Shown: in pieces, positions 1 to 64,000 of the stretch | Numbering within the stretch: the first letter of the stretch is position 1 | How the letters are laid out: the number at the start of each line of letters is the position of its first letter | Source: Burkholderia sp. HI2500 | Lineage (GTDB): Bacteria; Pseudomonadota; Gammaproteobacteria; Burkholderiales; Burkholderiaceae | Assembly: GCF_002223055.1 (NCBI RefSeq) | Contig: NZ_NKFL01000004.1 | Coordinates: forward strand, 1,178,001 to 1,242,000 | Direction: 5' to 3' | DNA: 64,000 nt | Position numbers and translations under genes: made by a program | Notes under the pieces: generated by a model | What the model was told of the DNA's origin: nothing | Databases searched by the model: none | Seen by the model: only the letters and a program-made list of their open reading frames with translations

Positions 1-2
1 AC

Positions 3-923
3 ACGGTCCGCACGTTGCTCGAAGATCTGAAACAGGATTGGTCCGGCCGCGGCGTCGAACTGGTGGCGCTGGCAACCGGATGGCGCTTCCAGAGCAAGCC
101 GGCGATGCGCCACTATCTGGATCGCCTGCATCCCGAGAAGCCGCCGAAATATTCGCGTGCGGTGCTCGAAACGCTCGCGATCATCGCGTATCGGCAACCT
201 GTCACGCGCGGCGACATCGAAGAGATTCGCGGCGTGACGGTCAATACGCAGGTGGTCAAGCAACTCGAGGATCGCGGCTGGATCGAGGTGATCGGTCATC
301 GCGACGTGCCGGGACGCCCGGCGCTGTATGCGACGACCAAGCAATTCCTCGACGACCTCGGCCTGAAGGCGCTCGATGATCTGCCTGCACTCGAAGAGCC
401 GGCCGCGAACATCGAGGCCGCGCTGCTGGCGCAGCAGGCGATGGATTTCGACGAGGGCATGCCGGTTGCCGGTGACGCAACGGGCGACGCGCCGCAAACG
501 GATGAGGCATCCAGCGATCAATCGGCAGGCTTGCCGGATGATCCTGCGGCGGACGTCGCGTCGACGCATGAAATCGCGAGCCGCGATACGCTCGATGCTG
601 GTCGCGGGCAAGCTGAACGAATGGAACAGGCTGGCGCCGAAGCAGTGCCAGCCGGTGTGCAGCCCGAGCCGCTGCGCGCGGATTGGAGCGAGGAAGATCG
701 CAAGCCGGCTGCCGAAGCGGTTGCCGGAGACGGAGCGGAAGCGGCCGGCGACATGCCCGGCGAGGCCGGCCAGGCCGACGCCCCCCGTTCCCGTCCTGCG
801 GACGACGAGATGCTGGACGACACGTCCGACAGTCTCGCCGATGCCGTACGAAGCGCCAGTGCACCCATCGGTGCCGATGCGTTACCGGACGACGAAGCAG
901 AACCTGAACAGCGTCGCGCCTGA
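3..923 (+). CDS. scpB: Segregation and condensation protein B (5'-truncated)
   Basis: ScpB joins ScpA and SMC in the condensin-like complex that compacts and segregates the nucleoid. The reading frame is open from base 3, so the true start lies before the window. Visible are the second half of the first winged helix and the second winged helix, around the core [22 protein letters not shown] and the [21 protein letters not shown] stretch typical of the family. From about residue 130 the protein continues as a roughly 170-residue acidic, Ala-rich, low-complexity tail that E. coli-sized relatives lack; long tails of this kind occur in Burkholderia. The next gene, rluB, follows 60 bp downstream on the same strand. 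Identification is firm; the N-terminus cannot be judged. Confidence 0.9.
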
Positions 924-983
924 TCGCGGCCAACTTCTTGCCGCGCCCGCGCCGGGCGCGAGACCTGACATTTTGAGGTTGTT

Positions 984-2750
984 TTGACAGATATCCACGA
1001 TATTGAATCGTCCGCGCCTGCCGTACAGGCAGCGCGTGCCGACGATGCACCGGAGCAGGGCGCTTCGGCCGAGGGCGGCGACGAGCGTCCCCGCCGCGGT
1101 CTGCGGCGAGGCCCGCGCAGCCTGATCGCGCGGCGTCGCGCGGCGGCCAAGTCGAAGGGCGCCGAAGGCGAGCCGCAGGGCGGGGAAGGCGCTGACGCGC
1201 AGCCGGCCGAGGCCACCGAAGCGCAGCAGCCGACGCGTGCGCCGCGCAAGGAAGGTGCGGCCAAGGGTGCTCGCAAGCCGGCGGCCAAGCGCGAAGGCGC
1301 GGCCAAGGCTCAGGGCGGCCAAGGCGGCCAGGGTCGTCGCGGCAGCGCGCCGAAGGCTGAGGGCGGTGCGGCAAAGGTGGAGGGCGATGCGTCCCAGGAC
1401 GAACTGTTCGCCTACGTGACGTCGCCGGCATTCGACGCGGACAACTCCGCGGGCGGTAGCGGCGTGCGTGCACCGATGCTGCGTCGCGGCCGTAGCCAGC
1501 CGGCGAACAAGCGCGTGCTGTCGCCGGACGACGACGCGCCGAAGCTTCACAAGGTGCTGGCGGAAGCGGGCATGGGCTCGCGCCGCGAAATGGAAGAACT
1601 GATCGTCGCCGGCCGCGTGTCGGTGAACGGCGAGCCCGCGCACATCGGCCAGCGCATCATGCCGACCGACCAGGTGCGGATCAACGGCAAGCCGGTCAAG
1701 CGCAAGCTGCCGAACAAGCCGCCGCGCGTGCTGCTGTACCACAAGCCGACGGGCGAGATCGTCAGCCACGCGGATCCGGAAGGCCGGCCTTCGGTGTTCG
1801 ACCGCCTGCCGCCGATGAAGACGGCGAAATGGCTCGCGGTGGGCCGCCTCGACTTCAATACCGAAGGTCTGCTGATGCTGACGACTTCGGGTGACCTCGC
1901 AAACCGCTTCATGCATCCGCGCTACAGCGTCGAGCGCGAGTACGCGGTGCGCGTCGTCGGCGAGCTGGCCGAAGGCATGCGGCAGAAGCTGCTGCACGGT
2001 GTCGAGCTCGATGATGGCCCGGCGAACTTCCTGCGCATCCGCGACGGCGGCGGCGAAGGCACGAACCACTGGTATCACGTTGCGCTGGCCGAAGGCCGCA
2101 ACCGCGAAGTGCGCCGGATGTTCGAGGCGGTCGGTCTGATGGTGAGCCGCCTGATCCGTACGCGTCACGGCCCGATTCCGCTGCCGCGCGGCCTGAAGCG
2201 CGGTCGCTGGGAAGAGCTCGACGACACGCAGGTGCGCAAGCTGATGGCGACCGTCGGCCTGAAGGCGCCGACCGAGGAGAAGGGCAAGCGCGGCGGTGCC
2301 GGCCAGGCAGAACGTCGCCAGCCCGATCCGATGCAGACGTCGATGGGCTTCATCGGCCGAGAGCCGGTGCTGACGACACACGGGCAGCTGGATCAGCCGC
2401 GTCGCGGCGGCGGTCGTCGCGGCGGGCCGGGCCTGCCGGGTCTGAGCGGCTACGGCAGCCTGCCGGTCGCACCGTCGGGCTACGGCAATCGCGCCGGCGG
2501 CGGCCGGGACGGCAACCGTGCGGGCGGAGGCGGACGCGATGGCAATCGCGCTGGCGGTGGCCGTGGTGATGTCGACGGCAACCGCGCGTCGTATGGCGCA
2601 GGCCCCAAGCGCGACGGCGCGGGCCCCAAGCGCGGCGGCAGCAAGGGTGGTAACCGCAACCCGAACGGCAATCGTGCCGAGGGTGCCGGCAACGGCGGCG
2701 GCCCGCGCGGCGGTCAGCGTCCGCAGCGCAGCCGCACGCGCAGCCGCTGA
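984..2750 (+). CDS. rluB: 23S rRNA pseudouridine synthase RluB, with long low-complexity extensions
   Basis: Predicted RsuA/RluB-family enzyme that isomerises a uridine in 23S rRNA helix 89 (position 2605 in E. coli). An S4 RNA-binding domain starts near residue 186 ([20 protein letters not shown]), and the catalytic motif [14 protein letters not shown] has its Asp near residue 289. The start is a TTG with GAGG five bases upstream. At 588 aa it is about twice the E. coli length. Residues 1-180 are Ala/Lys/Arg-rich and the last 120 are Gly/Asn/Arg repeats ([12 protein letters not shown] type), both probably disordered RNA-binding tails. The activity is well supported; the exact target uridine is taken from the family. 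Confidence 0.88.
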
Positions 2751-2784
2751 GCAATCAGGCACGCGGCGCAAGGCCGCCGGTGTG

Positions 2785-2812
2785 CCGGCCGGATCGGCAT
2801 CCGGCCGGTTTT
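2785..2812 (+). terminator. Intrinsic terminator after rluB
   Basis: Ten-base arms CCGGCCGGAT and ATCCGGCCGG around a CGGC loop, followed by TTTT, 35 bases past the rluB stop. It ends the scpB-rluB transcript and separates it from the rimP operon promoter. Confidence 0.85.
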
Positions 2813-2987
2813 GTCGGCGCGAGGCATTGCGTTTATTGCTTTCGACTGTATATATGTCACGCGGTGCGGGATGGCCGCCGGCATGACCGATCTCCGGCCT
2901 GCCTTCATGGCGCCGGTTGATCGTGCAGCCCGATTTCGCATTTTTGGGCCCGTAAAGGCAGACGACACGCTGCTTTTACCGGCTGGC

Positions 2988-3016
2988 TTGGCGTTTGCGC
3001 CAAAAATCGCTATAAT
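2988..3016 (+). promoter_or_regulatory. Sigma-70 promoter of the rimP-nusA-infB operon
   Basis: TTGGCG at 2988-2993, a 17-base spacer, and a perfect TATAAT at 3011-3016. Transcription would start near 3023, leaving an untranslated leader of about 180 bases before rimP. The stretch from 2813 to 2987 holds no convincing gene. Confidence 0.8.
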
Positions 3017-3076
3017 CGCCGAGTCGCTGGGCGTACGGATTCAATGTGCGGCTCAGGTGCGACCACCAGTAAGAAG

Positions 3077-3101
3077 ATGGGCGTTCCGCCCATTTTTTTT
3101 T
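3077..3101 (+). terminator. Leader terminator (attenuator) upstream of rimP
   Basis: ATGGGCG and CGCCCAT pair around a TTC loop and are followed by nine T residues, forming a strong intrinsic terminator between the promoter and rimP, with the gene still about 100 bases downstream. A second copy of TGGGCG at 3028-3033, near the predicted transcript start, could pair with the CGCCCA arm instead, which would give an antiterminator. Attenuated leaders before rimP-nusA are known in enterobacteria (rimP leader); homology to this one is not shown. Confidence 0.75.
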
Positions 3102-3204
3102 GCTGAAACGGTTAGGCATCTCGGGTAGCGCTTCCTGCGCCGGCTAAGGCGCGCGCCCGCGGGTGTAATCGCGAGCGGCGGGCGCGAACACCTGAGAGGA
3201 CACA

Positions 3205-3663
3205 GTGCAACTGACGGAACTGATAGAAACCACGGTCACCGGGCTCGGCTACGAGCTGGTGGATCTCGAGCGCACCGGGCGCGGCATGCTTTGCATCTAT
3301 ATCGATCAGCCTGCCGGCATCTCGCTCGAAGATTGCGAAAAGGTCACGCGTCAGCTCCAGCACGTCTTGACGGTCGAAAACATCGATTACGAACGGCTCG
3401 AAGTCTCGTCCCCGGGGCTCGACCGCCCGTTGAAGAAGCTGGCCGACTTCGAGCGCTTCGCTGGCAGCGAAGTTTCCGTGACCTTGAAAAAGCCGCTGGA
3501 CGGGCGCAAGACGTACCGGGGCATTCTGCACGCGCCGAATGGCGAAACGATCGGTTTGGAATTTGAGAGGAAGAAGGGCGAGGCGGCCATGCTGGATTTC
3601 ACGCTGGCCGATATCGACAAAGCCCGCCTGATTCCGCAAGTTGACTTTAGGAGCCGCAAATAA
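3205..3663 (+). CDS. rimP: Ribosome maturation factor RimP
   Basis: Assists late assembly of the 30S subunit in the cytoplasm. At 152 aa it is the usual size. The N-terminal alpha/beta domain ([20 protein letters not shown]) and the C-terminal SH3-like domain ([31 protein letters not shown]) are both recognisable, with the family signature [10 protein letters not shown] between them. The start is GTG with GAGAGGA seven bases upstream. The stop overlaps the beginning of nusA (TAATG), so the two are probably translationally coupled. It is the first gene of the rimP-nusA-infB operon, downstream of a promoter and attenuator. Confidence 0.95.
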
Positions 3664-5138
3664 TGAGTCGCGAAGTGTTGATGCTGGTGGATGCGCTGGC
3701 GCGCGAGAAAAACGTCGACAAGGATGTGGTGCTGGGCGCCCTCGAGGCTGCGCTCGCGTCCGCTTCCAAGAAGCTGTTCGACGAAGGCGCCGAAATCCGC
3801 GTCCATATCGATCGCGAAAGCGGCGAGCACGAAACCTTCCGTCGCTGGCTCGTCGTGCCCGACGAGGCAGGCTTGCAGGAGCCGGATCGCGAGATCCTGC
3901 TGTTCGAAGCACGTGAGCAGAAGCCCGACGTCGAAGTCGGCGAGTATGTCGAGGAACCCGTTCCGTCGATCGAGTTCGGTCGCATCGGCGCGCAGGCCGC
4001 CAAGCAGGTGATCCTGCAGAAGGTGCGCGACGCCGAGCGCGAGCAGATCCTGAACGACTACCTCGAGCGGGGTGAAAAGATCATGACGGGTACGGTGAAG
4101 CGCCTCGACAAGGGCAACTTCATCGTCGAATCGGGCCGTGTCGAGGCGCTGCTGCGCCGCGATCAGCTGATCCCGAAGGAAAACCTGCGCGTGGGCGACC
4201 GCGTGCGCGCCTACATCGCGAAGGTCGACCGCACCGCGCGCGGCCCGCAGATCGAGCTGTCGCGTACGGCGCCCGAGTTCCTGATGAAGCTGTTCGAGAT
4301 GGAAGTGCCGGAAATCGAGCAGGGCCTGCTCGAAATCAAGGCGGCTGCCCGTGACCCGGGCGTGCGCGCGAAGATCGGCGTCATCGCGTACGACAAGCGG
4401 ATCGATCCGATCGGCACCTGCGTCGGCATCCGCGGTTCCCGCGTGCAGGCCGTGCGCAACGAGCTCGGTGGCGAAAACATCGACATCGTGCTATGGTCGG
4501 AGGATCCCGCCCAGTTCGTGATCGGCGCGCTCGCGCCGGCAGCTGTTCAGTCGATTGTCGTCGATGAAGAAAAGCACTCGATGGACGTCGTCGTCGACGA
4601 GAACGAGCTGGCTGTCGCGATCGGCCGCAGCGGTCAGAACGTTCGTCTTGCAGGCGAACTGACCGGCTGGCAGATCAACATCATGACGCCGGACGAATCC
4701 GCCCTGAAGCAGGGTGAAGAGCGCGACCGGCTGCGTGCACTGTTCATGGCGCGTCTCGACGTCGACGAAGAAGTTGCCGACATCCTGATCGACGAAGGCT
4801 TCACGAGCCTGGAAGAGATCGCGTACGTGCCGCTCAACGAAATGCTCGAAATCGAGGCGTTCGACGAGGACACCGTGCACGAACTGCGCAACCGCGCACG
4901 CGACGCGCTGTTGACGATGGCCATCGCGAACGAAGAAAAGGTCGAGAACGCAGCGCTGGATCTCAAGAGCCTCGACGGCATCACGCCGGAGCTGCTCGCG
5001 AAGCTGGCCGAACACGGCGTGCAGACGCGCGACGATCTCGCCGAGCTGGCTGTAGATGAACTGGTCGACATGACCGGGATGGAAGAGGATGCCGCTAAGG
5101 CGTTGATCATGAAAGCACGTGAACATTGGTTCCAGTGA
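3663..5138 (+). CDS. nusA: Transcription termination/antitermination factor NusA
   Basis: Binds RNA polymerase and nascent RNA, modulating pausing, Rho-dependent and intrinsic termination, and rRNA antitermination. The 491-aa protein has the usual order: N-terminal polymerase-binding domain, S1 domain ([22 protein letters not shown]), two KH domains ([40 protein letters not shown]) and two acidic helix-hairpin C-terminal repeats ([38 protein letters not shown]). The ATG overlaps the rimP stop. NusA can influence terminators in its own operon leader, which makes the attenuator before rimP noteworthy. Confidence 0.97.
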
Positions 5139-5229
5139 GAAATGACCATGGCGCACTGATTTGATGGCGGCCGTATGGCCTGACCCGATGCTAACCGCAA
5201 GGAATCGGTCCTTGCACTAAGAGGAATGA

Positions 5230-8148
5230 ATGGCGAGTAACAACGTAGCCCAATTTGCCGCGGAACTGAAAATGCCTGCTGGTGTGCTGCTCGAACAGCT
5301 GCAGGCAGCGGGCGTCCAGAAAGCGAGTGAAGACGATGCGCTGTCCGAAACGGACAAGGCGCGTCTGCTCGATCATTTGCGCAAGTCGCACGGCGCAACC
5401 GACGGCGACAAGCGCAAGATCACGCTGACCCGCAAGCATACGTCGGAGATCAAGCAATCTGACGCGACGGGCAAGGCTCGCACCATTCAGGTCGAGGTCC
5501 GCAAGAAGCGTACGTTCGTCAAGCGCGACGACGTGAGCGAGGGTGCGGAACAGGGTCAGGCGCAGGTCGCCGAAGCGGACGACGATGCGGAACTGAAGCG
5601 TCGCGAAGAAGAAGCGCGCCGTGAGGCCGAGCTGCTCGAGAAGCAGGCGCAGGAGCTTCGCGAGCGTCAGGAACGCCTCGAGCGCGAGGAAGCAGAGCGC
5701 CGCGCCCGCGAGGAAGCGGCTGAAGCCGAGCGTCGTCGCGCCGAGGAAGAGGCAGCGACGAAGCGTGCTGCAGCCGAAGCTGCGGCCGCACAGCAGCAGG
5801 CAGCCGCACAGCAGGCTGCAGCAGCCGAGCAGCAGGAAACGGCGAGCACGCAGTCCGCGCAGGACGAAGCACGCGCAGCCGCCGAACGTGCGGCTCAGCG
5901 CGAAGCGGCGAAGAAGGCTGAAGACGCTGCCCGCGAGGCGGCGGACAAGGCGCGCGCCGAGCAGGAAGAGATCAGCAAGCGTCGTGCAGCGGCAGAAGCC
6001 GAGGCGCGTGCGATCCGCGAAATGATGAACACGCCGCGCAAGGCCGTGGTCAAGGCAGTCGAGCCGCCGAAGCCGGTCGAGCCGCCGAAGCCGGCCGAAG
6101 CGAAGGGCACGCTGCACAAGCCGGCAAAGCCGGAAGGTGCGCAGGCGCGTCCGGCCGTGAAGAAGCCGGCCGGTGCGGCAGCGCCGGCTACGACTGCGCC
6201 GGCAGGCGCGGGCGACCGCAACAAGAAGCCGGGCGCAGGCAAGGGCGGCTGGCAGGACGACGCGTCGAAGCGCCGCGGCATCAAGACGCGCGGCGATTCG
6301 AGCGGCGGTGTCGACCGCGGCTGGCGCGGCGGCCCGAAGGGTCGCGGCCGTCACCAGGACAGCTCGACGTTCCAGGCGCCGACCGAACCGATCGTTCGTG
6401 AAGTGCACGTGCCGGAAACCGTGTCGGTTGCCGACCTCGCGCACAAGATGTCGGTCAAGGCCTCCGAAGTCATCAAGGTGATGATGAAGATGGGCCAGAT
6501 GGTCACGATCAACCAGGTGCTGGACCAGGAAACGGCGATGATCATCGTCGAAGAACTGGGCCACCGCGCGGTTGCCGCGAAGCTGGACGATCCGGAAGCG
6601 CTGCTCGTCGAAGGCGAAACCGGTACCGATGCGGAGCAACTGCCGCGTCCGCCGGTCGTCACGGTCATGGGTCACGTCGACCACGGCAAGACCTCGCTGC
6701 TCGACCACATCCGCCGCGCGAAGGTTGCAGCGGGCGAAGCGGGCGGCATTACGCAGCACATCGGCGCATACCACGTCGAAACGCCGCGCGGCGTCATCAC
6801 GTTCCTCGATACGCCGGGTCACGAAGCGTTCACGGCAATGCGTGCACGCGGCGCGAAGGCGACCGACATCGTGGTGCTGGTGGTAGCAGCCGACGACGGT
6901 GTGATGCCGCAGACGAAGGAAGCCATCGCCCACGCGAAGGCAGGCGGTGTGCCGATCGTCGTCGCGATCAACAAGATCGACAAGCCGGACGCGAATCTCG
7001 ATCGCGTCAAGCAGGAGCTGGTCGCGGAAGGCGTCGTGCCGGAAGAGTACGGTGGCGATTCGCCGTTCGTGCCGGTTTCGGCGAAGACGGGCGCGGGTAT
7101 CGACGATCTGCTCGAGAACGTGCTGCTGCAAGCCGAAGTGCTGGAACTGAAGGCGCCGGTCGAGGCGCCGGCCAAGGGCATCGTGATCGAAGCGAAGCTC
7201 GACAAGGGCAAGGGCCCGGTCGCGACGATCCTGGTGCAGTCCGGTACGCTGAACCGAGGCGACGTCGTGCTGGCGGGTACGGCCTATGGCCGCGTGCGCG
7301 CGATGCTCGACGAAAACGGCAAGCCGACGAAGGAAGCCGGCCCGTCGATTCCGGTCGAAATCCAGGGTCTGTCGGAAGTGCCGGGTGCGGGCGAAGAAGT
7401 GATCGTGCTGCCGGACGAGCGCAAGGCGCGCGAGATCGCGCTGTTCCGTCAGGGCAAGTTCCGCGACGTCAAGCTTGCGAAGCAGCAGGCCGCGAAGCTG
7501 GAAAGCATGCTCGAGCAGATGGGCGAAGGCGAAGTGCAGAACCTGCCGCTCATCATCAAGGCGGACGTGCAAGGCTCGCAGGAAGCACTCGTGCAGTCGC
7601 TGCTCAAGCTGTCGACCGACGAAGTGCGCGTGCAGATCGTGCACAGTGCGGTGGGTGGCATCAGCGAAAACGACGTCAACCTCGCAACGGCATCGAAGGC
7701 GGTCATCATCGGCTTCAACACGCGTGCAGATGCACAGGCGCGCAAGCTGGCCGAGTCGAACGGCATCGACATCCGTTACTACAACATCATCTATGACGCA
7801 GTGGATGAGGTGAAGGCGGCGATGTCGGGCATGCTGGCGCCGGAGAAGCGCGAAGTCATCACCGGCATGGTCGAGGTGCGCCAGGTCTTCAAGGTACCGA
7901 AGATCGGTGCAGTCGCCGGCTGTATGGTGACGGACGGTGTCGTCAAGCGCTCGTCGTCGGTGCGCGTGCTGCGCAACAACGTCGTGATCTTCACGGGCGA
8001 ACTTGAATCGCTGAAGCGCTTCAAGGACGACGTGAAGGAAGTGAAGCAAGGCTTCGAGTGCGGTATGTCGGTGAAGAACTTCAACGACATCGTCGAAGGC
8101 GACCAGTTCGAAGTCTTCGAAGTGACCGAAGTCGCGCGTACGCTGTAA
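5230..8148 (+). CDS. infB: Translation initiation factor IF-2
   Basis: GTPase that recruits fMet-tRNA to the 30S subunit and promotes subunit joining. The 972-aa protein has an IF2 N-terminal domain, a long charged and Ala-rich linker with coiled-coil character (about residues 110-400), a second IF2_N-like segment ([25 protein letters not shown]), then the G domain with GHVDHGKT near residue 481, DTPGHEAF and NKID, followed by domains II, C1 and C2. An upstream AGAGGAATGA supports the ATG chosen. It lies 91 bp after nusA with no terminator between them. Confidence 0.97.
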
Positions 8149-8165
8149 CCCTCGCGCATCGGCTC

Positions 8166-8202
8166 ATGGGCGGGGCAGGCTTGGGCCTGTCCCGCCCATT
8201 TT
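8166..8202 (+). terminator. Intrinsic terminator between infB and rbfA
   Basis: Fourteen-base arms (ATGGGCGGGGCAGG / CCTGTCCCGCCCAT, one G-U pair) with a CTTGGG loop, running into TTT. It lies inside an otherwise collinear translation operon, so rbfA-truB expression should be partly uncoupled from infB. Confidence 0.7.
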
Positions 8203-8262
8203 CATGGTGGCGTGCCAACACTGGCCGCCGCTTTATCCTGATAAACGGATCACGGATCGATC

Positions 8263-8661
8263 ATGTCCAGGAAACGTACTTCCCCCAATCGCAACGTGCA
8301 GATCGCTGACCAGATTCAGCGCGATCTGTCCGAACTCATCATGCGCGAGGTTAAAGACCCGCGCATCGGCATCGTGACCATCCAGAGTGTGGAACTCACG
8401 CCGGATTACGCACACGCGAAGGTCTACTTCACCGCGTTGACCGGCGATCCGGACAAGACGCAGGAAGCGCTGAACCACGCGTCGGGTCACTTGCACAACC
8501 TGTTGTTCAAGCGTCTGCACATCCATACGGTGCCGACGCTGCATTTCCACTACGACCAGACGATCGAGAAGGCCGTGGAAATGTCGCGCCTGATCAAGGA
8601 AGCGAACTCGACGCGCGCGAAGGACGACGACGAGGCCGATTCGGCCGCCAAGGACGACTGA
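8263..8661 (+). CDS. rbfA: 30S ribosome-binding factor A
   Basis: Cold-shock ribosome assembly factor that binds the free 30S subunit near the 5' end of 16S rRNA. It is 132 aa, normal length, with a single KH-like fold ([48 protein letters not shown]) and the late [17 protein letters not shown] motif. The C-terminal [13 protein letters not shown] is acidic. An internal terminator precedes it, and the short palindrome TTTATC-CT-GATAAA lies about 20 bases before the ATG. truB begins 13 bp downstream. Confidence 0.95.
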
Positions 8662-8674
8662 GCTCGACCGGCCT

Positions 8675-9607
8675 ATGACGACTGCAGCACCCCAACGTCC
8701 GCGCGTGCCCCGGCGCGTGCTGGACGGCGTCCTCCTGCTCGACAAGCCGGTCGGCCTGTCGAGCAACGATGCGCTGATTCGCGCGAAGCGTCTGCTGCTC
8801 GCGAAGAAAGCCGGTCACACCGGTACGCTCGATCCGCTGGCTTCGGGCCTGCTGCCGCTGTGCTTCGGCGAGGCGACGAAGTTCTCGCAGGATCTGCTCG
8901 AAGCGGACAAGACGTACGAAGCGACGATGCGTCTCGGCCAGCGTACGGCTACCGGCGACGCGGAAGGCGAGGTGATCGAAGCGCGGCCGGTCGAATGCGA
9001 CCGCACGGCGGTGGAAGCCGCGCTCGTGCGCTTCACCGGCGAGATCGTGCAGGTGCCGCCGATGTATTCGGCGCTCAAGCGCGATGGCAAGCCGCTGTAC
9101 GAATATGCGCGGGCGGGGCAAACCGTCGAGCGCGAGGGCCGCAACGTGACGATCCTCGCACTCGACCTGCTCGCGTGCGACCTGCCTGATGTGACGTTTC
9201 GCGTGACCTGCAGCAAGGGCACTTACGTGCGTACGCTGGCGGAGGATATCGGCGAGGCGCTCGGTTGCGGCGCGCATCTGACGATGCTGCGTCGCACGGG
9301 CGTCGGCGCGCTGACGCTCGAGCATGCGGTGACGCTCGATGCGCTGTCCGATGCCGACGAAGCGTCGCGCGATGCGTGGCTCCAGCCGGTCGACGCGTTG
9401 CTGTCGACGTTTCCGCTGGTTCGTCTCGATGAAACCAGCGCGAAACGGTTCCTGCACGGCCAGCGTCTGCCGCTGTCGGCGCTCGATCCGATCGATGCGG
9501 CCGAAGGTGAGCGTGTGCGCGTCTATGACGCCACTCGGTTGCTCGGCGTGGCGCGCAAGGCGAACGGCGTACTTGCGCCGGAACGGCTCGTCGTCACGGC
9601 GGCCTGA
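8675..9607 (+). CDS. truB: tRNA pseudouridine(55) synthase TruB
   Basis: Makes the universal pseudouridine 55 in the T-loop of tRNAs. It is 310 aa, with the N-terminal substrate motif GVLLLDKPVGLSSNDALIRAKR, the catalytic loop GHTGTLDPLASGLLP (catalytic Asp 53), and the KGTYVRTLAEDIGEALG motif. A C-terminal PUA-like extension (KRFLHGQRLPL...) is also present. The gene follows rbfA by 13 bp and ends the translation operon. Its natural terminator was split by an insertion sequence 30 bp past the stop. Confidence 0.96.
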   Translation: MTTAAPQRPRVPRRVLDGVLLLDKPVGLSSNDALIRAKRLLLAKKAGHTGTLDPLASGLLPLCFGEATKFSQDLLEADKTYEATMRLGQRTATGDAEGEVIEARPVECDRTAVEAALVRFTGEIVQVPPMYSALKRDGKPLYEYARAGQTVEREGRNVTILALDLLACDLPDVTFRVTCSKGTYVRTLAEDIGEALGCGAHLTMLRRTGVGALTLEHAVTLDALSDADEASRDAWLQPVDALLSTFPLVRLDETSAKRFLHGQRLPLSALDPIDAAEGERVRVYDATRLLGVARKANGVLAPERLVVTAA

Positions 9608-9638
9608 CGCCGCCGCGCGAACGCGCTCCCGTTGGAAT

Positions 9639-9648
9639 AAAAAAGCCC
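9639..9648. terminator. Left half of the truB / efflux-operon terminator, split by the IS
   Basis: AAAAAAGCCC here is the exact complement of GGGCTTTTT at 11116-11124 on the far side of the insertion sequence. Joined (removing 9660-11107) they form a 9-bp bidirectional terminator stem, with inner CGC/GCG pairs, between convergent truB and the efflux operon. Confidence 0.65.
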
Positions 9649-9659
9649 GACCGGCGCGA

Positions 9660-9683
9660 TGAACTGCACCCCAAAAGTTGGAC
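9660..9683 (+). repeat. Left terminal inverted repeat of the IS
   Basis: Begins TGAACTGCACCCC and matches the reverse complement of 11084-11107 at 19 of 24 positions. The last ten bases, AAAGTTGGAC, are identical. Confidence 0.85.
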
Positions 9684-9709
9684 ATCGATCCAACCTTTGG
9701 GGTGTTTTT
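9667..9709 (+). terminator. Hairpin plus T-run at the IS left end, just before orfA
   Basis: A 16-base stem (CACCCCAAAAGTTGGA / TCCAACCTTTGGGGTG, 15 of 16 pairing) with the loop CATCGA runs directly into TTTTT one base before the orfA ATG. It looks like an intrinsic terminator that shields the transposase from outside transcription and now probably also ends truB messages. Confidence 0.65.
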
Positions 9710-9710
9710 C

Positions 9711-10247
9711 ATGAGCAAGTACACGGAGCAGTTCAAGGTATGCATTGCAGAGGAGTACGAGTCCGGCCACGCTGGGTTCCGTGAGATGTCCAAGCGCCAC
9801 GGCGTCGATGAGGCGACGATCCGCAAGTGGGTGGCGGCCCATCGCATACATGGTCCGGCGGGCTTGAAGAAGAAGTGCGAGCGCTACAGCGCAGAGTTCA
9901 AGTTGCTTGTACTGCAGCAAATGCGTAGCGAAGGGTTGTCAGCGCGTGAGACGGCTGCACGCTTCAACATTAGGAACCGTACGGCCATCGGCCAGTGGAA
10001 ACGCCAGTATGATGAAGGCGGTATAGACGCACTGTCGCCGCGCCAGCGGGGGCGCCCCAGGAAGATGCCCAAGCCACCGCTCACGCCACCGCCGCTACCC
10101 GAGGACGATACGCGCTCCCGACAGGAACTACTCGACGAGTTGAACTTCCTGCGCATGGAGAACGCGTACTTAAAAAAGCTCGAAGCCTTGGCTCAAGCGC
10201 AGCAGCGATCAGCGCAACGCAAAAAGCGCAAATCGTGCTCGAGCTAA
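9711..10247 (+). CDS. IS3-family transposase, OrfA (helix-turn-helix subunit)
   Basis: DNA-binding part of the transposase, 178 aa, with two successive helix-turn-helix regions (YTEQFKVCIAEEYESGHAGFREMSKRHGVDEATIRKWVAAH; AEFKLLVLQQMRSEGLSARETAARFNIRNRTAIGQWKRQYDEGG) and a C-terminal leucine-zipper-like stretch (ELLDELNFLRMENAYLKKLEAL). The doubled HTH is typical of the IS150 group. The codons TTA-AAA-AAG at 10170-10178 hold the A6G slippery heptamer. A -1 shift there continues in the orfB frame without a stop, giving the OrfAB fusion transposase. The start at 9711 avoids translation through the terminal repeat. Confidence 0.9.
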   Translation: MSKYTEQFKVCIAEEYESGHAGFREMSKRHGVDEATIRKWVAAHRIHGPAGLKKKCERYSAEFKLLVLQQMRSEGLSARETAARFNIRNRTAIGQWKRQYDEGGIDALSPRQRGRPRKMPKPPLTPPPLPEDDTRSRQELLDELNFLRMENAYLKKLEALAQAQQRSAQRKKRKSCSS

Positions 10248-11071
10248 GGCAGCAATATCCGCTTGCGGGCTTGTTGAAGGTTGCCGGCTTGGCGCGCAGC
10301 ACGTTCTACTATCATCAGAAATTGCTCGGAGCAGCCGACAAGTATGCCGATACAAGGGCAAGAATCTGCTCGCTGTTCGAACGGCACAAGGGCCGCTACG
10401 GCTATCGACGCATCACGCTCGCTCTACGTAATCTGGGACAGGTGATTAACCACAAGACTGTGGCGCGTCTGATGGGTGAGTTGCGGCTGAAGTCTTGTGT
10501 GCGCCCGAAGAAATACCGCTCCTACAAAGGTAGCGTCGGACGTGTTGCACCTCATGTTTTACAGCGTCGGTTCTACGCAAAGCGTCCGAACGAGAAGTGG
10601 GTAACGGATGTCACGGAATTCAACGTGGGCGGCCAGAAGCTGTACCTGTCACCAGTGCTCGATCTGTACAACGGCGAGATCATTGCTTATGAAACCGCGA
10701 GGCGCCCGGCGTTCGAGATGGTCAGCGCAATGCTTCGCAAGGCATTGGCGCGCTTGAAGTCACACGAGCGGCCTCTCTTGCATTCGGATCAGGGCTGGCA
10801 GTACCAGATGCCTGCGTATCGCCGCCTACTGCAGCAACGAGCGCTCACGCAAAGCATGTCGCGTAAAGGGAATTGCCTGGACAACGCCGCCATGGAGAGC
10901 TTCTTCGGCACGCTGAAATCCGAGTTCTTCCATCTGAATCGGTTCCGCAACCTGGACGAACTGCAAACCGGCTTGGCAAGCTACATCCACTACTACAATC
11001 ACGACCGCATCAAACTGAAACTAAAAGGGCTGAGTCCCGTGCAATACAGAACTCAGCCCTCTCAGCCCTAG
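10235..11071 (+). CDS. IS3-family transposase, OrfB (DDE integrase domain)
   Basis: Catalytic part of the transposase, 278 aa, with an rve integrase core. The catalytic triad is seen as WVTDVTEF, LLHSDQGWQY and NAAMESFFGTLKSE, with the N-terminal HTH_21 region GRYGYRRITLALRN before it. It probably works only as the -1 frameshift fusion with OrfA: the orfB frame is open back to the slip site and would add about 20 linker residues (KARSLGSSAAAISATQKAQI). Nominal GTG at 10235, overlapping orfA by 13 bases. No frameshift or nonsense damage is visible. Confidence 0.9.
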   Translation: MLELRQQYPLAGLLKVAGLARSTFYYHQKLLGAADKYADTRARICSLFERHKGRYGYRRITLALRNLGQVINHKTVARLMGELRLKSCVRPKKYRSYKGSVGRVAPHVLQRRFYAKRPNEKWVTDVTEFNVGGQKLYLSPVLDLYNGEIIAYETARRPAFEMVSAMLRKALARLKSHERPLLHSDQGWQYQMPAYRRLLQQRALTQSMSRKGNCLDNAAMESFFGTLKSEFFHLNRFRNLDELQTGLASYIHYYNHDRIKLKLKGLSPVQYRTQPSQP

Positions 11072-11083
11072 CCGTCATAACCC

Positions 11084-11107
11084 GTCCAACTTTACGGGGT
11101 CAGTTCA
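11084..11107 (-). repeat. Right terminal inverted repeat of the IS
   Basis: The complementary strand reads TGAACTGACCCCG and on to AAAGTTGGAC, matching the left end at 19 of 24 positions. The other half of the split terminator (GGGCTTTTT) begins nine bases beyond. Confidence 0.85.
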
Positions 11108-11145
11108 TTGAAGCGGGGCTTTTTGTTGGCGTCCAGGCTGCGTGT

Positions 11146-12705
11146 TCAGTGTGCGGCCGATGCCGCGGCACCTGCATCGCCACCACCCGAGCGCTCGGGC
11201 TTCGTGATCCAGATCAGCCCGATCAGCAGCACGAAGATCGCCGCGGAGATGTAGAACAGGTCGTTCACGCCGAGCTGCGCGGCCTGCTGCGTGGCCATGT
11301 TGTTGATCAGCCCGTGCGCCTGGTCCTGCGTCAGCCCGAGGTTGCCCATCTGCGTGACGGCCTGGTTGAACGTCGGGTTGTAGACGTTCGTCTGCTCGAC
11401 CAGTTGCGCGTGATGGAAGTTGTTGCGATGGTCCCAGGCCGTCTGGAAGATCGACGTGCCGATGCCGCCGCACATGATCCGCACGAAGTTCGACAGGCCC
11501 GATGCCGCGGGAATGCGGTGGCCGGGCAGGCCGGACAGCGTGATCGACACCAGCGGGATGAAGAAGCCGGCCATCGCGATGCCCTGCACGAGCGTCGGCA
11601 GCGTCAGCGACCATTCGTCGACGCCCGTCGTGTAGCGCGAGCGCATCCAGAAGCACAGCGCAAACGTCAGGAACGACGCCGTCGAGATGAAGCGCGGATC
11701 GGTGCGCGGCAGATACTTCCCGGTGAGCGGAGACAGCAGGATCGCAAACAGCCCGACCGGCGCCATCACGAGACCGGCGTCGGTCGCGGTGTAGCCGATC
11801 TGCGTCTGCAGCCACAGCGGCAACAGTACGAGGTTGCCGAAGTACAGACCGTACCCGATCGACAGCGCAACCGTGCCGCCGGTGAAGTTCCGCATGCGGA
11901 ACAGCGACAGGTCGACGACCGGATGCTCGGCAGTCAATTCCCAGATGACGAAGAACGCGAACGCAATGACGGCGGTCAGCGCGAGCACGATGATGGTCGT
12001 CGACGCGAACCAGTCGAGATCCTTGCCCTTGTCGAGCATGATCTGCAGCGAGCCGACCCAGACGACCAGCAGCGCGAGGCCTACGCCATCGATCGGCGCG
12101 CGGCGCACGGCCGACTCCCGGTTGCGATAGATCATCCACGTCGCGGCGGCGGCGGCGATGCCGACCGGGATGTTGACGTAGAAGATCCACGGCCACGAGT
12201 AGTTGTCCGAGATCCAGCCGCCGAGGATCGGGCCGGCGACGGGCGCGATCAGCGTCGTCATCGCCCATAGCGCGAGCGCCATCGGTGCCTTGGCGCGTGG
12301 ATAGCTCGACAGCAGGAGCGCTTGCGACAGCGGAATCATCGGGCCTGCCACCGCGCCTTGCAGCACGCGCGACCCCAGCAGGAACGGCAGGTTGGGCGAG
12401 AGACCGCACATCCACGACGAAATCACGAACAGGATGATCGACGCGAGGAACAGGCGCACCTGCCCGAAGCGGTCGGTCAGCCAGCCGGTCAGCGGCACCG
12501 AGATCGCGTTCGCGACCGCGAACGACGTGATGACCCACGTGCCCTGGTCGGACGACACGCCGAGGTCGCCCGAGATGGTCGGGATCGCGACGTTCGCGAT
12601 GGACGTGTCGAGCACGTTCATGAACACCGCGAGCGATACCGCGATCGTCCCGATCACGAGTTGCCCGCCCTGCAAGGGCGGGTGAGAGACAGGAGCCTGT
12701 GCCAT
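11146..12705 (-). CDS. DHA2-family drug:H+ antiporter (EmrB type)
   Basis: Inner-membrane pump of a tripartite efflux system. It is 519 aa with 14 predicted membrane helices, starting with TIAVSLAVFMNVLDTSIANVAIPTISGDLG, which carries the DHA2 motif around the LDTSIANVA Asp. Motif A (GWLTDRFGQVRLFLASIILFV) follows, and then motif C (APVAGPILGGWISD). It is third in an operon behind the outer membrane factor (14001) and the adaptor (12734; 28 bp gap), which would form a channel spanning both membranes. Substrates cannot be read from sequence. Its 3' end now faces the IS element across the damaged terminator. Confidence 0.92.
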   Translation of the reverse strand: MAQAPVSHPPLQGGQLVIGTIAVSLAVFMNVLDTSIANVAIPTISGDLGVSSDQGTWVITSFAVANAISVPLTGWLTDRFGQVRLFLASIILFVISSWMCGLSPNLPFLLGSRVLQGAVAGPMIPLSQALLLSSYPRAKAPMALALWAMTTLIAPVAGPILGGWISDNYSWPWIFYVNIPVGIAAAAATWMIYRNRESAVRRAPIDGVGLALLVVWVGSLQIMLDKGKDLDWFASTTIIVLALTAVIAFAFFVIWELTAEHPVVDLSLFRMRNFTGGTVALSIGYGLYFGNLVLLPLWLQTQIGYTATDAGLVMAPVGLFAILLSPLTGKYLPRTDPRFISTASFLTFALCFWMRSRYTTGVDEWSLTLPTLVQGIAMAGFFIPLVSITLSGLPGHRIPAASGLSNFVRIMCGGIGTSIFQTAWDHRNNFHHAQLVEQTNVYNPTFNQAVTQMGNLGLTQDQAHGLINNMATQQAAQLGVNDLFYISAAIFVLLIGLIWITKPERSGGGDAGAAASAAH

Positions 12706-12733
12706 GTCGGTTGATTTTCCGGAGTCGGAACGG

Positions 12734-13948
12734 TTACATCATCTTCGCGACGGCATTCGACTTCGACGCGGCCGGCGCCGATGCGTTGCCGCCTGCGTTC
12801 TCGGCGATGACGCGGGCGATTTCGGCATCGGCTTCGTCGCCGTACTTCGCGAACACGTTGGTCTCGTAGACGGTGTTCGGCGCGTTCACGAGCTGGTCGC
12901 CGCGTTCGTCCTTGATGTCCACGTCGACCTGCATCGACAGGCCGATGCGCAGCGGGTGCTTGTCGAGATCCTTCGGATCGAGTTCGATCCGCACCGGCAG
13001 GCGCTGCACGACCTTGATCCAGTTACCCGTCGCGTTCTGCGCCGGCAGCAGCGAGAACGCCGAGCCCGTACCGGCAGAGAAGCCGACCACCTTGCCGTGG
13101 TAGACCGCCGACGAGCCGTAGATGTCGGCCGTCAGTTCGACCGGCTGGCCGATGCGCATGTGCTTGAGCTGGACTTCCTTGAAGTTCGCGTCGACCCACA
13201 CGGCATTGAGCGGCACCACCGACATCAGCGGGTTGCCGGGCGACACGCGCTGGCCGACCTGCACCGAGCGCTTCGCGACGTAACCAGTGACCGGCGCGGG
13301 CAGCACGTTACGCGCGTTCGCGAGGTACGCGTCGCGCACCTTCGCGGCGGCGGCCATCACGTTCGGGTGCGATGCGATCGTGGTGTTCGCGGTCAATGCG
13401 CGATTCGATGCGAGCTGCTGCTGCGCGGCGTCGACCGACGCCTGCGCGGCCTTCACCGCGTCGCGAGCATGCGAGATTTCTTCCTGCGACACGGCGCCCG
13501 TCTGCGCGACGGCGAGGCGGCGACGCAGGTCGTCCTGCGCCTTCGACAGGTCGGACTGGCGCAGCGCGACTTGCGCGCGGTACTGGTCGTCGTTGACGAA
13601 CAGGCCGCGCACCTGGCGCACCGTTTGCGCGAGATTGGCTTCGGCCTGCTGCAGCGCGACTTGCGAGTCGGCCGGGTCGAGCACGACGAGCGGATCGCCG
13701 GCCTTGACGGTCTGCGTATCGTCGGCCTTCACCGCGATCACGGTACCGGTGACTTGCGGCGTGATCTGCACGACGTTGCCGTTCACGTACGCGTCGTCGG
13801 TCCCTTCATGGAAGCGGGCGACGAGGAAGTAATACAGGCCGTACGCGATGGCCGCGATCACGATGACCGCGACGAGCAGCGTCATCATTCGCTTGCGCTT
13901 GCCATTGTTCTGCGGCTGCGCGCTGGCGGCGTTTTGTTGGTCGCTCAT
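12734..13948 (-). CDS. HlyD/EmrA-family periplasmic adaptor
   Basis: Membrane-fusion protein of the efflux system, 404 aa. A short cytoplasmic N-terminus rich in Asn/Gln is followed by one membrane helix (MMTLLVAVIVIAAIAYGLYYFLV, about residues 20-42). Then come a lipoyl-like half-motif (GTDDAYVNGNVVQITPQVTGTVIAVKADDTQTVKAGDPLVVLD), a long coiled-coil hairpin (residues 115-210) and the beta-barrel domain ending in a conserved DPKDLDKHPLRIGLSMQVDVD region. It sits between the NodT-type channel and the DHA2 pump, as in EmrA systems. The C-terminal Ala/Ser-rich tail is probably disordered. Confidence 0.92.
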   Translation of the reverse strand: MSDQQNAASAQPQNNGKRKRMMTLLVAVIVIAAIAYGLYYFLVARFHEGTDDAYVNGNVVQITPQVTGTVIAVKADDTQTVKAGDPLVVLDPADSQVALQQAEANLAQTVRQVRGLFVNDDQYRAQVALRQSDLSKAQDDLRRRLAVAQTGAVSQEEISHARDAVKAAQASVDAAQQQLASNRALTANTTIASHPNVMAAAAKVRDAYLANARNVLPAPVTGYVAKRSVQVGQRVSPGNPLMSVVPLNAVWVDANFKEVQLKHMRIGQPVELTADIYGSSAVYHGKVVGFSAGTGSAFSLLPAQNATGNWIKVVQRLPVRIELDPKDLDKHPLRIGLSMQVDVDIKDERGDQLVNAPNTVYETNVFAKYGDEADAEIARVIAENAGGNASAPAASKSNAVAKMM

Positions 13949-14000
13949 GGCGATTTTCTCCGTCCGTTATTTCGAGTGTCTGCGTAGTGGTGGCGCCGGA

Positions 14001-15497
14001 TCAGTTGGCGGCCTGTTTTGTCGGCTTGTCGGCATCGGGTGCGGCGAGCGGCGTGCCGGTCGCGTCGAACCCGCCGCCCAGCGCCTTGATCAGCGCGAGC
14101 TGCATGTCGCGGCGGCGCATCTTCAGGTTGGTCACCGTCTGCTCCGATGCGAGGCGGTTGCTGTCCGCGGTCAGCACCTGCAGCTGCGGCGACAGGCCGG
14201 CCTTGTAGCGGATGACCGCGAGGTCATAGGCGCGCGTCGATGCGTCGAGTGCGCGTTGCGCATCGCCCATCTGTCGATCGACCGCGCGGATCGATGCGAC
14301 CTGCGTCGCGACGTCGTTCAGCGCACTGATCAGCGTCTGGTTGTAGTTCGCCACCGACAGGTCGAAGTCCGCGTAGCGGCCCTTGAGCTGCGCGCGCAGC
14401 GCGCCGGCGTCGAAAATCGGCAGGTGGATCGCCGGGCCGAACTGCGCCTGACGGCTCGCGAAGTTCAGGAATTTGCCCCAGCCGAATGCATCGAAGCCGA
14501 AGCCGGCCGCGAGGTTCACGTCGGGATAGAACTCGGCCTTCGCTTCCTTCACGTCGTGCATCGCGGCTTCGACCTGCCAGCGCGCGGCGACGATGTCGGG
14601 GCGGCGCGACACGAGATCGGCCGGCAGGTTGCCGGGCAGCGCGACTTCGCCGCTCGGGTTCACCACGGGCGCGGCGATCTGCAGCCCCCGATCCGGGCCC
14701 TTGCCGAGCAGCGCGGCGAGCTGGTAGCGCACCGTCGTGATCTGGCCGTCGAGATCGGACAGCGAAGCCTGGGTCGTTGCGATATTGCCGCGCGCCGTCT
14801 GGCGTTCGACGTTGGTGTCGAGACCGGCCGACACGCGGCCGTCGGTGATCTTGCCGACCGTCTCGCGGTTGGTGATCTCGCGCTGCGCGATATCACGCAG
14901 CGCATAGAGTTGCGCGAGCGAGTTGTACGTGCGTGCGACCGACGACGCGAGCGTGATGCGTGCCTGCTGCATGTCGGCTTCGGCCGCCTTTTCCTGCGAT
15001 ACCGCGGTGTGCAGGCGTTCGCGATTCTTGCCCCACAGGTCGAGCTCCCACGATGCGCTCGCGAGCGCGTTGTTCTCGCTGTACCACTGGCCGCCGTACG
15101 GGGGCGGGAACAGCGCGTTCGACGAATACAGCTCGCGCGTCCACGAATAGCTGGCTTCCGCCTTCGGCATCAGGTTCGAGCGCGACGATTCGATGTATGA
15201 CGACGCCTTTGCGATGCGCGCCTGCGCCTGCGCGATCGACGGATTGCCCTGCAGGGCTTCGTCGATCAGCTTCGGCAGCTGCGGATCGCCGAACTGGCTG
15301 GCCCAGTCGAGCGCCGGCCACTGGCCGCCCTGGGCCGGCAGGCTCTGGGCGGATTCGAATTGCGACGCGGGGGCGATCTGCTTGTCGCTCTTGATGCCGA
15401 TGTAGTTCGCGCAGCCCGCCAGCGCCAGTGCGGCGACCGCGGCGGCGACGGCGGCGCGGCACGACCCGGCGCGCACGGACAACGGGGAGGATTTCAT
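14001..15497 (-). CDS. NodT-family outer membrane efflux lipoprotein
   Basis: Outer-membrane channel (TolC-like) of the tripartite pump. The lipoprotein signal has the lipobox LALAGC, then two OEP domains (residues about 70-270 and 280-480) with the sequence QARIAKASSYIESSRSNLMPKAEASYSW. The start at 15497 has AGGGA eight bases upstream and gives a normal signal peptide (MKSSPLSVRAGSCRAA...). A GTG at 15533 with AAGGAA upstream would add 12 residues and is the alternative. It is the first structural gene after marR; the candidate operator at 15566-15588 lies just before it. The last residues run close to the HlyD gene, 52 bp away. Confidence 0.9.
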   Translation of the reverse strand: MKSSPLSVRAGSCRAAVAAAVAALALAGCANYIGIKSDKQIAPASQFESAQSLPAQGGQWPALDWASQFGDPQLPKLIDEALQGNPSIAQAQARIAKASSYIESSRSNLMPKAEASYSWTRELYSSNALFPPPYGGQWYSENNALASASWELDLWGKNRERLHTAVSQEKAAEADMQQARITLASSVARTYNSLAQLYALRDIAQREITNRETVGKITDGRVSAGLDTNVERQTARGNIATTQASLSDLDGQITTVRYQLAALLGKGPDRGLQIAAPVVNPSGEVALPGNLPADLVSRRPDIVAARWQVEAAMHDVKEAKAEFYPDVNLAAGFGFDAFGWGKFLNFASRQAQFGPAIHLPIFDAGALRAQLKGRYADFDLSVANYNQTLISALNDVATQVASIRAVDRQMGDAQRALDASTRAYDLAVIRYKAGLSPQLQVLTADSNRLASEQTVTNLKMRRRDMQLALIKALGGGFDATGTPLAAPDADKPTKQAAN

Positions 15498-15565
15498 CGC
15501 GCTGATCCCTGACTCGGAATGAATGATGGACACTGCAAGGATTTCCTTACATTAATCTGTCAAAA

Positions 15566-15588
15566 GTAATTGTTATGGCAACTATTAC
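15566..15588. promoter_or_regulatory. Candidate MarR operator before the efflux operon
   Basis: Imperfect palindrome GTAATTGTT-ATGGC-AACTATTAC with 8 of 9 arm bases matching. It overlaps the marR stop codon and precedes the nodT-type gene. Its half-site AATAGTTG recurs in the marR promoter region at 16093-16100. Confidence 0.5.
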
Positions 15589-16076
15589 GTGATGCTGCCG
15601 CCGGCGGTCTCGCAGTAGTTGCTGAGAATGCGGCGCAGCATGCTCTTCAGGAACCCGACTTCTTCCGGCGTAAACCCGTCCAGCACCTGGTCGAGCACGC
15701 TGCGGAAAATCGGCGGCAGCCGTTCGGCGAGCGCACGGCCTTCGTCGGTCAGCTCGAGGCGCACGACACGCCGATCCTCGATGCTGCGCACGCGGGAGAG
15801 CAGGCCGCGTTTCTCGACCCGGTCGAGCAGGCGCGTGACCGCGCTCGCGTCGATCCCGTACTCGCGCGCGAGTTCGGCGGCCGTCGAGCATTTGCCGACC
15901 GCGATCATGAACAGCATGCTCGCCTGCGTGCCCGTGATGCCGAGCTCTTCCTGCGTGCGTTGCGTGACGAGGTTGGTCATCACCGACTTCACGCGCGACA
16001 TCAGATAACCGACGCTGTCGTTCATCTGATATGAAGACAGCTGCGAGACGGGTGGTTGGGTAGAAGAATCCGGCAT
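15585..16076 (-). CDS. MarR-family transcriptional regulator of the efflux operon
   Basis: 163-aa winged-helix repressor with the family core TQRTQEELGITGTQASMLFMIAVGKCSTAAELAREYGIDASAVTRLLDRVEKRGLLSRVRSIEDRRVVRLELTDEG: recognition helix ASAVTRLLDRVEKRG, then a wing with DRRVVRLELT. The start at 16076 (MPDSSTQPPV) has AGGG upstream; longer frames to 16139 would run into its own promoter. Gene order (regulator, channel, adaptor, pump) and two candidate operator copies suggest it represses itself and the pump and is relieved by a drug-like ligand. That regulation is inference. Confidence 0.88.
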   Translation of the reverse strand: MPDSSTQPPVSQLSSYQMNDSVGYLMSRVKSVMTNLVTQRTQEELGITGTQASMLFMIAVGKCSTAAELAREYGIDASAVTRLLDRVEKRGLLSRVRSIEDRRVVRLELTDEGRALAERLPPIFRSVLDQVLDGFTPEEVGFLKSMLRRILSNYCETAGGSIT

Positions 16077-16090
16077 AAAACCCTGAAGCT

Positions 16091-16100
16091 GCAATAGTTG
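16091..16100. promoter_or_regulatory. Second copy of the candidate MarR half-site
   Basis: GCAATAGTTG, matching 9 of 10 bases of the GTAATAGTTG half-site on the complementary strand at 15588-15579. It lies about ten bases downstream of the marR -10 box, where binding would block initiation. Confidence 0.4.
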
Positions 16101-16110
16101 ACTAGGCAGC

Positions 16111-16139
16111 AGTATAGGCACAGTTGCTTGCCGCGGCAA
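16111..16139 (-). promoter_or_regulatory. marR promoter, with palindromic -35 region
   Basis: On the complementary strand TTGCCG, a 17-base spacer, then TATACT. The -35 sits inside a perfect 12-base palindrome, TTGCCGCGGCAA (16128-16139), a possible second regulatory site. Confidence 0.6.
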
Positions 16140-16313
16140 ATGTTAATCGAACGGCAAAGGGCGCGCTTTGTGTCCCATAAATCCACTACTCCAATAAGGT
16201 TTTTGGGCTTGCCGATGATGCGGGCTTCGGCCGACCGGCGGGTTCGAGGGGAGGGCGTGCCGGCCGTCTGGTGTCGCGTCGCAACGTGCCTGTCAGCTCG
16301 CGACATCCGCACG

Positions 16314-16322
16314 TGCTATAAT
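16314..16322 (+). promoter_or_regulatory. Extended -10 promoter of typA
   Basis: TGC-TATAAT, a consensus extended -10 element. The -35 region is poor. Predicted start is about 16329, giving a leader of roughly 75 bases. Confidence 0.65.
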
Positions 16323-16348
16323 TTGTGGCTTTCCAAGCTGCAATGCGC

Positions 16349-16377
16349 GCGCCCGTGAAAAACGAGCGGGCGCTTTT
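16349..16377 (+). terminator. Terminator-like hairpin in the typA leader
   Basis: GCGCCCG and CGGGCGC pair across an 11-base loop and run into TTTT, 27 bases before the typA ATG and about 20 bases into the predicted transcript. It could act as an attenuator. The T-run is short, so termination would be partial. Confidence 0.5.
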
Positions 16378-16404
16378 GCGCGTTCAAACGATTTCCAGGT
16401 TTCT

Positions 16405-18231
<1,827 letters not shown>

Positions 18232-18258
18232 GCGTTCCGGCCGTTTGCTGCATCACGG

Positions 18259-18286
18259 AAAAGGCTGCCTGCGGGCAGCCTTTTTT
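18259..18286 (+). terminator. Intrinsic terminator after typA
   Basis: AAGGCTGCC and GGCAGCCTT around TGCG, followed by a run of T residues, 28 bases past the typA stop. Confidence 0.9.
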
Positions 18287-18549
18287 GCATCTGCGCGATG
18301 CGCAATCGGGCTGTCTGCAAAACACTGTTCCCGCGGGTCGTGGCAATCCGGCAAAACCCCGTCGCGCGGTGCTTTCGGGCACATTTCGCCGTGAACTCCG
18401 GTATCGGTTCTGTGATATGCTGCGCGCACGCAAGTTTTAGGTCCTTCCAAGCAAGACTTGATTCGCAATCCGCTAAACGGTCAGGCCGTGTCGCGGAAGG
18501 TTGAGTAACCCGCTATTTCTCGAGAAGCTCGAAGAAAGGTGAGCGTAAA
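18287..18549 (+). promoter_or_regulatory. odhA upstream region with extended -10 promoter
   Basis: About 260 bases without a gene. TGA-TATGCT at 18413-18421 is an extended -10 box with no clear -35. It leaves a leader of about 120 bases that ends in GAAAGGTGAGCGTAAA before the odhA ATG. No terminator-like hairpin is evident in this leader. Confidence 0.45.
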
Positions 18550-21414
18550 ATGTCAGATGTAATGAAGCAGTTTCAGCTGAACTCCTATCTGTTCGGCGGC
18601 AATGCTTCGTACGTTGAAGAACTGTACGATGCATACCTCAACAATCCGGCATCGGTGCCGGAGAACTGGCGAGAGTATTTCGACGCGCTGCAGAATGTGC
18701 CTGCAACGGACGGTTCGAATGCCAATGACGTCGCCCATTTTCCGATCGTCGAATCGTTCGCCGAGCGCGCGAAGGCCAATGCCTTCATCCCGCGCGAAAG
18801 CACGACCAACCTGGCTGCGGCACGCAAGCAGGTGCACGTCCAGTCCCTCATCAGCGCGTATCGCTTCCTTGGCTCGCAATGGGCCAATCTGGATCCCCTG
18901 AAGCGTCGCGAACGTCCCGCCATTCCCGAGCTCGAACCCGCGTTCTACGATTTCTCCGAAGGCGACCTCGACCAGACGTACAGCGCAAGCAACCTGTACT
19001 TCGGTTTCGACCAGGCTTCGCTGCGTGACATCGTCAAGGGTCTGCGCGACACGTACTGCGGCACGATCGGCGCCGAGTACATGTACATCAGCGACCCGGA
19101 ACAGAAGCGCTGGTGGCAGGAGCGCCTGGAGTCGACCCGCGCGACGCCGAACTTCTCGGCAGACGAGAAGAAGCACATCCTGAATCGCCTGACGGCCGCT
19201 GAAGGCCTCGAGCGTTACCTGCATACCAAGTACGTCGGCCAGAAGCGCTTCTCGCTCGAAGGCGGCGAAAGCTTCATCGCGGCGATGGACGAAGTCGTCC
19301 AGCACGCGGGCAAGCGCGGCGTGCAGGAAATCATCATCGGCATGGCCCACCGTGGCCGTCTGAACGTGCTGGTCAACACGCTGGGCAAGATGCCGGCCGA
19401 CCTGTTCGCCGAATTCGAAGGCAAGCACGTCGACGACCTGCCGGCCGGTGACGTGAAGTACCACAAGGGCTTCTCGTCGGACGTGTCGACGGAAGGCGGC
19501 CCGGTCCACCTGTCGCTCGCGTTCAACCCGTCGCACCTCGAAATCGTGAACCCGGTGGTCGAAGGATCCGCTAAGGCGCGGATGGACCGTCGCGGCGACG
19601 AAGACGGCCTGCAAGTGCTGCCGGTGCAGATCCACGGTGACGCGGCCTTCGCTGGCCAGGGCGTCGTGATGGAAACGCTGAACCTCGCGCAGACGCGCGG
19701 CTACGGCACGCACGGCACGCTGCACATCGTCATCAACAACCAGATCGGCTTCACGACGTCCGACCCGCGCGATGCGCGCTCGACGCTGTACTGTACCGAC
19801 GTCGTCAAGATGATCGAAGCGCCGGTGCTGCACGTGAACGGCGACGATCCGGAAGCGGTCGTGCTCGCGATCCAGATCGCGATCGACTACCGGATGCAGT
19901 TCCACAAGGATGTCGTGATCGACATCGTCTGCTTCCGCAAGCTGGGCCACAACGAGCAGGACACGCCGGCGGTCACGCAGCCGCTGATGTACAAGAAGAT
20001 CGCGCAGCACCCGGGCACCCGTGCGCTGTACGCCGAGAAGCTCGTGCAGCAAGGCGTGATCACCGCGGAAGACGCCGACAACTTCGTGAAGGCGTACCGC
20101 AAGGCGATGGACGACGGTCACCACACGGTCGACCCGGTCCTGTCGAACTACAAGAGCAAGTACGCGGTCGACTGGGTTCCGTTCCTGAACCGCAAGTGGA
20201 CGGATGCAGCCGACACGGCCGTGCCGCTCGCGGAACTGAAGCGCCTCGGCGAACGCATCACGACGGTCCCGGAAAACTTCAAGGTCCACCCGCTCGTCGA
20301 GCGCGTGATCAACGACCGTCGCAACATGGCGCGTGGCGACCAGCCGCTCGACTGGGGCATGGGCGAACACCTCGCGTTCGCGTCGCTCGTCGCATCGGGT
20401 TACTCGGTGCGCCTGACCGGCCAGGACTCGGGTCGCGGCACGTTCACGCACCGTCACGCGGTGCTGCACGACCAGAACCGCGAGCGCTGGAACGACGGCA
20501 CGTACGTGCCGCTGCAGAACATCGCCGAAGGCCAGGCGAAGTTCACGGTGATCGACTCGGTGCTGTCGGAAGAAGCGGTGCTGGGCTTCGAATACGGTTA
20601 CTCGACCGCCGAGCCGAACACGCTCGTGCTGTGGGAAGCGCAGTTCGGCGACTTCGTCAACGGCGCACAGGTCGTGATCGACCAGTTCATCTCGTCGGGC
20701 GAAGTGAAGTGGGGCCGCGTGTCGGGTCTGACGATGCTGCTGCCGCACGGCTACGAAGGCCAGGGTCCGGAGCACTCGTCGACGCGTATCGAGCGTTTCC
20801 TGCAACTGTGCGCGGATCACAACATGCAGGTCGTTCAGCCGACGACGCCGGCGCAGATTTTCCACCTGCTGCGTCGCCAGATGATCCGCCTGTTCCGCAA
20901 GCCGCTGATCGTCGCGACGCCGAAGTCGCTGCTGCGTCACAAGGAAGCGGTGTCGGACCTGTCGGAACTCGCGAAGGGTTCGTTCCAGCCGGTGCTGGGC
21001 GAAACCGACGGCGGCATCGACGCGAAGAAGGTCAAGCGCGTGCTGGCATGCTCGGGCCGCGTGTATTACGACCTCGTCGCGCATCGCCGCGAAGCGAAGG
21101 CGAACGACGTCGCGATCATCCGTATCGAGCAGCTGTATCCGTTCGCGCACAAGCAGTTCGAAGCCGAAATGAAGAAGTACGAGAACGCGACTGAAGTGGT
21201 CTGGGTGCAGGACGAGCCGCAGAACCAGGGCCCCTGGTTCTACGTCGAGCACCATCTGAAGGAAGGCATGAAGGAAGGGCAGAAGCTGGCATACAGCGGC
21301 CGTCCGGCTTCGGCCTCGCCGGCGGTTGGCTACTACGCGAAGCACTACGAGCAGCAGAAGGCCCTGATCGAAGGTGCTTTCGGCCGCCTGAAGAGCGCAT
21401 CGATCGCGAAATAA
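18550..21414 (+). CDS. odhA: 2-oxoglutarate dehydrogenase E1 component
   Basis: Thiamine-diphosphate-dependent decarboxylase of the TCA-cycle 2-oxoglutarate dehydrogenase complex; it decarboxylates 2-oxoglutarate and succinylates the E2 lipoyl arm. It is 954 aa. The short N-terminal E2-binding region (FQLNSYLFGGNASYVEELYDAYLNNPASVPENWREYFDAL) is followed by the ThDP fold with MAHRGRLNVLVNTLGK, the GDAAFAGQGVVMET segment and the C-terminal transketolase-like domain (GQDSGRGTFTHRHAVLHDQ; LLPHGYEGQGPEHSSTRIERFLQLC). It heads the odhA-odhB-lpdA cluster; a leaky terminator follows. Confidence 0.96.
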   Translation: MSDVMKQFQLNSYLFGGNASYVEELYDAYLNNPASVPENWREYFDALQNVPATDGSNANDVAHFPIVESFAERAKANAFIPRESTTNLAAARKQVHVQSLISAYRFLGSQWANLDPLKRRERPAIPELEPAFYDFSEGDLDQTYSASNLYFGFDQASLRDIVKGLRDTYCGTIGAEYMYISDPEQKRWWQERLESTRATPNFSADEKKHILNRLTAAEGLERYLHTKYVGQKRFSLEGGESFIAAMDEVVQHAGKRGVQEIIIGMAHRGRLNVLVNTLGKMPADLFAEFEGKHVDDLPAGDVKYHKGFSSDVSTEGGPVHLSLAFNPSHLEIVNPVVEGSAKARMDRRGDEDGLQVLPVQIHGDAAFAGQGVVMETLNLAQTRGYGTHGTLHIVINNQIGFTTSDPRDARSTLYCTDVVKMIEAPVLHVNGDDPEAVVLAIQIAIDYRMQFHKDVVIDIVCFRKLGHNEQDTPAVTQPLMYKKIAQHPGTRALYAEKLVQQGVITAEDADNFVKAYRKAMDDGHHTVDPVLSNYKSKYAVDWVPFLNRKWTDAADTAVPLAELKRLGERITTVPENFKVHPLVERVINDRRNMARGDQPLDWGMGEHLAFASLVASGYSVRLTGQDSGRGTFTHRHAVLHDQNRERWNDGTYVPLQNIAEGQAKFTVIDSVLSEEAVLGFEYGYSTAEPNTLVLWEAQFGDFVNGAQVVIDQFISSGEVKWGRVSGLTMLLPHGYEGQGPEHSSTRIERFLQLCADHNMQVVQPTTPAQIFHLLRRQMIRLFRKPLIVATPKSLLRHKEAVSDLSELAKGSFQPVLGETDGGIDAKKVKRVLACSGRVYYDLVAHRREAKANDVAIIRIEQLYPFAHKQFEAEMKKYENATEVVWVQDEPQNQGPWFYVEHHLKEGMKEGQKLAYSGRPASASPAVGYYAKHYEQQKALIEGAFGRLKSASIAK

Positions 21415-21428
21415 CCGACGGAAGCGAA

Positions 21429-21462
21429 ACGGGAAGGCGCCATGCGCTTTCCCGTCTCTTTT
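21429..21462 (+). terminator. Terminator-like hairpin between odhA and odhB
   Basis: Twelve-base stem ACGGGAAGGCGC / GCGCTTTCCCGT (one G-U pair) with a CAT loop, followed by CTCTTTT, 15 bases past the odhA stop. Because E1, E2 and E3 are collinear, it probably tunes E2/E3 levels relative to E1 or acts as a processing barrier. Confidence 0.55.
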
Positions 21463-21549
21463 GGCCCGCCGGGCGCGTTGCGCGCCGCACCGGCCGAAGG
21501 AATCGCACGAACCTCGTCATTACCCAGATTAAGCATCCAGGAAAATCAC

Positions 21550-22830
21550 ATGGCTATCGTAGAAGTCAAAGTCCCCCAGCTTTCGGAGTCGGTTTCGGAA
21601 GCCACCATGCTGCAGTGGAAGAAGAAGCCGGGCGAAGCAGTTGCTCAAGACGAAATCCTGATCGAACTCGAGACCGACAAGGTCGTGCTCGAAGTGCCGG
21701 CACCGGCCGCGGGCGTGCTCGCGCAAGTGCTGCAGAACGACGGTGACACCGTTGTTGCCGATCAGCTGATCGCAACGATCGACACCGAAGCGAAGGCAGG
21801 TGCAGCCGAAGCCGCGGCAGGCGCCGCCGAAGTCAAGCCGGCAGCAGCGCCTGTTGCAGCCGAACCGGCAGCACAGCCGGTCGCTGCAGCCGCAGCCGCA
21901 TCGTCGACCACCGCATCGCCGGCCGCATCGAAGCTGCTGGCCGAGAAGGGTCTGTCGGCGGGCGACGTCGCAGGTTCGGGCCGCGACGGCCGCGTCACGA
22001 AGGGCGACGCGCTGGCCGCAGGCAGCGCACCGAAGGCCGCGCCGGCTGCCGCACCGGCGAAGACCGCCGCTGCGAAGCCGTCGCTGCCGGAAGTGAAGGT
22101 GCCGGCATCGGCCGCGACCTGGCTGAACGACCGTCCGGAACAGCGCGTGCCGATGTCGCGCCTGCGTGCGCGTATCGCCGAGCGTCTGCTCGAGTCTCAG
22201 CAGACCAACGCGATCTTGACGACGTTCAACGAAGTGAACATGGCTCCGGTCATGGAGCTGCGCAACAAGTACAAGGACAAGTTCGAGAAGGAACATGGCG
22301 TGAAGCTCGGCTTCATGTCGTTCTTCGTGAAGGCGGCCGTCCACGCGCTGAAGAAGTTCCCGCTCGTGAACGCGTCGATCGACGGTAATGACATCGTCTA
22401 CCACGGCTACTTCGACATCGGTATCGCTGTCGGCTCGCCGCGCGGCCTCGTCGTGCCGATCCTGCGCAACGCGGATCAACTGAGCCTCGCCGAGATCGAG
22501 AAGAAGATCGCCGAGTTCGGCCAGAAGGCGAAGGACGGCAAGCTGTCGATCGAGGAAATGACGGGCGGTACGTTCTCGATCTCGAACGGCGGCGTGTTCG
22601 GCTCGATGCTGTCGACCCCGATCATCAACCCGCCGCAGTCGGCAATCCTCGGCGTGCACGCGACGAAGGAGCGTCCGGTCGTCGAAAACGGCCAGATCGT
22701 GATCCGTCCGATCAACTACCTCGCGCTGTCGTACGACCACCGCATCATCGACGGCCGCGAAGCCGTGCTGTCGCTCGTCGCGATGAAGGATGCGCTGGAA
22801 GATCCGGCACGCCTGCTGCTCGACCTGTAA
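21550..22830 (+). CDS. odhB: 2-oxoglutarate dehydrogenase E2, dihydrolipoyl succinyltransferase
   Basis: Core enzyme of the complex; it carries the lipoyl arm and transfers the succinyl group to CoA. It is 426 aa. The lipoyl domain has the modified lysine in [11 protein letters not shown] (Lys 44). It is followed by an Ala/Pro-rich hinge, a peripheral-subunit-binding domain ([33 protein letters not shown]), a second hinge and the catalytic domain ending in [16 protein letters not shown], with the catalytic His. The start at 21550 begins directly with the lipoyl domain; an upstream in-frame ATG at 21442 lies inside the intergenic hairpin and is rejected. Confidence 0.96.
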
Positions 22831-22856
22831 GCCGAGTTTCACCGCATTGACCCGCA

Positions 22857-22890
22857 CCGCACGGGCGCGCGACACGCGCGGCCCGTGCGG
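22857..22890 (+). repeat. Long hairpin between odhB and lpdA
   Basis: CCGCACGGGCGCGCG pairs with CGCGCGGCCCGTGCGG across a three-base loop with one bulge. No T-run follows, so it is more likely an mRNA stability or processing element than a terminator. Confidence 0.5.
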
Positions 22891-22913
22891 CTGCACAAGA
22901 AGAAAGGATTGTC

Positions 22914-24344
22914 ATGTCCAAGGAATTTGACGTCGTCGTGATCGGCGCCGGCCCCGGCGGCTACATCGCCGCGATCCGCGCCGCGCAGCTCGGCAAGACG
23001 GTTGCCTGTATCGAGAAGTGGAAGAACCCGGCCGGCGCGCTGAAGCTCGGCGGTACGTGCCTGAACGTCGGCTGCATCCCGTCGAAGGCGCTGCTCGCAT
23101 CGTCGGAAGAGTTCGAGAACACGTCGCACCACCTGGCCGACCACGGCATCACGGTTGACGGCGTGAAGATCGACGTCGCGAAGATGCTCGGCCGCAAGGA
23201 CGCGATCGTCGAGAAGATGACGAGCGGGATCGAGTTCCTGTTCAAGAAGAACAAGATCACCTGGCTGAAGGGCCATGGCAAGTTCACCGGCAAGACCGAC
23301 GCCGGCGTGCAGATCGAAGTGAGCGGCGAAGGTGAAACCGAAGTCGTCACCGCAAAGAACGTGATCATCGCGACGGGCTCGAAGGCGCGTCACCTGCCGG
23401 GCATTCCGGTCGACAACAAGATCGTGTCGGACAACGAAGGTGCGCTGACGTTCGACTCGGTGCCGAAGAAGCTCGCCGTGATCGGCGCAGGCGTGATCGG
23501 CCTCGAGCTCGGCTCGGTGTGGCGCCGCCTCGGTGCCGAAGTGACGGTGCTCGAAGCGCTGCCGGCCTTCCTCGGCGCAGCTGACGAAGCGCTCGCGAAG
23601 GAAGCGGCCAAGCTGTTCAAGAAGCAGGGCCTCGACATCAACCTCGGCGTGAAGATCGGCGAAGTGAAGACGACCGCGAACGGCGTGTCGATCGCTTACA
23701 CGGACAAGGACGGCAACGCGCAGACGCTCGACGCCGACCGCCTGATCGTGTCGGTCGGCCGCGTGCCGAACACCGACAACCTCGGCCTCGAGGCAATCGG
23801 CCTGAAGGCGAACGAGCGCGGCTTCATCGACGTGGACGACCACTGCCGCACGGCGGTGCCGAACGTGTACGCGATCGGCGACGTGGTGCGTGGCCCGATG
23901 CTCGCGCACAAGGCGGAAGACGAAGGCGTGCTGGTCGCGGAAGTGATCGACGGCCAGAAGCCGCACATCGACTACAACTGCATTCCGTGGGTGATCTACA
24001 CGTACCCGGAAATCGCATGGGTCGGCAAGACGGAGCAGCAGCTGAAGGCGGAAGGCCGCGAGATCAAGTCGGGCAAGTTCCCGTTCTCGATCAACGGCCG
24101 CGCGCTCGGCATGAACGCGCCGGACGGCTTCGTGAAGATGATCGCGGACGCGAAGACCGACGAACTGCTCGGCGTGCACGTGATCGCGGCGAACGCGTCG
24201 GACCTGATCGCGGAGGCCGTGGTGGCGATGGAATTCAAGGCGGCGTCGGAAGACATCGCCCGCATCTGCCATCCGCACCCGTCGATGTCGGAAGTGATGC
24301 GCGAAGCGGCGCTCGCCGTCGACAAGCGCTCGCTGAACAGCTGA
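22914..24344 (+). CDS. lpdA: Dihydrolipoyl dehydrogenase (E3)
   Basis: Flavoprotein that reoxidises the E2 dihydrolipoyl arm and passes electrons to NAD+. It is 476 aa. The FAD-binding [17 protein letters not shown] is near the start, the redox disulfide is in [13 protein letters not shown] (Cys 49 and Cys 54), the NAD motif is [27 protein letters not shown], and the C-terminal dimerisation domain carries the catalytic [25 protein letters not shown] lies nine bases before the ATG. It closes the odh cluster and is followed by a very strong terminator. Confidence 0.96.
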
Positions 24345-24391
24345 GCGCGGTATAGCGCCGGCCGGCCATCGGCCGGCGCAGCCGTCTCATG

Positions 24392-24430
24392 ACGAAGGCG
24401 GGCGGGGATTCCCGCCCGCCTTCGTTTTTT
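24392..24430 (+). terminator. Strong intrinsic terminator after lpdA, 12 bases before zapE
   Basis: Fifteen-base perfect stem (ACGAAGGCGGGCGGG / CCCGCCCGCCTTCGT) with loop GATT, followed by a run of T residues. It ends the odh transcript but also occupies the place where a zapE promoter and ribosome-binding site should lie. Confidence 0.9.
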
Positions 24431-24442
24431 CCGGTTTGCCCG

Positions 24443-25540
24443 ATGAACGTCACCGAATACTACACGCGCGAACTGACCACGCGCGGCTATCAGTCCGATC
24501 CCGCACAGCGCGCGGCCGTCGATCGCCTGCAGCAATGTTTCGACGAGTGGGTCGAGTACAAGGCGCGCCGCTCGAACGCATTCAAGAAGCTCATCAACCA
24601 TCCCGACCTCCCGCGCGGCGTCTACATGTGGGGCGGCGTCGGTCGCGGCAAGAGCTTCCTGATGGACAGCTTCTACGCGGTCGTGCCCGTGCAGCGCAAG
24701 ACGCGCCTGCATTTCCACGAATTCATGCGCGAAGTGCACCGCGAGCTCGAGGAGCTGAAAGGGCAGGCCGATCCGCTCGACGAACTCGCACGGCGCATCG
24801 CGAAGCGCTACCGGTTGATCTGCTTCGACGAGTTCCACGTGTCGGACATTGCCGATGCGATGATCCTGTACCGTCTGCTCGACCGCCTGTTCAACAACGG
24901 CGTGCAGTTCGTGATGACGTCCAACTACGATCCCGACGACCTGTATCCGGACGGCCTGCATCGCGACCGCATGCTGCCGGCGATCGCGCTGATCAAGTCC
25001 AGGCTCGACGTGCTCAACGTCGACGCGGGCGTCGATTATCGCCAGCGCACGCTAGCGCAGGTGAAGATGTATCACACGCCGCTCGGCGCGGATGCCGATC
25101 GCGAATTGCGGCATGCGTTCCAGAAGCTCGCTGCCGTTCCCGACGAAAGCCCGCTCCTGCATATCGAGAAGCGCGAACTGAAGGCGCTGCGCAAGGCGGA
25201 CGGCGTCGTATGGTTCGACTTCGCGACGCTGTGCGGTGGCCCCCGCTCGCAGAACGACTATCTCGAGCTGGCGAGCCGCTTCCACGCGATCGTGCTGTCC
25301 GAAGTGCCGCAGATGTCGCCGCGGATGGCGTCCGAGGCACGGCGCTTCACGTGGCTCATCGACGTGCTGTACGACCACAAGGTCAAGCTGCTGATGTCCG
25401 CGGCGGTGCCGGCGGAGCAGTTGTACATCGAAGGCCCGATGGCCAACGAGTTTGCGCGTACGGTCTCGCGAATCGTCGAGATGCAGTCGAAGGAATACAT
25501 CGAAACGCCGCGCCGCATCGTCGATACGTCGCTGACCTGA
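24443..25540 (+). CDS. zapE: Cell division ATPase ZapE (AFG1 family)
   Basis: P-loop ATPase that associates with the Z-ring during constriction in gamma-proteobacteria. It is 365 aa, normal size. Walker A is GGVGRGKS at residues 64-71, Walker B is RLICFDEFHVSDIADAMIL, and the sensor region is FVMTSNYDPDDLYPDGLHRDRMLPAI. The start MNVTEYYTREL matches the family start. An in-frame ATG at 24389 would translate through the lpdA terminator and is rejected. No Shine-Dalgarno-like sequence is visible in the 12 bases between terminator and ATG. Confidence 0.92.
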   Translation: MNVTEYYTRELTTRGYQSDPAQRAAVDRLQQCFDEWVEYKARRSNAFKKLINHPDLPRGVYMWGGVGRGKSFLMDSFYAVVPVQRKTRLHFHEFMREVHRELEELKGQADPLDELARRIAKRYRLICFDEFHVSDIADAMILYRLLDRLFNNGVQFVMTSNYDPDDLYPDGLHRDRMLPAIALIKSRLDVLNVDAGVDYRQRTLAQVKMYHTPLGADADRELRHAFQKLAAVPDESPLLHIEKRELKALRKADGVVWFDFATLCGGPRSQNDYLELASRFHAIVLSEVPQMSPRMASEARRFTWLIDVLYDHKVKLLMSAAVPAEQLYIEGPMANEFARTVSRIVEMQSKEYIETPRRIVDTSLT

Positions 25541-25549
25541 GTGCGATTT

Positions 25550-25583
25550 CCGGCAATTGACGGGATTCAAACGTCAATTCCGG
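25550..25583. repeat. Inverted repeat downstream of zapE
   Basis: CCGG-C-AATTGACG and CGTCAATT-C-CGG flank GGATTCAAA. The inner 8-base arms are perfect. There is no T-run. It is a possible operator for the following small gene or an mRNA 3' structure. Confidence 0.45.
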
Positions 25584-25684
25584 TCAAATTAAGGCAATCT
25601 CAGGGTAATTTCGGATTTGTCTTATATTCATTGTTGAGGTGAGCCGATATCGTTGTGTCATGGTTACTAAGGCTGGAGATATCC

Positions 25685-26095
25685 ATGACACCGTATCGCG
25701 ATCTGACCGATCAAGAGTGGCGCTGCGTTGCGTCGCTTCTGCCCGAAATGCAGCCGCGCACCGAGTTGCGCGGCCGCCCGTTGGCCAATACGCGTGCCGT
25801 CCTGAACGGCGTGCTCTGGGTGATCTACAGCGGCGCAACGTGGTCGGCCATGCCGCGTCGTTACCCTTCGTACCAAACTTGCCATCGTCGCTTCAAGGTC
25901 TGGCACGAGACGGGCACGTTGATGAGTGTCATGCGTGAACTCTATGGCGACGCAGGCGTGAATCTGTGCAACGAGTTGTCCACGCGGATGCGCAAGCACA
26001 CGCAATCGAAGGCTGCGGAAGCACGCAGCAATGCGGCGCCCGCGTATCGCGCACCTGGCAGCTATGCGTCGGACGCGCTGAAGCATGCAGCGTGA
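25685..26095 (+). CDS. Stand-alone DUF4096 (IS5-type transposase N-terminus) protein
   Basis: 136 aa resembling only the N-terminal DNA-recognition domain of IS5/IS402-type transposases: YRDLTDQEWRCVASLLPEMQPRTELRGRPLANTRAVLNGVLWVIYSGATWSAMPRRYPSYQTCHRRFKVW. The DDE catalytic domain is absent. In its place is a short polar tail with RMRKHTQSKAAEARSNAAPAYRAPGSY, and no terminal repeats were found around the gene. The frame is intact, has its own RBS (GGAG seven bases before the ATG) and a proper terminator, so it looks like a retained gene rather than debris. A DNA-binding role is inference. Confidence 0.7.
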   Translation: MTPYRDLTDQEWRCVASLLPEMQPRTELRGRPLANTRAVLNGVLWVIYSGATWSAMPRRYPSYQTCHRRFKVWHETGTLMSVMRELYGDAGVNLCNELSTRMRKHTQSKAAEARSNAAPAYRAPGSYASDALKHAA

Positions 26096-26130
26096 TGTTC
26101 ATCAGCTCCCGCCGCGCATGCACCAAAACA

Positions 26131-26168
26131 AAATCGGCCTGACGACTTCGTCGCAGGCCGATTTTTTC
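26131..26168. terminator. Bidirectional terminator between the DUF4096 and DUF2147 genes
   Basis: AAATCGGCCTG / CAGGCCGATTT stem with an inner CGAC-TTC-GTCG hairpin, flanked by A-rich and T-rich runs, so it can serve both converging genes. Confidence 0.85.
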
Positions 26169-26198
26169 ATTGAGCTGCGCATTTAAGCGCGAACCGCA

Positions 26199-26660
26199 TT
26201 ACTGCTGGCGAACCCAGGTCTGCGAACGACCGAGCAACGACACGCCGATGTAACCGCGCACGACGAGTTTCTGGCCGCCGTCTTCAAGCGTCATCTTGCA
26301 CTTGTAGACCTTGCCGTTCTCTGGGTCGAGAATGTTGCCGCCGTCCCAGTGGTCGCCTTCCTTCTTCATGGCCTTGATGATCGTCATGCCCTTGATGAGC
26401 TGATCCTTGCGTTCGTCCGTGCAGGCGGTGCAGCGGCGATCGGGCGTATCGTTCGCGCCGAGGCCCTTCACGACCTTGCCGGTCAGCGCACCGTCACCGT
26501 CCTCGGCGATCTGCACGAGTGCCTTCGGCTGATGCGTGTTGTCGTCGATCGTCTGCCACATGCCGATGGGGCTGTCTGCCTGTGCGAACGTGGGAGCGGC
26601 GCAAGCGAGCAATACGCCGGCGACGGCGATGGCACGAAACGGGCGGGTCAGTTGAATCAT
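26199..26660 (-). CDS. DUF2147 exported protein
   Basis: 153 aa with a clear signal peptide (RAIAVAGVLLACAAPTFAQA, cleavage near residue 28), then the DUF2147 fold: SPIGMWQTIDDNTHQPKALVQIAEDGDGALTGKVVKGL, a CTACTDERKDQLIKGMTIIKAMKK segment with a CxxC-like cysteine pair, and the closing VRGYIGVSLLGRSQTWVRQQ. Family members are periplasmic, lipocalin-like and of unknown role. RBS AAGGAGG (reading the complementary strand) precedes the ATG. It is monocistronic, between the terminator at 26131 and the TPS operon's 3' end. Confidence 0.8.
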   Translation of the reverse strand: MIQLTRPFRAIAVAGVLLACAAPTFAQADSPIGMWQTIDDNTHQPKALVQIAEDGDGALTGKVVKGLGANDTPDRRCTACTDERKDQLIKGMTIIKAMKKEGDHWDGGNILDPENGKVYKCKMTLEDGGQKLVVRGYIGVSLLGRSQTWVRQQ

Positions 26661-26792
26661 TGTCGTCCTCCTTGTTTTGCATGTCGTGTTCGATTTGCTC
26701 GCACGACCGTCTGCATGGGGCGGGCATGTTGCGAGCTTCGCCAGAATACGTGAAACCGCGTGCCACGTTTGATAGAGGGGACTCTAATCGAA

Positions 26793-26815
26793 ACAGCCCG
26801 CGTGGCGCGGGCTGT
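26793..26815 (-). terminator. Terminator of the lipoprotein/TPS-transporter operon
   Basis: ACAGCCCGCG and CGCGGGCTGT around TGG; on the complementary strand it continues into TTTCGATT. It lies about ten bases after the 26827 stop. Confidence 0.7.
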
Positions 26816-26826
26816 TGGGTGACCGA

Positions 26827-28512
26827 TCAGTTGAGCTGATATGAGAATGCGGCGTTGATGCGCGGGCTGCGTGACGCGCTTTCGACGGGGGCGTCACCCA
26901 CCGGCTTCGCGACGTTCAGGTCGAGGCTGTAGAAGCGGCTGTCGGTGAAACGTACGCCGATACCGACCGACGACATGCGGTTCGGCGACGGTGTGCCTGC
27001 GTGCAGGTACACACGCGCCATGTCATAGGCGATGTACGGCGTAATGGATTTCATATACGTCCAGCCCGGCGTGAAGCCGCGGTTGACCTCCAGCGACATC
27101 CCCCATCCCGAGTCACCCGACGCTTCGCCCGGCTGATAGCCGAGCGCGTAACGCGTCGAGCCGAACGAGATCTGCTCGGACGTCGGCAGCGAGTCGGGGC
27201 TGTATTGCCCGGTCAGCGAAACCGACGTGCCGATCCGGAACGGCCACTCGTTGGTTTGCGTGAAGGTCGCGCCGGTACGGACGAAGGTCAGTGAGGTCGG
27301 GTCGGCGTACGTGATCGTCGAGCCGTTAACCAGGCCGGTCTGCGATTTCGATGCGCCGAGGATGTCGAACGCCTTTGCGACGTTGACGCTCAGTTTTCGC
27401 ACCTGCTTCGGTTGTACGCTCGTGTAGTCGAGCTGCAATTGCAGCACGCGTACCTGCGACCTGTTGTCGAGGGTATTGCCGTTGATTTTGTTCTGATAGT
27501 TGTCGTCGTTATGCGCTGCATAGCCCGACACCGTGCCGAGCAGGCTGCGCTGGTTGTTGAGAAGTATTGGATAGGATGCCGAAAGGCCTAGCTTCTCGTT
27601 CTTTACGGTTCGCTGGACGCTCGACGGCAGCCCCGGATTGTCAGTCGGCTTGCCGCGATAGGTACTCGCGTCGAGGCGCGTGATCAGGCCGCTGCTGCCC
27701 ACGGGTACCGCGCCGCTGAATGCGAAATAAGTTTGCTTGTCGCGCCCCGGCGGCGCCAGCGCGGAAATGCTCAGTTGCTCGCCGAACGACGTAAGGCCGT
27801 TTTCGGTCGCGGTGATGAGTCCCTGGACGCCCGGGTGGTTGAAGTCGATACCGGTGCTGACGTTGAACGGCTTGCGGTCGACCGCGAGTTCGAGCGTCGT
27901 GGCACCGTCGGTGGTTTGCGGCGGCGGTACGTTCGCCTTGACCGTGAGGCCGGGCAACAGGCCGAAGGTGTTCACGTAGCGTTCGAACGTCGCGCGGCGC
28001 AGCGGGCGATCGGCAGTGATATGCGCGGCGATTGCACGAATCTTCGATTCCATCGCACCGGGCTTGCCGGTGACCTTGACGTCCGACACGTAGCCTTCGA
28101 CAACCGTGATGCGCACGACGCCGTTCTCGAACGTCTGCGCCGGGACGAACGCGAACGACAGCGCGAAGCCGCGATCCTGGTACAGCTTCGTCACGCCGTT
28201 GGCGGTTTCGATCAGTTCGCCGATCGTGATGTCCTTGCCGACGAGCGGGGTGAAGCGACGCGAGATCTCGTCGAACGGAACGGACTTCACGCCTTCGACC
28301 TGAAATGTGGTCGGCGTCAGGTGGCGCGACAGCAACTCCTGCAATTGCGGCGCTTGCGGTGCGACCTGCACGGTCACGTTCGGGCCGGTTTTCGGCGCGT
28401 TGATCTGGGGCAGGGAGTCGAGCGGGTTACCGCCGACGCGCGTTTGTGCATGTGCCGTGCCTGCTGCCGCGATGGCGAGCAGCATCATCCATCTGTCGAG
28501 TCTGGATTTCAT
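26827..28512 (-). CDS. ShlB/FhaC-type two-partner-secretion outer membrane transporter
   Basis: 561 aa. Signal peptide (MKSRLDRWMMLLAIAAAGTAHA), a linker, a POTRA_2 domain at about residues 65-145 (FQVEGVKSVPFDEISRRFTPLVGKDITIGELIETANGVTKLYQDRGFALSFAFVPAQ), then a ShlB-type 16-strand barrel to the C-terminus (last residues FSYQLN). Such proteins export large adhesins or haemolysins. Two features are unusual. The loop-6 hallmark VRGF/Y reads ALGY (residues 456-459), so the key arginine is missing. No TpsA-type substrate gene is adjacent; instead two repeat lipoproteins lie immediately upstream on the same strand. RBS GAGGAAG precedes the ATG. Confidence 0.85.
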   Translation of the reverse strand: MKSRLDRWMMLLAIAAAGTAHAQTRVGGNPLDSLPQINAPKTGPNVTVQVAPQAPQLQELLSRHLTPTTFQVEGVKSVPFDEISRRFTPLVGKDITIGELIETANGVTKLYQDRGFALSFAFVPAQTFENGVVRITVVEGYVSDVKVTGKPGAMESKIRAIAAHITADRPLRRATFERYVNTFGLLPGLTVKANVPPPQTTDGATTLELAVDRKPFNVSTGIDFNHPGVQGLITATENGLTSFGEQLSISALAPPGRDKQTYFAFSGAVPVGSSGLITRLDASTYRGKPTDNPGLPSSVQRTVKNEKLGLSASYPILLNNQRSLLGTVSGYAAHNDDNYQNKINGNTLDNRSQVRVLQLQLDYTSVQPKQVRKLSVNVAKAFDILGASKSQTGLVNGSTITYADPTSLTFVRTGATFTQTNEWPFRIGTSVSLTGQYSPDSLPTSEQISFGSTRYALGYQPGEASGDSGWGMSLEVNRGFTPGWTYMKSITPYIAYDMARVYLHAGTPSPNRMSSVGIGVRFTDSRFYSLDLNVAKPVGDAPVESASRSPRINAAFSYQLN

Positions 28513-28656
28513 TGTTCTTCCTCGTTGGCCTTGCTCTTCGTCTTCTTTGTAATGCCGGCGCGCGACACCAGGGTGCCGCGCGCCGCGTGCCGCAATGCCG
28601 GTTGTGTTTGTACGGCCGCGCCATCCGCTCCGGCTGCGAAGGTGCGACCGTCCTCC

Positions 28657-30081
28657 TTACTTGCCAACGCTACCCAGCGTACCCAGCAACCCCGTTACCG
28701 GTGCCAGCAGCCCCGTCGAGCCGCCGCCCGCCGTTGCCGTACCCGTGACGCCGCCAACCAGCGACGTGACCGGTGCGAGCGGGCTCGATCCCCCGGATCC
28801 TGCTGCGCCGCCCACTGCTCCGGTGACAGTATTCAGCAAACCGGTGACAGGCGCGAGAGGGTTTGCACTGCCTGCGCCACCCGTTGCGCCACCGAGCGTG
28901 CCCGTGACCGTCGACACGAGATTCGTGACGGGGGCGAGCGGGCCGCCGCTGCCGCCCGCCGCACCGCTCAGTGCGCCGGTGACGGTGGAGACGAGGCCGG
29001 TGACGGGGGCGAGCGGGCTGCTGCCCGAACCGCCGGTCGCGCCGCCGAGTGCGCCCGTGAGCGAGCCGAGCGGCGTCGAGCCGAGACCCGACAGCAGGCC
29101 GCCGAGCGGATTCGTCGAGCCGGAGCCTGACGACGTGCCGTTTTGTACGGTCGCCGTCGAGCCGCCAACGAGGCTCGTGATCAGGCCGGGGATCGGTGCC
29201 GCGCCGTTCGGGCCGTTCGGGTTGACGAGGCCACCCGCGTTGGTCACGGTGTTGCCGACCGCCGTGACGAGCTGACCGACGTCGCCGACGAGCGGCTGGC
29301 TCGACGTGCCGCCCACCTGCTTGCCGGCCGAGCTGATCGCGCCGCCGACCTGGCCGAGCAGGCCCGAGACGGGTTGGCCGAGGCCGGTCGTCGTGCCGAC
29401 CTGTTGCGTGACCTGGCCGGCGGTGATCACGAGCGGCGTGATTGCCGAGCTGAGCGGTTGTGTGACCTGCTGCACGGCGCCCGACGACAGCGTCGAGCCG
29501 ATCGTCGTGCCGGCAGCCGTCAAGCCGTTGGCCACCGTGTCGAGCACGGTGCCGACCGGCGTCGTGACGGGCGCGAGCGGTGCGAGCTGGCCGGTGCCGA
29601 GCGCCTTGACCGTCGAGCTCAGGCCGGACACCGTGTTGCTCGTCGCGCCGACCACGTTGCCGAGGCCCGCGACGGTCGTGCCGACCGGATCCTTGGTCGT
29701 GCCGATCTGTCCCAGCCCGTTGCTCACCGCATCGGCGGCTGCGCCGACGATCGTGCCGGTGCTGGAGAGCGTGCTGCCGACACCCTTCGTCACGCCGTCG
29801 CCGAGGCCCGGCACGCTGATGTTGCCGACCGTGCTGCCGAGGTCGGTGGCCGTCTGGCCGACCGTGCTGACCACGCCCTTGGTGCCGGTGGACGTACCGC
29901 TGGTGCCGCTCGTGCCTGGCGTACCGCTCGTGCTCGGATTGTTATTGTCGTTGCTGCTGGTCGGCGGCGAGCTGACGCCACCGCCGCCGCAGGCGGCCAG
30001 CAGGCAGGCGGCGGCGAAGGCCGTGAGGGGCGCGCGCCACTGGCGCAGGGCGACTGTCGTGAGAGAACGTTGCTGGGACAT
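28657..30081 (-). CDS. Repeat-rich lipoprotein B, collagen-like/PLAPVTG repeats
   Basis: 474 aa. Lipoprotein signal FAAACLLAACGGGG, then a Ser/Thr/Asn linker with a few Gly-Thr-Ser triplets, a middle region of short hydrophobic/Gly-Thr-Val segments, and about five C-terminal repeats of roughly 25 residues built on [19 protein letters not shown]. It is a paralogue of the upstream gene: both contain GLGQ-(I/L)-GTTKDP or GATKDP followed by GTT. Composition is very low complexity (Gly, Thr, Val, Ser, Leu). A surface or outer-membrane-anchored structural role is likely; no enzymatic motif is visible. The FhaC-type transporter begins 144 bp downstream and the paralogue ends 40 bp upstream. Confidence 0.75.
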   Translation of the reverse strand: MSQQRSLTTVALRQWRAPLTAFAAACLLAACGGGGVSSPPTSSNDNNNPSTSGTPGTSGTSGTSTGTKGVVSTVGQTATDLGSTVGNISVPGLGDGVTKGVGSTLSSTGTIVGAAADAVSNGLGQIGTTKDPVGTTVAGLGNVVGATSNTVSGLSSTVKALGTGQLAPLAPVTTPVGTVLDTVANGLTAAGTTIGSTLSSGAVQQVTQPLSSAITPLVITAGQVTQQVGTTTGLGQPVSGLLGQVGGAISSAGKQVGGTSSQPLVGDVGQLVTAVGNTVTNAGGLVNPNGPNGAAPIPGLITSLVGGSTATVQNGTSSGSGSTNPLGGLLSGLGSTPLGSLTGALGGATGGSGSSPLAPVTGLVSTVTGALSGAAGGSGGPLAPVTNLVSTVTGTLGGATGGAGSANPLAPVTGLLNTVTGAVGGAAGSGGSSPLAPVTSLVGGVTGTATAGGGSTGLLAPVTGLLGTLGSVGK

Positions 30082-30121
30082 GATGGACTCCTCGCTGTCT
30101 TGTCGATTGATGGATGTTGGT

Positions 30122-31876
30122 TTACTTGCCGTGCGTGCCGCCGAGCAGGCCGCCGATCAGCGACGTGACGGGCGCGAGCGGATTCGACGACGAACCCGAG
30201 TTCGTGACGGCGCCCGTACCGCCGGTCAATGCCGGTGCGCCGACCGTGCTGGTCACCGTGGACACGACGTTCGTCACCGGAGCGAGCGGGCTGCTGCCGC
30301 CTGCACCGCCCGTCGCGCCGCCGAGTGCGCCCGTGACCGCGCCGAGGAGACCCGTGACCGGGGCGAGCGGGCCACCGCTCGTGCCGCCCGTGGCGCCGCC
30401 GAGTGCGCCCGTGACCGTCGAGACGAGGCCGGTGACCGGGGCGAGCGGGCCGCCGCTGCCGCCTGCTGCGCCGCCGAGTGCGCCCGTGACCGTGGAGACA
30501 AGGCCGGTGACCGGGGCGAGCGGGCCGCCGCTCGTGCCGCCTGCTGCGCCGCCGAGCGCACCCGTGACCGTCGAGACGAGGCCGGTAACCGGGGCGAGCG
30601 GGCCGCTGCCGCCGCCTGCTGCGCCGCCGAGCGCACCCGTGACCGTCGAGACGAGGCCGGTAACCGGGGCGAGCGGGCCGCTGCCGCCGCCTGCTGCGCC
30701 GCCAAGTGCACCCGTGACCGTCGAGACGAGGCCGGTAACCGGGGCGAGCGGGCTGCTGGCGCCACCCGTTGCGCCGCCGAGCGTACCCGTGACCGTCGTG
30801 AGGAGCCCCGTGAGCGGGGCGAGCGGGTTGGTCACGCCGCCGCTGCCGCCCGTGAGCAGGCCGCCGACGGCCTTCACGGTGTTGCCCGTCGACGAGACCG
30901 TGTTGCCAAGGCCGGTCGTGACAGGGTTGCCGCCGGCCGACGCGAGCAGGGCGCCGGCCTGGTTCAGGCCGTTGCCGACCGTGCCGAGCAGCGTGTTGAC
31001 GGGCGCGCCGAGGCCGGTGGCGGTGCCGATCGTCTGGGTCGTCTGGCCGACCATCGTCGTGATCGGCGTGATGGCCGAGCTGACCGTCTGCGTGACTTGC
31101 TGGATCGGGCCGGTCGACAGTGCGTTGGTGAGGGTGGTGCCGCCGTTCGATACGGCGCCGCCGAGCGTCGACACGAGGCCGCCGACGGCGCCCGTGACCG
31201 GTGCGAGCGGCGTCAGCGGACCGCTGCCGAGGCTCGAGACCAGGTTGCCCGTCTGCGTGACCGCGCCGCCGAGCTGGTTGACCACGCCGCCCGTGCTGGC
31301 GAGCGTGGTGCCGAGCGGATCCTTCGTCGCGCCAAGCTGGCCGAGACCGTTGCCAAGGCCGTTGCCGAGTGCGGTCACGGCGCCGCCAACGCTCTGCACG
31401 ATGCCGCCCGCGGCTTGCGTGGTGGCCGGGTTGACACCTGGCAGCGACTGGTTGGCGATGACGGAGCCGAGGCCCGAGACGGTCCCACCGGCGCTCGTGA
31501 TGATGTTGCTGCTGCTTGCGAGGACAGTTCCCACTGCGTTCGACGACACCCCCGAGGTGCCGCTCGTGCCCGACGTACCGCTGGTTCCGGAGGTGCCGCT
31601 CGTGCCCGAGGTGCCGCTGGTGCCGGAGGTACCGCTCGTACCGGACGTACCGCTGGTGCCCGAGGTGCCGCTCGTGCCCGAGGTACCGCTCGTGCCCGAA
31701 GTGCCGCTCGTGCCGGAGGTGGAGATCGTATCGCCGCCGCCCGAGCTCGAGCCGCCGCCGAGACCCTGGCTGATGGAGCCGGAACCGCCGCACGCGGAGA
31801 GGGAAAGCATGGCTGAAACGGTGGCCGCGATCAGAGTCGTCCGGAACACGCCATGAGGGATAACCTTAATGTCCAT
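30122..31876 (-). CDS. Repeat-rich lipoprotein A with Gly-Thr-Ser stalk and PLAPVTG repeats
   Basis: 584 aa. Lipobox [11 protein letters not shown], a Gly/Ser linker, 19 uninterrupted Gly-Thr-Ser triplets (collagen-like periodicity but no proline), a roughly 250-residue middle region, and nine C-terminal units of about 25 residues ([22 protein letters not shown]). The last units are degenerate, ending [13 protein letters not shown]. The triplets suggest a stalk and the repeats a self-associating surface module; both are inference. First gene of the apparent operon, 64 bases after the predicted sigma-54 promoter. On + this region has long open frames that are artefacts of the repeats. Confidence 0.75.
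30265..30835 (-). repeat. Tandem 75-78 bp repeats encoding PLAPVTG units
   Basis: Seven complete units in a row with near-identical DNA (for example the CCGGTGACCGGGGCGAGCGG segment recurs at the start of most), plus a degenerate unit towards 30170. Unit length varies by one or two codons in the Gly-rich joint (GGGS, GGTSG, GGSG, GGAGGS). The high nucleotide identity between neighbours points to recent expansion and to copy-number variability among strains. Confidence 0.85.
31551..31724 (-). repeat. Nineteen 9-bp repeats encoding Gly-Thr-Ser triplets
   Basis: On + the unit alternates between CCGCTCGTG-like and CCCGAGGTG-like ninemers, an 18-bp higher-order period. The 9-bp unit keeps the frame whatever the copy number, so slippage would change stalk length without breaking the gene. 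Confidence 0.85.
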
Positions 31877-31939
31877 TTCGTCCTCGCATTAAAAATGTGT
31901 TGTGAACTTCGTTGTGTTGAGTGGTGCGCGGACTACTCT

Positions 31940-31954
31940 GCAACTGTCGTGCCA
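31940..31954 (-). promoter_or_regulatory. Sigma-54 (-24/-12) promoter of the lipoprotein/TPS operon
   Basis: The complementary strand reads TGGCAC-GACAG-TTGC, an exact match to the consensus TGGCAC-N5-TTGC, continuing with A. Transcription would start near 31928, about 52 bases before the ATG at 31876. It needs an enhancer-binding ATPase; one is encoded at 44322-45713. Confidence 0.8.
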
Positions 31955-32107
31955 TTTTGATGCTCGACGGTTCGACAACAGGTTTTAAACGGGGCAATTC
32001 CTTGTCGGAAAAGGAGGTTATGGAAATTGAAAGATTGTTGAATCTGTTTAAGGACAGGCGAATGAGAACGGTTTCGCGCGTTTCGTAACGTAACGTCACA
32101 ACATTGG

Positions 32108-32128
32108 CGTTACGCGTGCGGCGTAACG
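32108..32128. promoter_or_regulatory. Palindrome CGTTACGC-N5-GCGTAACG, candidate enhancer site
   Basis: Perfect 8-base arms around GTGCG, about 190 bases upstream of the predicted sigma-54 start, a usual distance for an enhancer. Two further TAACG copies lie at 32084-32095. The same heptamer CGTTACG is doubled at 47314-47330. Confidence 0.5.
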
Positions 32129-32176
32129 TGGAGGCCGCGCAGGCTTGGTGGACGAGGCAATTGTTTTACTGGTGGA

Positions 32177-32194
32177 TTAGGTGTGCACATCTAA
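32177..32194. promoter_or_regulatory. Near-palindrome TTAGGTGTGCACATCTAA
   Basis: Sixteen of 18 positions symmetrical, centred on TGTGCACA, with T-N11-A spacing as seen in many LysR-type sites. Its factor is unknown. Confidence 0.4.
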
Positions 32195-32410
32195 CCTATC
32201 GTAAATCCTATGTGTAAGTCGTACCGAAACGCCGTACAAATACGTTGTGCTCCTGGTCATTTTTTTCTATCCAAGCCGTTAAAAGAGGTTGGAAGTTAAA
32301 TAGGATCGGAGATAGAATCCGGAGCAGATGTAAGGAAATGTACGGTTCGGTACACAACGTTCGAGGAGGGTCACTATCGCGAATGTTAACTTGCATCAAA
32401 TGTTGAGCCA

Positions 32411-32424
32411 TGCCCCTCGGGGCA
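32411..32424 (+). promoter_or_regulatory. Palindrome TGCCCC-TC-GGGGCA upstream of flp
   Basis: Six-base perfect arms, five bases before TATAAA at 32429. It is placed where a repressor or activator of the flp promoter would bind. Confidence 0.4.
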
Positions 32425-32553
32425 ATCTATAAAGAAAGCGCACCCGGTTGTCGTTACAGCAGATGTGGCGAACAGCGCGGGGCAAGGGCCAGATATGCGG
32501 GGACGTATACGTATAAAAGGCCAAAGAACGTAAATACAGGCACGAGGAATAAA

Positions 32554-32760
32554 ATGAAAGCAATCATCAAGCGCTTCCTTAAGGAAAGCAACGGGGTTAC
32601 CGCGATCGAGTACGGGCTGATTGCGGGTCTTATCGCTGTCGCGATCCTGGCTGGTGCTTCAACGATCGGCACTAATCTTGGCAATATGTTCACGAACCTC
32701 GGGACATGTCTGACCACCCCGAGCGGCACGAACTGTACGGCTGCCAGTATCTTTAAGTAA
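32554..32760 (+). CDS. flp: Flp-type pilin
   Basis: Major subunit of the Tad pilus, 68 aa. The prepilin motif is KESNG-VTAIEYGLIAGLIAVAIL, cleaved after the Gly, with the conserved Glu-Tyr pair at mature positions 5-6. The hydrophobic stretch that follows forms the filament core. The C-terminal part (TCLTTPSGTNCTAASIFK) has two cysteines that may form a disulfide, which is uncommon in short Flp pilins. RBS GAGGAA lies six bases before the ATG; upstream in-frame ATGs are ignored. It is the first gene of the Tad cluster. Confidence 0.93.
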   Translation: MKAIIKRFLKESNGVTAIEYGLIAGLIAVAILAGASTIGTNLGNMFTNLGTCLTTPSGTNCTAASIFK

Positions 32761-32877
32761 CCCACCTGGCGTTAATTGGTACGACCTCGAAACATTGAGT
32801 CGTCGTCTTGATGTTGTGGCGGGCGGATTGCCGTTGGCAGTCCGTCCTCCGCGACATTTGTCGCAGGTTGCGGTGCG

Positions 32878-33378
32878 ATGGCACATTTCATTTTCAGCGG
32901 GGTGTTCCTGGTCTGGGCTGCGTTCGTCGCAACCAGCGACATCCGTTATCGGCGCGTTTCGAATTCGCTCGTTCTGGCGGGGTTGACCTTTGGCCTGGGC
33001 GGAGCGTATTTCAACGCCGGTCCATTCGGCATTCTCCCGGCGCAGGCGATGATCGGCCTGCTGGCCGGGTTGGTCGCCTTTATTCCGCTTTTTTTGCTGC
33101 GCGTCATGGGCGCGGCGGACGTCAAGATCTTTGCCGCGATCGGCGTGTGGTGCGGCGCACATGCGCTGCTGTGGATCTGGATTGCCGCCAGTCTTGTCGC
33201 CGGTATTCATGCTCTGGCCCTGATGTTGCTGTCGCGCACGTCGATCGGCGCGTTGTGGCAACGGGGCCAGCCGGCAATGGTGCTTGGCAAATACCGGGCA
33301 ACGCCTTACGCGGCATGTCTCATGGCACCAGCTGCCGCATGGGTTGTCTTTCTTGTCGCAAGGGGGGGCGTGCGATGA
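32878..33378 (+). CDS. cpaA: Tad prepilin peptidase (TadV/CpaA, A24 family)
   Basis: Membrane aspartic peptidase that trims Flp and the TadE/TadG pseudopilins. It is 166 aa with four or five membrane helices. The two catalytic aspartates lie in TSDIRYRRVSN (Asp 21) and GAADVKI (Asp 81, GxxD context). The methyltransferase domain of larger PilD-like enzymes is absent, as is normal for TadV. The stop overlaps the next start (ATGA), so it is coupled to tadE. Confidence 0.9.
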   Translation: MAHFIFSGVFLVWAAFVATSDIRYRRVSNSLVLAGLTFGLGGAYFNAGPFGILPAQAMIGLLAGLVAFIPLFLLRVMGAADVKIFAAIGVWCGAHALLWIWIAASLVAGIHALALMLLSRTSIGALWQRGQPAMVLGKYRATPYAACLMAPAAAWVVFLVARGGVR

Positions 33379-33821
33379 AACGACAGATGCGTCCGCGTGG
33401 ACGCCGTCGGCAGCGTGGCGCGACGGCGGTCGAGTTTGCGATCGTGTTCCCGTTGTTGTTCGTGATTTTCTACGGCGTCGTCAGTTTCGGGATGATCTTC
33501 ACGATTCAGCAGAGCCTGACATTTGCCGCCAGCGAAGGCGCACGGGCCGGGTTGGTTTACGCCCCCACTCTTGCGGCGCGCATAACGAACGCCACAACGA
33601 CTGCGCAGAGTGTCGTGGCCTGGCTGAATGTCGGTACGCCGCAAGTCGTGGCACCGCCGTGCAGTTACGACACGTCGGTTCCGCCGTCGTTGTACTGCCT
33701 GTCGGTTACGGTGAATTACACCCCCAAGGATTGGATAACGACCATGCCGTTTCTGGGAAGCATACTGAATCGACCGTTGACGAGTACGGCGGTCGTGCAG
33801 ATTCCGCAGTCGATCCTTTGA
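33375..33821 (+). CDS. tadE: TadE-like pseudopilin
   Basis: 148 aa. A basic N-terminus (MKRQMRPRGRRRQRG) precedes ATAVEFAIVFPLLFVIFYGVVSFG, the TadE signature with the Gly cleavage site and Glu at mature position 5. The remainder is a small periplasmic domain with a C-x-C-like pair (PPCSYDTSVPPSLYCLSV). TadE-type proteins are minor pilins processed by the TadV peptidase and needed for Flp assembly. Start overlaps the peptidase stop. Confidence 0.88.
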   Translation: MKRQMRPRGRRRQRGATAVEFAIVFPLLFVIFYGVVSFGMIFTIQQSLTFAASEGARAGLVYAPTLAARITNATTTAQSVVAWLNVGTPQVVAPPCSYDTSVPPSLYCLSVTVNYTPKDWITTMPFLGSILNRPLTSTAVVQIPQSIL

Positions 33822-33907
33822 AGTACGTATCGTGACGCGAAGGGCCAGCTGACGCGCGAATCACGCAGAAACCCATCGGACTTTCATCCCGGCATCCACA
33901 CAACAAC

Positions 33908-34846
33908 ATGGCCAACAATTTAACGAAGATCATCGCGGGACTGCTGATTGCAATCGCCGTATTGCTCGGAATCTACGCGTGGATGCTCGGGCGCAGCACG
34001 CAGAATGCGACGCCAGTTCAGCAAACCGTGGCGGCCAGCCCGTTTCCTGTCGTGATCGCGACACGGGTGTTGCCCGCCGGCCAGCCGATCACGGCCGACG
34101 CACTGAAGATCAAGCAGACGGCACCGGTACCGACGGGTGCGTTTGCCGATCCGTCCGTGCTCGTTGGCCGGGTGCCGGCAGCGGATATTCCGGCTTCGTC
34201 GCCGGTTGTCGCGGGAGCGCTGGTGTCGGGGCTTGCCGAGGACGTACAACCGGGCGAGCGTGCGGTCGCAGTGCGGGTCGACGAAACCAATGCGGTCGGT
34301 AACCGGTTGCGGCCCGGAAATTTCGTCGACGTATTTCTGAATTTGAAGCGCGAAGGCGGGGGCACGATGCTTGACGGCGAAGTTTCGCAGACGCAGGCGC
34401 GGTTGCTGTTGTCGAAGGTGCGGGTGTTGTCGTTCGGAGACGCGACACCCGATCGAGATAGCGGCAACACTGCCAACGGCAACAACGGTCAACCGTCCGG
34501 TGTCCGCATCGCGGTGCTTGCGGTGCCGACCGCGCAAGTCGATGCGCTGACGCTCGGCGAGGCGAGTGGGCGCCTGACGTTCGCGTTGCGCAACCCGCGC
34601 GACGACGAGCTTGCGATACAAACGGTCGCGGTGCGGACGGACAACAAGCTGTCGCCGTCGGCGCTCGCCGCCGCTGGCGTCTCGCTGCAGCAACTATCCG
34701 GCACACAGAGAACCGCGGTGGCCAATGTGAACGTGCCGCCGTTGCCATCGCGTCTGCCGCCGGCGGTGCGGACGGGAGGGGGCGGCGGAGGCGGAAGCGG
34801 CATCGAGGTGATCCGCGGCGGCCGGTCGGAAACGGTTGCCTATTGA
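33908..34846 (+). CDS. cpaB: Flp pilus assembly protein CpaB/RcpC
   Basis: 312 aa, anchored by one N-terminal helix (IIAGLLIAIAVLLGIYAWML). It is followed by an SAF domain (FPVVIATRVLPAGQPITADALKIKQTAPVPTGAFADPSVLVGRV) and the RcpC/CpaB domain (ERAVAVRVDETNAVGNRLRPGNFVDVFLN). The C-terminus is a Gly-rich loop (TGGGGGGGSGIEVIRGG). In Tad systems this periplasmic protein works with the CpaC secretin, which is the next gene; their coding regions nearly abut. Confidence 0.92.
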   Translation: MANNLTKIIAGLLIAIAVLLGIYAWMLGRSTQNATPVQQTVAASPFPVVIATRVLPAGQPITADALKIKQTAPVPTGAFADPSVLVGRVPAADIPASSPVVAGALVSGLAEDVQPGERAVAVRVDETNAVGNRLRPGNFVDVFLNLKREGGGTMLDGEVSQTQARLLLSKVRVLSFGDATPDRDSGNTANGNNGQPSGVRIAVLAVPTAQVDALTLGEASGRLTFALRNPRDDELAIQTVAVRTDNKLSPSALAAAGVSLQQLSGTQRTAVANVNVPPLPSRLPPAVRTGGGGGGGSGIEVIRGGRSETVAY

Positions 34847-34893
34847 ACGACATCGACGGTCATCGATATCAGCGACGACAAGTAAAGGGCCGC

Positions 34894-36240
34894 GTGACGG
34901 TCTACCAAACAATGAAAAACACACTGATTGGATTCGCGATTGCTATCTGCACCATGACTTTGGCGTCGTTTGCGAGCGCGAACGGCACGATCGAGCTGGC
35001 GGTCGGCGCGCAGCGGCAGCTTTCGGCGGGCCGTGCGCTGCAGCGTGTCGCGGTTGGCGATCCGACAATCGCCGACGTACTGATCATGAAGGGCAGCCGC
35101 TCAGGTACCGTGCTGCTGACGGCGAAGGCACCCGGCGCGACGAATGTGATGCTGTGGGAGCGCGGTCACGACGAACCGACGATCTGGAACGTCGAGGTTG
35201 TCGACGCGGCGGCACAAGCGGTGCTCGACGGCTCCACGCCGCGTGTGAATGCATACGGTGGCACTGCCGTGCTGCAGGGGTCGTCGGCGTCGCTCGATGC
35301 GCATGCGCGCGCGGCCGCAGTCGGCAAGAACATGAGCGGGAAGGGCGCCGTGATCGATCGCTCGACGATCGCGGGCAAGAGCGTCGTGCAGGTCGACGTG
35401 CGGGTCGTTGAATTCAGCCGCTCGGTCCTCAAGCAAGTCGGGTTCAATTTCTTCAAGCAGAGCAACGGCTTTTCGTTCGGATCGTTTTCGCCCGGCGGCG
35501 TGCAATCGTACAACGGTGGATCCCCCGGCGGGGCGGGGTACATTCCGACGCTCGGCTCGCCTGTCTCGTCCGCGTTCAACCTGGTCGTGAACGCTGCGGG
35601 CCGCGGGATCTTCGCCGACCTGTCGCTGCTCGAGGCGAACAATCTCGCCCGCGTGCTTGCGGAGCCGACGCTCGTTGCGTTGTCCGGCCAGAGCGCGAGC
35701 TTCCTCGCCGGTGGCGAGATTCCGGTACCGTCACCGCAAGGGCTTGGCTCGACCGCGATCCAGTGGAAGCAGTACGGTGTCGGACTGTCGCTGACGCCCA
35801 CAGTGCTGAGCCCGCAGCGGATTGCGTTGAAGGTTGCGCCTGAATCGAGCCAACTCGATTACGTGAACAGCGTAACGATCAGCGGTGTTGCGGTGCCGGG
35901 GATCACAACGCGTCGTGCCGACACGACGGTCGAGCTCGGCGACGGCGAGAGCTTCGTGATTGGCGGCCTGATCGATCGCCAGACCATGTCGAACGTCAAC
36001 AAGGTGCCGCTGCTCGGTGATTTGCCGATCATCGGTACGTTCTTCAAGAATCTGAACTATCAGCAGAACGACAAGGAATTGCTGTTCATCGTGACGCCGC
36101 ATCTCGTCGCACCGATCGCTAAGGGAGCGGTATTGCCCGCGACGCCTGGTGAGCTGTCTGAGCAGCGGGACGGGCCGGTCTGGAAATCGTATTTGGGCGG
36201 AGCAGCATCGCCGGATGCAGCTCCGGGTTTTTCGAAATGA
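34894..36240 (+). CDS. cpaC: Tad pilus secretin CpaC/RcpA
   Basis: Outer-membrane gate for the Flp pilus, about 448 aa. Signal peptide MKNTLIGFAIAICTMTLASFASA. An N-terminal pilus-formation domain (IELAVGAQRQLSAGRALQRVAVGDPTIADVLIMKG) leads into a ring-building region (VIDRSTIAGKSVVQVDVRVVEFSRSVLKQVGFNF) and the secretin barrel (LARVLAEPTLVALSGQSASFLAGGEIPVP ... VPLLGDLPIIGTFFKNLNYQQNDKELLFIVTPHLV). The GTG at 34894 has AAAGGG four bases upstream; the ATG at 34912 is the alternative start. Residues GSFSPGGVQSYNGGSPGG form a flexible loop. Confidence 0.92.
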   Translation: MTVYQTMKNTLIGFAIAICTMTLASFASANGTIELAVGAQRQLSAGRALQRVAVGDPTIADVLIMKGSRSGTVLLTAKAPGATNVMLWERGHDEPTIWNVEVVDAAAQAVLDGSTPRVNAYGGTAVLQGSSASLDAHARAAAVGKNMSGKGAVIDRSTIAGKSVVQVDVRVVEFSRSVLKQVGFNFFKQSNGFSFGSFSPGGVQSYNGGSPGGAGYIPTLGSPVSSAFNLVVNAAGRGIFADLSLLEANNLARVLAEPTLVALSGQSASFLAGGEIPVPSPQGLGSTAIQWKQYGVGLSLTPTVLSPQRIALKVAPESSQLDYVNSVTISGVAVPGITTRRADTTVELGDGESFVIGGLIDRQTMSNVNKVPLLGDLPIIGTFFKNLNYQQNDKELLFIVTPHLVAPIAKGAVLPATPGELSEQRDGPVWKSYLGGAASPDAAPGFSK

Positions 36241-36300
36241 GTGCGATGCATCGCGAGTCGCGACGTATTGCCACGCCTTGCGTAATCGGGGGTGTTCAAC

Positions 36301-37575
36301 ATGAACGCGCGAAACCAATCATTGTGTGAACCCGCCGTGACAGACTATTTCGTTTGCGCATCGCAACAGGAGGCGCACGTCCGCTGGTTGGCCGATACGC
36401 TTGTATCGGCCGGTGCGGTCGAGCCTGCGTCACTTGAGCCTGGCGTGCTCGCGCAGCGCATTACGGGTCTCAACCCTGCTCTCGTATTCATTGATTTTTC
36501 CGGTGGCAGCACAGCGGCGAGCGTGGCGGCCGCAGCGGTACGCGCATCCCATCCGGGCCTGCCGATTGTTGCGCTCGGCTCGCTCGCACAGCCGGAGAGC
36601 ACGCTGGCTGCATTGCGTGCAGGCGTGCGCGATTTCATCGACGTGTCGGCTCCGCCAGAGGAGGCATTGCGCACGACTCGCGGACTGCTTGCCAACGTCG
36701 GCGAGCCGGCGAGCCGCCATGGCAAGGTCGTCGCATTGCTTGGCGCGCGCGCCGGCATGGGTGTGAGCACGCTCGCTGCGAATCTCGCCGTATGGCTGCA
36801 GAAGCGCGCGGTGAGTCCGGGGGGGAGCGGCGAGTCGAATGGCGGCACACCGGCCGGTCGCCAGACTGCGCTCGTCGACCTGGGACTGCCGGCAGGCGAC
36901 GGCGCGCTGTTCCTGAATACCCGCTGCGAATTCCATTTCATCGATGCGGTTCACAACCTGCGCCGCATCGACCGAACCTTCGTGAATACCGCACTGACCC
37001 GGCATGAGAGCGGTGTTGCATTGACGACGCTTCCTGCCGATCTCGGCGGGCTGCGCGATGTCTCGTATGCATCGTGTGCCGGATTGCTGAACCGGTTTCG
37101 AGCCTTCTTCGATCAGCAGATCGTCGATCTCGGTGGTTTTTCGAATCGCGAGTTCGTTGCCCAGATGACGACGTCGGCCGATGAGGCGTGGCTCGTCTGC
37201 GATCAGGGCGTCGCGTCGATCGTGTCCGCAGCCGATCTGCTCACCGGGCTGCGCGACGCGGGTGTCGACACCGATCGCGTCCGGCTCGTCGTCAACCAGT
37301 ACGATCCCGCACTCGACCTGACACCTGCGCAGATTGCCGAGCGTCTCGGCCTGGCGCTGGTGGGTACGTTGCCGTCGCGACGCGTCGCGATCGGCCATGC
37401 GGCAAACCAGGGCCGGCTCATCGTCGACATGACGGAGCGCGACCCGTACGTTCGCGCGCTCGAGTCGCTTGCCGCGCGGCTGCCGGGCGTGTCGGTCAGA
37501 TCGACCGCCACGCGACCGGCATCCGGCCTGTCTGCGCTGAAGCGCTTCATTCAACCCTCGTCCAAGCGGTCGTAA
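36301..37575 (+). CDS. cpaE: Tad pilus localisation ATPase-like protein CpaE/TadZ
   Basis: 424 aa. The N-terminal receiver-like domain lacks an obvious phosphoacceptor pocket (ALVFIDFSGG ... PIVALGSLAQPESTLAALRAGVRDFIDVSAPPEEALRTTRGLL). The C-terminal MinD/ParA-like domain has the deviant Walker A LGARAGMGVSTLAANLA (no lysine in the usual first position) and DLGLPAGDGALFL. TadZ proteins place the Tad machine at the pole. The ATG at 36301 is preferred over an in-frame GTG at 36292 because GGGGGTG lies at better spacing. Confidence 0.88.
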   Translation: MNARNQSLCEPAVTDYFVCASQQEAHVRWLADTLVSAGAVEPASLEPGVLAQRITGLNPALVFIDFSGGSTAASVAAAAVRASHPGLPIVALGSLAQPESTLAALRAGVRDFIDVSAPPEEALRTTRGLLANVGEPASRHGKVVALLGARAGMGVSTLAANLAVWLQKRAVSPGGSGESNGGTPAGRQTALVDLGLPAGDGALFLNTRCEFHFIDAVHNLRRIDRTFVNTALTRHESGVALTTLPADLGGLRDVSYASCAGLLNRFRAFFDQQIVDLGGFSNREFVAQMTTSADEAWLVCDQGVASIVSAADLLTGLRDAGVDTDRVRLVVNQYDPALDLTPAQIAERLGLALVGTLPSRRVAIGHAANQGRLIVDMTERDPYVRALESLAARLPGVSVRSTATRPASGLSALKRFIQPSSKRS

Positions 37576-37578
37576 GTG

Positions 37579-38934
37579 ATGGCACACGACATTCAATTCG
37601 CCGACGGCGCAGCGCCGTTCTCTCAGACGCAGCAATTCCACGATATCAAGAATGCCGCGCATGAACATCTGCTGACGCGCATCGAAGAACTGGGCGCCGA
37701 GTTCGGCCGATGGTCCCGACAGGCGATCAACCAGTTCGTCGATCTCGAGATCGACAGCTTCGTGCGCCTGCGCCGCATTCCGCTCAACGAGAACGAGGTG
37801 CGTGCGATCGCCGAAGCGCTGACCAAGGAGCTTGCGGGCTTCGGGCCGATCGAGGACCTGCTCGCGGACCCGGCCGTCGAGGACATCCTGATCAACGGTT
37901 ACAACGACGTGTACGTGTCGCGTCACGGGATCCTCGCGAGGCTGCCGGTGCGCTTTACCGACAACGCGCACCTGCTGCGGATCGTGCGCCGGATTCTCGC
38001 GCCGATCGGTCGTCGTCTCGACGAGTCTAACCCGATGGTCGACGCGCGGCTGCCCGACGGTGGCCGCGTGAACGTCGTGATCGAGCCGCTGTCGATCGAC
38101 GGCCCGGTCGTATCGATCCGGAAATTTCGCAAGGATCCACTGAAGCCGTCCGATCTGCTCGGCAACGGCACGTTCAACGAAGAGATCAACACGCTGCTCC
38201 AGGCAGCGGTCGAGGCACGCTGCAACATTCTCGTGTCGGGCGGCACGAGTTCCGGCAAGACGTCGCTGCTCAACGCGCTCGCGTTCCACATTCCGGAGAT
38301 CGAGCGTGTCGTGACGATCGAGGATACTGCGGAGCTGTCGCTGAACCACCCGCACGTCGTGCGGCTCGAAAGCCGTCCGGGCGGGTTCGACGGCACCGGT
38401 GTCGTGTCGATTCGCGACCTGTTGCGCAATACACTGCGGATGCGCCCTGACCGGATCATCGTCGGCGAAGTGCGCGGCGGCGAAGTGCTGGAAATGCTGC
38501 AGGCGATGAATACCGGTCACGACGGCTCGATGGGCACCGTGCATGCGAGCTCGCCGCGTGAGTGTCTGTACCGTCTCGAGATGCTTGCCGGCTTTGCTGG
38601 CTTCCAGGGCACCGAATCGAGCCTGCGCCGGCAAATCGCGAACGCGATCGACTTCATCGTGCAGATCGGGCGTCTGTCGAACGGACGGCGGCGGATCTTG
38701 TCGATCACCGAAGTGACCGGATTGTCCGACAACATCATCGCGACGCAGGAGCTTTACCGCTATGAAGCGCGCGTGACGCCGGAGGGCGAGGAAGTCGACA
38801 ACTGGGAAACGCTGGGCATTCATCCGCATTCGCCGAAGCTCGCACGCTTCCGTCAGACGCTGACGAGCGGCGGGTTTGGCGGTGGCTTCGGGGGGGGCGG
38901 GTTCGGCCGCGGCGGCGGGGGCTTCAATGTATAG
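37579..38934 (+). CDS. tadA: Tad pilus assembly ATPase TadA/CpaF
   Basis: Hexameric secretion ATPase that powers Flp pilus extension, 451 aa. The N-terminal domain ends near RRILAPIGRRLDESNPMVDARLPDGGRVNVVIEPLS. The motor has Walker A GGTSSGKTS (Lys 227), the Asp box VVTIEDTAELSL, Walker B DRIIVGEVRGGEVLEMLQAMNTGHDGSMGTVHA and a His box. An unusual Gly/Phe-rich tail (GGFGGGFGGGGFGRGGGGF) closes the protein. The last 8 bases overlap tadB. Confidence 0.95.
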   Translation: MAHDIQFADGAAPFSQTQQFHDIKNAAHEHLLTRIEELGAEFGRWSRQAINQFVDLEIDSFVRLRRIPLNENEVRAIAEALTKELAGFGPIEDLLADPAVEDILINGYNDVYVSRHGILARLPVRFTDNAHLLRIVRRILAPIGRRLDESNPMVDARLPDGGRVNVVIEPLSIDGPVVSIRKFRKDPLKPSDLLGNGTFNEEINTLLQAAVEARCNILVSGGTSSGKTSLLNALAFHIPEIERVVTIEDTAELSLNHPHVVRLESRPGGFDGTGVVSIRDLLRNTLRMRPDRIIVGEVRGGEVLEMLQAMNTGHDGSMGTVHASSPRECLYRLEMLAGFAGFQGTESSLRRQIANAIDFIVQIGRLSNGRRRILSITEVTGLSDNIIATQELYRYEARVTPEGEEVDNWETLGIHPHSPKLARFRQTLTSGGFGGGFGGGGFGRGGGGFNV

Positions 38935-39928
38935 CGCGATGGCATGGGTGCTGGCTTTCGCGATGCTGTGCGTCGCGGCGGCGGTGATGCTGTGGCGTCA
39001 CGCGGAGAACCTGCGCGTACGGACCGATGCGAAGCGCTTTATCGACAGCCGGCTCGAACCGGGCGCACGTGCCGGGGTGGCCGCACAGGCGGCGCGGTCG
39101 TCGACGGCAGGCGCCGCGCGTGCAGTGCCGCCGCAACCTGGCACCGCACGGAGCGCATTGTCCGATACGTTCTGGAAGCATCAATATGCGATCGCATCCG
39201 AGTATCTGACGAACCTGGCGAGTCGCGCGGGGATCGAGGATGCGCGCGGCAAAGCGCTTGTCGCGCTCGCCGCGCTGGTTGCGATCGCGGTGTTCGCGGG
39301 CAACCGCGGTGGCGCGCTCGCGTGCTTTGCCGCGCTTGCGTGCGGATGCTCGATTTTCGGCGTCTGGCTCGCGTCGCGAATCCAGCGGCGCAGGCTGAAG
39401 ATTGTCCGGCAGATTCCGTCGTTCCTCGACGGCATCGTGCGTCTTGTGACGCTTGGCAATAGCGTGCCGGCGGCATTCCAGTCCGCGCTGCTGACGACCG
39501 AGGAGCCGCTTCGCGGCTGTCTCGACCACGTGTCGAGGATGCTGCGAGGCGGTGTCGAAATCGATCGCGCAATGGTGCACATCGCGAAAATCTACCGGAC
39601 CGAGGAGTTCGAACTCGTCGGTTCCGTGTTGCGACTGTCGGTCAAGTACGGCGGCCGCGCGGACGTGATGCTCGAGCGCATGGCCGTGTTCATGCGCGAC
39701 CTCGAACAGGCGGAGCGCGAGTTGACAGCAATGTCGGCAGAAACGCGGTTGTCGGCGTTCGTGCTCGTGATGTTGCCGATCGGGATCGGCAGCTTTATCG
39801 TCGTAACCAATCCGAAGTATCTGCACGGGATGTGGAACGACCCGGGCGGGCGGACGCTCCTGATGTTCGCGTTCCTGTTGCAATTGGCCGGCAGTGTCTG
39901 GCTGTATCGAATGGCTCGGCTCAGGTGA
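38927..39928 (+). CDS. tadB: Tad inner-membrane platform protein TadB
   Basis: 333 aa with a type II secretion GspF-like domain (RQIPSFLDGIVRLVTLGNSVPAAFQSALLTTEEPLRGCLDHVSRMLRGGVEIDRAMVHIAKIYRTEEFELVGSVLRLSVKYGG) and helices at the N-terminus (AMAWVLAFAMLCVAAAVMLW), mid-chain and C-terminus. It forms the pilus platform with TadC, acting above TadA. The ATG at 38927 overlaps the tadA stop; the longer frame from 38876 would read through the Gly-rich tail of tadA and is rejected. Confidence 0.92.
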   Translation: MYSAMAWVLAFAMLCVAAAVMLWRHAENLRVRTDAKRFIDSRLEPGARAGVAAQAARSSTAGAARAVPPQPGTARSALSDTFWKHQYAIASEYLTNLASRAGIEDARGKALVALAALVAIAVFAGNRGGALACFAALACGCSIFGVWLASRIQRRRLKIVRQIPSFLDGIVRLVTLGNSVPAAFQSALLTTEEPLRGCLDHVSRMLRGGVEIDRAMVHIAKIYRTEEFELVGSVLRLSVKYGGRADVMLERMAVFMRDLEQAERELTAMSAETRLSAFVLVMLPIGIGSFIVVTNPKYLHGMWNDPGGRTLLMFAFLLQLAGSVWLYRMARLR

Positions 39929-39932
39929 TGCT

Positions 39933-40928
39933 ATGACAGCGACTCAGATCGGAGCGATTGCCTTGGCGAGCGGCGCACTCGGCGTGCTGCTGTTCGGCGT
40001 GATCGCATTGTTACGCGCAAGTGCCGCGACGCGCGCCGAGCGCGCGCTTGTCGATGCGCTCGACCGGCGCATGGCCACGCTCGAAGCAGCGAAAGCGCGG
40101 ACCGCGCCGGACGGCGGCGAGGCGCCAGCCAAGCCTGACGTCCGGCGGGGACAGCGCGTCGAACGTATTCTCGATCGTCTGTCGGCGGCCGGTGTGCGCT
40201 GGCTCGATACCGGACTCGGCAAATACGCTGTCGCGGAAGAGGATCGCCGCCTGCTCGAGCAATGCGGTTACGTCGACACGCGCACGCGCGGGCTGTTCCT
40301 GAGCGCGCGGGTCGCGTGTGGGATCGGGCTGCCGCTGCTGTTCGCGATTTTCGCGAGCGGCCATATGAAGGGCAGCATGTGGATGGTCGGCATGTTTGCC
40401 GCCTTCGGGCTCGGCTTCATGTTGCCGAAGCTATACGTGCAGCGCCGCGCGGCGGCGCGGCGTCAAAGCGTGATCGACGAACTGCCGTTGCTCGTCGACA
40501 TGCTGCGTTTGCTGCAAGGCGTCGGATTGTCGCTCGATCAGAGCCTGCAGGTCGTGACGAACGATTTTCGCGGAATGATGCCGGTACTGTCGTCGGAAAT
40601 GGGGATCGCACAGCGTCAGTTCGCGGCAGGCCGGACGCGCGAGCAGTCGTTGCAGCGTCTGTCCAGCGGATTCGACAACGAGGATCTGCGCGCGATCGTG
40701 CGATTGATGGTGCAGGTCGACAAACATGGCGGTGCGGTGCAGGAGCCGCTCAAGCAGTTCGGCGACCGGTTGCGTGAGACGCGCCGCGCGATGTTGCGTG
40801 AACGGATTGGCCGACTGACCGTGAAGATGACGGGCGTGATGGTGTTGACGTTGCTGCCCGCCTTGCTGATCGTGACAGCCGGGCCGGGTTTGCTGGCGGT
40901 GACACACGCACTGTCGTCGCGCCATTGA
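39933..40928 (+). CDS. tadC: Tad inner-membrane platform protein TadC
   Basis: 331 aa, paralogous to TadB, with a GspF-like domain (DELPLLVDMLRLLQGVGLSLDQSLQVVTNDFRGMMPVLSSEMGIAQRQFAAGRTREQSLQRLSSGFDNEDLRAIVRLMVQVDKHGGAVQEPLKQF) and four membrane helices. The start at 39933 lies four bases past the tadB stop, with an AGG upstream. The stop nearly overlaps tadD, so tadA-tadB-tadC-tadD are tightly packed. Confidence 0.92.
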   Translation: MTATQIGAIALASGALGVLLFGVIALLRASAATRAERALVDALDRRMATLEAAKARTAPDGGEAPAKPDVRRGQRVERILDRLSAAGVRWLDTGLGKYAVAEEDRRLLEQCGYVDTRTRGLFLSARVACGIGLPLLFAIFASGHMKGSMWMVGMFAAFGLGFMLPKLYVQRRAAARRQSVIDELPLLVDMLRLLQGVGLSLDQSLQVVTNDFRGMMPVLSSEMGIAQRQFAAGRTREQSLQRLSSGFDNEDLRAIVRLMVQVDKHGGAVQEPLKQFGDRLRETRRAMLRERIGRLTVKMTGVMVLTLLPALLIVTAGPGLLAVTHALSSRH

Positions 40929-40945
40929 CGGTGGAAGGAAAGACG

Positions 40946-41791
40946 ATGAAGCGGATCAGCGGGATGGCATCGCAAATAGGTGCGGCTGCGGCAGTAGTGC
41001 TGCTGCTCGGGGCGTGCGCAACCAAGGAAAACGGGTACGGCGTCAGCTCGCAGACCGAGCGTGCGGCGCTGATGCAGGCGGCCGATCAGAAGCAGTCCGT
41101 GCCGGATACGCCCGGGATGTACCTCGGTCTGATCCAGCGGATGCAGGGGCAGGGGCTCTACTTTGCATCGCTCGCGCATATCGATGCGTACGACAAGACC
41201 TATGGCGCGATTCCGGAGTCGATCCTGTTGCGCGCGGATGCACTGCGGATGACCGAACAGCCGGCCGCAAGCGCAGCCGTCTATACGCAACTGCTGAAAA
41301 CGCCGCTTGCCGCGCGAGGCTATCGCGGGCTCGGGTTGATCGCGGGCGCGGCAGGCGATTTCGATCGTGCGGCGCAGGTGCTCGCGCAGGCGTCGGATCT
41401 TGCGCCGACCGATGCGTCGCTGCTGTCCGATCTCGCATACGCGAAGTTGCGCAGCGGCGACGTCGTCGGTGCGCGGGTGCCGTTGATGAAGGCGGCCGAA
41501 CTGGATCAGCGCAATCCCAAGATCGTCAGCAATCTTGCGCTTTACCTGATCGCGGCGGGGCGTACACAGGATGCTCAGAGGTTGATGAATCAGCAACATC
41601 TGTCGGCGGATATCCGCAAGGACATCGTCGGCGACGCGGCGAAGATCGTCGCGGCGGCACGGGCGCAGCAGCGTGCGGTCGCGACACCATCGGTGGTGTC
41701 GCGTCGCGCTGCCGCAGCGCCGATTACACCGATGGCGAATAATTTCGGCTATGACCAGACCGTGCCACTGTTGCAGCGTTTTGCACAATGA
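40946..41791 (+). CDS. tadD: TadD-type TPR lipoprotein
   Basis: 281 aa. Lipoprotein signal GAAAAVVLLLGACATKENG, then tetratricopeptide repeats (GYRGLGLIAGAAGDFDRAAQVLAQASDLAPTDASLLSDLAYAKLRSGDVVGARVPLMKAAELDQRNPKIVSNLALYLIAAGRTQDAQRLM). TadD is the pilotin-like or scaffolding factor for secretin assembly in Tad systems. The ATG at 40946 has GGAAGGAAAG upstream and gives the proper signal; the frame opens at 40925. Confidence 0.88.
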   Translation: MKRISGMASQIGAAAAVVLLLGACATKENGYGVSSQTERAALMQAADQKQSVPDTPGMYLGLIQRMQGQGLYFASLAHIDAYDKTYGAIPESILLRADALRMTEQPAASAAVYTQLLKTPLAARGYRGLGLIAGAAGDFDRAAQVLAQASDLAPTDASLLSDLAYAKLRSGDVVGARVPLMKAAELDQRNPKIVSNLALYLIAAGRTQDAQRLMNQQHLSADIRKDIVGDAAKIVAAARAQQRAVATPSVVSRRAAAAPITPMANNFGYDQTVPLLQRFAQ

Positions 41792-41811
41792 ATAGACATC
41801 GGGGGAACGAC

Positions 41812-42138
41812 ATGAACAATAAACATCATCGAAACGTGCGCGTGGGCCGGATCGCAGCACTCGGAGCGATCGTGTGGATCGTGGTCGGATCGGCTGTCGC
41901 CCATGCACAGGATGCAGGTGCGCCGCGCGCGTCCGACGTCGAGCGCTCCGCGAAGGAATGGCTCGCCATGCAGCGCGACAATCGCGCTGCGGCGCCGGCG
42001 CAACCGGTGCTCGGCGACGTTGCGTCGCTTGTCTATCAACGCTATCTCGACTCGTTCAAGAACAAGATTCCCGACACGATGAATTCGCAGCTCGGCTCTG
42101 CCAGCGGCATGTCGGGTGGCGGTCAAAGCGCGCAGTAA
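41812..42138 (+). CDS. DUF3613 exported protein of the Tad cluster
   Basis: 108 aa from the ATG at 41812 (GGGGG five bases upstream). A hydrophobic signal (RIAALGAIVWIVVGSAVAHAQ) precedes RASDVERSAKEWLAMQRDNRAAAPAQPVLGDVASLVYQRYLDSFKNKIPDTMNSQLG, the DUF3613 pattern found next to tad genes. Function unknown. It lies between tadD and tadG with only short gaps, so it is very probably part of the pilus system. The frame opens at 41788, overlapping tadD. Confidence 0.75.
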   Translation: MNNKHHRNVRVGRIAALGAIVWIVVGSAVAHAQDAGAPRASDVERSAKEWLAMQRDNRAAAPAQPVLGDVASLVYQRYLDSFKNKIPDTMNSQLGSASGMSGGGQSAQ

Positions 42139-42149
42139 GCGAGACGTTG

Positions 42150-44213
42150 ATGCGCACAGATCAATCACACGTGGCTCGGCGGCGTCGCGTCGGCTGCCCG
42201 GGGGGGCGTCGCCAGCGTGGTGGTGCGGCGATCATGGCGACGATATTCCTGGCGATCGCGGTCATCGTGTTGGGCGCGACCGATATAGGCCGCTTCTATG
42301 CCGAACGACGCCATATGCAGGCGGCCGCCGATACGGCCGCGCTGTCTGCCGTGACGCAGGTCGCCAGCGATGCCACTTGTGCGGCCGCAACGACTGCGGT
42401 CAATCAAGTCACGAACGTGCCGGCAAGCCTGCTGTCGGGAAAGGCCACGGCAGTCGTGACGTGCGGGATCTGGAGCCCGCCGGCAACCAGCGGCGCGAGC
42501 GCCCAGTTCACACGCACCTCGGGAGCAGCGCTGCCGGCCAATAACCAGTGCGCCGGCTTGTCAGGCGGCGCGGTCGGTGCCGGGCAATCGGTCAACGCCG
42601 TGTGCGTGACCGTTTCGGAGCCGGTGAGCGGGATCTTTATCAACGGCGTAACGATCAGTGCGTCGGCTATCGCCAAGAGCGTGCCGACCGACAGCTTTAC
42701 GCTGACCACGTCGCTGGCAGCGTTGAACGGCGGGTTGGCCAACAAGTTGCTGCAAGTGCTGACCGGGTCGCCGAATGCGCTGAGTCTGAAGGTCCTTGAC
42801 TACCAGGGTCTGGCGCAAGTCAACCTGAAACTGGCCGGTATTCTCGCCAATCTGCCGGTCGGCACGACCACGGGCGTATTGAACGGTACCGTGACGCTTG
42901 GCCAATTGGCGAACGCGACAGTACAAGCGGCGACGCAGCAGAATCTGGTCGGGGCGAACCTGAACGTCCTGAACGCGATTGTCGCCGCGCTTTGTTCCGG
43001 CAGCGTCTGCGGCGGTCCGCAGATCGCGCTCGGCCAACTGGTTGCTGTCGCAACCGCTACCGGAACCTCTGCCGCCAATGCCAGCGTCAATGCACTTGGA
43101 TTGCTGTCGACAGCTTTGCAGATCGCGAACGGCACGAGTTCGGTCAATATTCCCAGCGTCACAGTTCAGACGCCTACCTTGCTCTCGCCGCTACTGAACG
43201 TAACCGTGTCGGGTTCGGTCAAGCTCGGGGCGAATCCGCCGGCCACCGCGAGCGGTCCGCCCGGGCCATCGACCTGCGGGACATCCAATTGCACGACCAA
43301 TACGTCGACTGCGCAGGGGAACGTATTCCTCAACACGTCGATATCGCTGCTGTCGACTTGTCCTACAGGCGGGCTGGTGTATCCGGGAGGCACTTGTCCG
43401 TCCGGCAGTCCCACGCCGCTTGCCGCGGTGCAACTGCCGATCACCGCCTACGTGGCACCGGCGACAGCCGGCCTGGCGTCGGTCACCTGCTCCGCGAACG
43501 GCACGAAAAGCGCGACCGTGAATGTTCAGACCGGATTGCTCGCCGTTTATATCGGCGGCGCGGCGAATACGCCGATCAACCTCAACGCATCGTCCGGGTA
43601 TTCGCCGGACGGCAGTGCGGCCCCGATTCAGCTGGTGTCCGTCAACCTGTCGAGCCTGCTTGGCCTGTTGAACCTGGGTGGCTTGACGTCCACGCTGGCC
43701 TCGTTGATCAATGTCCTGACGTTGGGTATCGTCAATTTGAATGCCATTACGGTCAACATCAGCCTGTTGCCCGGGCAGATGACGGTTGTTCCTGTTGCCA
43801 ATCAAAGTCCGACGCCGCTGGTATTCACGTATCCCGGACCAGGATCATCCGCTTCGCCATCCCCGGCATCGCCGTACACGCTGGGAACGGGCACGGATCA
43901 GTTTCTGTCACCTGCGGTCACGGGAGTCGCGAATAACGGCCTGAAGGTGTCGTTGTCGCTGGGGAACAGCGGCCTGCTCGGAGCGCTGGCGGCTGTGGGG
44001 GTCGATCTGAGCGGGGTACTGAGTCAGTTGTTGAACACCTTGCTCGGACCGCTGCTGAACGCACTGGCCAATACGCTCGTTCCGCTGCTCCTGCAACCGG
44101 TCGATTCTCTCCTGACCTCCGTCACGGGCCTGCTCGGTCTGAGCTTGGGGAACGCCTATGTCACGAACACACCGGACTCGATCAAATGCGGCAACCCCAT
44201 GCTGGTTCAATAA
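42150..44213 (+). CDS. tadG: TadG-like pilus protein with a large low-complexity ectodomain
   Basis: 687 aa. A basic N-terminus precedes GGAAIMATIFLAIAVIVLGATDIGRFYAERRHMQAAADTAALSAVTQVA, the TadG N-terminal signature with its membrane anchor. The rest is a secreted Gly/Ala/Thr/Val/Leu-rich domain with many short Leu-Asn-(A/V)-(T/V) segments and six to eight cysteines, and no von Willebrand A motif was seen. TadG-type proteins are anchored minor components. The start at 42150 is 12 bases past the DUF3613 stop; earlier frames overlap that gene. Last structural gene of the cluster. Confidence 0.82.
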   Translation: MRTDQSHVARRRRVGCPGGRRQRGGAAIMATIFLAIAVIVLGATDIGRFYAERRHMQAAADTAALSAVTQVASDATCAAATTAVNQVTNVPASLLSGKATAVVTCGIWSPPATSGASAQFTRTSGAALPANNQCAGLSGGAVGAGQSVNAVCVTVSEPVSGIFINGVTISASAIAKSVPTDSFTLTTSLAALNGGLANKLLQVLTGSPNALSLKVLDYQGLAQVNLKLAGILANLPVGTTTGVLNGTVTLGQLANATVQAATQQNLVGANLNVLNAIVAALCSGSVCGGPQIALGQLVAVATATGTSAANASVNALGLLSTALQIANGTSSVNIPSVTVQTPTLLSPLLNVTVSGSVKLGANPPATASGPPGPSTCGTSNCTTNTSTAQGNVFLNTSISLLSTCPTGGLVYPGGTCPSGSPTPLAAVQLPITAYVAPATAGLASVTCSANGTKSATVNVQTGLLAVYIGGAANTPINLNASSGYSPDGSAAPIQLVSVNLSSLLGLLNLGGLTSTLASLINVLTLGIVNLNAITVNISLLPGQMTVVPVANQSPTPLVFTYPGPGSSASPSPASPYTLGTGTDQFLSPAVTGVANNGLKVSLSLGNSGLLGALAAVGVDLSGVLSQLLNTLLGPLLNALANTLVPLLLQPVDSLLTSVTGLLGLSLGNAYVTNTPDSIKCGNPMLVQ

Positions 44214-44233
44214 ATGCCTGAACGTTCGGGCAT
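44214..44233. repeat. Palindrome directly after the tadG stop
   Basis: ATGCC-TGAACGTTCG-GGCAT, 20 bases with a single mismatched pair and a GAACGTTC core. There is no T-run. It is either a weak 3' hairpin of the tad message or an operator for the regulator gene that starts at 44322. Confidence 0.5.
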
Positions 44234-44306
44234 CAACGCGGGCAGCGTCGCTGTTGCCTGCAACAGTTCACTGATCTGCAATGCAAAGCAACTCGTCAAT
44301 CACTGA

Positions 44307-45713
<1,407 letters not shown>

Positions 45714-45767
45714 TTAATGAGATAAAATCGCGCTGAATTACAACGACTCGGGCGGGAATAGAACTTC

Positions 45768-46469
45768 ATGAGCCATATGACGGGGTTGGGAAGGGCGTGC
45801 GTATTGTTCGCCCTGGCGGGAGGCATGCAGGGCGCATATGCGCAAAGTCTGGCGGACAGCGGGTCGCCCGTCGTACAGCAGGCATCGGCGCCGGTGGCGG
45901 CGATTCCGGTGATCGATTCGCAGCCGTCGCTGCAGCCGCAGGCTGGCGAGTCGACGGGGCCGAGCACGGTCGACGACTTGCAGCGCCAGATTCAGGGGCA
46001 CTCGCTGACGGAAATGCGCACGAGCTACAACGGCAGCTACGGCGCGAGCCTGCTGTTCAACGTGAAGGACGGTGCGTACTTCGTCGCGCTGTTCCAGCAG
46101 AAGGCGTTCTGGCGCGTCATCAAGACTTACGACGAAACGCGTGCGGAAGCGATCTATCGCGATTTCTCGCGCCAGGCGGAGCGGCTGGCCGTGAACGAAC
46201 TGCGGGCGGCGAAGCTGGAATCGCAGAAGGCGCAAATGGACAAGCAGATCGAGGTCACGCAGGATCGCGCACGGCGTCTGCAGGCGGATATTTCGATCGC
46301 CCGCCAGCAGCAGGCGGCGGTCGCGGATCGCCAGAAGAGCGTACGCAACGAGACGGCCGCCTTGCAGGCGCAGCAGGCCGAGCTTCAGTCGCAACTGCGT
46401 GCGTTGCAGCAGCAGGTGCGTTCGTTGCAGCGTGAGGCCGATGCAGGCCTGCCGACGACGGCACGCTGA
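45768..46469 (+). CDS. DUF2968 exported coiled-coil protein
   Basis: 233 aa. Signal peptide (MTGLGRACVLFALAGGMQGAYAQ), a short DUF2968 N-terminal domain (LQRQIQGHSLTEMRTSYNGSYGASLLFNVKDGAYFVALFQQKAFWRVIKTYDETRAEAIYRDFS) and a long heptad-rich coiled coil (residues about 145-225, rich in Gln/Ala/Lys/Arg). Periplasmic, function unknown; the coiled coil suggests a scaffolding role. The gene starts 54 bases past the sigma-54 regulator, so it could be co-transcribed. A strong bidirectional terminator follows. Confidence 0.75.
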   Translation: MSHMTGLGRACVLFALAGGMQGAYAQSLADSGSPVVQQASAPVAAIPVIDSQPSLQPQAGESTGPSTVDDLQRQIQGHSLTEMRTSYNGSYGASLLFNVKDGAYFVALFQQKAFWRVIKTYDETRAEAIYRDFSRQAERLAVNELRAAKLESQKAQMDKQIEVTQDRARRLQADISIARQQQAAVADRQKSVRNETAALQAQQAELQSQLRALQQQVRSLQREADAGLPTTAR

Positions 46470-46513
46470 ACCCGGCGGCGGTGCGGCGACATGCCGCGCC
46501 TGCCGCACCAGTA

Positions 46514-46543
46514 AAAAGGGCAAGCCGGTTGGCTTGCCCTTTT
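46514..46543. terminator. Bidirectional terminator between the DUF2968 gene and hfq2
   Basis: Perfect 13-base stem AAAAGGGCAAGCC / GGCTTGCCCTTTT with loop GGTT. It serves both converging genes. Confidence 0.9.
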
Positions 46544-46546
46544 GCT

Positions 46547-47125
46547 TTACTGGCCGTCCGGCACGATTCGCCGGCGGCGCGTCACGATGACCGGCCCGCT
46601 GCCGCCGCGGGAATCCGACGACGAGGCGTTGCCGGATGCGTCGCCGGTGTCGCGCGGTGCGCCGTAGCTTTCGCGCGGTTCACGGGGTTCGCGCGGGGCA
46701 CCGTAGCCTTCGCGCGGCTCACGCGAGCCGTAACCCTCGCGCGGTTCGCGCGAGCCATAGCCTTCACGGGGTTCGCGGGAGCCGTAGCCGCCGTCGCCGC
46801 GCGATTCACGCGGGCCGCCGTGCGAGCCGTACGGGCTGTGACCGCCGCCTTCACGGCCGCCGGGGCGACCGCCGGTGCGCGGCCCGCGGGGGCCGCTGCC
46901 GCCCGGGCGCGAGCCGCCCGTGTCGAGCTGGATCGTGGAAATCGCGCGCTTGTAGATGCCTTGCAGACCCACGGGGGTGCGCAGCATCACCAGGTACTGG
47001 TCGAACGACTCGATACACCCCGTCAGACGAATGCCGTTGACGAGATAGATTTCAACGCGCTTACGTTCCTTGCGCGCCGAATTGATGAAGTCGTTTTGCG
47101 GATGGGATTCTGCGGGATTGGCCAT
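46547..47125 (-). CDS. hfq2: Second RNA chaperone Hfq2, with repetitive Gly/Arg tail
   Basis: 192 aa. The Sm core occupies residues about 8-70 ([56 protein letters not shown]). The canonical YKHAIS motif reads YKRAIS, replacing the His that lines the proximal pore. The C-terminal 120 residues are Gly/Arg/Pro-rich, with 9-residue repeats GYGSREPRE (three exact, a fourth extended). A second, longer Hfq is known from B. cenocepacia, where it contributes to stress resistance and virulence. The start at 47125 (MANPAES) is preferred over an upstream ATG at 47188. Confidence 0.88.
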
Positions 47126-47203
47126 TGAGGTGCGGCAGGAGCCTGCGTCAGAGAATATGTTGTGCGTGTGTGTGGCGTGTTCGTCCACAAGGTGTTTGGC
47201 GGG

Positions 47204-47209
47204 ATTCTA
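47204..47209 (-). promoter_or_regulatory. Possible -10 box of hfq2
   Basis: The complementary strand reads GGG-TAGAAT, 79 bases before the ATG; TTCGCG lies at an 18-base spacing upstream. Moderate quality only. Confidence 0.35.
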
Positions 47210-47313
47210 CCCTGTTCAATCGGGGAGCGCGAAGTCGTGATTGTGTCGAACCGTAACCCACTATAGACGTTCCAGCGCATTTTCGCGATTCGGCCAAACG
47301 GCTAATGCCATTT

Positions 47314-47330
47314 CGTTACGTTGCGTTACG
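47314..47330. promoter_or_regulatory. Direct repeat CGTTACG-TTG-CGTTACG
   Basis: Two heptamers ten bases apart in the divergent hfq2 / PXPV interval. The same heptamer, in palindromic form, lies in the Tad/lipoprotein control region (32108-32128). Confidence 0.4.
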
Positions 47331-47360
47331 ACTCTCGCAAGGCCGTATCACCTGGGTTCG

Positions 47361-47386
47361 CGCGCGACGTTTACTTTAGTCGCGCG
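47361..47386 (+). repeat. Hairpin upstream of the PXPV gene
   Basis: CGCGCGAC and GTCGCGCG flank the A+T-rich decamer GTTTACTTTA. The arms are perfect and end 34 bases before the ATG, so it is either an operator or a 5' mRNA structure. Confidence 0.5.
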
Positions 47387-47420
47387 AGCCGGGCGGGCCG
47401 GCATATCAGGGATTCAGAAC

Positions 47421-47705
47421 ATGAACAAGAGACGATGGGCAGGGTGGGTCGGGAGCGTGGCGTTGCTGGCTTCGGGCAGTGCGATGGCGGGGCATGTCGA
47501 CCTGTCCGTCGGCATCGGCGTACCGGTCGCACCGGTCTATGTCGAGCCGGCCCCGGTCTATGTGGCGCCGCAACCTGCCGTGGTCGCCTATCCAGGCTAC
47601 GGATACGGCTACTACGGCGATGACGACGACGACCGCTATCGCAAGTGGCGCAAGCACTATTACAAGCATTGGCGCCGGCACCACGGCGACGACGATGACG
47701 ATTGA
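47421..47705 (+). CDS. Small exported PXPV-repeat protein with Asp-rich ends
   Basis: 94 aa. Signal peptide (RRWAGWVGSVALLASGSAMA), then VPVAPVYVEPAPVYVAPQPAVV, the PXPV repeat, and a Gly/Tyr-rich joint (YPGYGYGYYG). The C-terminal module DDDDDRYRKWRKHYYKHWRRHHGDDDDD has a His/Trp/Lys-rich stretch between two penta-Asp runs. Charge pairing and His/Asp density suggest cation or metal binding, but no function is known. It is divergent from hfq2. Confidence 0.7.
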   Translation: MNKRRWAGWVGSVALLASGSAMAGHVDLSVGIGVPVAPVYVEPAPVYVAPQPAVVAYPGYGYGYYGDDDDDRYRKWRKHYYKHWRRHHGDDDDD

Positions 47706-47732
47706 GCCCGAGGCCAGCCCCGCCGGCGCGCA

Positions 47733-48650
47733 TCAGAACGCGTAGTCGGGGTTTTTCGGGTCGAATGCGGTGTCGTCGAGCGGCGCCGGGGCAATTTTCT
47801 CGATGACGATCCGCTCGAAGATCTTGCCGTCGTTGTCATACGACTCGACGGTCCGGAAATAGGGCGCGTGCAGGTCGAGCCCCAAAACTTCCTTCTTCGC
47901 ATAGAACTGCGGCCGGCCGGTCGGTGTTTCGTAGGTGAGCGTAACGACGCGCACGCCGTTGATCGTTCTGGCTTCCACATTGGTCGGCCGCTGCACGCCG
48001 GCTTCCAGATATTTCTTCCCTTCGGTCAGGTACAGGTTCGTGATGAATTCGGTGCCGAGATCCTTCACCTGGTGATTCGACTGGGCGCGCGCGAGTGCGC
48101 CGTCGATGGCCGTCCACAGCGGAATCTTGCCGAGCAGGCCGCCGAGGTGGCCGTACATCTCGTTCTTGCGCTGCGTCGTGTCGTAGATGGTCTCCTGTCC
48201 GGCGTGCGCGCCGCCCGGCAGCCATTTCGCATAGACGCGCAGCGGCTCGCGGGTGGTCTTCACGAGCATGCGGTCGGGCGTATCGGACCATTTTCCGCTG
48301 ATGCGTTCCTGGCGCACCATCGTGAACTGGTAGGACGGATAGCCGTTGGGACCGTTACGGATATAGAGCGGCACGGCGAGCGGATCGAGCGCCTTGAAGA
48401 GCGTGGTGAGCGTCGCGTCATCGAGTTGCGCGAGCGTGCCGCGCTGCGCGGCCGTGCGCAGCCAGCGTGCCTGCTGCGCGACCGGCTCGCGGGTGATTTT
48501 CGCGAGATCGGCCGGCAGGGCGACCTCCTGCGTCGCGCCCGCGGCGCTGGCCGCTTCCTGCGCATGCAGGCCAGTCTGGGCGAGCGACAGCATGCACGCG
48601 ACTGCCACGGCGGCGGCATGCCGCGCGTGGCGCTTCTTTCCTTCGTTCAT
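47733..48650 (-). CDS. DUF1571-like exported protein
   Basis: 305 aa with a signal peptide (HAAAVAVACMLSLAQTGLHAQ). The body resembles DUF1571 proteins: MLVKTTREPLRVYAKWLPGGAHAGQETIYDTTQRKNEMYGHLGGLLGKIPLWTAIDGALARAQSNHQVKDLGTEFITNLYL and a LolA-like sheet pattern later on (INGVRVVTLTYETPTGRPQFYAKKEVLGLDLHAPYFRTVESYDNDGKIFERIVIEKI). It lies 29 bases downstream of fadD on the same strand, so it is probably co-transcribed. Family assignment is from memory and moderate. Confidence 0.6.
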   Translation of the reverse strand: MNEGKKRHARHAAAVAVACMLSLAQTGLHAQEAASAAGATQEVALPADLAKITREPVAQQARWLRTAAQRGTLAQLDDATLTTLFKALDPLAVPLYIRNGPNGYPSYQFTMVRQERISGKWSDTPDRMLVKTTREPLRVYAKWLPGGAHAGQETIYDTTQRKNEMYGHLGGLLGKIPLWTAIDGALARAQSNHQVKDLGTEFITNLYLTEGKKYLEAGVQRPTNVEARTINGVRVVTLTYETPTGRPQFYAKKEVLGLDLHAPYFRTVESYDNDGKIFERIVIEKIAPAPLDDTAFDPKNPDYAF

Positions 48651-48679
48651 CGACGGCGTCTCCCGGGGCGATGGATCGT

Positions 48680-50434
48680 TCAGCCTTGCTTCGTGGCCTT
48701 GATTTTGGCGAGTTCCTCGTCGCGCAATGCACGGCGCAGGATCTTGCCGACGTTCGTCTGCGGCAGCGCGTCGCGGAACTCGACGAATTTCGGCATCTTG
48801 TAGCCGGTCAGGTTCTTGCGGCAGTGCGCGAGCACGTCGTCGACCGTCAGCGACGGGTCGCGGCGCACGACGAACACCTTGATCCGTTCACCCTGCACCT
48901 CGTCGGGAATGCCGATCGCCGCGGCTTCGCTGATGCCCGGATGCATCACCAGCACTTCCTCGATCTCGTTCGGATACACGTTGAAGCCCGACACGAGGAT
49001 CATGTCCTTCTTGCGGTCGATCAGGCGGATGAAGCCGCGTTCGTCCATCACGCCGATGTCGCCGGTGCCGAGCCAGCCGTCGGCGTCGATTACCTTGGCC
49101 GTCTCGTCGGGGCGCAGCCAGTAGCCGCGCATCACCTGCGGACCATGCACGCACAGCTCGCCGGGTTCGCCGACGGGCGCCCAGGTGCCGTCCTCGCGAC
49201 GAAAGCGCACGACGGTGGACGGCGCGGGCAGGCCGATCGAACCGCTGAACGCGGCCATGTCGTTCAGGTCGACGGGGTTCATCGTGACGATCGGCGAGCA
49301 CTCGGTCAGGCCGTAGCCCTCGACGACCGGCCGGCCCGTCACCTGCTGGAAGCGCTCCGCGACCGCGCGCTGCATCGCCATCCCGCCGGCCATCGCGAGC
49401 TTCAGCTTCGAGAAATCGCGCTTGCGGAATTCCTCGTTGTCGAGGAACGCGTTGTACAGCGTGTTGATGCCGGTGATCCCGGTGAACGTCTCGTTGCGGA
49501 TGATCTTCATCACCATCGTCATGTCGCGCGGGTTCGCGATCAGGATGTTGCGCCCGCCGAGCCCCATGAAGATGAAGGCGTTCACCGTCAACGAATAGAT
49601 GTGATACAGCGGCAGCGGCGTGAGCACGGTTTCGACGTCGCCCGAGACCTGGTCGGCGATCCAGGCCTTCGCCTGCAGCAGGTTCGCGATCAGGTTGCCG
49701 TGCGTGAGCATCGCGCCTTTCGCGACGCCGGTCGTGCCGCCCGTGTATTGCAGGAACGCGAGGTCGTCGCGCGTGATCGGCACCGGCTGCGGCTTGCCGC
49801 GGGCTCCGAGCGCAAGCGCCGAGCGCAACCGGATGGCCTGCGGCAGGTGGTAGGTCGGCACGAGCTTCTTCACGTGCTTCAGCACGAAATTGATCAGGCG
49901 TCCTTTCGCGTTCAAGCCGTCGGCGAGCAGGTCGCCGAGCGCGGTGACGACGATGTTCTTCACCTGCGTTTCCGGCAGCGCGTCTTGCAGCGTGCGCGCG
50001 AAGTTCTCGAATACGACGATCGTCTGCGCGCCGCTGTCCTTCAGCTGGTGCGCGAGTTCGCGCACGGTATAGAGCGGATTGACGTTGACGACGATCGCGC
50101 CGGCCTTCAGCGTGCCGAACAGTGCGACCGGGTACTGGAACGTGTTCGGCAGCATGATCGCGACGCGGTCGCCGGGCTTGATGCCGATGCCTTGCAGGTA
50201 AGACGCGAACGCGTCGACCTTCTGCGCGAGCGTGCGATAGGTCATCGATGCGCCTGCGCTCACGTAGGCGACGCGCTCGGCGAAGCGGCTCGTGCATTCG
50301 TCGAAGAACTGCACGAGCGATGCGTACTGCGTGACGTCGATCTCGTGCGGGACGCCGGGCGGGTATGACGCGTACCAGATGCCGTCGGTGTTCGGCGGAA
50401 CCTGGGCCGCTGCGGTTGCTGCGGAAGATGACAT
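48680..50434 (-). CDS. fadD: Long-chain fatty acid-CoA ligase
   Basis: Activates fatty acids to acyl-CoA for beta-oxidation, at the inner membrane. It is 584 aa. AMP-binding motifs: LAFLQYTGGTTGVAKGAMLTHGN (P-loop), VEGYGLTECSPIVTMNP, GWLGTGDIGVMDERGFIRLIDRKKDMILVSGFNVYPNEIEEVL (with the FACS signature) and the C-terminal Lys in NVGKILRRALRDEEL. The start at 50434 (MSSSAATAAAQVPPNTDGIWYASYPPGVPHEID) is the first with family-like sequence; 39 upstream residues are rejected. The TetR regulator gene ends 156 bases upstream and is likely its repressor. Confidence 0.9.
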   Translation of the reverse strand: MSSSAATAAAQVPPNTDGIWYASYPPGVPHEIDVTQYASLVQFFDECTSRFAERVAYVSAGASMTYRTLAQKVDAFASYLQGIGIKPGDRVAIMLPNTFQYPVALFGTLKAGAIVVNVNPLYTVRELAHQLKDSGAQTIVVFENFARTLQDALPETQVKNIVVTALGDLLADGLNAKGRLINFVLKHVKKLVPTYHLPQAIRLRSALALGARGKPQPVPITRDDLAFLQYTGGTTGVAKGAMLTHGNLIANLLQAKAWIADQVSGDVETVLTPLPLYHIYSLTVNAFIFMGLGGRNILIANPRDMTMVMKIIRNETFTGITGINTLYNAFLDNEEFRKRDFSKLKLAMAGGMAMQRAVAERFQQVTGRPVVEGYGLTECSPIVTMNPVDLNDMAAFSGSIGLPAPSTVVRFRREDGTWAPVGEPGELCVHGPQVMRGYWLRPDETAKVIDADGWLGTGDIGVMDERGFIRLIDRKKDMILVSGFNVYPNEIEEVLVMHPGISEAAAIGIPDEVQGERIKVFVVRRDPSLTVDDVLAHCRKNLTGYKMPKFVEFRDALPQTNVGKILRRALRDEELAKIKATKQG

Positions 50435-50590
50435 GACGAGTCTCCGGTCTTTGCTCTCGGCGAAGGCGGGCGCTTCGGCGCCGGCCCGTGCCCCGTGCCG
50501 CACGGTCGATCGACGGGGCGCCTCGACGCCCCGCGCGACCGCGCGTTTCAATCAAATCGTGAACAGGAAGCGGCGCGTGGCCTCGCGCGC

Positions 50591-51412
50591 TCAGTTCGTG
50601 GAATGCAGCGTCGCCGTATCGACGGCGGGCGCAGCCGACTGCGGCAGCCCGAACGCTTCGCTGGCCCCCGCATCGTCGAGCACGGCCGCGAAGATCGACA
50701 GTTGCGCGCTGTCGGGCATCGGCGCTTTCAGCGCGGCGACGATCAGCGACGACAGTCGCGCGATCATCTGCACGTCGTTCATCGTGCGGCCTTGCGAGAA
50801 CTCGTCGATCAGGCTTTCCGTTTCGGCGCCCGCGAGCGCGCCGGACAGCGCGCCGATCGCGAAGTGCAGCCGCCAGCCGAGCTCCGTGCGCGGCAGGTGC
50901 GGCAACGCGCGCTGGAACGCGTCGAAGAAGCGGCCCGCGACGCTCGCGTAGTGCGCGGTCAGGAAGTTGCGCACGAACGGCGACGGATCGGTGTACGCAC
51001 GGCCGATCAGGCGCAGGAAGCCGGGCCCGCCGCGTTCGGGATTGCGCGAGGCCTTCAGCGCGGGAATGAACATCGCGCCGAGCACGTGCTCGCAGGTGAT
51101 GTGCGTGCCGAGTTGCGCATCGAAGCGGTCGAGGATGCCCAGGCGCTCCTGGTTGAGCTGGTCGAGCCGACGCGACAGCATCGCGTGGATCAGCGCTTCC
51201 TTGCTGCCGAAGTGGTAGTTGACCGCGGCGAGGTTGACCGCCGCGCGCGAGGTGATCTGGCGCATCGACATCGCCTCGAAGCCATGCTCGATGAACAGGT
51301 CCTCGGCCGCATCGAGGATGCGCGCCTTCGTCCCGCCGGTCTGCCGCGTGCCGGATGACCGTGCCCCGGACGGCCGTCCCGCGGATGGCCGCCCCTCCTG
51401 ACTTACTGCCAT
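50591..51412 (-). CDS. TetR-family regulator upstream of fadD
   Basis: 273 aa. An Arg/Ser/Gly-rich N-terminus of about 25 residues precedes the TetR HTH (TKARILDAAEDLFIEHGFEAMSMRQITSRAAVNLAAVNYHFGSKEALIHAMLSRRLDQLN). The ligand domain follows (RLIGRAYTDPSPFVRNFLTAHYASVAGRFFDAFQRALPHLPRTELGWRLHFAIGALSGAL), close in pattern to PsrA/CerR-like fatty-acid regulators. Adjacent to fadD and preceded by a symmetric site, it most likely senses acyl-CoA. No experimental evidence. Confidence 0.82.
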   Translation of the reverse strand: MAVSQEGRPSAGRPSGARSSGTRQTGGTKARILDAAEDLFIEHGFEAMSMRQITSRAAVNLAAVNYHFGSKEALIHAMLSRRLDQLNQERLGILDRFDAQLGTHITCEHVLGAMFIPALKASRNPERGGPGFLRLIGRAYTDPSPFVRNFLTAHYASVAGRFFDAFQRALPHLPRTELGWRLHFAIGALSGALAGAETESLIDEFSQGRTMNDVQMIARLSSLIVAALKAPMPDSAQLSIFAAVLDDAGASEAFGLPQSAAPAVDTATLHSTN

Positions 51413-51455
51413 GTCCCGCCTCCCATGCCGGTCGCCCGGCCGCGAACTGGTGATT

Positions 51456-51474
51456 TGTTTGTCTGATTCAAACA
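51456..51474. promoter_or_regulatory. Candidate TetR operator
   Basis: TGTTTG-TCTGATT-CAAACA, perfect 6-base arms, 44 bases upstream of the TetR start. It resembles the G/CAAAC...GTTTG/C pattern of PsrA-type sites. Confidence 0.45.
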
Positions 51475-51627
51475 GCCGTTTTTATTAAGATAAAAAATCG
51501 CGCACCGAGCGGGCAAGCGGGGAATCTGGACCAATTCCTCTAGTTCGATGTGCGAATGCGGAAAGTATTGCGCGTGCCCTCGGCGGGACGGGGCACGCGC
51601 GATGATGCGATGCGGCAATGTGCGGGT

Positions 51628-52848
51628 TCAGCCGACCGTGCTACGCGTATTGACCGATTGCGTCATGTCGATGCCGCGCCGCTCGCGGCTGAACAGGATC
51701 AGCACGGCGATCACGACGGCGACGGTGCCGGCCACGAGCGCGAGCGCGAAGCTGTAATTGTTGTTGTGCGAAACGGCGAGCGACGCCTGCATCGTCGCGT
51801 TGCCCGACGCGAGCAGGTTGCCGAGCTGGTAGACGACGCCGGGGAAGGTCGCGCGGATCTCGTCGGGCGAGATCTCGTTCAGGTGAACCGGGATCACGCC
51901 CCACGCACCCTGCACCGAGATCTGCATCAGGAACGCCCCCGCGGCGAGGGCAACCGGGCCGCTCGAGAACGCCCACAGCGGCAGCACGGGCAGGGCGATC
52001 AACGCGGCGATGAAGATGGCGCGACGCCGCCCGATCCGCTCCGAGATCGCGCCGAACGACAGGCCGCCGACGATGGCGCCGATGTTCAGCACGATCGTGA
52101 TCCACGACACGGTATGCGGATCGAAGTGATGCTGTTCGCGCAGGAACGTCGGATAGAGATCCTGCGTGCCGTGCGAGAAGAAATTGAACGCGGTCATCAG
52201 CACGATTGCGTAGATCGTGAGCTTCCAGTTCTGCTTCAGTGTGGAGCCCAGGCTTGGGCGCGGGCGCTTTTCCATCTGCTTCCATGCCGGCGATTCGGGT
52301 ACGTGTGCACGCACGTACAGCACGAGCAGCGCGGGCAGCACGCCGACCATGAACATGCCGCGCCAGCCGATGTACTGGTAGAACAGGCCGAACACGACGG
52401 ACGCGAGCAGGTAGCCGCTCGGATAGCCGGCCTGCAGCAGCCCCGACACGAAGCCACGCGCATGGGTCGGCACGGTTTCCATCGTCAGTGCCGAGCCGAC
52501 CCCCCATTCGCCGCCCATCGCGACGCCGAACAACGCGCGCAGCACGAGCAGCGCGGTCAGGCTCGGCGCGAAACCCGATGCGAGCTCGAGCAGCGAGTAG
52601 CACGCGATGTTGACCATCAGCGTCGGGCGGCGGCCGAAGCGATCGGCGAGCCGGCCGAAGATCAGTGCGCCGAGCGGGCGCATCGCGAGCGTCAGGGTGA
52701 GCGCGAACGCGACGGCGGGAATCGTCGACCCGAATTCGGCGGCGATGTCCTTCAGCACGAACACCATCAGGAAGAAATCGAACGCATCGAGTGTCCAGCC
52801 GAGGTAGGCGGCGATCGTGACGTTGCGTTGTTCGCGGGTCCAGCTCAT
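51628..52848 (-). CDS. MFS transporter, metabolite:H+ symporter type
   Basis: 406 aa, 12 predicted helices. Begins MSWTREQRNVTIAAYLGWTLDAFDFFLMVFVLKDIAAEFG, with the DAFDFF motif of the metabolite/carboxylate:H+ symporter group. Motif A is LIFGRLADRFGRRPTLMV and a related repeat is FGAISERIGRRRAIFI. The start at 52848 is preferred; the frame extends a further 71 codons without homology-like sequence. Relatives move sialic acid, shikimate-like or aromatic acids; the substrate here is unknown. No operon partner. Confidence 0.82.
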   Translation of the reverse strand: MSWTREQRNVTIAAYLGWTLDAFDFFLMVFVLKDIAAEFGSTIPAVAFALTLTLAMRPLGALIFGRLADRFGRRPTLMVNIACYSLLELASGFAPSLTALLVLRALFGVAMGGEWGVGSALTMETVPTHARGFVSGLLQAGYPSGYLLASVVFGLFYQYIGWRGMFMVGVLPALLVLYVRAHVPESPAWKQMEKRPRPSLGSTLKQNWKLTIYAIVLMTAFNFFSHGTQDLYPTFLREQHHFDPHTVSWITIVLNIGAIVGGLSFGAISERIGRRRAIFIAALIALPVLPLWAFSSGPVALAAGAFLMQISVQGAWGVIPVHLNEISPDEIRATFPGVVYQLGNLLASGNATMQASLAVSHNNNYSFALALVAGTVAVVIAVLILFSRERRGIDMTQSVNTRSTVG

Positions 52849-53129
52849 GTCCGAGGTCTCCTCGTTGGCTTGCGCGCTCACGTTGTGGATGCGGATGCCG
52901 GCCCGGCCTGCGCGCGGTGCGGGGGCATGGATCGAGTGTAGGCGGCGGCGCCGGACGATGTGGGGCGCGATAACGTCGAATCGGGAATAATCCCTAGGAA
53001 ATGAACTGTTTCGGAAATGGCAATGCCGTCGCACCAGACCGGCGACAGGCCTCTGTATCATTCCGGAAGGCTGTTTGTAGCTGTTTTGTAATGCGCCCGG
53101 TGCGCATCGTCACCGAATCAGGAGTCCAG

Positions 53130-53672
53130 ATGACCGAACGTTCCGCCGCCACGCTGCCCGTGCTCGAGACTGCGCGGCTGTGGCTGCGTCCGCGTGTGCT
53201 GGCCGATCTCGACGCATGCCTCGCGATGGATCGCGATCCCGAGGTCACGCGGCACATCGCGGGCCCGTGGCACGATCCCGTCGAGCATCGGCGTTTCGTC
53301 ACGCACCGGATCACGTGCGACTATCCGCCGGGCCTGGGCTACTGGTCGATCTTCGAGAAGGCCGCCCCCGATGCGTTCGTCGGCTGGATCCTGCTGATTC
53401 CCGACTATGCGGACGGCGCGCGCGACGTCGAGATCGGCTGGCGGCTGGTGCGTGCGACATGGGGGCGCGGCATCGCGAGCGAAGCCGCGGCGGCCGTCGT
53501 GCGTCACGCGTTCGACACCGTGCGGCTGCCGCGCGTGATCGCCGATATCGCCGAGGCGAACAGCGGTTCGCTGAATGTCGCGCGCAAGCTCGGGATGCGC
53601 CGTGTGAGCGTCGTGCACGATGGCATTCCTTACATTCGGCATCGTCTCGAACGCAACGATCTGCGCGCGTAG
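53130..53672 (+). CDS. GNAT-family N-acetyltransferase (RimJ/RimL-like)
   Basis: 180 aa. ATG at 53130 with AGGAG six bases upstream. Acetyltransf_3 pattern: LETARLWLRPRVLADLDACLAMDRDPEVTRHIAG, EIGWRLVRATWGRGIASEAAAAVVRHAF (motif A, acetyl-CoA pyrophosphate loop) and VIADIAEANSGSLNVARKLGMRRV. Target unknown; such enzymes acetylate protein N-termini or small amines. It is a single gene. Confidence 0.82.
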   Translation: MTERSAATLPVLETARLWLRPRVLADLDACLAMDRDPEVTRHIAGPWHDPVEHRRFVTHRITCDYPPGLGYWSIFEKAAPDAFVGWILLIPDYADGARDVEIGWRLVRATWGRGIASEAAAAVVRHAFDTVRLPRVIADIAEANSGSLNVARKLGMRRVSVVHDGIPYIRHRLERNDLRA

Positions 53673-53809
53673 CGCGGCGTCGTGCGTGGGCGAGGGCGTC
53701 GGGCGGTTGTCAGAGATCGTCAACCGCAGGCGTATCGAGGTCATGACGTATTAACGGCTCGCGTGTTCAGGAGTATCGTTGCCGGAATTTCGCAACATGG
53801 GGTACGACC

Positions 53810-54436
53810 ATGGCTCTCGGCAACGATGTTCACCTGATTCCCGTCAAGCTTGAAGAACTGCGTCCCACGCAGATGACGGTCGGCTATCGCGAAGTCAAGG
53901 CGAAGCGCAAGCACTGGAAGGCGCTCAACAAGCGGGCACGCAAGGCCGCGATCGAATCGCACTGGTTTCCGGCCGTGCTCGGCCCGGGCGGGCTGCACTA
54001 CATCACCGATCACCACCACCTCGGCCTCGCGCTGATCGAGGAAGGCGAGGCTCGCGTGAACGCGATGCTGCTGAAGGACCTGTCGTGGCTCGACGACACG
54101 ATCTTCTGGCGGATGATGGAACACAACCAGTGGGTGCATCCGTTCGGCGCGGACGGCACGCGTCGCGACTACGCGAATCTGCCGAAGGCGCTGACCGGGC
54201 TCGTGGACGATCCGTACCGCAGCCTTGCCGGCGAGCTGCGCACGGCAGGCGGCTATGCGAAGGATGCGACGCCATTCAGCGAATTCCTGTGGGCCGACTA
54301 CCTGCGCCAGCACGTGTCGCTCGACCAGATCCGCAAGAATTTCGCGAAGGCGCTCGACATCGCACTGCATCGCGCGCACGACCAGGATGCACGCTATCTG
54401 CCCGGCTGGTCGGGCGTCATCGCCGTCAAGCCCTGA
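53810..54436 (+). CDS. ParB-like nuclease-fold protein
   Basis: 208 aa of the putative ParB-like nuclease type (ParBc_2): DVHLIPVKLEELRPTQMTVGYREVKAKRKHWKAL, GPGGLHYITDHHHLGLALIEEG (the DHHH signature, likely catalytic or metal-binding) and the C-terminal AGGYAKDATPFSEFLWADYLRQHVSLDQIRKNFAKALDIAL. It is not a chromosome-partitioning protein and has no HTH. The SulP transporter starts eight bases after its stop, so the two are probably co-transcribed. Function unknown. Confidence 0.78.
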   Translation: MALGNDVHLIPVKLEELRPTQMTVGYREVKAKRKHWKALNKRARKAAIESHWFPAVLGPGGLHYITDHHHLGLALIEEGEARVNAMLLKDLSWLDDTIFWRMMEHNQWVHPFGADGTRRDYANLPKALTGLVDDPYRSLAGELRTAGGYAKDATPFSEFLWADYLRQHVSLDQIRKNFAKALDIALHRAHDQDARYLPGWSGVIAVKP

Positions 54437-54443
54437 TCGCCTC

Positions 54444-56174
54444 ATGACGACCGCCCCGATCCGCCCCGATGCCGGCCCGCAGCATGCCGACCATTTCGCC
54501 GCGCTCGACACGGCTTCGCCGCCGCCCACGCGACGCATCGGCCTCGATGCGCTGGCCGGCCTGTCGATCGCAGGCCTGCTGATCCCCGAGGCGGTCGCGT
54601 ACGCGGGGCTGGCGAACCTGCCGCCGCAGGCCGGTCTCATCGCGTTGCTGTCGGGGCTCGTCGTCTATGCGCTCACCGGCAGCAGCCGCTTCGCGATCGT
54701 GTCGTCGACGTCGTCGTCGGCCGCCGTGCTTGCGGCGACCGTGCTCGCGGAGTCGGGGATGGCGCTCGCCGCGCAGCTCGCGCTCGCGGCGGCGCTCGTC
54801 GCGATGACGGGCGTGCTGTTCATCCTGGCCGGTGCCGCGCGGCTCGGCGGCATGTCGGACTTCGTCGCACGGCCGGTGCTGCGCGGCTTCACGTTCGGCC
54901 TCGCACTGACGATCGTCATCAAGCAGTTGCCGAAGATCCTCGCGATTTCGGTGCAGCACAGCGATGCGCCGCATGTCGCGCTCGACCTGATCACCGGCGC
55001 GCCGCACGCGAATCTCGCGAGCGTCGTGCTCGGCGCCATTGCCCTGGCGTTGCTGTTCACGCTTGGGCGCAGCTCGCGCGTGCCCGCGACGCTCGTCGTG
55101 ATCGTGCTGTCGATCGCGGCCGGCTACGCGATCGACTGGCAGCGATACGGGATCGCGATCGTCGGCCATATCGATTTCAAGCATATCGAGTTCGGCCTGC
55201 CGACCCTCGACCGCAACGCGTGGATGCAGACCGTCGAACTTGCGTTCGCGCTGATGCTGATCCTGTACGCGGAATCGTACGGGTCGATCCGCAACTTCGC
55301 GCTGAAGCATGGCGACAGCGTGTCGCCGAACCGCGACCTCGTCGCGCTCGGCTGCGCGAACCTCGTGTCGGGCCTGCTGCGCGGGATGCCGGTCGGCGCC
55401 GGCTATTCGGCGACCTCGGCGAACGAAGCGGCCGGCGCGCAGTCGCGCTTTGCCGGCCTGTGGGCGGCGGGCGTGGTCGCGCTGATCGTCTGGCTGCTGC
55501 TGCCGCAGCTCGCGCGCACGCCGGAGCCCGTGCTCGCGGCGATCGTGATCTTCGCGGTCAGCCACTCGCTGCATCCGTCGGTATTCCGGCCGTACTGGGC
55601 CTGGCATCGCGATCGCCTCGTCGTGATCGCCGCGCTGCTCGCGGTGCTCGTGCTCGGCGTGCTGCACGGGTTGCTCGCGGCCATCGGCGTGAGCCTGCTG
55701 CTGACGCTGCGCAAGCTGTCCGAGCCGAACGTCAGCGTGCTCGGCAGGCTGCGCGACAGTCACGATTTCGTCGACGTGGCGAGCCATGCCGACGCGAAGC
55801 CGGTGCCGGGTGTGCTGATCGTGCGGCCCGAGGCGCAACTGTTCTTCGCGAATGCGGACCGGATGCTGAACCGCGTGCGTGCGCTGATGAAGGCCGCGCC
55901 GGACGCGCATACCGTGATGCTGAGCCTCGAGGAAACGCCGGATGTCGACAGCACGACGATCGAATCGTTGCGCACGTTCGCGGCCGAATGCACGGCGCGC
56001 GGGTTGCGGCTCGCGATCGTGCGGCTCAAGGTGCACGCGCTGCATGCGTTGCGCCGCGCGGCCGACGATACGCTGCACGACGACGAAATGTCCGAACTGA
56101 GCGTCGACGAGAGCCTGCAACTGCTGCAGGCCCGGATGCCGCCGGACGGCAGCGACGGCACGACCGCCGCGTGA
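54444..56174 (+). CDS. SulP-family anion transporter with STAS domain
   Basis: 576 aa. A membrane domain with about 12 helices starts at RIGLDALAGLSIAGLLIPEAVAYAGLANLPPQAGLIALLSGLVVYALTGSSRFAIVSSTSSSAAVLAA, the SLC26/SulP signature. It is followed by a cytoplasmic STAS domain (PGVLIVRPEAQLFFANADRMLNRVRALMK ... [33 protein letters not shown]). Possible substrates include sulfate, bicarbonate or C4-dicarboxylates. The start at 54444 is eight bases after the ParB-like gene. Confidence 0.88.
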   Translation: MTTAPIRPDAGPQHADHFAALDTASPPPTRRIGLDALAGLSIAGLLIPEAVAYAGLANLPPQAGLIALLSGLVVYALTGSSRFAIVSSTSSSAAVLAATVLAESGMALAAQLALAAALVAMTGVLFILAGAARLGGMSDFVARPVLRGFTFGLALTIVIKQLPKILAISVQHSDAPHVALDLITGAPHANLASVVLGAIALALLFTLGRSSRVPATLVVIVLSIAAGYAIDWQRYGIAIVGHIDFKHIEFGLPTLDRNAWMQTVELAFALMLILYAESYGSIRNFALKHGDSVSPNRDLVALGCANLVSGLLRGMPVGAGYSATSANEAAGAQSRFAGLWAAGVVALIVWLLLPQLARTPEPVLAAIVIFAVSHSLHPSVFRPYWAWHRDRLVVIAALLAVLVLGVLHGLLAAIGVSLLLTLRKLSEPNVSVLGRLRDSHDFVDVASHADAKPVPGVLIVRPEAQLFFANADRMLNRVRALMKAAPDAHTVMLSLEETPDVDSTTIESLRTFAAECTARGLRLAIVRLKVHALHALRRAADDTLHDDEMSELSVDESLQLLQARMPPDGSDGTTAA

Positions 56175-56215
56175 CGGCGTGGCGCGGGGGCGCGGGGGCG
56201 CCGCGCCGGTGAGTG

Positions 56216-57151
56216 CTATGGCGAAACCGCGGCGTCGGCGGAGCGATCGATCATGTCGGTCACTTCGGCCGCCGTCGGCGCATAGGCGCCTGCATGCGCA
56301 CAGGCGACGGCCGCGCAAGCGGCTGCGTAGCGCAGATGCTCGGCGGCGGATGCATCGGGACGCGCGAGCTGGCTCGCGAGCCAGCCGCCGATGCTGGCAT
56401 CGCCGCAGCCGACGGTGTCGGCCACTTCGGTCGGGAACGCGGGCTGGAACAGCACGATGTCGCGATGCAGGAGCTGCATGCCGGATGCGCCGCGCGTGAC
56501 GAGCATCGCGGCGTCCGGTGCCCACGCGCGCAATTGCGCGAGCGCGGCGGCTTCGTCGAGTTCGGGAAACAGCCCACGCAGATCCTCGTCGGATACCTTG
56601 ATCCAGTCGGCGAGCCCGGCCAGCCGGCGCAGCGTGTCGCGATACGACGGCGCGGCCATCGGTGCACGGAAGTTCGGGTCGAACGAGATCCGCTTGCCGG
56701 CCGCGCGCGCCGCTTGCGCCACGTCGATCAGGCGCGACGCCAGCGGCTCGCGCACGACGCCGAGCGAGCCGACGTGCACGATCTCGGCCGCGTCGAGTGC
56801 GCCGGCGGGCAGGTTCGCCGGATCGAATGCGAGATCGGCGCTGTTCTCGCCGATGAAGAAGTAGTGGGGCGGCTGCTTCGATACGACCATCGCGAGCAGC
56901 GGCGCGCGATCGACCTGCCGGATGAAGCGCAGGTCGAGCCCCGCGTCGGCGCTCTTGCGCATCAGCTCGTCACCGAAGGTGTCGCGGCTGACCGTGCCGG
57001 CGAAGGCCGTCGGCACGCCGAGTCGCGCACCGACGCGCGCGACGTTCCAGCATGAGCCGCCGGCGACGCTATGCCAGTGCTGCGCGTCGTCGCGGATGAA
57101 ATCGGTCAATGCTTCGCCGAATACGATCAGGCGAGGAAACGTCGTCGTCAT
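56216..57151 (-). CDS. PfkB-family carbohydrate kinase (fructokinase-like)
   Basis: 311 aa. Motif 1 is GGSCWNVARVGARLGVPTAFAGTVSRDTFGDELMRKSADAGLDLRFI; the C-terminal motif DTVGCGDASIGGW carries the catalytic Asp. It is last in a ROK-regulated sugar ABC transporter operon, 130 bases after the binding-protein gene, so it probably phosphorylates the imported sugar. Fructose is a plausible guess but not established. The ATG at 57151 (MTTTFPRLIVFGEALTDFI) is preferred over an upstream frame. Confidence 0.85.
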   Translation of the reverse strand: MTTTFPRLIVFGEALTDFIRDDAQHWHSVAGGSCWNVARVGARLGVPTAFAGTVSRDTFGDELMRKSADAGLDLRFIRQVDRAPLLAMVVSKQPPHYFFIGENSADLAFDPANLPAGALDAAEIVHVGSLGVVREPLASRLIDVAQAARAAGKRISFDPNFRAPMAAPSYRDTLRRLAGLADWIKVSDEDLRGLFPELDEAAALAQLRAWAPDAAMLVTRGASGMQLLHRDIVLFQPAFPTEVADTVGCGDASIGGWLASQLARPDASAAEHLRYAAACAAVACAHAGAYAPTAAEVTDMIDRSADAAVSP

Positions 57152-57281
57152 GTCGAAACCTTGTGCCGCGCCGCTGTGCGCGGCGATGCAGCGATTGATC
57201 TGAAAAGGCGGGCAGTGCGGGCCGTCGCATGCAGTGACGCAGCCCGGCACTGCCCGGTAGCGCGGGCGGACGGGGGCGCGA

Positions 57282-58226
57282 TCAGCGCGGGGTGCTCCAG
57301 CCCTTGTAGCTCTTCACGTTGTCGCGCGTGATGAGCGTCGGCTCGATCAGGATCATCGGGTTGGCCGGCTTCTGGCCGTTCATGATCCCGTAGCCGACGT
57401 TGACGGCCTGCTGCGCCATCGCCCAAGGGTCCTGGCTCGACGACGCCTGCACGAGCGTATTCGACTTGAGCGCGACCTCGATATCGGGCGCGCCGTCGAC
57501 CGACGTGATCACGATGTTCGGGCGGTTCAGCTGCTTCGCGGCGAGATCGCTGCCGATCGCCTGCGGGTCGTTGATCGTGAACACCGCGTCGAGCTTCGGA
57601 AAGCGCGTCAGGTAGCCCTGCATCGCATTCATCCCGCCTTCACGCGAGCCCTTGCCGTCCTGGTCGCTCGACAGCACCTTGATGCCGGCGCTTTTCGCGA
57701 GCACGGTCTTGCAGCCGTTGACGCGATCGATCACGGCCGACACCTGCGGGCCGTTCTCGATGATCACGTTGCCCTTGCCGTTGAGTTTCTTCGCGATGTA
57801 GTCGCAGGCCAGCTCGCCGGCCTTCACGTTGTTGGTCTGCACGGTCGCGTTCGCGCCGGCTGCCGCGACGTCGACCGCGACGACGGTGATGCCGGCCGCC
57901 TGCGCCTTCTTCACCGCCGGCTCGATCGCCTTCGGATCGGTTGCGTTGAGCAGGATCATGTCGACGTGCGCGGAGATGAAGTTGTCGATCTGCGTGAACT
58001 GCTTGTTCAGGTCGTAGTCGGCCGATACGGCCGTGACCTTCGCATTCGGGTTGATCTGCCTGGCGCGCGCCTCGGCGCCCTTGACGATCGTGACGAAGTA
58101 CGGGTTGCCGAGCGACCCGACCGTGACGCCGATCGATTTGAGCGGCTTGTCGGCCGCGTGCGCGGCGGAAGCGCCGAAGGCGAGCGCGCAGGCGACGGCG
58201 GTCAGGGCGGCTTTGTGCTTGAACAT
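57282..58226 (-). CDS. Sugar ABC transporter periplasmic binding protein
   Basis: 314 aa, type I (RbsB-like) fold. Signal peptide MFKHKAALTAVACALAFGASAAHA, then KSIGVTVGSLGNPYFVTIVKGAEARARQINPNAKVTAVSADYDLNKQFTQIDNFI, NATDPKAIEPAVKKAQAAGITVVAVDVAAAGANATVQTNN and FTINDPQAIGSDLAAKQL in the expected order. Captures the sugar and delivers it to the permease encoded upstream in the operon (58309). Sugar identity not resolved. Confidence 0.9.
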   Translation of the reverse strand: MFKHKAALTAVACALAFGASAAHAADKPLKSIGVTVGSLGNPYFVTIVKGAEARARQINPNAKVTAVSADYDLNKQFTQIDNFISAHVDMILLNATDPKAIEPAVKKAQAAGITVVAVDVAAAGANATVQTNNVKAGELACDYIAKKLNGKGNVIIENGPQVSAVIDRVNGCKTVLAKSAGIKVLSSDQDGKGSREGGMNAMQGYLTRFPKLDAVFTINDPQAIGSDLAAKQLNRPNIVITSVDGAPDIEVALKSNTLVQASSSQDPWAMAQQAVNVGYGIMNGQKPANPMILIEPTLITRDNVKSYKGWSTPR

Positions 58227-58308
58227 GTCGTGGTGTCTCCGTGAAGTGGCTTGGCGGGCGGGCGCAGGGATCGGCCTGCGCCGCCAGGTTGAATGGACGG
58301 GCAGGGGC

Positions 58309-59346
58309 TCAGGTACGCGCCGAATCGCGCTGGCGGTAGCGGTCGAGCGCGACGGCGCCGATGATCACGAGCCCCTTGATGATGTACTGCCAGATGTCGG
58401 ACACGCCGAGCAGCACGAGCCCGTTGGTCAGCACCGCGATGATCAGCGCGCCGATCAGCGTGCCGACGATCGAGCCGACGCCGCCGACGAAGCTCGTGCC
58501 GCCGAGGATCACCGCGGCGATCGCGTCGAGTTCGTACGACTGGCCGAGCTGCAGGCCGTTGGCCGCATAGAGCCGTGCGGCCGACATCACCGCGCCGAGG
58601 CCGGCGAGCAGCCCCGACGCCGCGTACACGAACAGCTGGATCGCCCGCACGTTGATGCCCGACAGGCGCGCGGCTTCCGGATTGCCGCCGACCGAATAGA
58701 TGCGCATCCCGAGCACCGTGCGGCGCAGGATGAACCACGAGATCGCGATCACCGCGCACGCGATCACGACGAGCCACGGTACGCCGAGGATCGTGCCGTT
58801 GCCGATGAACGCGAACGGCAACTGCGGATTGAACACGGTCGTGTCGTTGCCGATCAGGCGCGCGACGCCGCGCACGGCCGTCATCGCGCCGAGCGTGACG
58901 ATGAACGGCGGCAGGCGCAGGAACGAGATCAGGCCGCCATTGATCGCGCCGAACACGAGGCCGACGAGGAGCGCGAACGGCACGCCGAGCCAGCCCCAGC
59001 CCGGGATGGTCGACGCGAGTAGCGCCGCGACGGCCGCGGCGGCGAGCACCGAGCCGACCGACAGGTCGATGCCGCCCGTCAGGATCACGAAGGTCATGCC
59101 GGCGGCCAGCACGATGTTGATCGACGCCTGCTGCGTGACGATCGACAGGTTCTGCAGCGTGAAGAAACCGTCGGTCAGGAAGCCGAAGCCGATGCACAGG
59201 ACCAGCAGCACCGGCAGCATGCCGGCGGTGCGGATCAGCGACTGCATGCGGGCGCGTTGATCGGCGCCGCGCAACAGCGGCGTGCGGGTGGCCACCGGCT
59301 GGGCCGTCGCGGAAGCGAGGTTCCGCTGCTTGGTCGGGTTGATCAT
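58309..59346 (-). CDS. Sugar ABC transporter permease (RbsC type)
   Basis: 345 aa with eight to ten membrane helices. Typical stretches are TFVILTGGIDLSVGSVLAAAAVAALLA, LRLPPFIVTLGAMTAVRGVARLIGNDTTV, and YELDAIAAVILGGTSFVGGVGSIVGTLIGALIIAVLTNGLVLLGVSDIWQYIIKGLVII. Forms the homodimeric channel under the ATPase. It lies between the ATPase gene (42 bp gap) and the binding-protein gene (82 bp gap). Confidence 0.9.
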   Translation of the reverse strand: MINPTKQRNLASATAQPVATRTPLLRGADQRARMQSLIRTAGMLPVLLVLCIGFGFLTDGFFTLQNLSIVTQQASINIVLAAGMTFVILTGGIDLSVGSVLAAAAVAALLASTIPGWGWLGVPFALLVGLVFGAINGGLISFLRLPPFIVTLGAMTAVRGVARLIGNDTTVFNPQLPFAFIGNGTILGVPWLVVIACAVIAISWFILRRTVLGMRIYSVGGNPEAARLSGINVRAIQLFVYAASGLLAGLGAVMSAARLYAANGLQLGQSYELDAIAAVILGGTSFVGGVGSIVGTLIGALIIAVLTNGLVLLGVSDIWQYIIKGLVIIGAVALDRYRQRDSART

Positions 59347-59388
59347 TTCGGTAACCTGGATGTAAGAAGGAAATGAAAAGGGCGAGGC

Positions 59389-60942
59389 TCAGTGCGCGTC
59401 GGCGAGTTCGGCCTGCGAGCCGGTGGCGAGCGCGATGATGGCTTCCTGCGTGATGGGCGTCTGCGTGTAGCCGCCGAGTTCGCCGGCGATCTCGCCTTCG
59501 CGCATCACGAGCACGCGGTCGGCGACACCGATGATCTCCGGCAGTTCGCTCGAGATCACGATCACGCCCACGCCGGCCCGGGCCAGTTCGTTGATGATCC
59601 GGTAGATCTCGGATTTCGCGCCGATGTCGACGCCGCGTGTCGGTTCGTCGAGGATCAGCACGCGCGGCTTCGTTTCGAGCAGGCGCGACAGCAACACTTT
59701 CTGCTGGTTGCCGCCCGACAGCGCGCCGACGTTGACGTTCGCGTTCGGCACGCGGATCGACAGCGACGCAATGGCGTCCCGCGCGCGTTCGGCGCCGCGC
59801 GCGAGATCGAGTGCACCGAGCCGCGCATCGCGGTTGCAGACCGAGATGTTGATGTTGTCGCGCACGCTCATGTCGAGGAACAGGCCCTGGCGCTTGCGGT
59901 CTTCGGTCAGGTAGACGAGGCCCGCATCGATCGCGTCGCGCGGCGAGTGCGCGCCGAACGTGCGTTCGCCCACCTTCACGTCGCCGCGCACGCGCGGTTC
60001 GGCGCCGAAGATCAGCCGCGCGAGTTCGGTGCGGCCTGCGCCGACCAGCCCCGCGATGCCGAGCACTTCGCCGGCGTGCAGGTCGAGACTGCAGCCGCGC
60101 ACGCGTGCGCCGTCGGCGATGTCGCGGACCGACAGCAGCAGGTGGCCGGGGTCGTACGGCGCGTGTTCCTTCTTGTAGAAGCCGGAGATGTCGCGGCCGA
60201 CCATCATCGCGACGAGGCGCTCGGCCGACAGCGATGCGCGCTCCAGCGTGCCGACGTACGCGCCGTCGCGCAACACCGACACGCGGTCGGACAGCTCGTA
60301 GATCTCCGCCATCCGGTGGCTGATGTAGATGATCGCGAGACCTTCCTCGCGCAACTGGCGGATCAGGCGGAACAGGTGCTCGGTTTCGCGCGACGACAGC
60401 GGCGTGGTCGGCTCGTCCATCACGAGGATGCGCGCCCGGGTGTGCACGGCGCGTGCGATCTCGACGAGTTGCTGCTCCGCGATCGACAGCGTGTCGACGA
60501 GCGTGTCGGGCCCGAACGATGCGCCCAGGCGCGCGAGCACGTCCTCGCAGCCGCGCGCCATCGCCGCGCGGTCGATCGTGCCCCAGCGCCGGTTGCCGCG
60601 CCGCAGTTCGCGGCCGATGTAGATGTTTTCCGCGACGCTCAGGTTCGGCGACAGGCACAGTTCCTGGTAGATCACCGCGACGCCTGCATCGCGCGCGGCA
60701 AGCGGGCCGTCGATGTCGATGCGGGCGCCGTCGATCAGGATCTCGCCGCCGGCGTCGGCGCGGTAGGCGCCCGACAGGATCTTCATCAGCGTCGATTTGC
60801 CCGCGCCGTTTTCGCCCATCAGCGAATGGATCTCGCCGGGATAGACGGTCAGGCTGACGTTGTCGAGCGCGCGCACGGCCGGGAACGTCTTGCTGATCCC
60901 GCGCATCTCGAGCAACGGGCGGGGCGACTCAGATCGCGACAT
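59389..60942 (-). CDS. Sugar ABC transporter ATP-binding protein, fused double domain
   Basis: 517 aa with two ABC cassettes. Domain 1: Walker [10 protein letters not shown], signature [14 protein letters not shown], Walker [13 protein letters not shown]. Domain 2: degenerate Walker [12 protein letters not shown], signature [15 protein letters not shown], Walker [13 protein letters not shown]. The degenerate second Walker A is normal for RbsA/XylG/MglA-type proteins. The 5' end overlaps the ROK regulator by 14 bases, so they are co-transcribed. Confidence 0.92.
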
Positions 60943-62176
60943 GGTTGACCTCCTGCGAGTCGGTGCGGGCGCCCTTGAGGATGCCGGCCCGCGGGGAGAA
61001 GTTGAAGAACATCGGCAGCGTGGCCGCGCCGATCGCACCGGCGTCGGCGCCGAACGTGCCGCGTACGAGCACCGGCGTGCCGCGGGCTTCGGGCGCGGTG
61101 GCCACGAGCGCGGCGCGCAGGCGCGTCGTGACCGCGTCGAGCAGGCCCGCGTCGGTATCGGCGTCGAGCACGACCACCGGCGCGTCGACCACGCACAGCA
61201 CCGCGCGCAATGCCGGCGCCAGCGCGTCGACGCAATCGTCGATCCATTCGTCGACGGCGGGCAGGCCGCGGGCGATGCACGCTTCGAGATCGGCCCGGTT
61301 GTCGACCGTTTCACCGTGATGGCGCAGATGGCGCACCAGCGCATGCAGCGATGCACGCGCGAGCAGGATGTCCCACGGGCCGCGTGGGGGCGGCGCGGAA
61401 GCCAGCCGGCTCGGCGGCACGGGAATCACGGCGATGTCGCCTGCATTGCCGGTCACGCCGCGCAGGCAGTCGCCGTCGATCGCGATGCCGCCGCCGATGG
61501 CCGGCCCGATGAACAGGTAGACGAAGTCGTCGCACTGCCGGCCGTATCCGTAGAACAGCTCGGCGATGGCGGCTGCGTTGCCGTCGTTTTCGCCGAACAC
61601 CGGAAGCGACAACATGCGACCGAGGTCGGCCGCGAAATCGACGTCTTCCCACGCGCGGAACGTGTCCGGTGCGAGGCCGAGTTCGCGCATCCACGCGCCG
61701 AGGTTGTAGGGCTGGGCGACGCCGATACCGGTCAGGCGGGCGCGCTCGTGGTCGGGGAGCAGCGCCTGCATCGCGTCGATGTCGTGGCGGACGATCTCGA
61801 GCACATCGGCGGGCGGTGGCAGCAGCGTGTCGTGCGAGCGGCGGCCGAGCACGTCGCCGGCGAAGTTGACGAGCGCCGTTTCGATGCGCATGCGGTCGAG
61901 ATGGACGCCGATGCCGAACGCGCCGCGCGGGTCGAGGCGGATCAGCGAGGCCGGCTGGCCGCGCTGGCCTTCGGTGCGGCCCGCGAATTCGATCAGCTTC
62001 GCATCGGCGAGCGACGCGATGATGCTGCCGACTGCCGTACCCGTCATGCTCGCGAGGCGGGCGAGGTCGGCCTTCGACGCGCTGCCTGCGCGGCGCAGCG
62101 TCTTCAGCAGCAGGCGCTCGTTGTAACGGCGCACGTTGGCCGAGTTGCTTCCCTGGCCGAAGTGCGGGCTTCTCAT
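60929..62176 (-). CDS. ROK-family repressor of the sugar operon
   Basis: 415 aa from the ATG at 62176 (GGAG six bases upstream; the next ATG upstream is 62191). N-terminal winged helix ([46 protein letters not shown]) and a ROK body with [40 protein letters not shown] and [29 protein letters not shown]. The usual zinc-binding CxCGxxGC is absent, replaced by a [16 protein letters not shown] stretch. It leads the operon and is preceded by a long palindrome. Probably released by the imported sugar. Confidence 0.9.
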
Positions 62177-62212
62177 GGCGTCTCCTTCCATGGTGCGCCG
62201 TCTGGCAGCGCA

Positions 62213-62239
62213 TTAAATAAATCACGTTGATTTATTTAA
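62213..62239. promoter_or_regulatory. Perfect 27-bp palindrome, ROK operator candidate
   Basis: Arms TTAAATAAATCA and TGATTTATTTAA (12 bases, perfect) around CGT, 37 bases upstream of the ROK start. It is an A+T-rich island in G+C-rich DNA. ROK/NagC-type sites show the same TTATTT...AAATAA form. Confidence 0.8.
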
Positions 62240-62485
62240 CCGCGCGCACGTCGGCGTGTCAGCCTAGGGAAATCCCGGTTTCGGTGGAAGCGGGACGTTG
62301 GTGCGAGGTGTTTGGAATCGGGGATGGATCGCGGAGATCGAGAAAATCGGGCGCAGGTGCTTGAGGGGGAGTACGAGCGTGCGGCGCCGGGTTGTTGCCG
62401 GATTTGCCGCATGCCGGGGCGCGCAAACCAAAGCGATTGGTTTGCCCTCGGTGATGGGGGAGGTGTGTTTCCGGCGCCGGAAATG

Positions 62486-62515
62486 AAAAAAGGCCGGCTA
62501 GAAGCCGACCTTTTT
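62486..62515 (-). terminator. Terminator of tRNA-Leu copy 1
   Basis: On the complementary strand AAGG(T)CGGCT pairs with AGCCG(G)CCTT around TCT, followed by T residues, just past the CCA end. Confidence 0.8.
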
Positions 62516-62525
62516 ATAAAACAGA

Positions 62526-62612
62526 TGGTGCCCAGGAGAGGACTCGAACCTCCACGATGTTGCCACCGCTAGGACCTGAACCTAGTGCGTCTACCAATTC
62601 CGCCACCTGGGC
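62526..62612 (-). tRNA. tRNA-Leu (anticodon CAG)
   Basis: 87 bases including an encoded CCA. Acceptor GCCCAGG / CCTGGGC, D-arm with GGTAGAC, anticodon stem CTAGG / CCTAG with loop TTCAGGT (anticodon CAG, reading CUG), a long class II variable arm (CGGTGGCAACATCG) and T-loop GGTTCGAGTC. CUG is the dominant Leu codon in this G+C-rich genome. Confidence 0.97.
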
Positions 62613-62647
62613 ACGTTTCGCTTGTTGCTGCATCGCGAAAGAACGCA

Positions 62648-62675
62648 ATTATAGCGTGTCCGAAGAGGCTGTCAA
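62648..62675 (-). promoter_or_regulatory. Promoter of tRNA-Leu copy 1
   Basis: Complementary strand: TTGACA (62675-62670), a 16-base spacer, TATAAT (62653-62648). Consensus -35 and -10, as expected for a stable RNA. Confidence 0.85.
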
Positions 62676-62804
62676 CACAATTTCAGGTCGCGAACGAAAA
62701 TAATTGAGCACGCTGTTCGGTCGGGCGAAGGAGGGGCATGCGAGCCGCTTGCATGTGCGGCGACGCCATCTTGCGATTGACGCGAATTTTCGGCGCCGGA
62801 AATG

Positions 62805-62834
62805 AAAAAAGGCCGGCTAGAAGCCGACCTTTTT
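62805..62834 (-). terminator. Terminator of tRNA-Leu copy 2
   Basis: Same hairpin and T-run as copy 1, 319 bases further on. Confidence 0.8.
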
Positions 62835-62844
62835 ATAAAACAGA

Positions 62845-62931
62845 TGGTGCCCAGGAGAGGACTCGAACCTCCACGATGTTGCCACCGCTAGGACCTGAAC
62901 CTAGTGCGTCTACCAATTCCGCCACCTGGGC
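62845..62931 (-). tRNA. tRNA-Leu (anticodon CAG), second identical copy
   Basis: Sequence identical to 62526-62612, including the CCA, with the same promoter and terminator. Confidence 0.97.
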
Positions 62932-62966
62932 ACGTTTCGCTTGTTGCTGCATCGCGAAAGAACGCA

Positions 62967-62994
62967 ATTATAGCGTGTCCGAAGAGGCTGTCAA
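62967..62994 (-). promoter_or_regulatory. Promoter of tRNA-Leu copy 2
   Basis: TTGACA and TATAAT with a 16-base spacer on the complementary strand, identical to copy 1. Confidence 0.85.
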
Positions 62995-63004
62995 CACAAT
63001 TTCA

Positions 63005-63587
63005 TCGAAAGCGATGAAAAGTGTTTACGTCGAACGGCCTGCCACACACTGGCCGGGGCTGGCCAGTCTCGCTGCGAAAATTCAGCCCGACGCCTGCTTC
63101 GTCTCGACGTGCGTCGGCAAACCATTCGGTCGGGAAAAACGTGTTGCGAAATTTCTCGCCGTTCATCAAAGTTTGGCAGGATCGCTTCACGGGTGAACAA
63201 CCAGGGCAAACAACCGCATCGTCTGCACGAACTCAACTGGGATCGAGGATCCCGAACGGGTCGCACCGGCACGGTATCGACGCGTCCTGACGACCGTCTG
63301 AATGGCAAAAATTAGGACGAGTCCGAAACGAAATAGAAACCATATGGGACGAGGTCTAATTGGACCCGGTGCCTAATAAAAATCGAGATGGTTCCGGCAA
63401 CATGGCGACATTGGAACCCGCGGCAGCATGCCGTGCGGTTGCCTGTTGAGGGACCCGGGGCCGCCTGAGCGCTAGTCGCGTGGCGGGATCGCGAGCGCGA
63501 CGAAAAATGTGGCCGTGGCCGCAACCATGCAGGAAGTGCGCGACTGCAACGAACTCGGGCGAATAAAACAATAACGTGGACCAAACC
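63005..63587. other. 583-bp stretch with no convincing gene
   Basis: Only short, mutually overlapping frames occur here, none with family-like sequence or a good ribosome-binding site. The part from about 63300 to 63380 is A+T-richer and contains AATTAGGAC and GTCTAATT about 40 bases apart, a weak inverted repeat. Probably the control region of the CHASE2 gene. Confidence 0.5.
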
Positions 63588-64000
63588 ATGCCTGACTGGC
63601 TCAATCGAGTCTTGAAAATTGCAACATCCGTTCGACCTGCCGTATGGCCGCTCACGGCCGGCGCGGTGTTGCTGGCGGTGCTCAGCTGCACGCCGACCGC
63701 CGAGGCGTTGCTGTCGCCGCTCGACCGTTTGTACTGGAACCTGGTGGTGACCGGCGTCGATCACGGGGATCGTGACGAGGTCGTCGTCATCTCGATCGAC
63801 AAGAAGACCATTGCCGAACTCGGCAGCGGCGAAAGCTATGCGCGGACGTCCCATGCGCAGGTGCTCGATCGGCTGGGTGCCGCCGCGAGTGTCGTGCTCG
63901 ACATGACGATGTTCAGCGCGGCGTCCGGCGATCGGCCGCTGGCGGGCGCGATCGCGCGGCAAGGGCACGTCGTGCTGCCTGCCCACGTATCGCAGGAGGC
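63588..64000 (+). CDS. CHASE2-domain membrane sensor (3'-truncated)
   Basis: Open from the ATG at 63588 to the window end (about 137 codons). N-terminal membrane helix (RPAVWPLTAGAVLLAVLSCTP), then the CHASE2 pattern: ALLSPLDRLYWNLVVTGVDHGDRDEVVVISIDKKTIAELGSG, an Arg-Thr-Ser-His motif (YARTSHAQVLDRLGAAASVVLDMTMF) and RPLAGAIARQGHVVLPAHV. CHASE2 is an extracytoplasmic sensory domain placed before output modules such as GGDEF, adenylate cyclase or kinase domains. The output domain lies beyond the window, so its activity is unknown. Confidence 0.75.
   Translation, partial: MPDWLNRVLKIATSVRPAVWPLTAGAVLLAVLSCTPTAEALLSPLDRLYWNLVVTGVDHGDRDEVVVISIDKKTIAELGSGESYARTSHAQVLDRLGAAASVVLDMTMFSAASGDRPLAGAIARQGHVVLPAHVSQE

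Follow-up and report, generated by a model that had tools for sequence, protein, structure and literature searches.

A TpsB-type outer-membrane barrel encoded with Collagen_mid lipoproteins in Burkholderia and other proteobacteria

Introduction

Outer-membrane barrels of the FhaC/ShlB kind normally export one class of large surface proteins, the TpsA proteins. The route by which surface lipoproteins cross the outer membrane has, to our knowledge, been settled in few cases. Slam is described as an outer-membrane translocon for such lipoproteins (PMC9090332), and the bcpAIOB operon of Burkholderia is reported to contain a TpsB-type gene together with, in some species, a lipoprotein gene (PMC5422565).

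The locus considered here lies in a stretch of 64,000 nucleotides from Burkholderia sp. HI2500, called the window below, and is the same operon as bcal1524-1520 of Burkholderia cenocepacia, in which bcal1522-1524 have the same gene order and adjoin flp (PMC10224339). By position lipoprotein A of the window matches bcal1524, lipoprotein B bcal1523 and the DUF2147 gene bcal1520, and the barrel gene matches bcal1522 in position and in length (1686 bp). The bcal1522 barrel is labelled 'heme utilization-related' in Table 1 of PMC10224339. BCAL1524 has been studied as a vaccine antigen (PMC10303873), and co-induction of the lipoprotein and Flp genes has been reported (PMC7970998). The barrel gene bcal1522 is not named in the latter source (0 occurrences), which was counted against export by the barrel. 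A literature search returned nothing on a role of the barrel, the papers on bcal1524-1520 treating the lipoproteins in the portions covered. A preliminary description of the window had singled out the locus as its best candidate for an undescribed system; this cannot be upheld, since the operon is already published (PMC10224339, PMC7970998, PMC2753556). Its lipoproteins are members of a named family, Collagen_mid.

The Operon and Its Products

Three collinear genes on the minus strand, two for lipoproteins followed by one for a barrel with POTRA and ShlB domains, were confirmed as first described (Table 1). Both lipoproteins carry a lipobox signal peptide with its cysteine and match Collagen_mid (PF15984) at 1.8e-67 (A, 227.5 bits) and 3.4e-63 (B, 213.5 bits), the cut-off being 31.1 bits. 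For the barrel protein Pfam reported a single POTRA match, POTRA_2 (PF08479, 1.5e-19, above cut-off), and ShlB (PF03865, 1e-18, 68.3 bits with a cut-off of 22.7), the latter covering model positions 64-311 of 311. The Gly-Thr-Ser tract of lipoprotein A is present, but the count of 19 triplets given for it has to be changed to 20 in total with a longest uninterrupted run of 18; lipoprotein B has at most three consecutive triplets. The counts of nine (A) and five (B) PLAPVTG-type repeats C-terminal to Collagen_mid were reproduced, and one further copy lies within each domain.

The sigma-54 promoter of the preliminary description was also recovered, as one perfect match to the consensus TGGCACN5TTGCW (31954-31939, minus strand), 62 nt upstream of the first start codon. 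In a pattern scan of relatives' loci near-consensus sites were found at the equivalent position in 8 of 21, and the other 13 gave no match there. Judged from its position, the sigma-54 activator encoded distally in the Tad region is likely the regulator of the operon. In the neighbourhoods compared outside Burkholderiaceae no DUF2147 gene adjoins the pair of barrel and lipoprotein.

Among 77 Collagen_mid frames 72 have a lipobox, as judged by a sequence pattern, and the +2 residue is never Asp. The length of the repeat tails and of the GXX tracts differs greatly among these lipoproteins. With regard to a collagen-type Gly-X-Y triple helix, the long run of GTS triplets is confined to lipoprotein A, and hydrophobicity in Collagen_mid itself has the alpha-helical period of 100 degrees (z +19) and none at 120 degrees. 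Comparison with solved structures gave nothing convincing (best E 0.024), and a profile-profile comparison led to rejection of a homology between Collagen_mid and TPS (Prob 0.03).

Table 1. Features of the operon and its surroundings, in window coordinates.
Feature	Position	Strand	Basis
Lipoprotein A, 584 aa	30122..31876	-	ORF; lipobox LSAC, GTS tract, Collagen_mid, nine C-terminal PLAPVTG repeats
GTS tract of A, 18 unbroken Gly-Thr-Ser triplets	31553..31714	-	low-complexity sequence that links the lipid anchor to Collagen_mid
Collagen_mid of A, residues 145-343	30848..31444	-	Pfam match
C-terminal repeat region of A	30125..30826	-	PLAPVTG-type repeats
Lipoprotein B, 474 aa	28657..30081	-	ORF; lipobox LAAC, Collagen_mid, five C-terminal repeats
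Collagen_mid of B, residues 90-287	29221..29814	-	Pfam match
C-terminal repeat region of B	28660..29016	-	repeats
TpsB-type outer-membrane barrel, 561 aa, Collagen_mid-associated clade	26827..28512	-	ORF, Pfam, tree, profile comparison
POTRA_2 of barrel protein, residues 67-140	28093..28314	-	Pfam match
ShlB match of barrel protein, residues 257-522	26947..27744	-	Pfam match
ALGY in loop L6 of barrel, where TpsBs have the VRG[FY] tetrad	27136..27147	-	alignment
Sigma-54 promoter-like site TGGCACGACAGTTGCA	31939..31954	-	pattern scan
DUF2147 exported protein, likely operon tail	26199..26660	-	bcal1520 position
Flp/Tad pilus locus, divergent, optional neighbour	32410..41791	+	labels by eye; RcpC by PF16976 match
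Sigma-54 activator (Sigma54_activat, HTH_8), far end of Tad locus	44322..45713	+	domain matches

A Separate Clade of TpsB-Type Barrels

Aligned with hhalign to a profile of six TpsBs, the window barrel matches end to end (1.3e-36 over 512 columns), and it matches FhaC at 4e-13 over profile positions 102-541, the region of the second POTRA lying within the aligned columns. In a tree the Collagen_mid-associated barrels form one clade of 42 rows (support 100/100), separate from 13 TpsBs near TPS genes. The TPS genes near L001-L003 were judged by coordinates; L067 and L100 entered the tree through the barrel profile and each has an adjoining TPS gene, and the remaining rows of this side, L105 and L111 included, were picked for a nearby TPS match, so that their neighbours follow from the selection. 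L045 duplicates L002, and the TPS profile built here overlooked the TPS gene near L107. The tree leaves out duplicates, 11 rows closely related to others and the broken barrels of L047, L075/L088 and L097.

The VRGY/F tetrad of loop L6 has been described and its arginine reported as necessary for TpsB activity (PMC5422565). On the TpsA side 11 of 13 rows have VR[GA][FY] and two (L067, L100) have GRGY; GLAY is found in L066, on the same side of the tree. The clade-wide pattern is [AG]x[GA]Y. The arginine is retained as [AG]R[GA]Y in all 20 rows of the clade from outside Burkholderiaceae and is absent from 21 of its 22 Burkholderiaceae rows, the window's included, which have Leu, Gln or Met instead. 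Loss of the arginine as a hallmark of the entire clade was thus rejected. Because a residue reported as needed is missing from nearly all of these rows, the function of the barrel may have shifted in the Burkholderiaceae branch alone.

Pairing with Collagen_mid Lipoproteins

A Collagen_mid gene lies directly upstream of the barrel gene on the same strand in 40 of 49 clade loci, many of which are close kin. The linked loci span Burkholderiaceae, Methylophaga, Halomonadaceae, Enterobacterales and two alphaproteobacteria. Six of the others, all of one genus, are unlinked, two lie at contig ends and one is without Collagen_mid. The six unlinked loci were counted against export of the lipoproteins by the barrel, as were a clade member of Pseudomonas defluvii with no Collagen_mid gene inside its 6 kb flank and a genome of 500 contigs (G138) which has the barrel and gave no Collagen_mid match. 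Genes unlinked in most relatives had been named at the outset as a refuting condition; barrel and lipoproteins were found unlinked in one genus of those mapped.

Co-occurrence was also examined. Every one of the 88 distinct genomes in the samples whose Collagen_mid match exceeds the cut-off has the barrel, in two cases (G068, G562) with a broken frame; G183 and G280, with Collagen_mid matches below the cut-off and no barrel match at 1e-40, were excluded from this count. Among 63 genomes of an order with patchy distribution the lipoprotein occurs in 8, the barrel profile in 10 and both in 8 (Fisher p 1.2e-8, uncorrected for kinship). Most co-absence within genera is weak evidence, because one deletion can remove adjacent genes together. 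A plasmid collection contributed barrels on five Burkholderiaceae replicons outside the 49 loci; in the two that were read, of Cupriavidus metallidurans (L113) and Caballeronia insecticola (L114), lipoprotein and Tad genes adjoin the barrel. It also held four Azospirillum matches about 26% identical to the barrel, and the stretch of the one that was read (L112) gave no match to Collagen_mid or to TPS.

Linkage, co-occurrence and barrel genomes lacking a TPS match support the earlier proposal that the partner of the barrel is the repeat lipoproteins and not a TpsA. What is observed here is the gene pairing and its depth, that it depends on neither TpsA nor Tad, and the helical signature of Collagen_mid.

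Alternative Explanations

Ordinary two-partner secretion would have the barrel export a distant TpsA, with the lipoproteins as mere neighbours. The barrel is indeed TpsB-like along its full length, and the window's genome has a TPS-domain gene (G000:C4:1392384) that lacks a neighbouring ShlB gene; on the contig of this gene the closest ShlB match is the window barrel, about 187 kb off. A TPS gene elsewhere in the genome, a possibility raised at the outset, exists, yet genome G102 has a barrel 91% identical to the window's and shows no TPS domain. Next to the window's barrel no TPS-domain gene was found, in agreement with the preliminary description, and a profile search found none in any of the 49 clade loci, whose barrels stand in a clade of their own. 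A TPS match (E<=0.001) is missing from 17 of 69 barrel genomes, and from 12 of the 64 among them whose completeness is 90% or more, so TpsA is not the general partner of the clade. As a general rule for these barrels ordinary two-partner secretion is refuted, and a distant TpsA as the cargo is very improbable. The barrel could instead belong to the Tad pilus, or to a matrix bound to it, as an outer-membrane component, and the lipoproteins would then be accessories of the pilus: Tad genes adjoin the pair in the window, in all 17 fetched Burkholderiaceae loci with linkage and, among six Halomonadaceae loci, in four, sigma-54-like sites precede the lipoprotein genes, and the co-induction with Flp genes fits as well. 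Searches by tblastn over flanks of 6 to about 10 kb, however, found no Tad genes beside the pair in Methylophaga-type, Enterobacterales, alphaproteobacterial and L065 loci, and 16 of 75 RcpC-bearing genomes in the Burkholderiaceae sample have neither barrel nor lipoprotein. Tad was rejected as a core part of the system, and a role of the barrel in the pilus is decidedly unlikely. Of the gene order and Tad linkage whose conservation was to be checked, the order from lipoprotein to barrel held in the 40 linked loci and the Tad linkage proved optional.

A lipoprotein acting together with an Omp85 protein is the layout of BAM, and the lipoproteins might likewise be periplasmic accessories which shape or gate the barrel as BamB-E do for BamA, the true cargo being something else. 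BamB is named in PMC4104836, PSORTb places BCAL1523 at the cytoplasmic membrane (PMC10224339), and a constant pairing of lipoprotein and barrel would look identical. The window's genome, however, has five Collagen_mid matches and a single barrel of the clade, the variable tails and tracts resemble those of surface proteins, and BCAL1524 has been detected in outer-membrane vesicles, its deletion reducing autoaggregation (PMC10303873). By eye, moreover, no alternative cargo gene is common to the differing neighbourhoods, and an accessory role is unlikely. Chance or hitch-hiking would be in keeping with the many linked Burkholderiaceae loci that sit at one chromosomal site (the sucA-odhB-lpd-zapE side). 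It is extremely improbable given that the pair keeps its order in distant families and in contexts that differ by eye, and that in genus g11, where barrel and lipoprotein are unlinked, the barrel occurs in 29 of 29 lipoprotein-bearing genomes.

Proposed Mechanism

The preferred reading, to which a probability of about 0.68 is assigned, takes the barrel for an Omp85/TpsB-type translocator with the Collagen_mid lipoproteins as its cargo; surface display by the barrel is what we infer from sequence and gene context. The lipoproteins would be acylated and then sent to the outer membrane, where the POTRA domains would recognise Collagen_mid, which would take the position occupied by TPS in TpsA. 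After passage through the barrel the helical domain and the repeat tail would fold on the outer side, and the lipoprotein would stay attached to the cell by its acyl anchor and the flexible GTS/Gly-rich linker. The number of lipoproteins served per barrel presumably ranges from one to several, and unlinked paralogues may be among them. The window's pair is probably transcribed from the sigma-54 promoter, divergently from the Tad pilus, and it is proposed that pilus and lipoproteins would thereby appear together at surface contact. In its full form, with odds slightly better than even, the proposal describes a separate branch of two-partner secretion in beta-, gamma- and alphaproteobacteria, unrelated to Slam, in which an acylated, alpha-helical Collagen_mid protein would stand in for TpsA, its Collagen_mid domain would be the secretion signal for POTRA, the barrel would deliver lipoproteins to the surface, and the L6 arginine would have been lost in Burkholderiaceae.

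The pairing across bacterial groups suggests a little-noticed route for surface lipoproteins. If the proposal is true, helical cargo with a lipid anchor is within reach of TpsB barrels, export by this pathway would not generally require a TPS domain or folding into a beta-helix, and an export partner would be found for a known group of Burkholderia surface proteins that are being studied as vaccine antigens (BCAL1524, PMC10303873). The proposed pairing can be tested directly in harmless strains, since Methylophaga, Halomonas and Rahnella have small units of two genes.

Comparison with Known Systems

With the TpsB proteins of type Vb secretion (FhaC, ShlB, CdiB) the window barrel has in common the POTRA_2 and ShlB domains and full-length profile similarity; it differs in that its partner is a lipoprotein, no TPS-domain partner having been found, and in the replaced L6 arginine of the Burkholderiaceae. 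The likeness to Slam would be one of role, as an outer-membrane translocon for surface lipoproteins, whereas no Slam-type domain occurs in the barrel (POTRA_2 and ShlB being its only Pfam matches up to E=1). In bcpAIOB with BcpO a TpsB-type gene and, in some species, a lipoprotein gene likewise share one operon, but the cargo there is a TpsA of the CdiA/BcpA type and the BcpO lipoprotein is an accessory. The GTS-rich Bucl3 resembles the window's lipoproteins in GTS repeats and lipoprotein status only, as far as described in PMC4565658. The collagen-like proteins BCAL1523 and BCAL1524 of the Bcc (PF15984) are alike in being lipoproteins, in GTS triplets and in Collagen_mid.

Products of the operon

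The three genes are located where the preliminary description had placed them, as confirmed on the sequence (table). Lipoprotein A contains 20 Gly-Thr-Ser triplets, including an unbroken run of 18, and the repeat count agreed with the earlier reading of nine PLAPVTG-type repeats in lipoprotein A and five in its paralogue, lipoprotein B, C-terminal to the Collagen_mid domain. As a single copy of this repeat is also found within the Collagen_mid domain of each lipoprotein, the repeat tails appear to be multiplied pieces of that domain.

Features of the operon and of the adjoining Tad locus in the window
Feature	Position	Strand	Basis
Lipoprotein A	30122-31876	-	lipobox; PF15984 Collagen_mid, 1.8e-67 (Pfam)
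Lipoprotein B	28657-30081	-	lipobox; PF15984 Collagen_mid, 3.4e-63 (Pfam)
Barrel protein	26827-28512	-	POTRA_2 and ShlB, both over cut-off (Pfam)
Sigma-54-like site	31954-31939	-	perfect pattern match
Sigma-54 activator	44322-45713		closes the Tad locus

With one mismatch allowed, the sigma-54 pattern has 2 matches in the window versus 1.59 expected by chance. In relatives, where sites were placed relative to genes by arithmetic on coordinates, near-consensus sites lie directly 5' of the Collagen_mid gene in eight of 21 loci scanned (L018, L019, L021, L025, L031, L034, L036, and L048), preceding both divergent copies in L031 and L048; in the other 13 no such site could be placed before this gene. 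An IS4/5-type transposase-like ORF (PF13340, DUF4096) at 25655-26095 of the window recurs in many family loci at this same position, flanked by zapE and the DUF2147 gene, with 51-67% identity; it may be a domesticated gene and not an insertion sequence.

In hydrophobicity, the Collagen_mid domain (68 rows) is strongly periodic at 100 degrees (z +19) but not at 120 or 160-180 degrees; it is thus probably an alpha-helical domain and not a collagen-like or beta-helix one. The same run on 19 TPS-domain rows yielded no 100-degree peak, and profile comparison ruled out that Collagen_mid is itself a TPS domain. Of 77 Collagen_mid frames, 72 had a lipobox; among the five without, four were cut by a locus end and one was a broken frame (L085). 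By the usual Lol rule the residue after the lipobox cysteine informs the membrane destination of a lipoprotein; here it is Gly, Ser, Ala, or Thr and never Asp, which points to the outer membrane.

Co-occurrence and gene order

Of the 120 genomes in the family sample, 59 have the barrel (E<=1e-20) and 58 have Collagen_mid; the two sets are identical except for G117, the barrel of which carries an internal stop. The 32 genomes of genus g11 include 31 with the barrel and 29 with Collagen_mid, all 29 also having the barrel; G117 and G138 (500 contigs, open barrel frame) have the barrel only, and G010 alone has neither. At the G117 locus (L047), in a Collagen_mid-free genome, the stop is within an unlinked barrel gene. 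This single case looks as if the barrel had decayed after loss of its partner; in G138, likewise lacking Collagen_mid, the barrel is open.

Among 369 genomes of the class sample Collagen_mid exceeded the cut-off in three (the window's, G301, and G504), each time with a barrel immediately following. Two more genomes were picked up with the barrel profile (E<=1e-40): G500, where the barrel adjoins a true TPS-domain gene, and G161, where it lies at a contig end. Of 63 genomes in the G301 order, 8 have Collagen_mid and 10, including all 8, match the barrel profile. The two barrel-only matches are in G527, where the barrel begins at a contig end, and in G567, whose barrel is weaker, TpsA-side, and adjacent to a TPS gene. 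In G551 the two genes are on separate contigs. When the samples were pooled, all 88 distinct genomes with Collagen_mid over the cut-off had a barrel (58 + 21 + 8 + 1), broken in frame in two (G068 and G562), a count uncorrected for kinship, and a single event can remove neighbouring genes together. The unlinked genus g11 and the patchy order of G301 are its less trivial parts.

Scanning named genomes yielded 23 loci (7 of which also belong to the unnamed set), from Methylophaga and kin, Halomonas, Bisbaumannia, Rahnella and other Enterobacterales, the alphaproteobacteria Tepidicaulis and a Rhodobiaceae bacterium, and Pseudomonas defluvii. The order lipoprotein-barrel held in 40 of 49 loci with a barrel of the window's clade (>=6 kb, copies removed), where a Collagen_mid match precedes the barrel by no more than 3 kb on its strand; these loci are not independent, many being close kin and six Enterobacterales loci looking like one chromosomal place. 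The order failed in six g11 loci; two further barrels begin at a contig end, and P. defluvii (L098) gave no Collagen_mid match. Where g11 loci were read, the lipoproteins remain beside Tad and the barrel is located elsewhere. The P. defluvii clade barrel (L098 5782-7449), whose stretch contains no Collagen_mid gene, has a gene for a type IV leader peptidase (PF01478) nearby. One Methylophaga genome encodes, downstream of its barrel (L064 8442-9419), a protein that lacks a lipobox, is weakly similar to the Collagen_mid lipoprotein (tblastn 1.5e-8), and has no Pfam match; it is perhaps a second cargo.

The linkage to Tad, the divergent Flp/Tad pilus locus, was borne out in 17 of 17 linked family loci mapped, in L113 and L114, and in four of six Halomonadaceae loci, but queries with the Tad proteins of the window (tblastn) had no match at the Methylophaga-type, Enterobacterales, alphaproteobacterial, and L065 loci (flanks of named loci extend 6 kb each side). 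The Tad marker RcpC occurs in 75 of 120 family genomes, and therefore 16 Tad-bearing genomes are without barrel and lipoprotein. Tad is an optional neighbour of the pair.

Search for a TpsA partner

The window's genome contains four ShlB and five TPS-domain matches. By coordinates three of the four barrels have TPS genes in their vicinity, and none is near the window's barrel, as had been claimed. A TPS gene elsewhere, which would have counted as a refutation if shown to be the partner, does exist at C4:1392384 (L007, L046) with no ShlB match near; its neighbours look by eye like what we take to be a chaperone-usher cluster. It is not the general partner, since at E<=0.001 a TPS match is lacking in 17 of 69 barrel-carrying genomes (12 of 64 near-complete ones, >=90% complete and <=5% contaminated), among them G102 of the same genus, 100% complete with a barrel 91% identical to the window's. 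No TPS domain was matched in any of the 49 clade-barrel loci (>=6 kb). On C6 of the window's genome about 5 kb separate a Collagen_mid gene from an ordinary TpsB/TpsA pair (C6:2091514 and C6:2096771), probably by chance.

In the tree 42 barrels stand on one side of a branch with support 100/100, the other side holding 13 TpsBs labelled as neighbours of TpsA and L066, the upstream DNA of which is missing; the tree flags some long branches, and nearness to a TPS gene was the ground for picking most TpsA-side rows. By annotation, a TpsB-like gene of an Azospirillum plasmid (L112) has an adenylate/guanylate cyclase gene next to it and a right-handed beta-helix repeat protein at a distance of about 1 kb; the stretch matched neither TPS nor Collagen_mid, and this gene may represent a further TpsB branch whose partner is unusual.

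Best supported is the reading as a dedicated pair of barrel and lipoprotein that works like two-partner secretion, with recognition, translocation, and topology inferred. The main rival is that the lipoproteins are accessory to the barrel.

Comparison with known systems

The likeness to two-partner secretion is in the proposed way of working, but the pair is not a member in the strict sense, because a TPS-domain partner was tested for and not found. Over its full length the barrel aligns with a profile of six TpsBs (1.3e-36, 512 columns) and with FhaC (4e-13). Its L6 tetrad is ALGY. The arginine is missing in 21 of 22 Burkholderiaceae rows and retained, as [AG]R[GA]Y, in all 20 other clade rows. 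According to the available part of PMC5422565 this arginine makes a salt bridge and the motif is essential for FhaC activity, so the window's branch may work differently in detail.

No paper tying these lipoproteins to a TpsB-type transporter was found among the open-access papers listed (for instance 20 of 144 and 20 of 166), as judged by titles, counts, and opening abstract lines. A 2015 paper (PMC4565658, in part) noted collagen-like proteins rich in GTS in other Burkholderia. A published likeness is in B. cenocepacia J2315, matched by gene order and length rather than by sequence; together with the named relatives L113 and L114 it suggests that the window's family is Burkholderiaceae. As far as the accessible text of PMC10224339 goes, the same row comprises bcal1520 (a lipoprotein), bcal1522 (1686 bp, equal to the window's barrel gene, and listed as exported heme utilization-related), bcal1523 and bcal1524 (Collagen_mid lipoproteins), and then bcal1525 (Flp pilin). 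In excerpts of the respective papers, contact with host-derived vesicles induces lipoprotein and Flp genes jointly, bcal1522 going unnamed there (PMC7970998), quorum sensing affects the cluster (PMC2753556), and BCAL1524 is contained in outer-membrane vesicles, its deletion reducing autoaggregation (PMC10303873).
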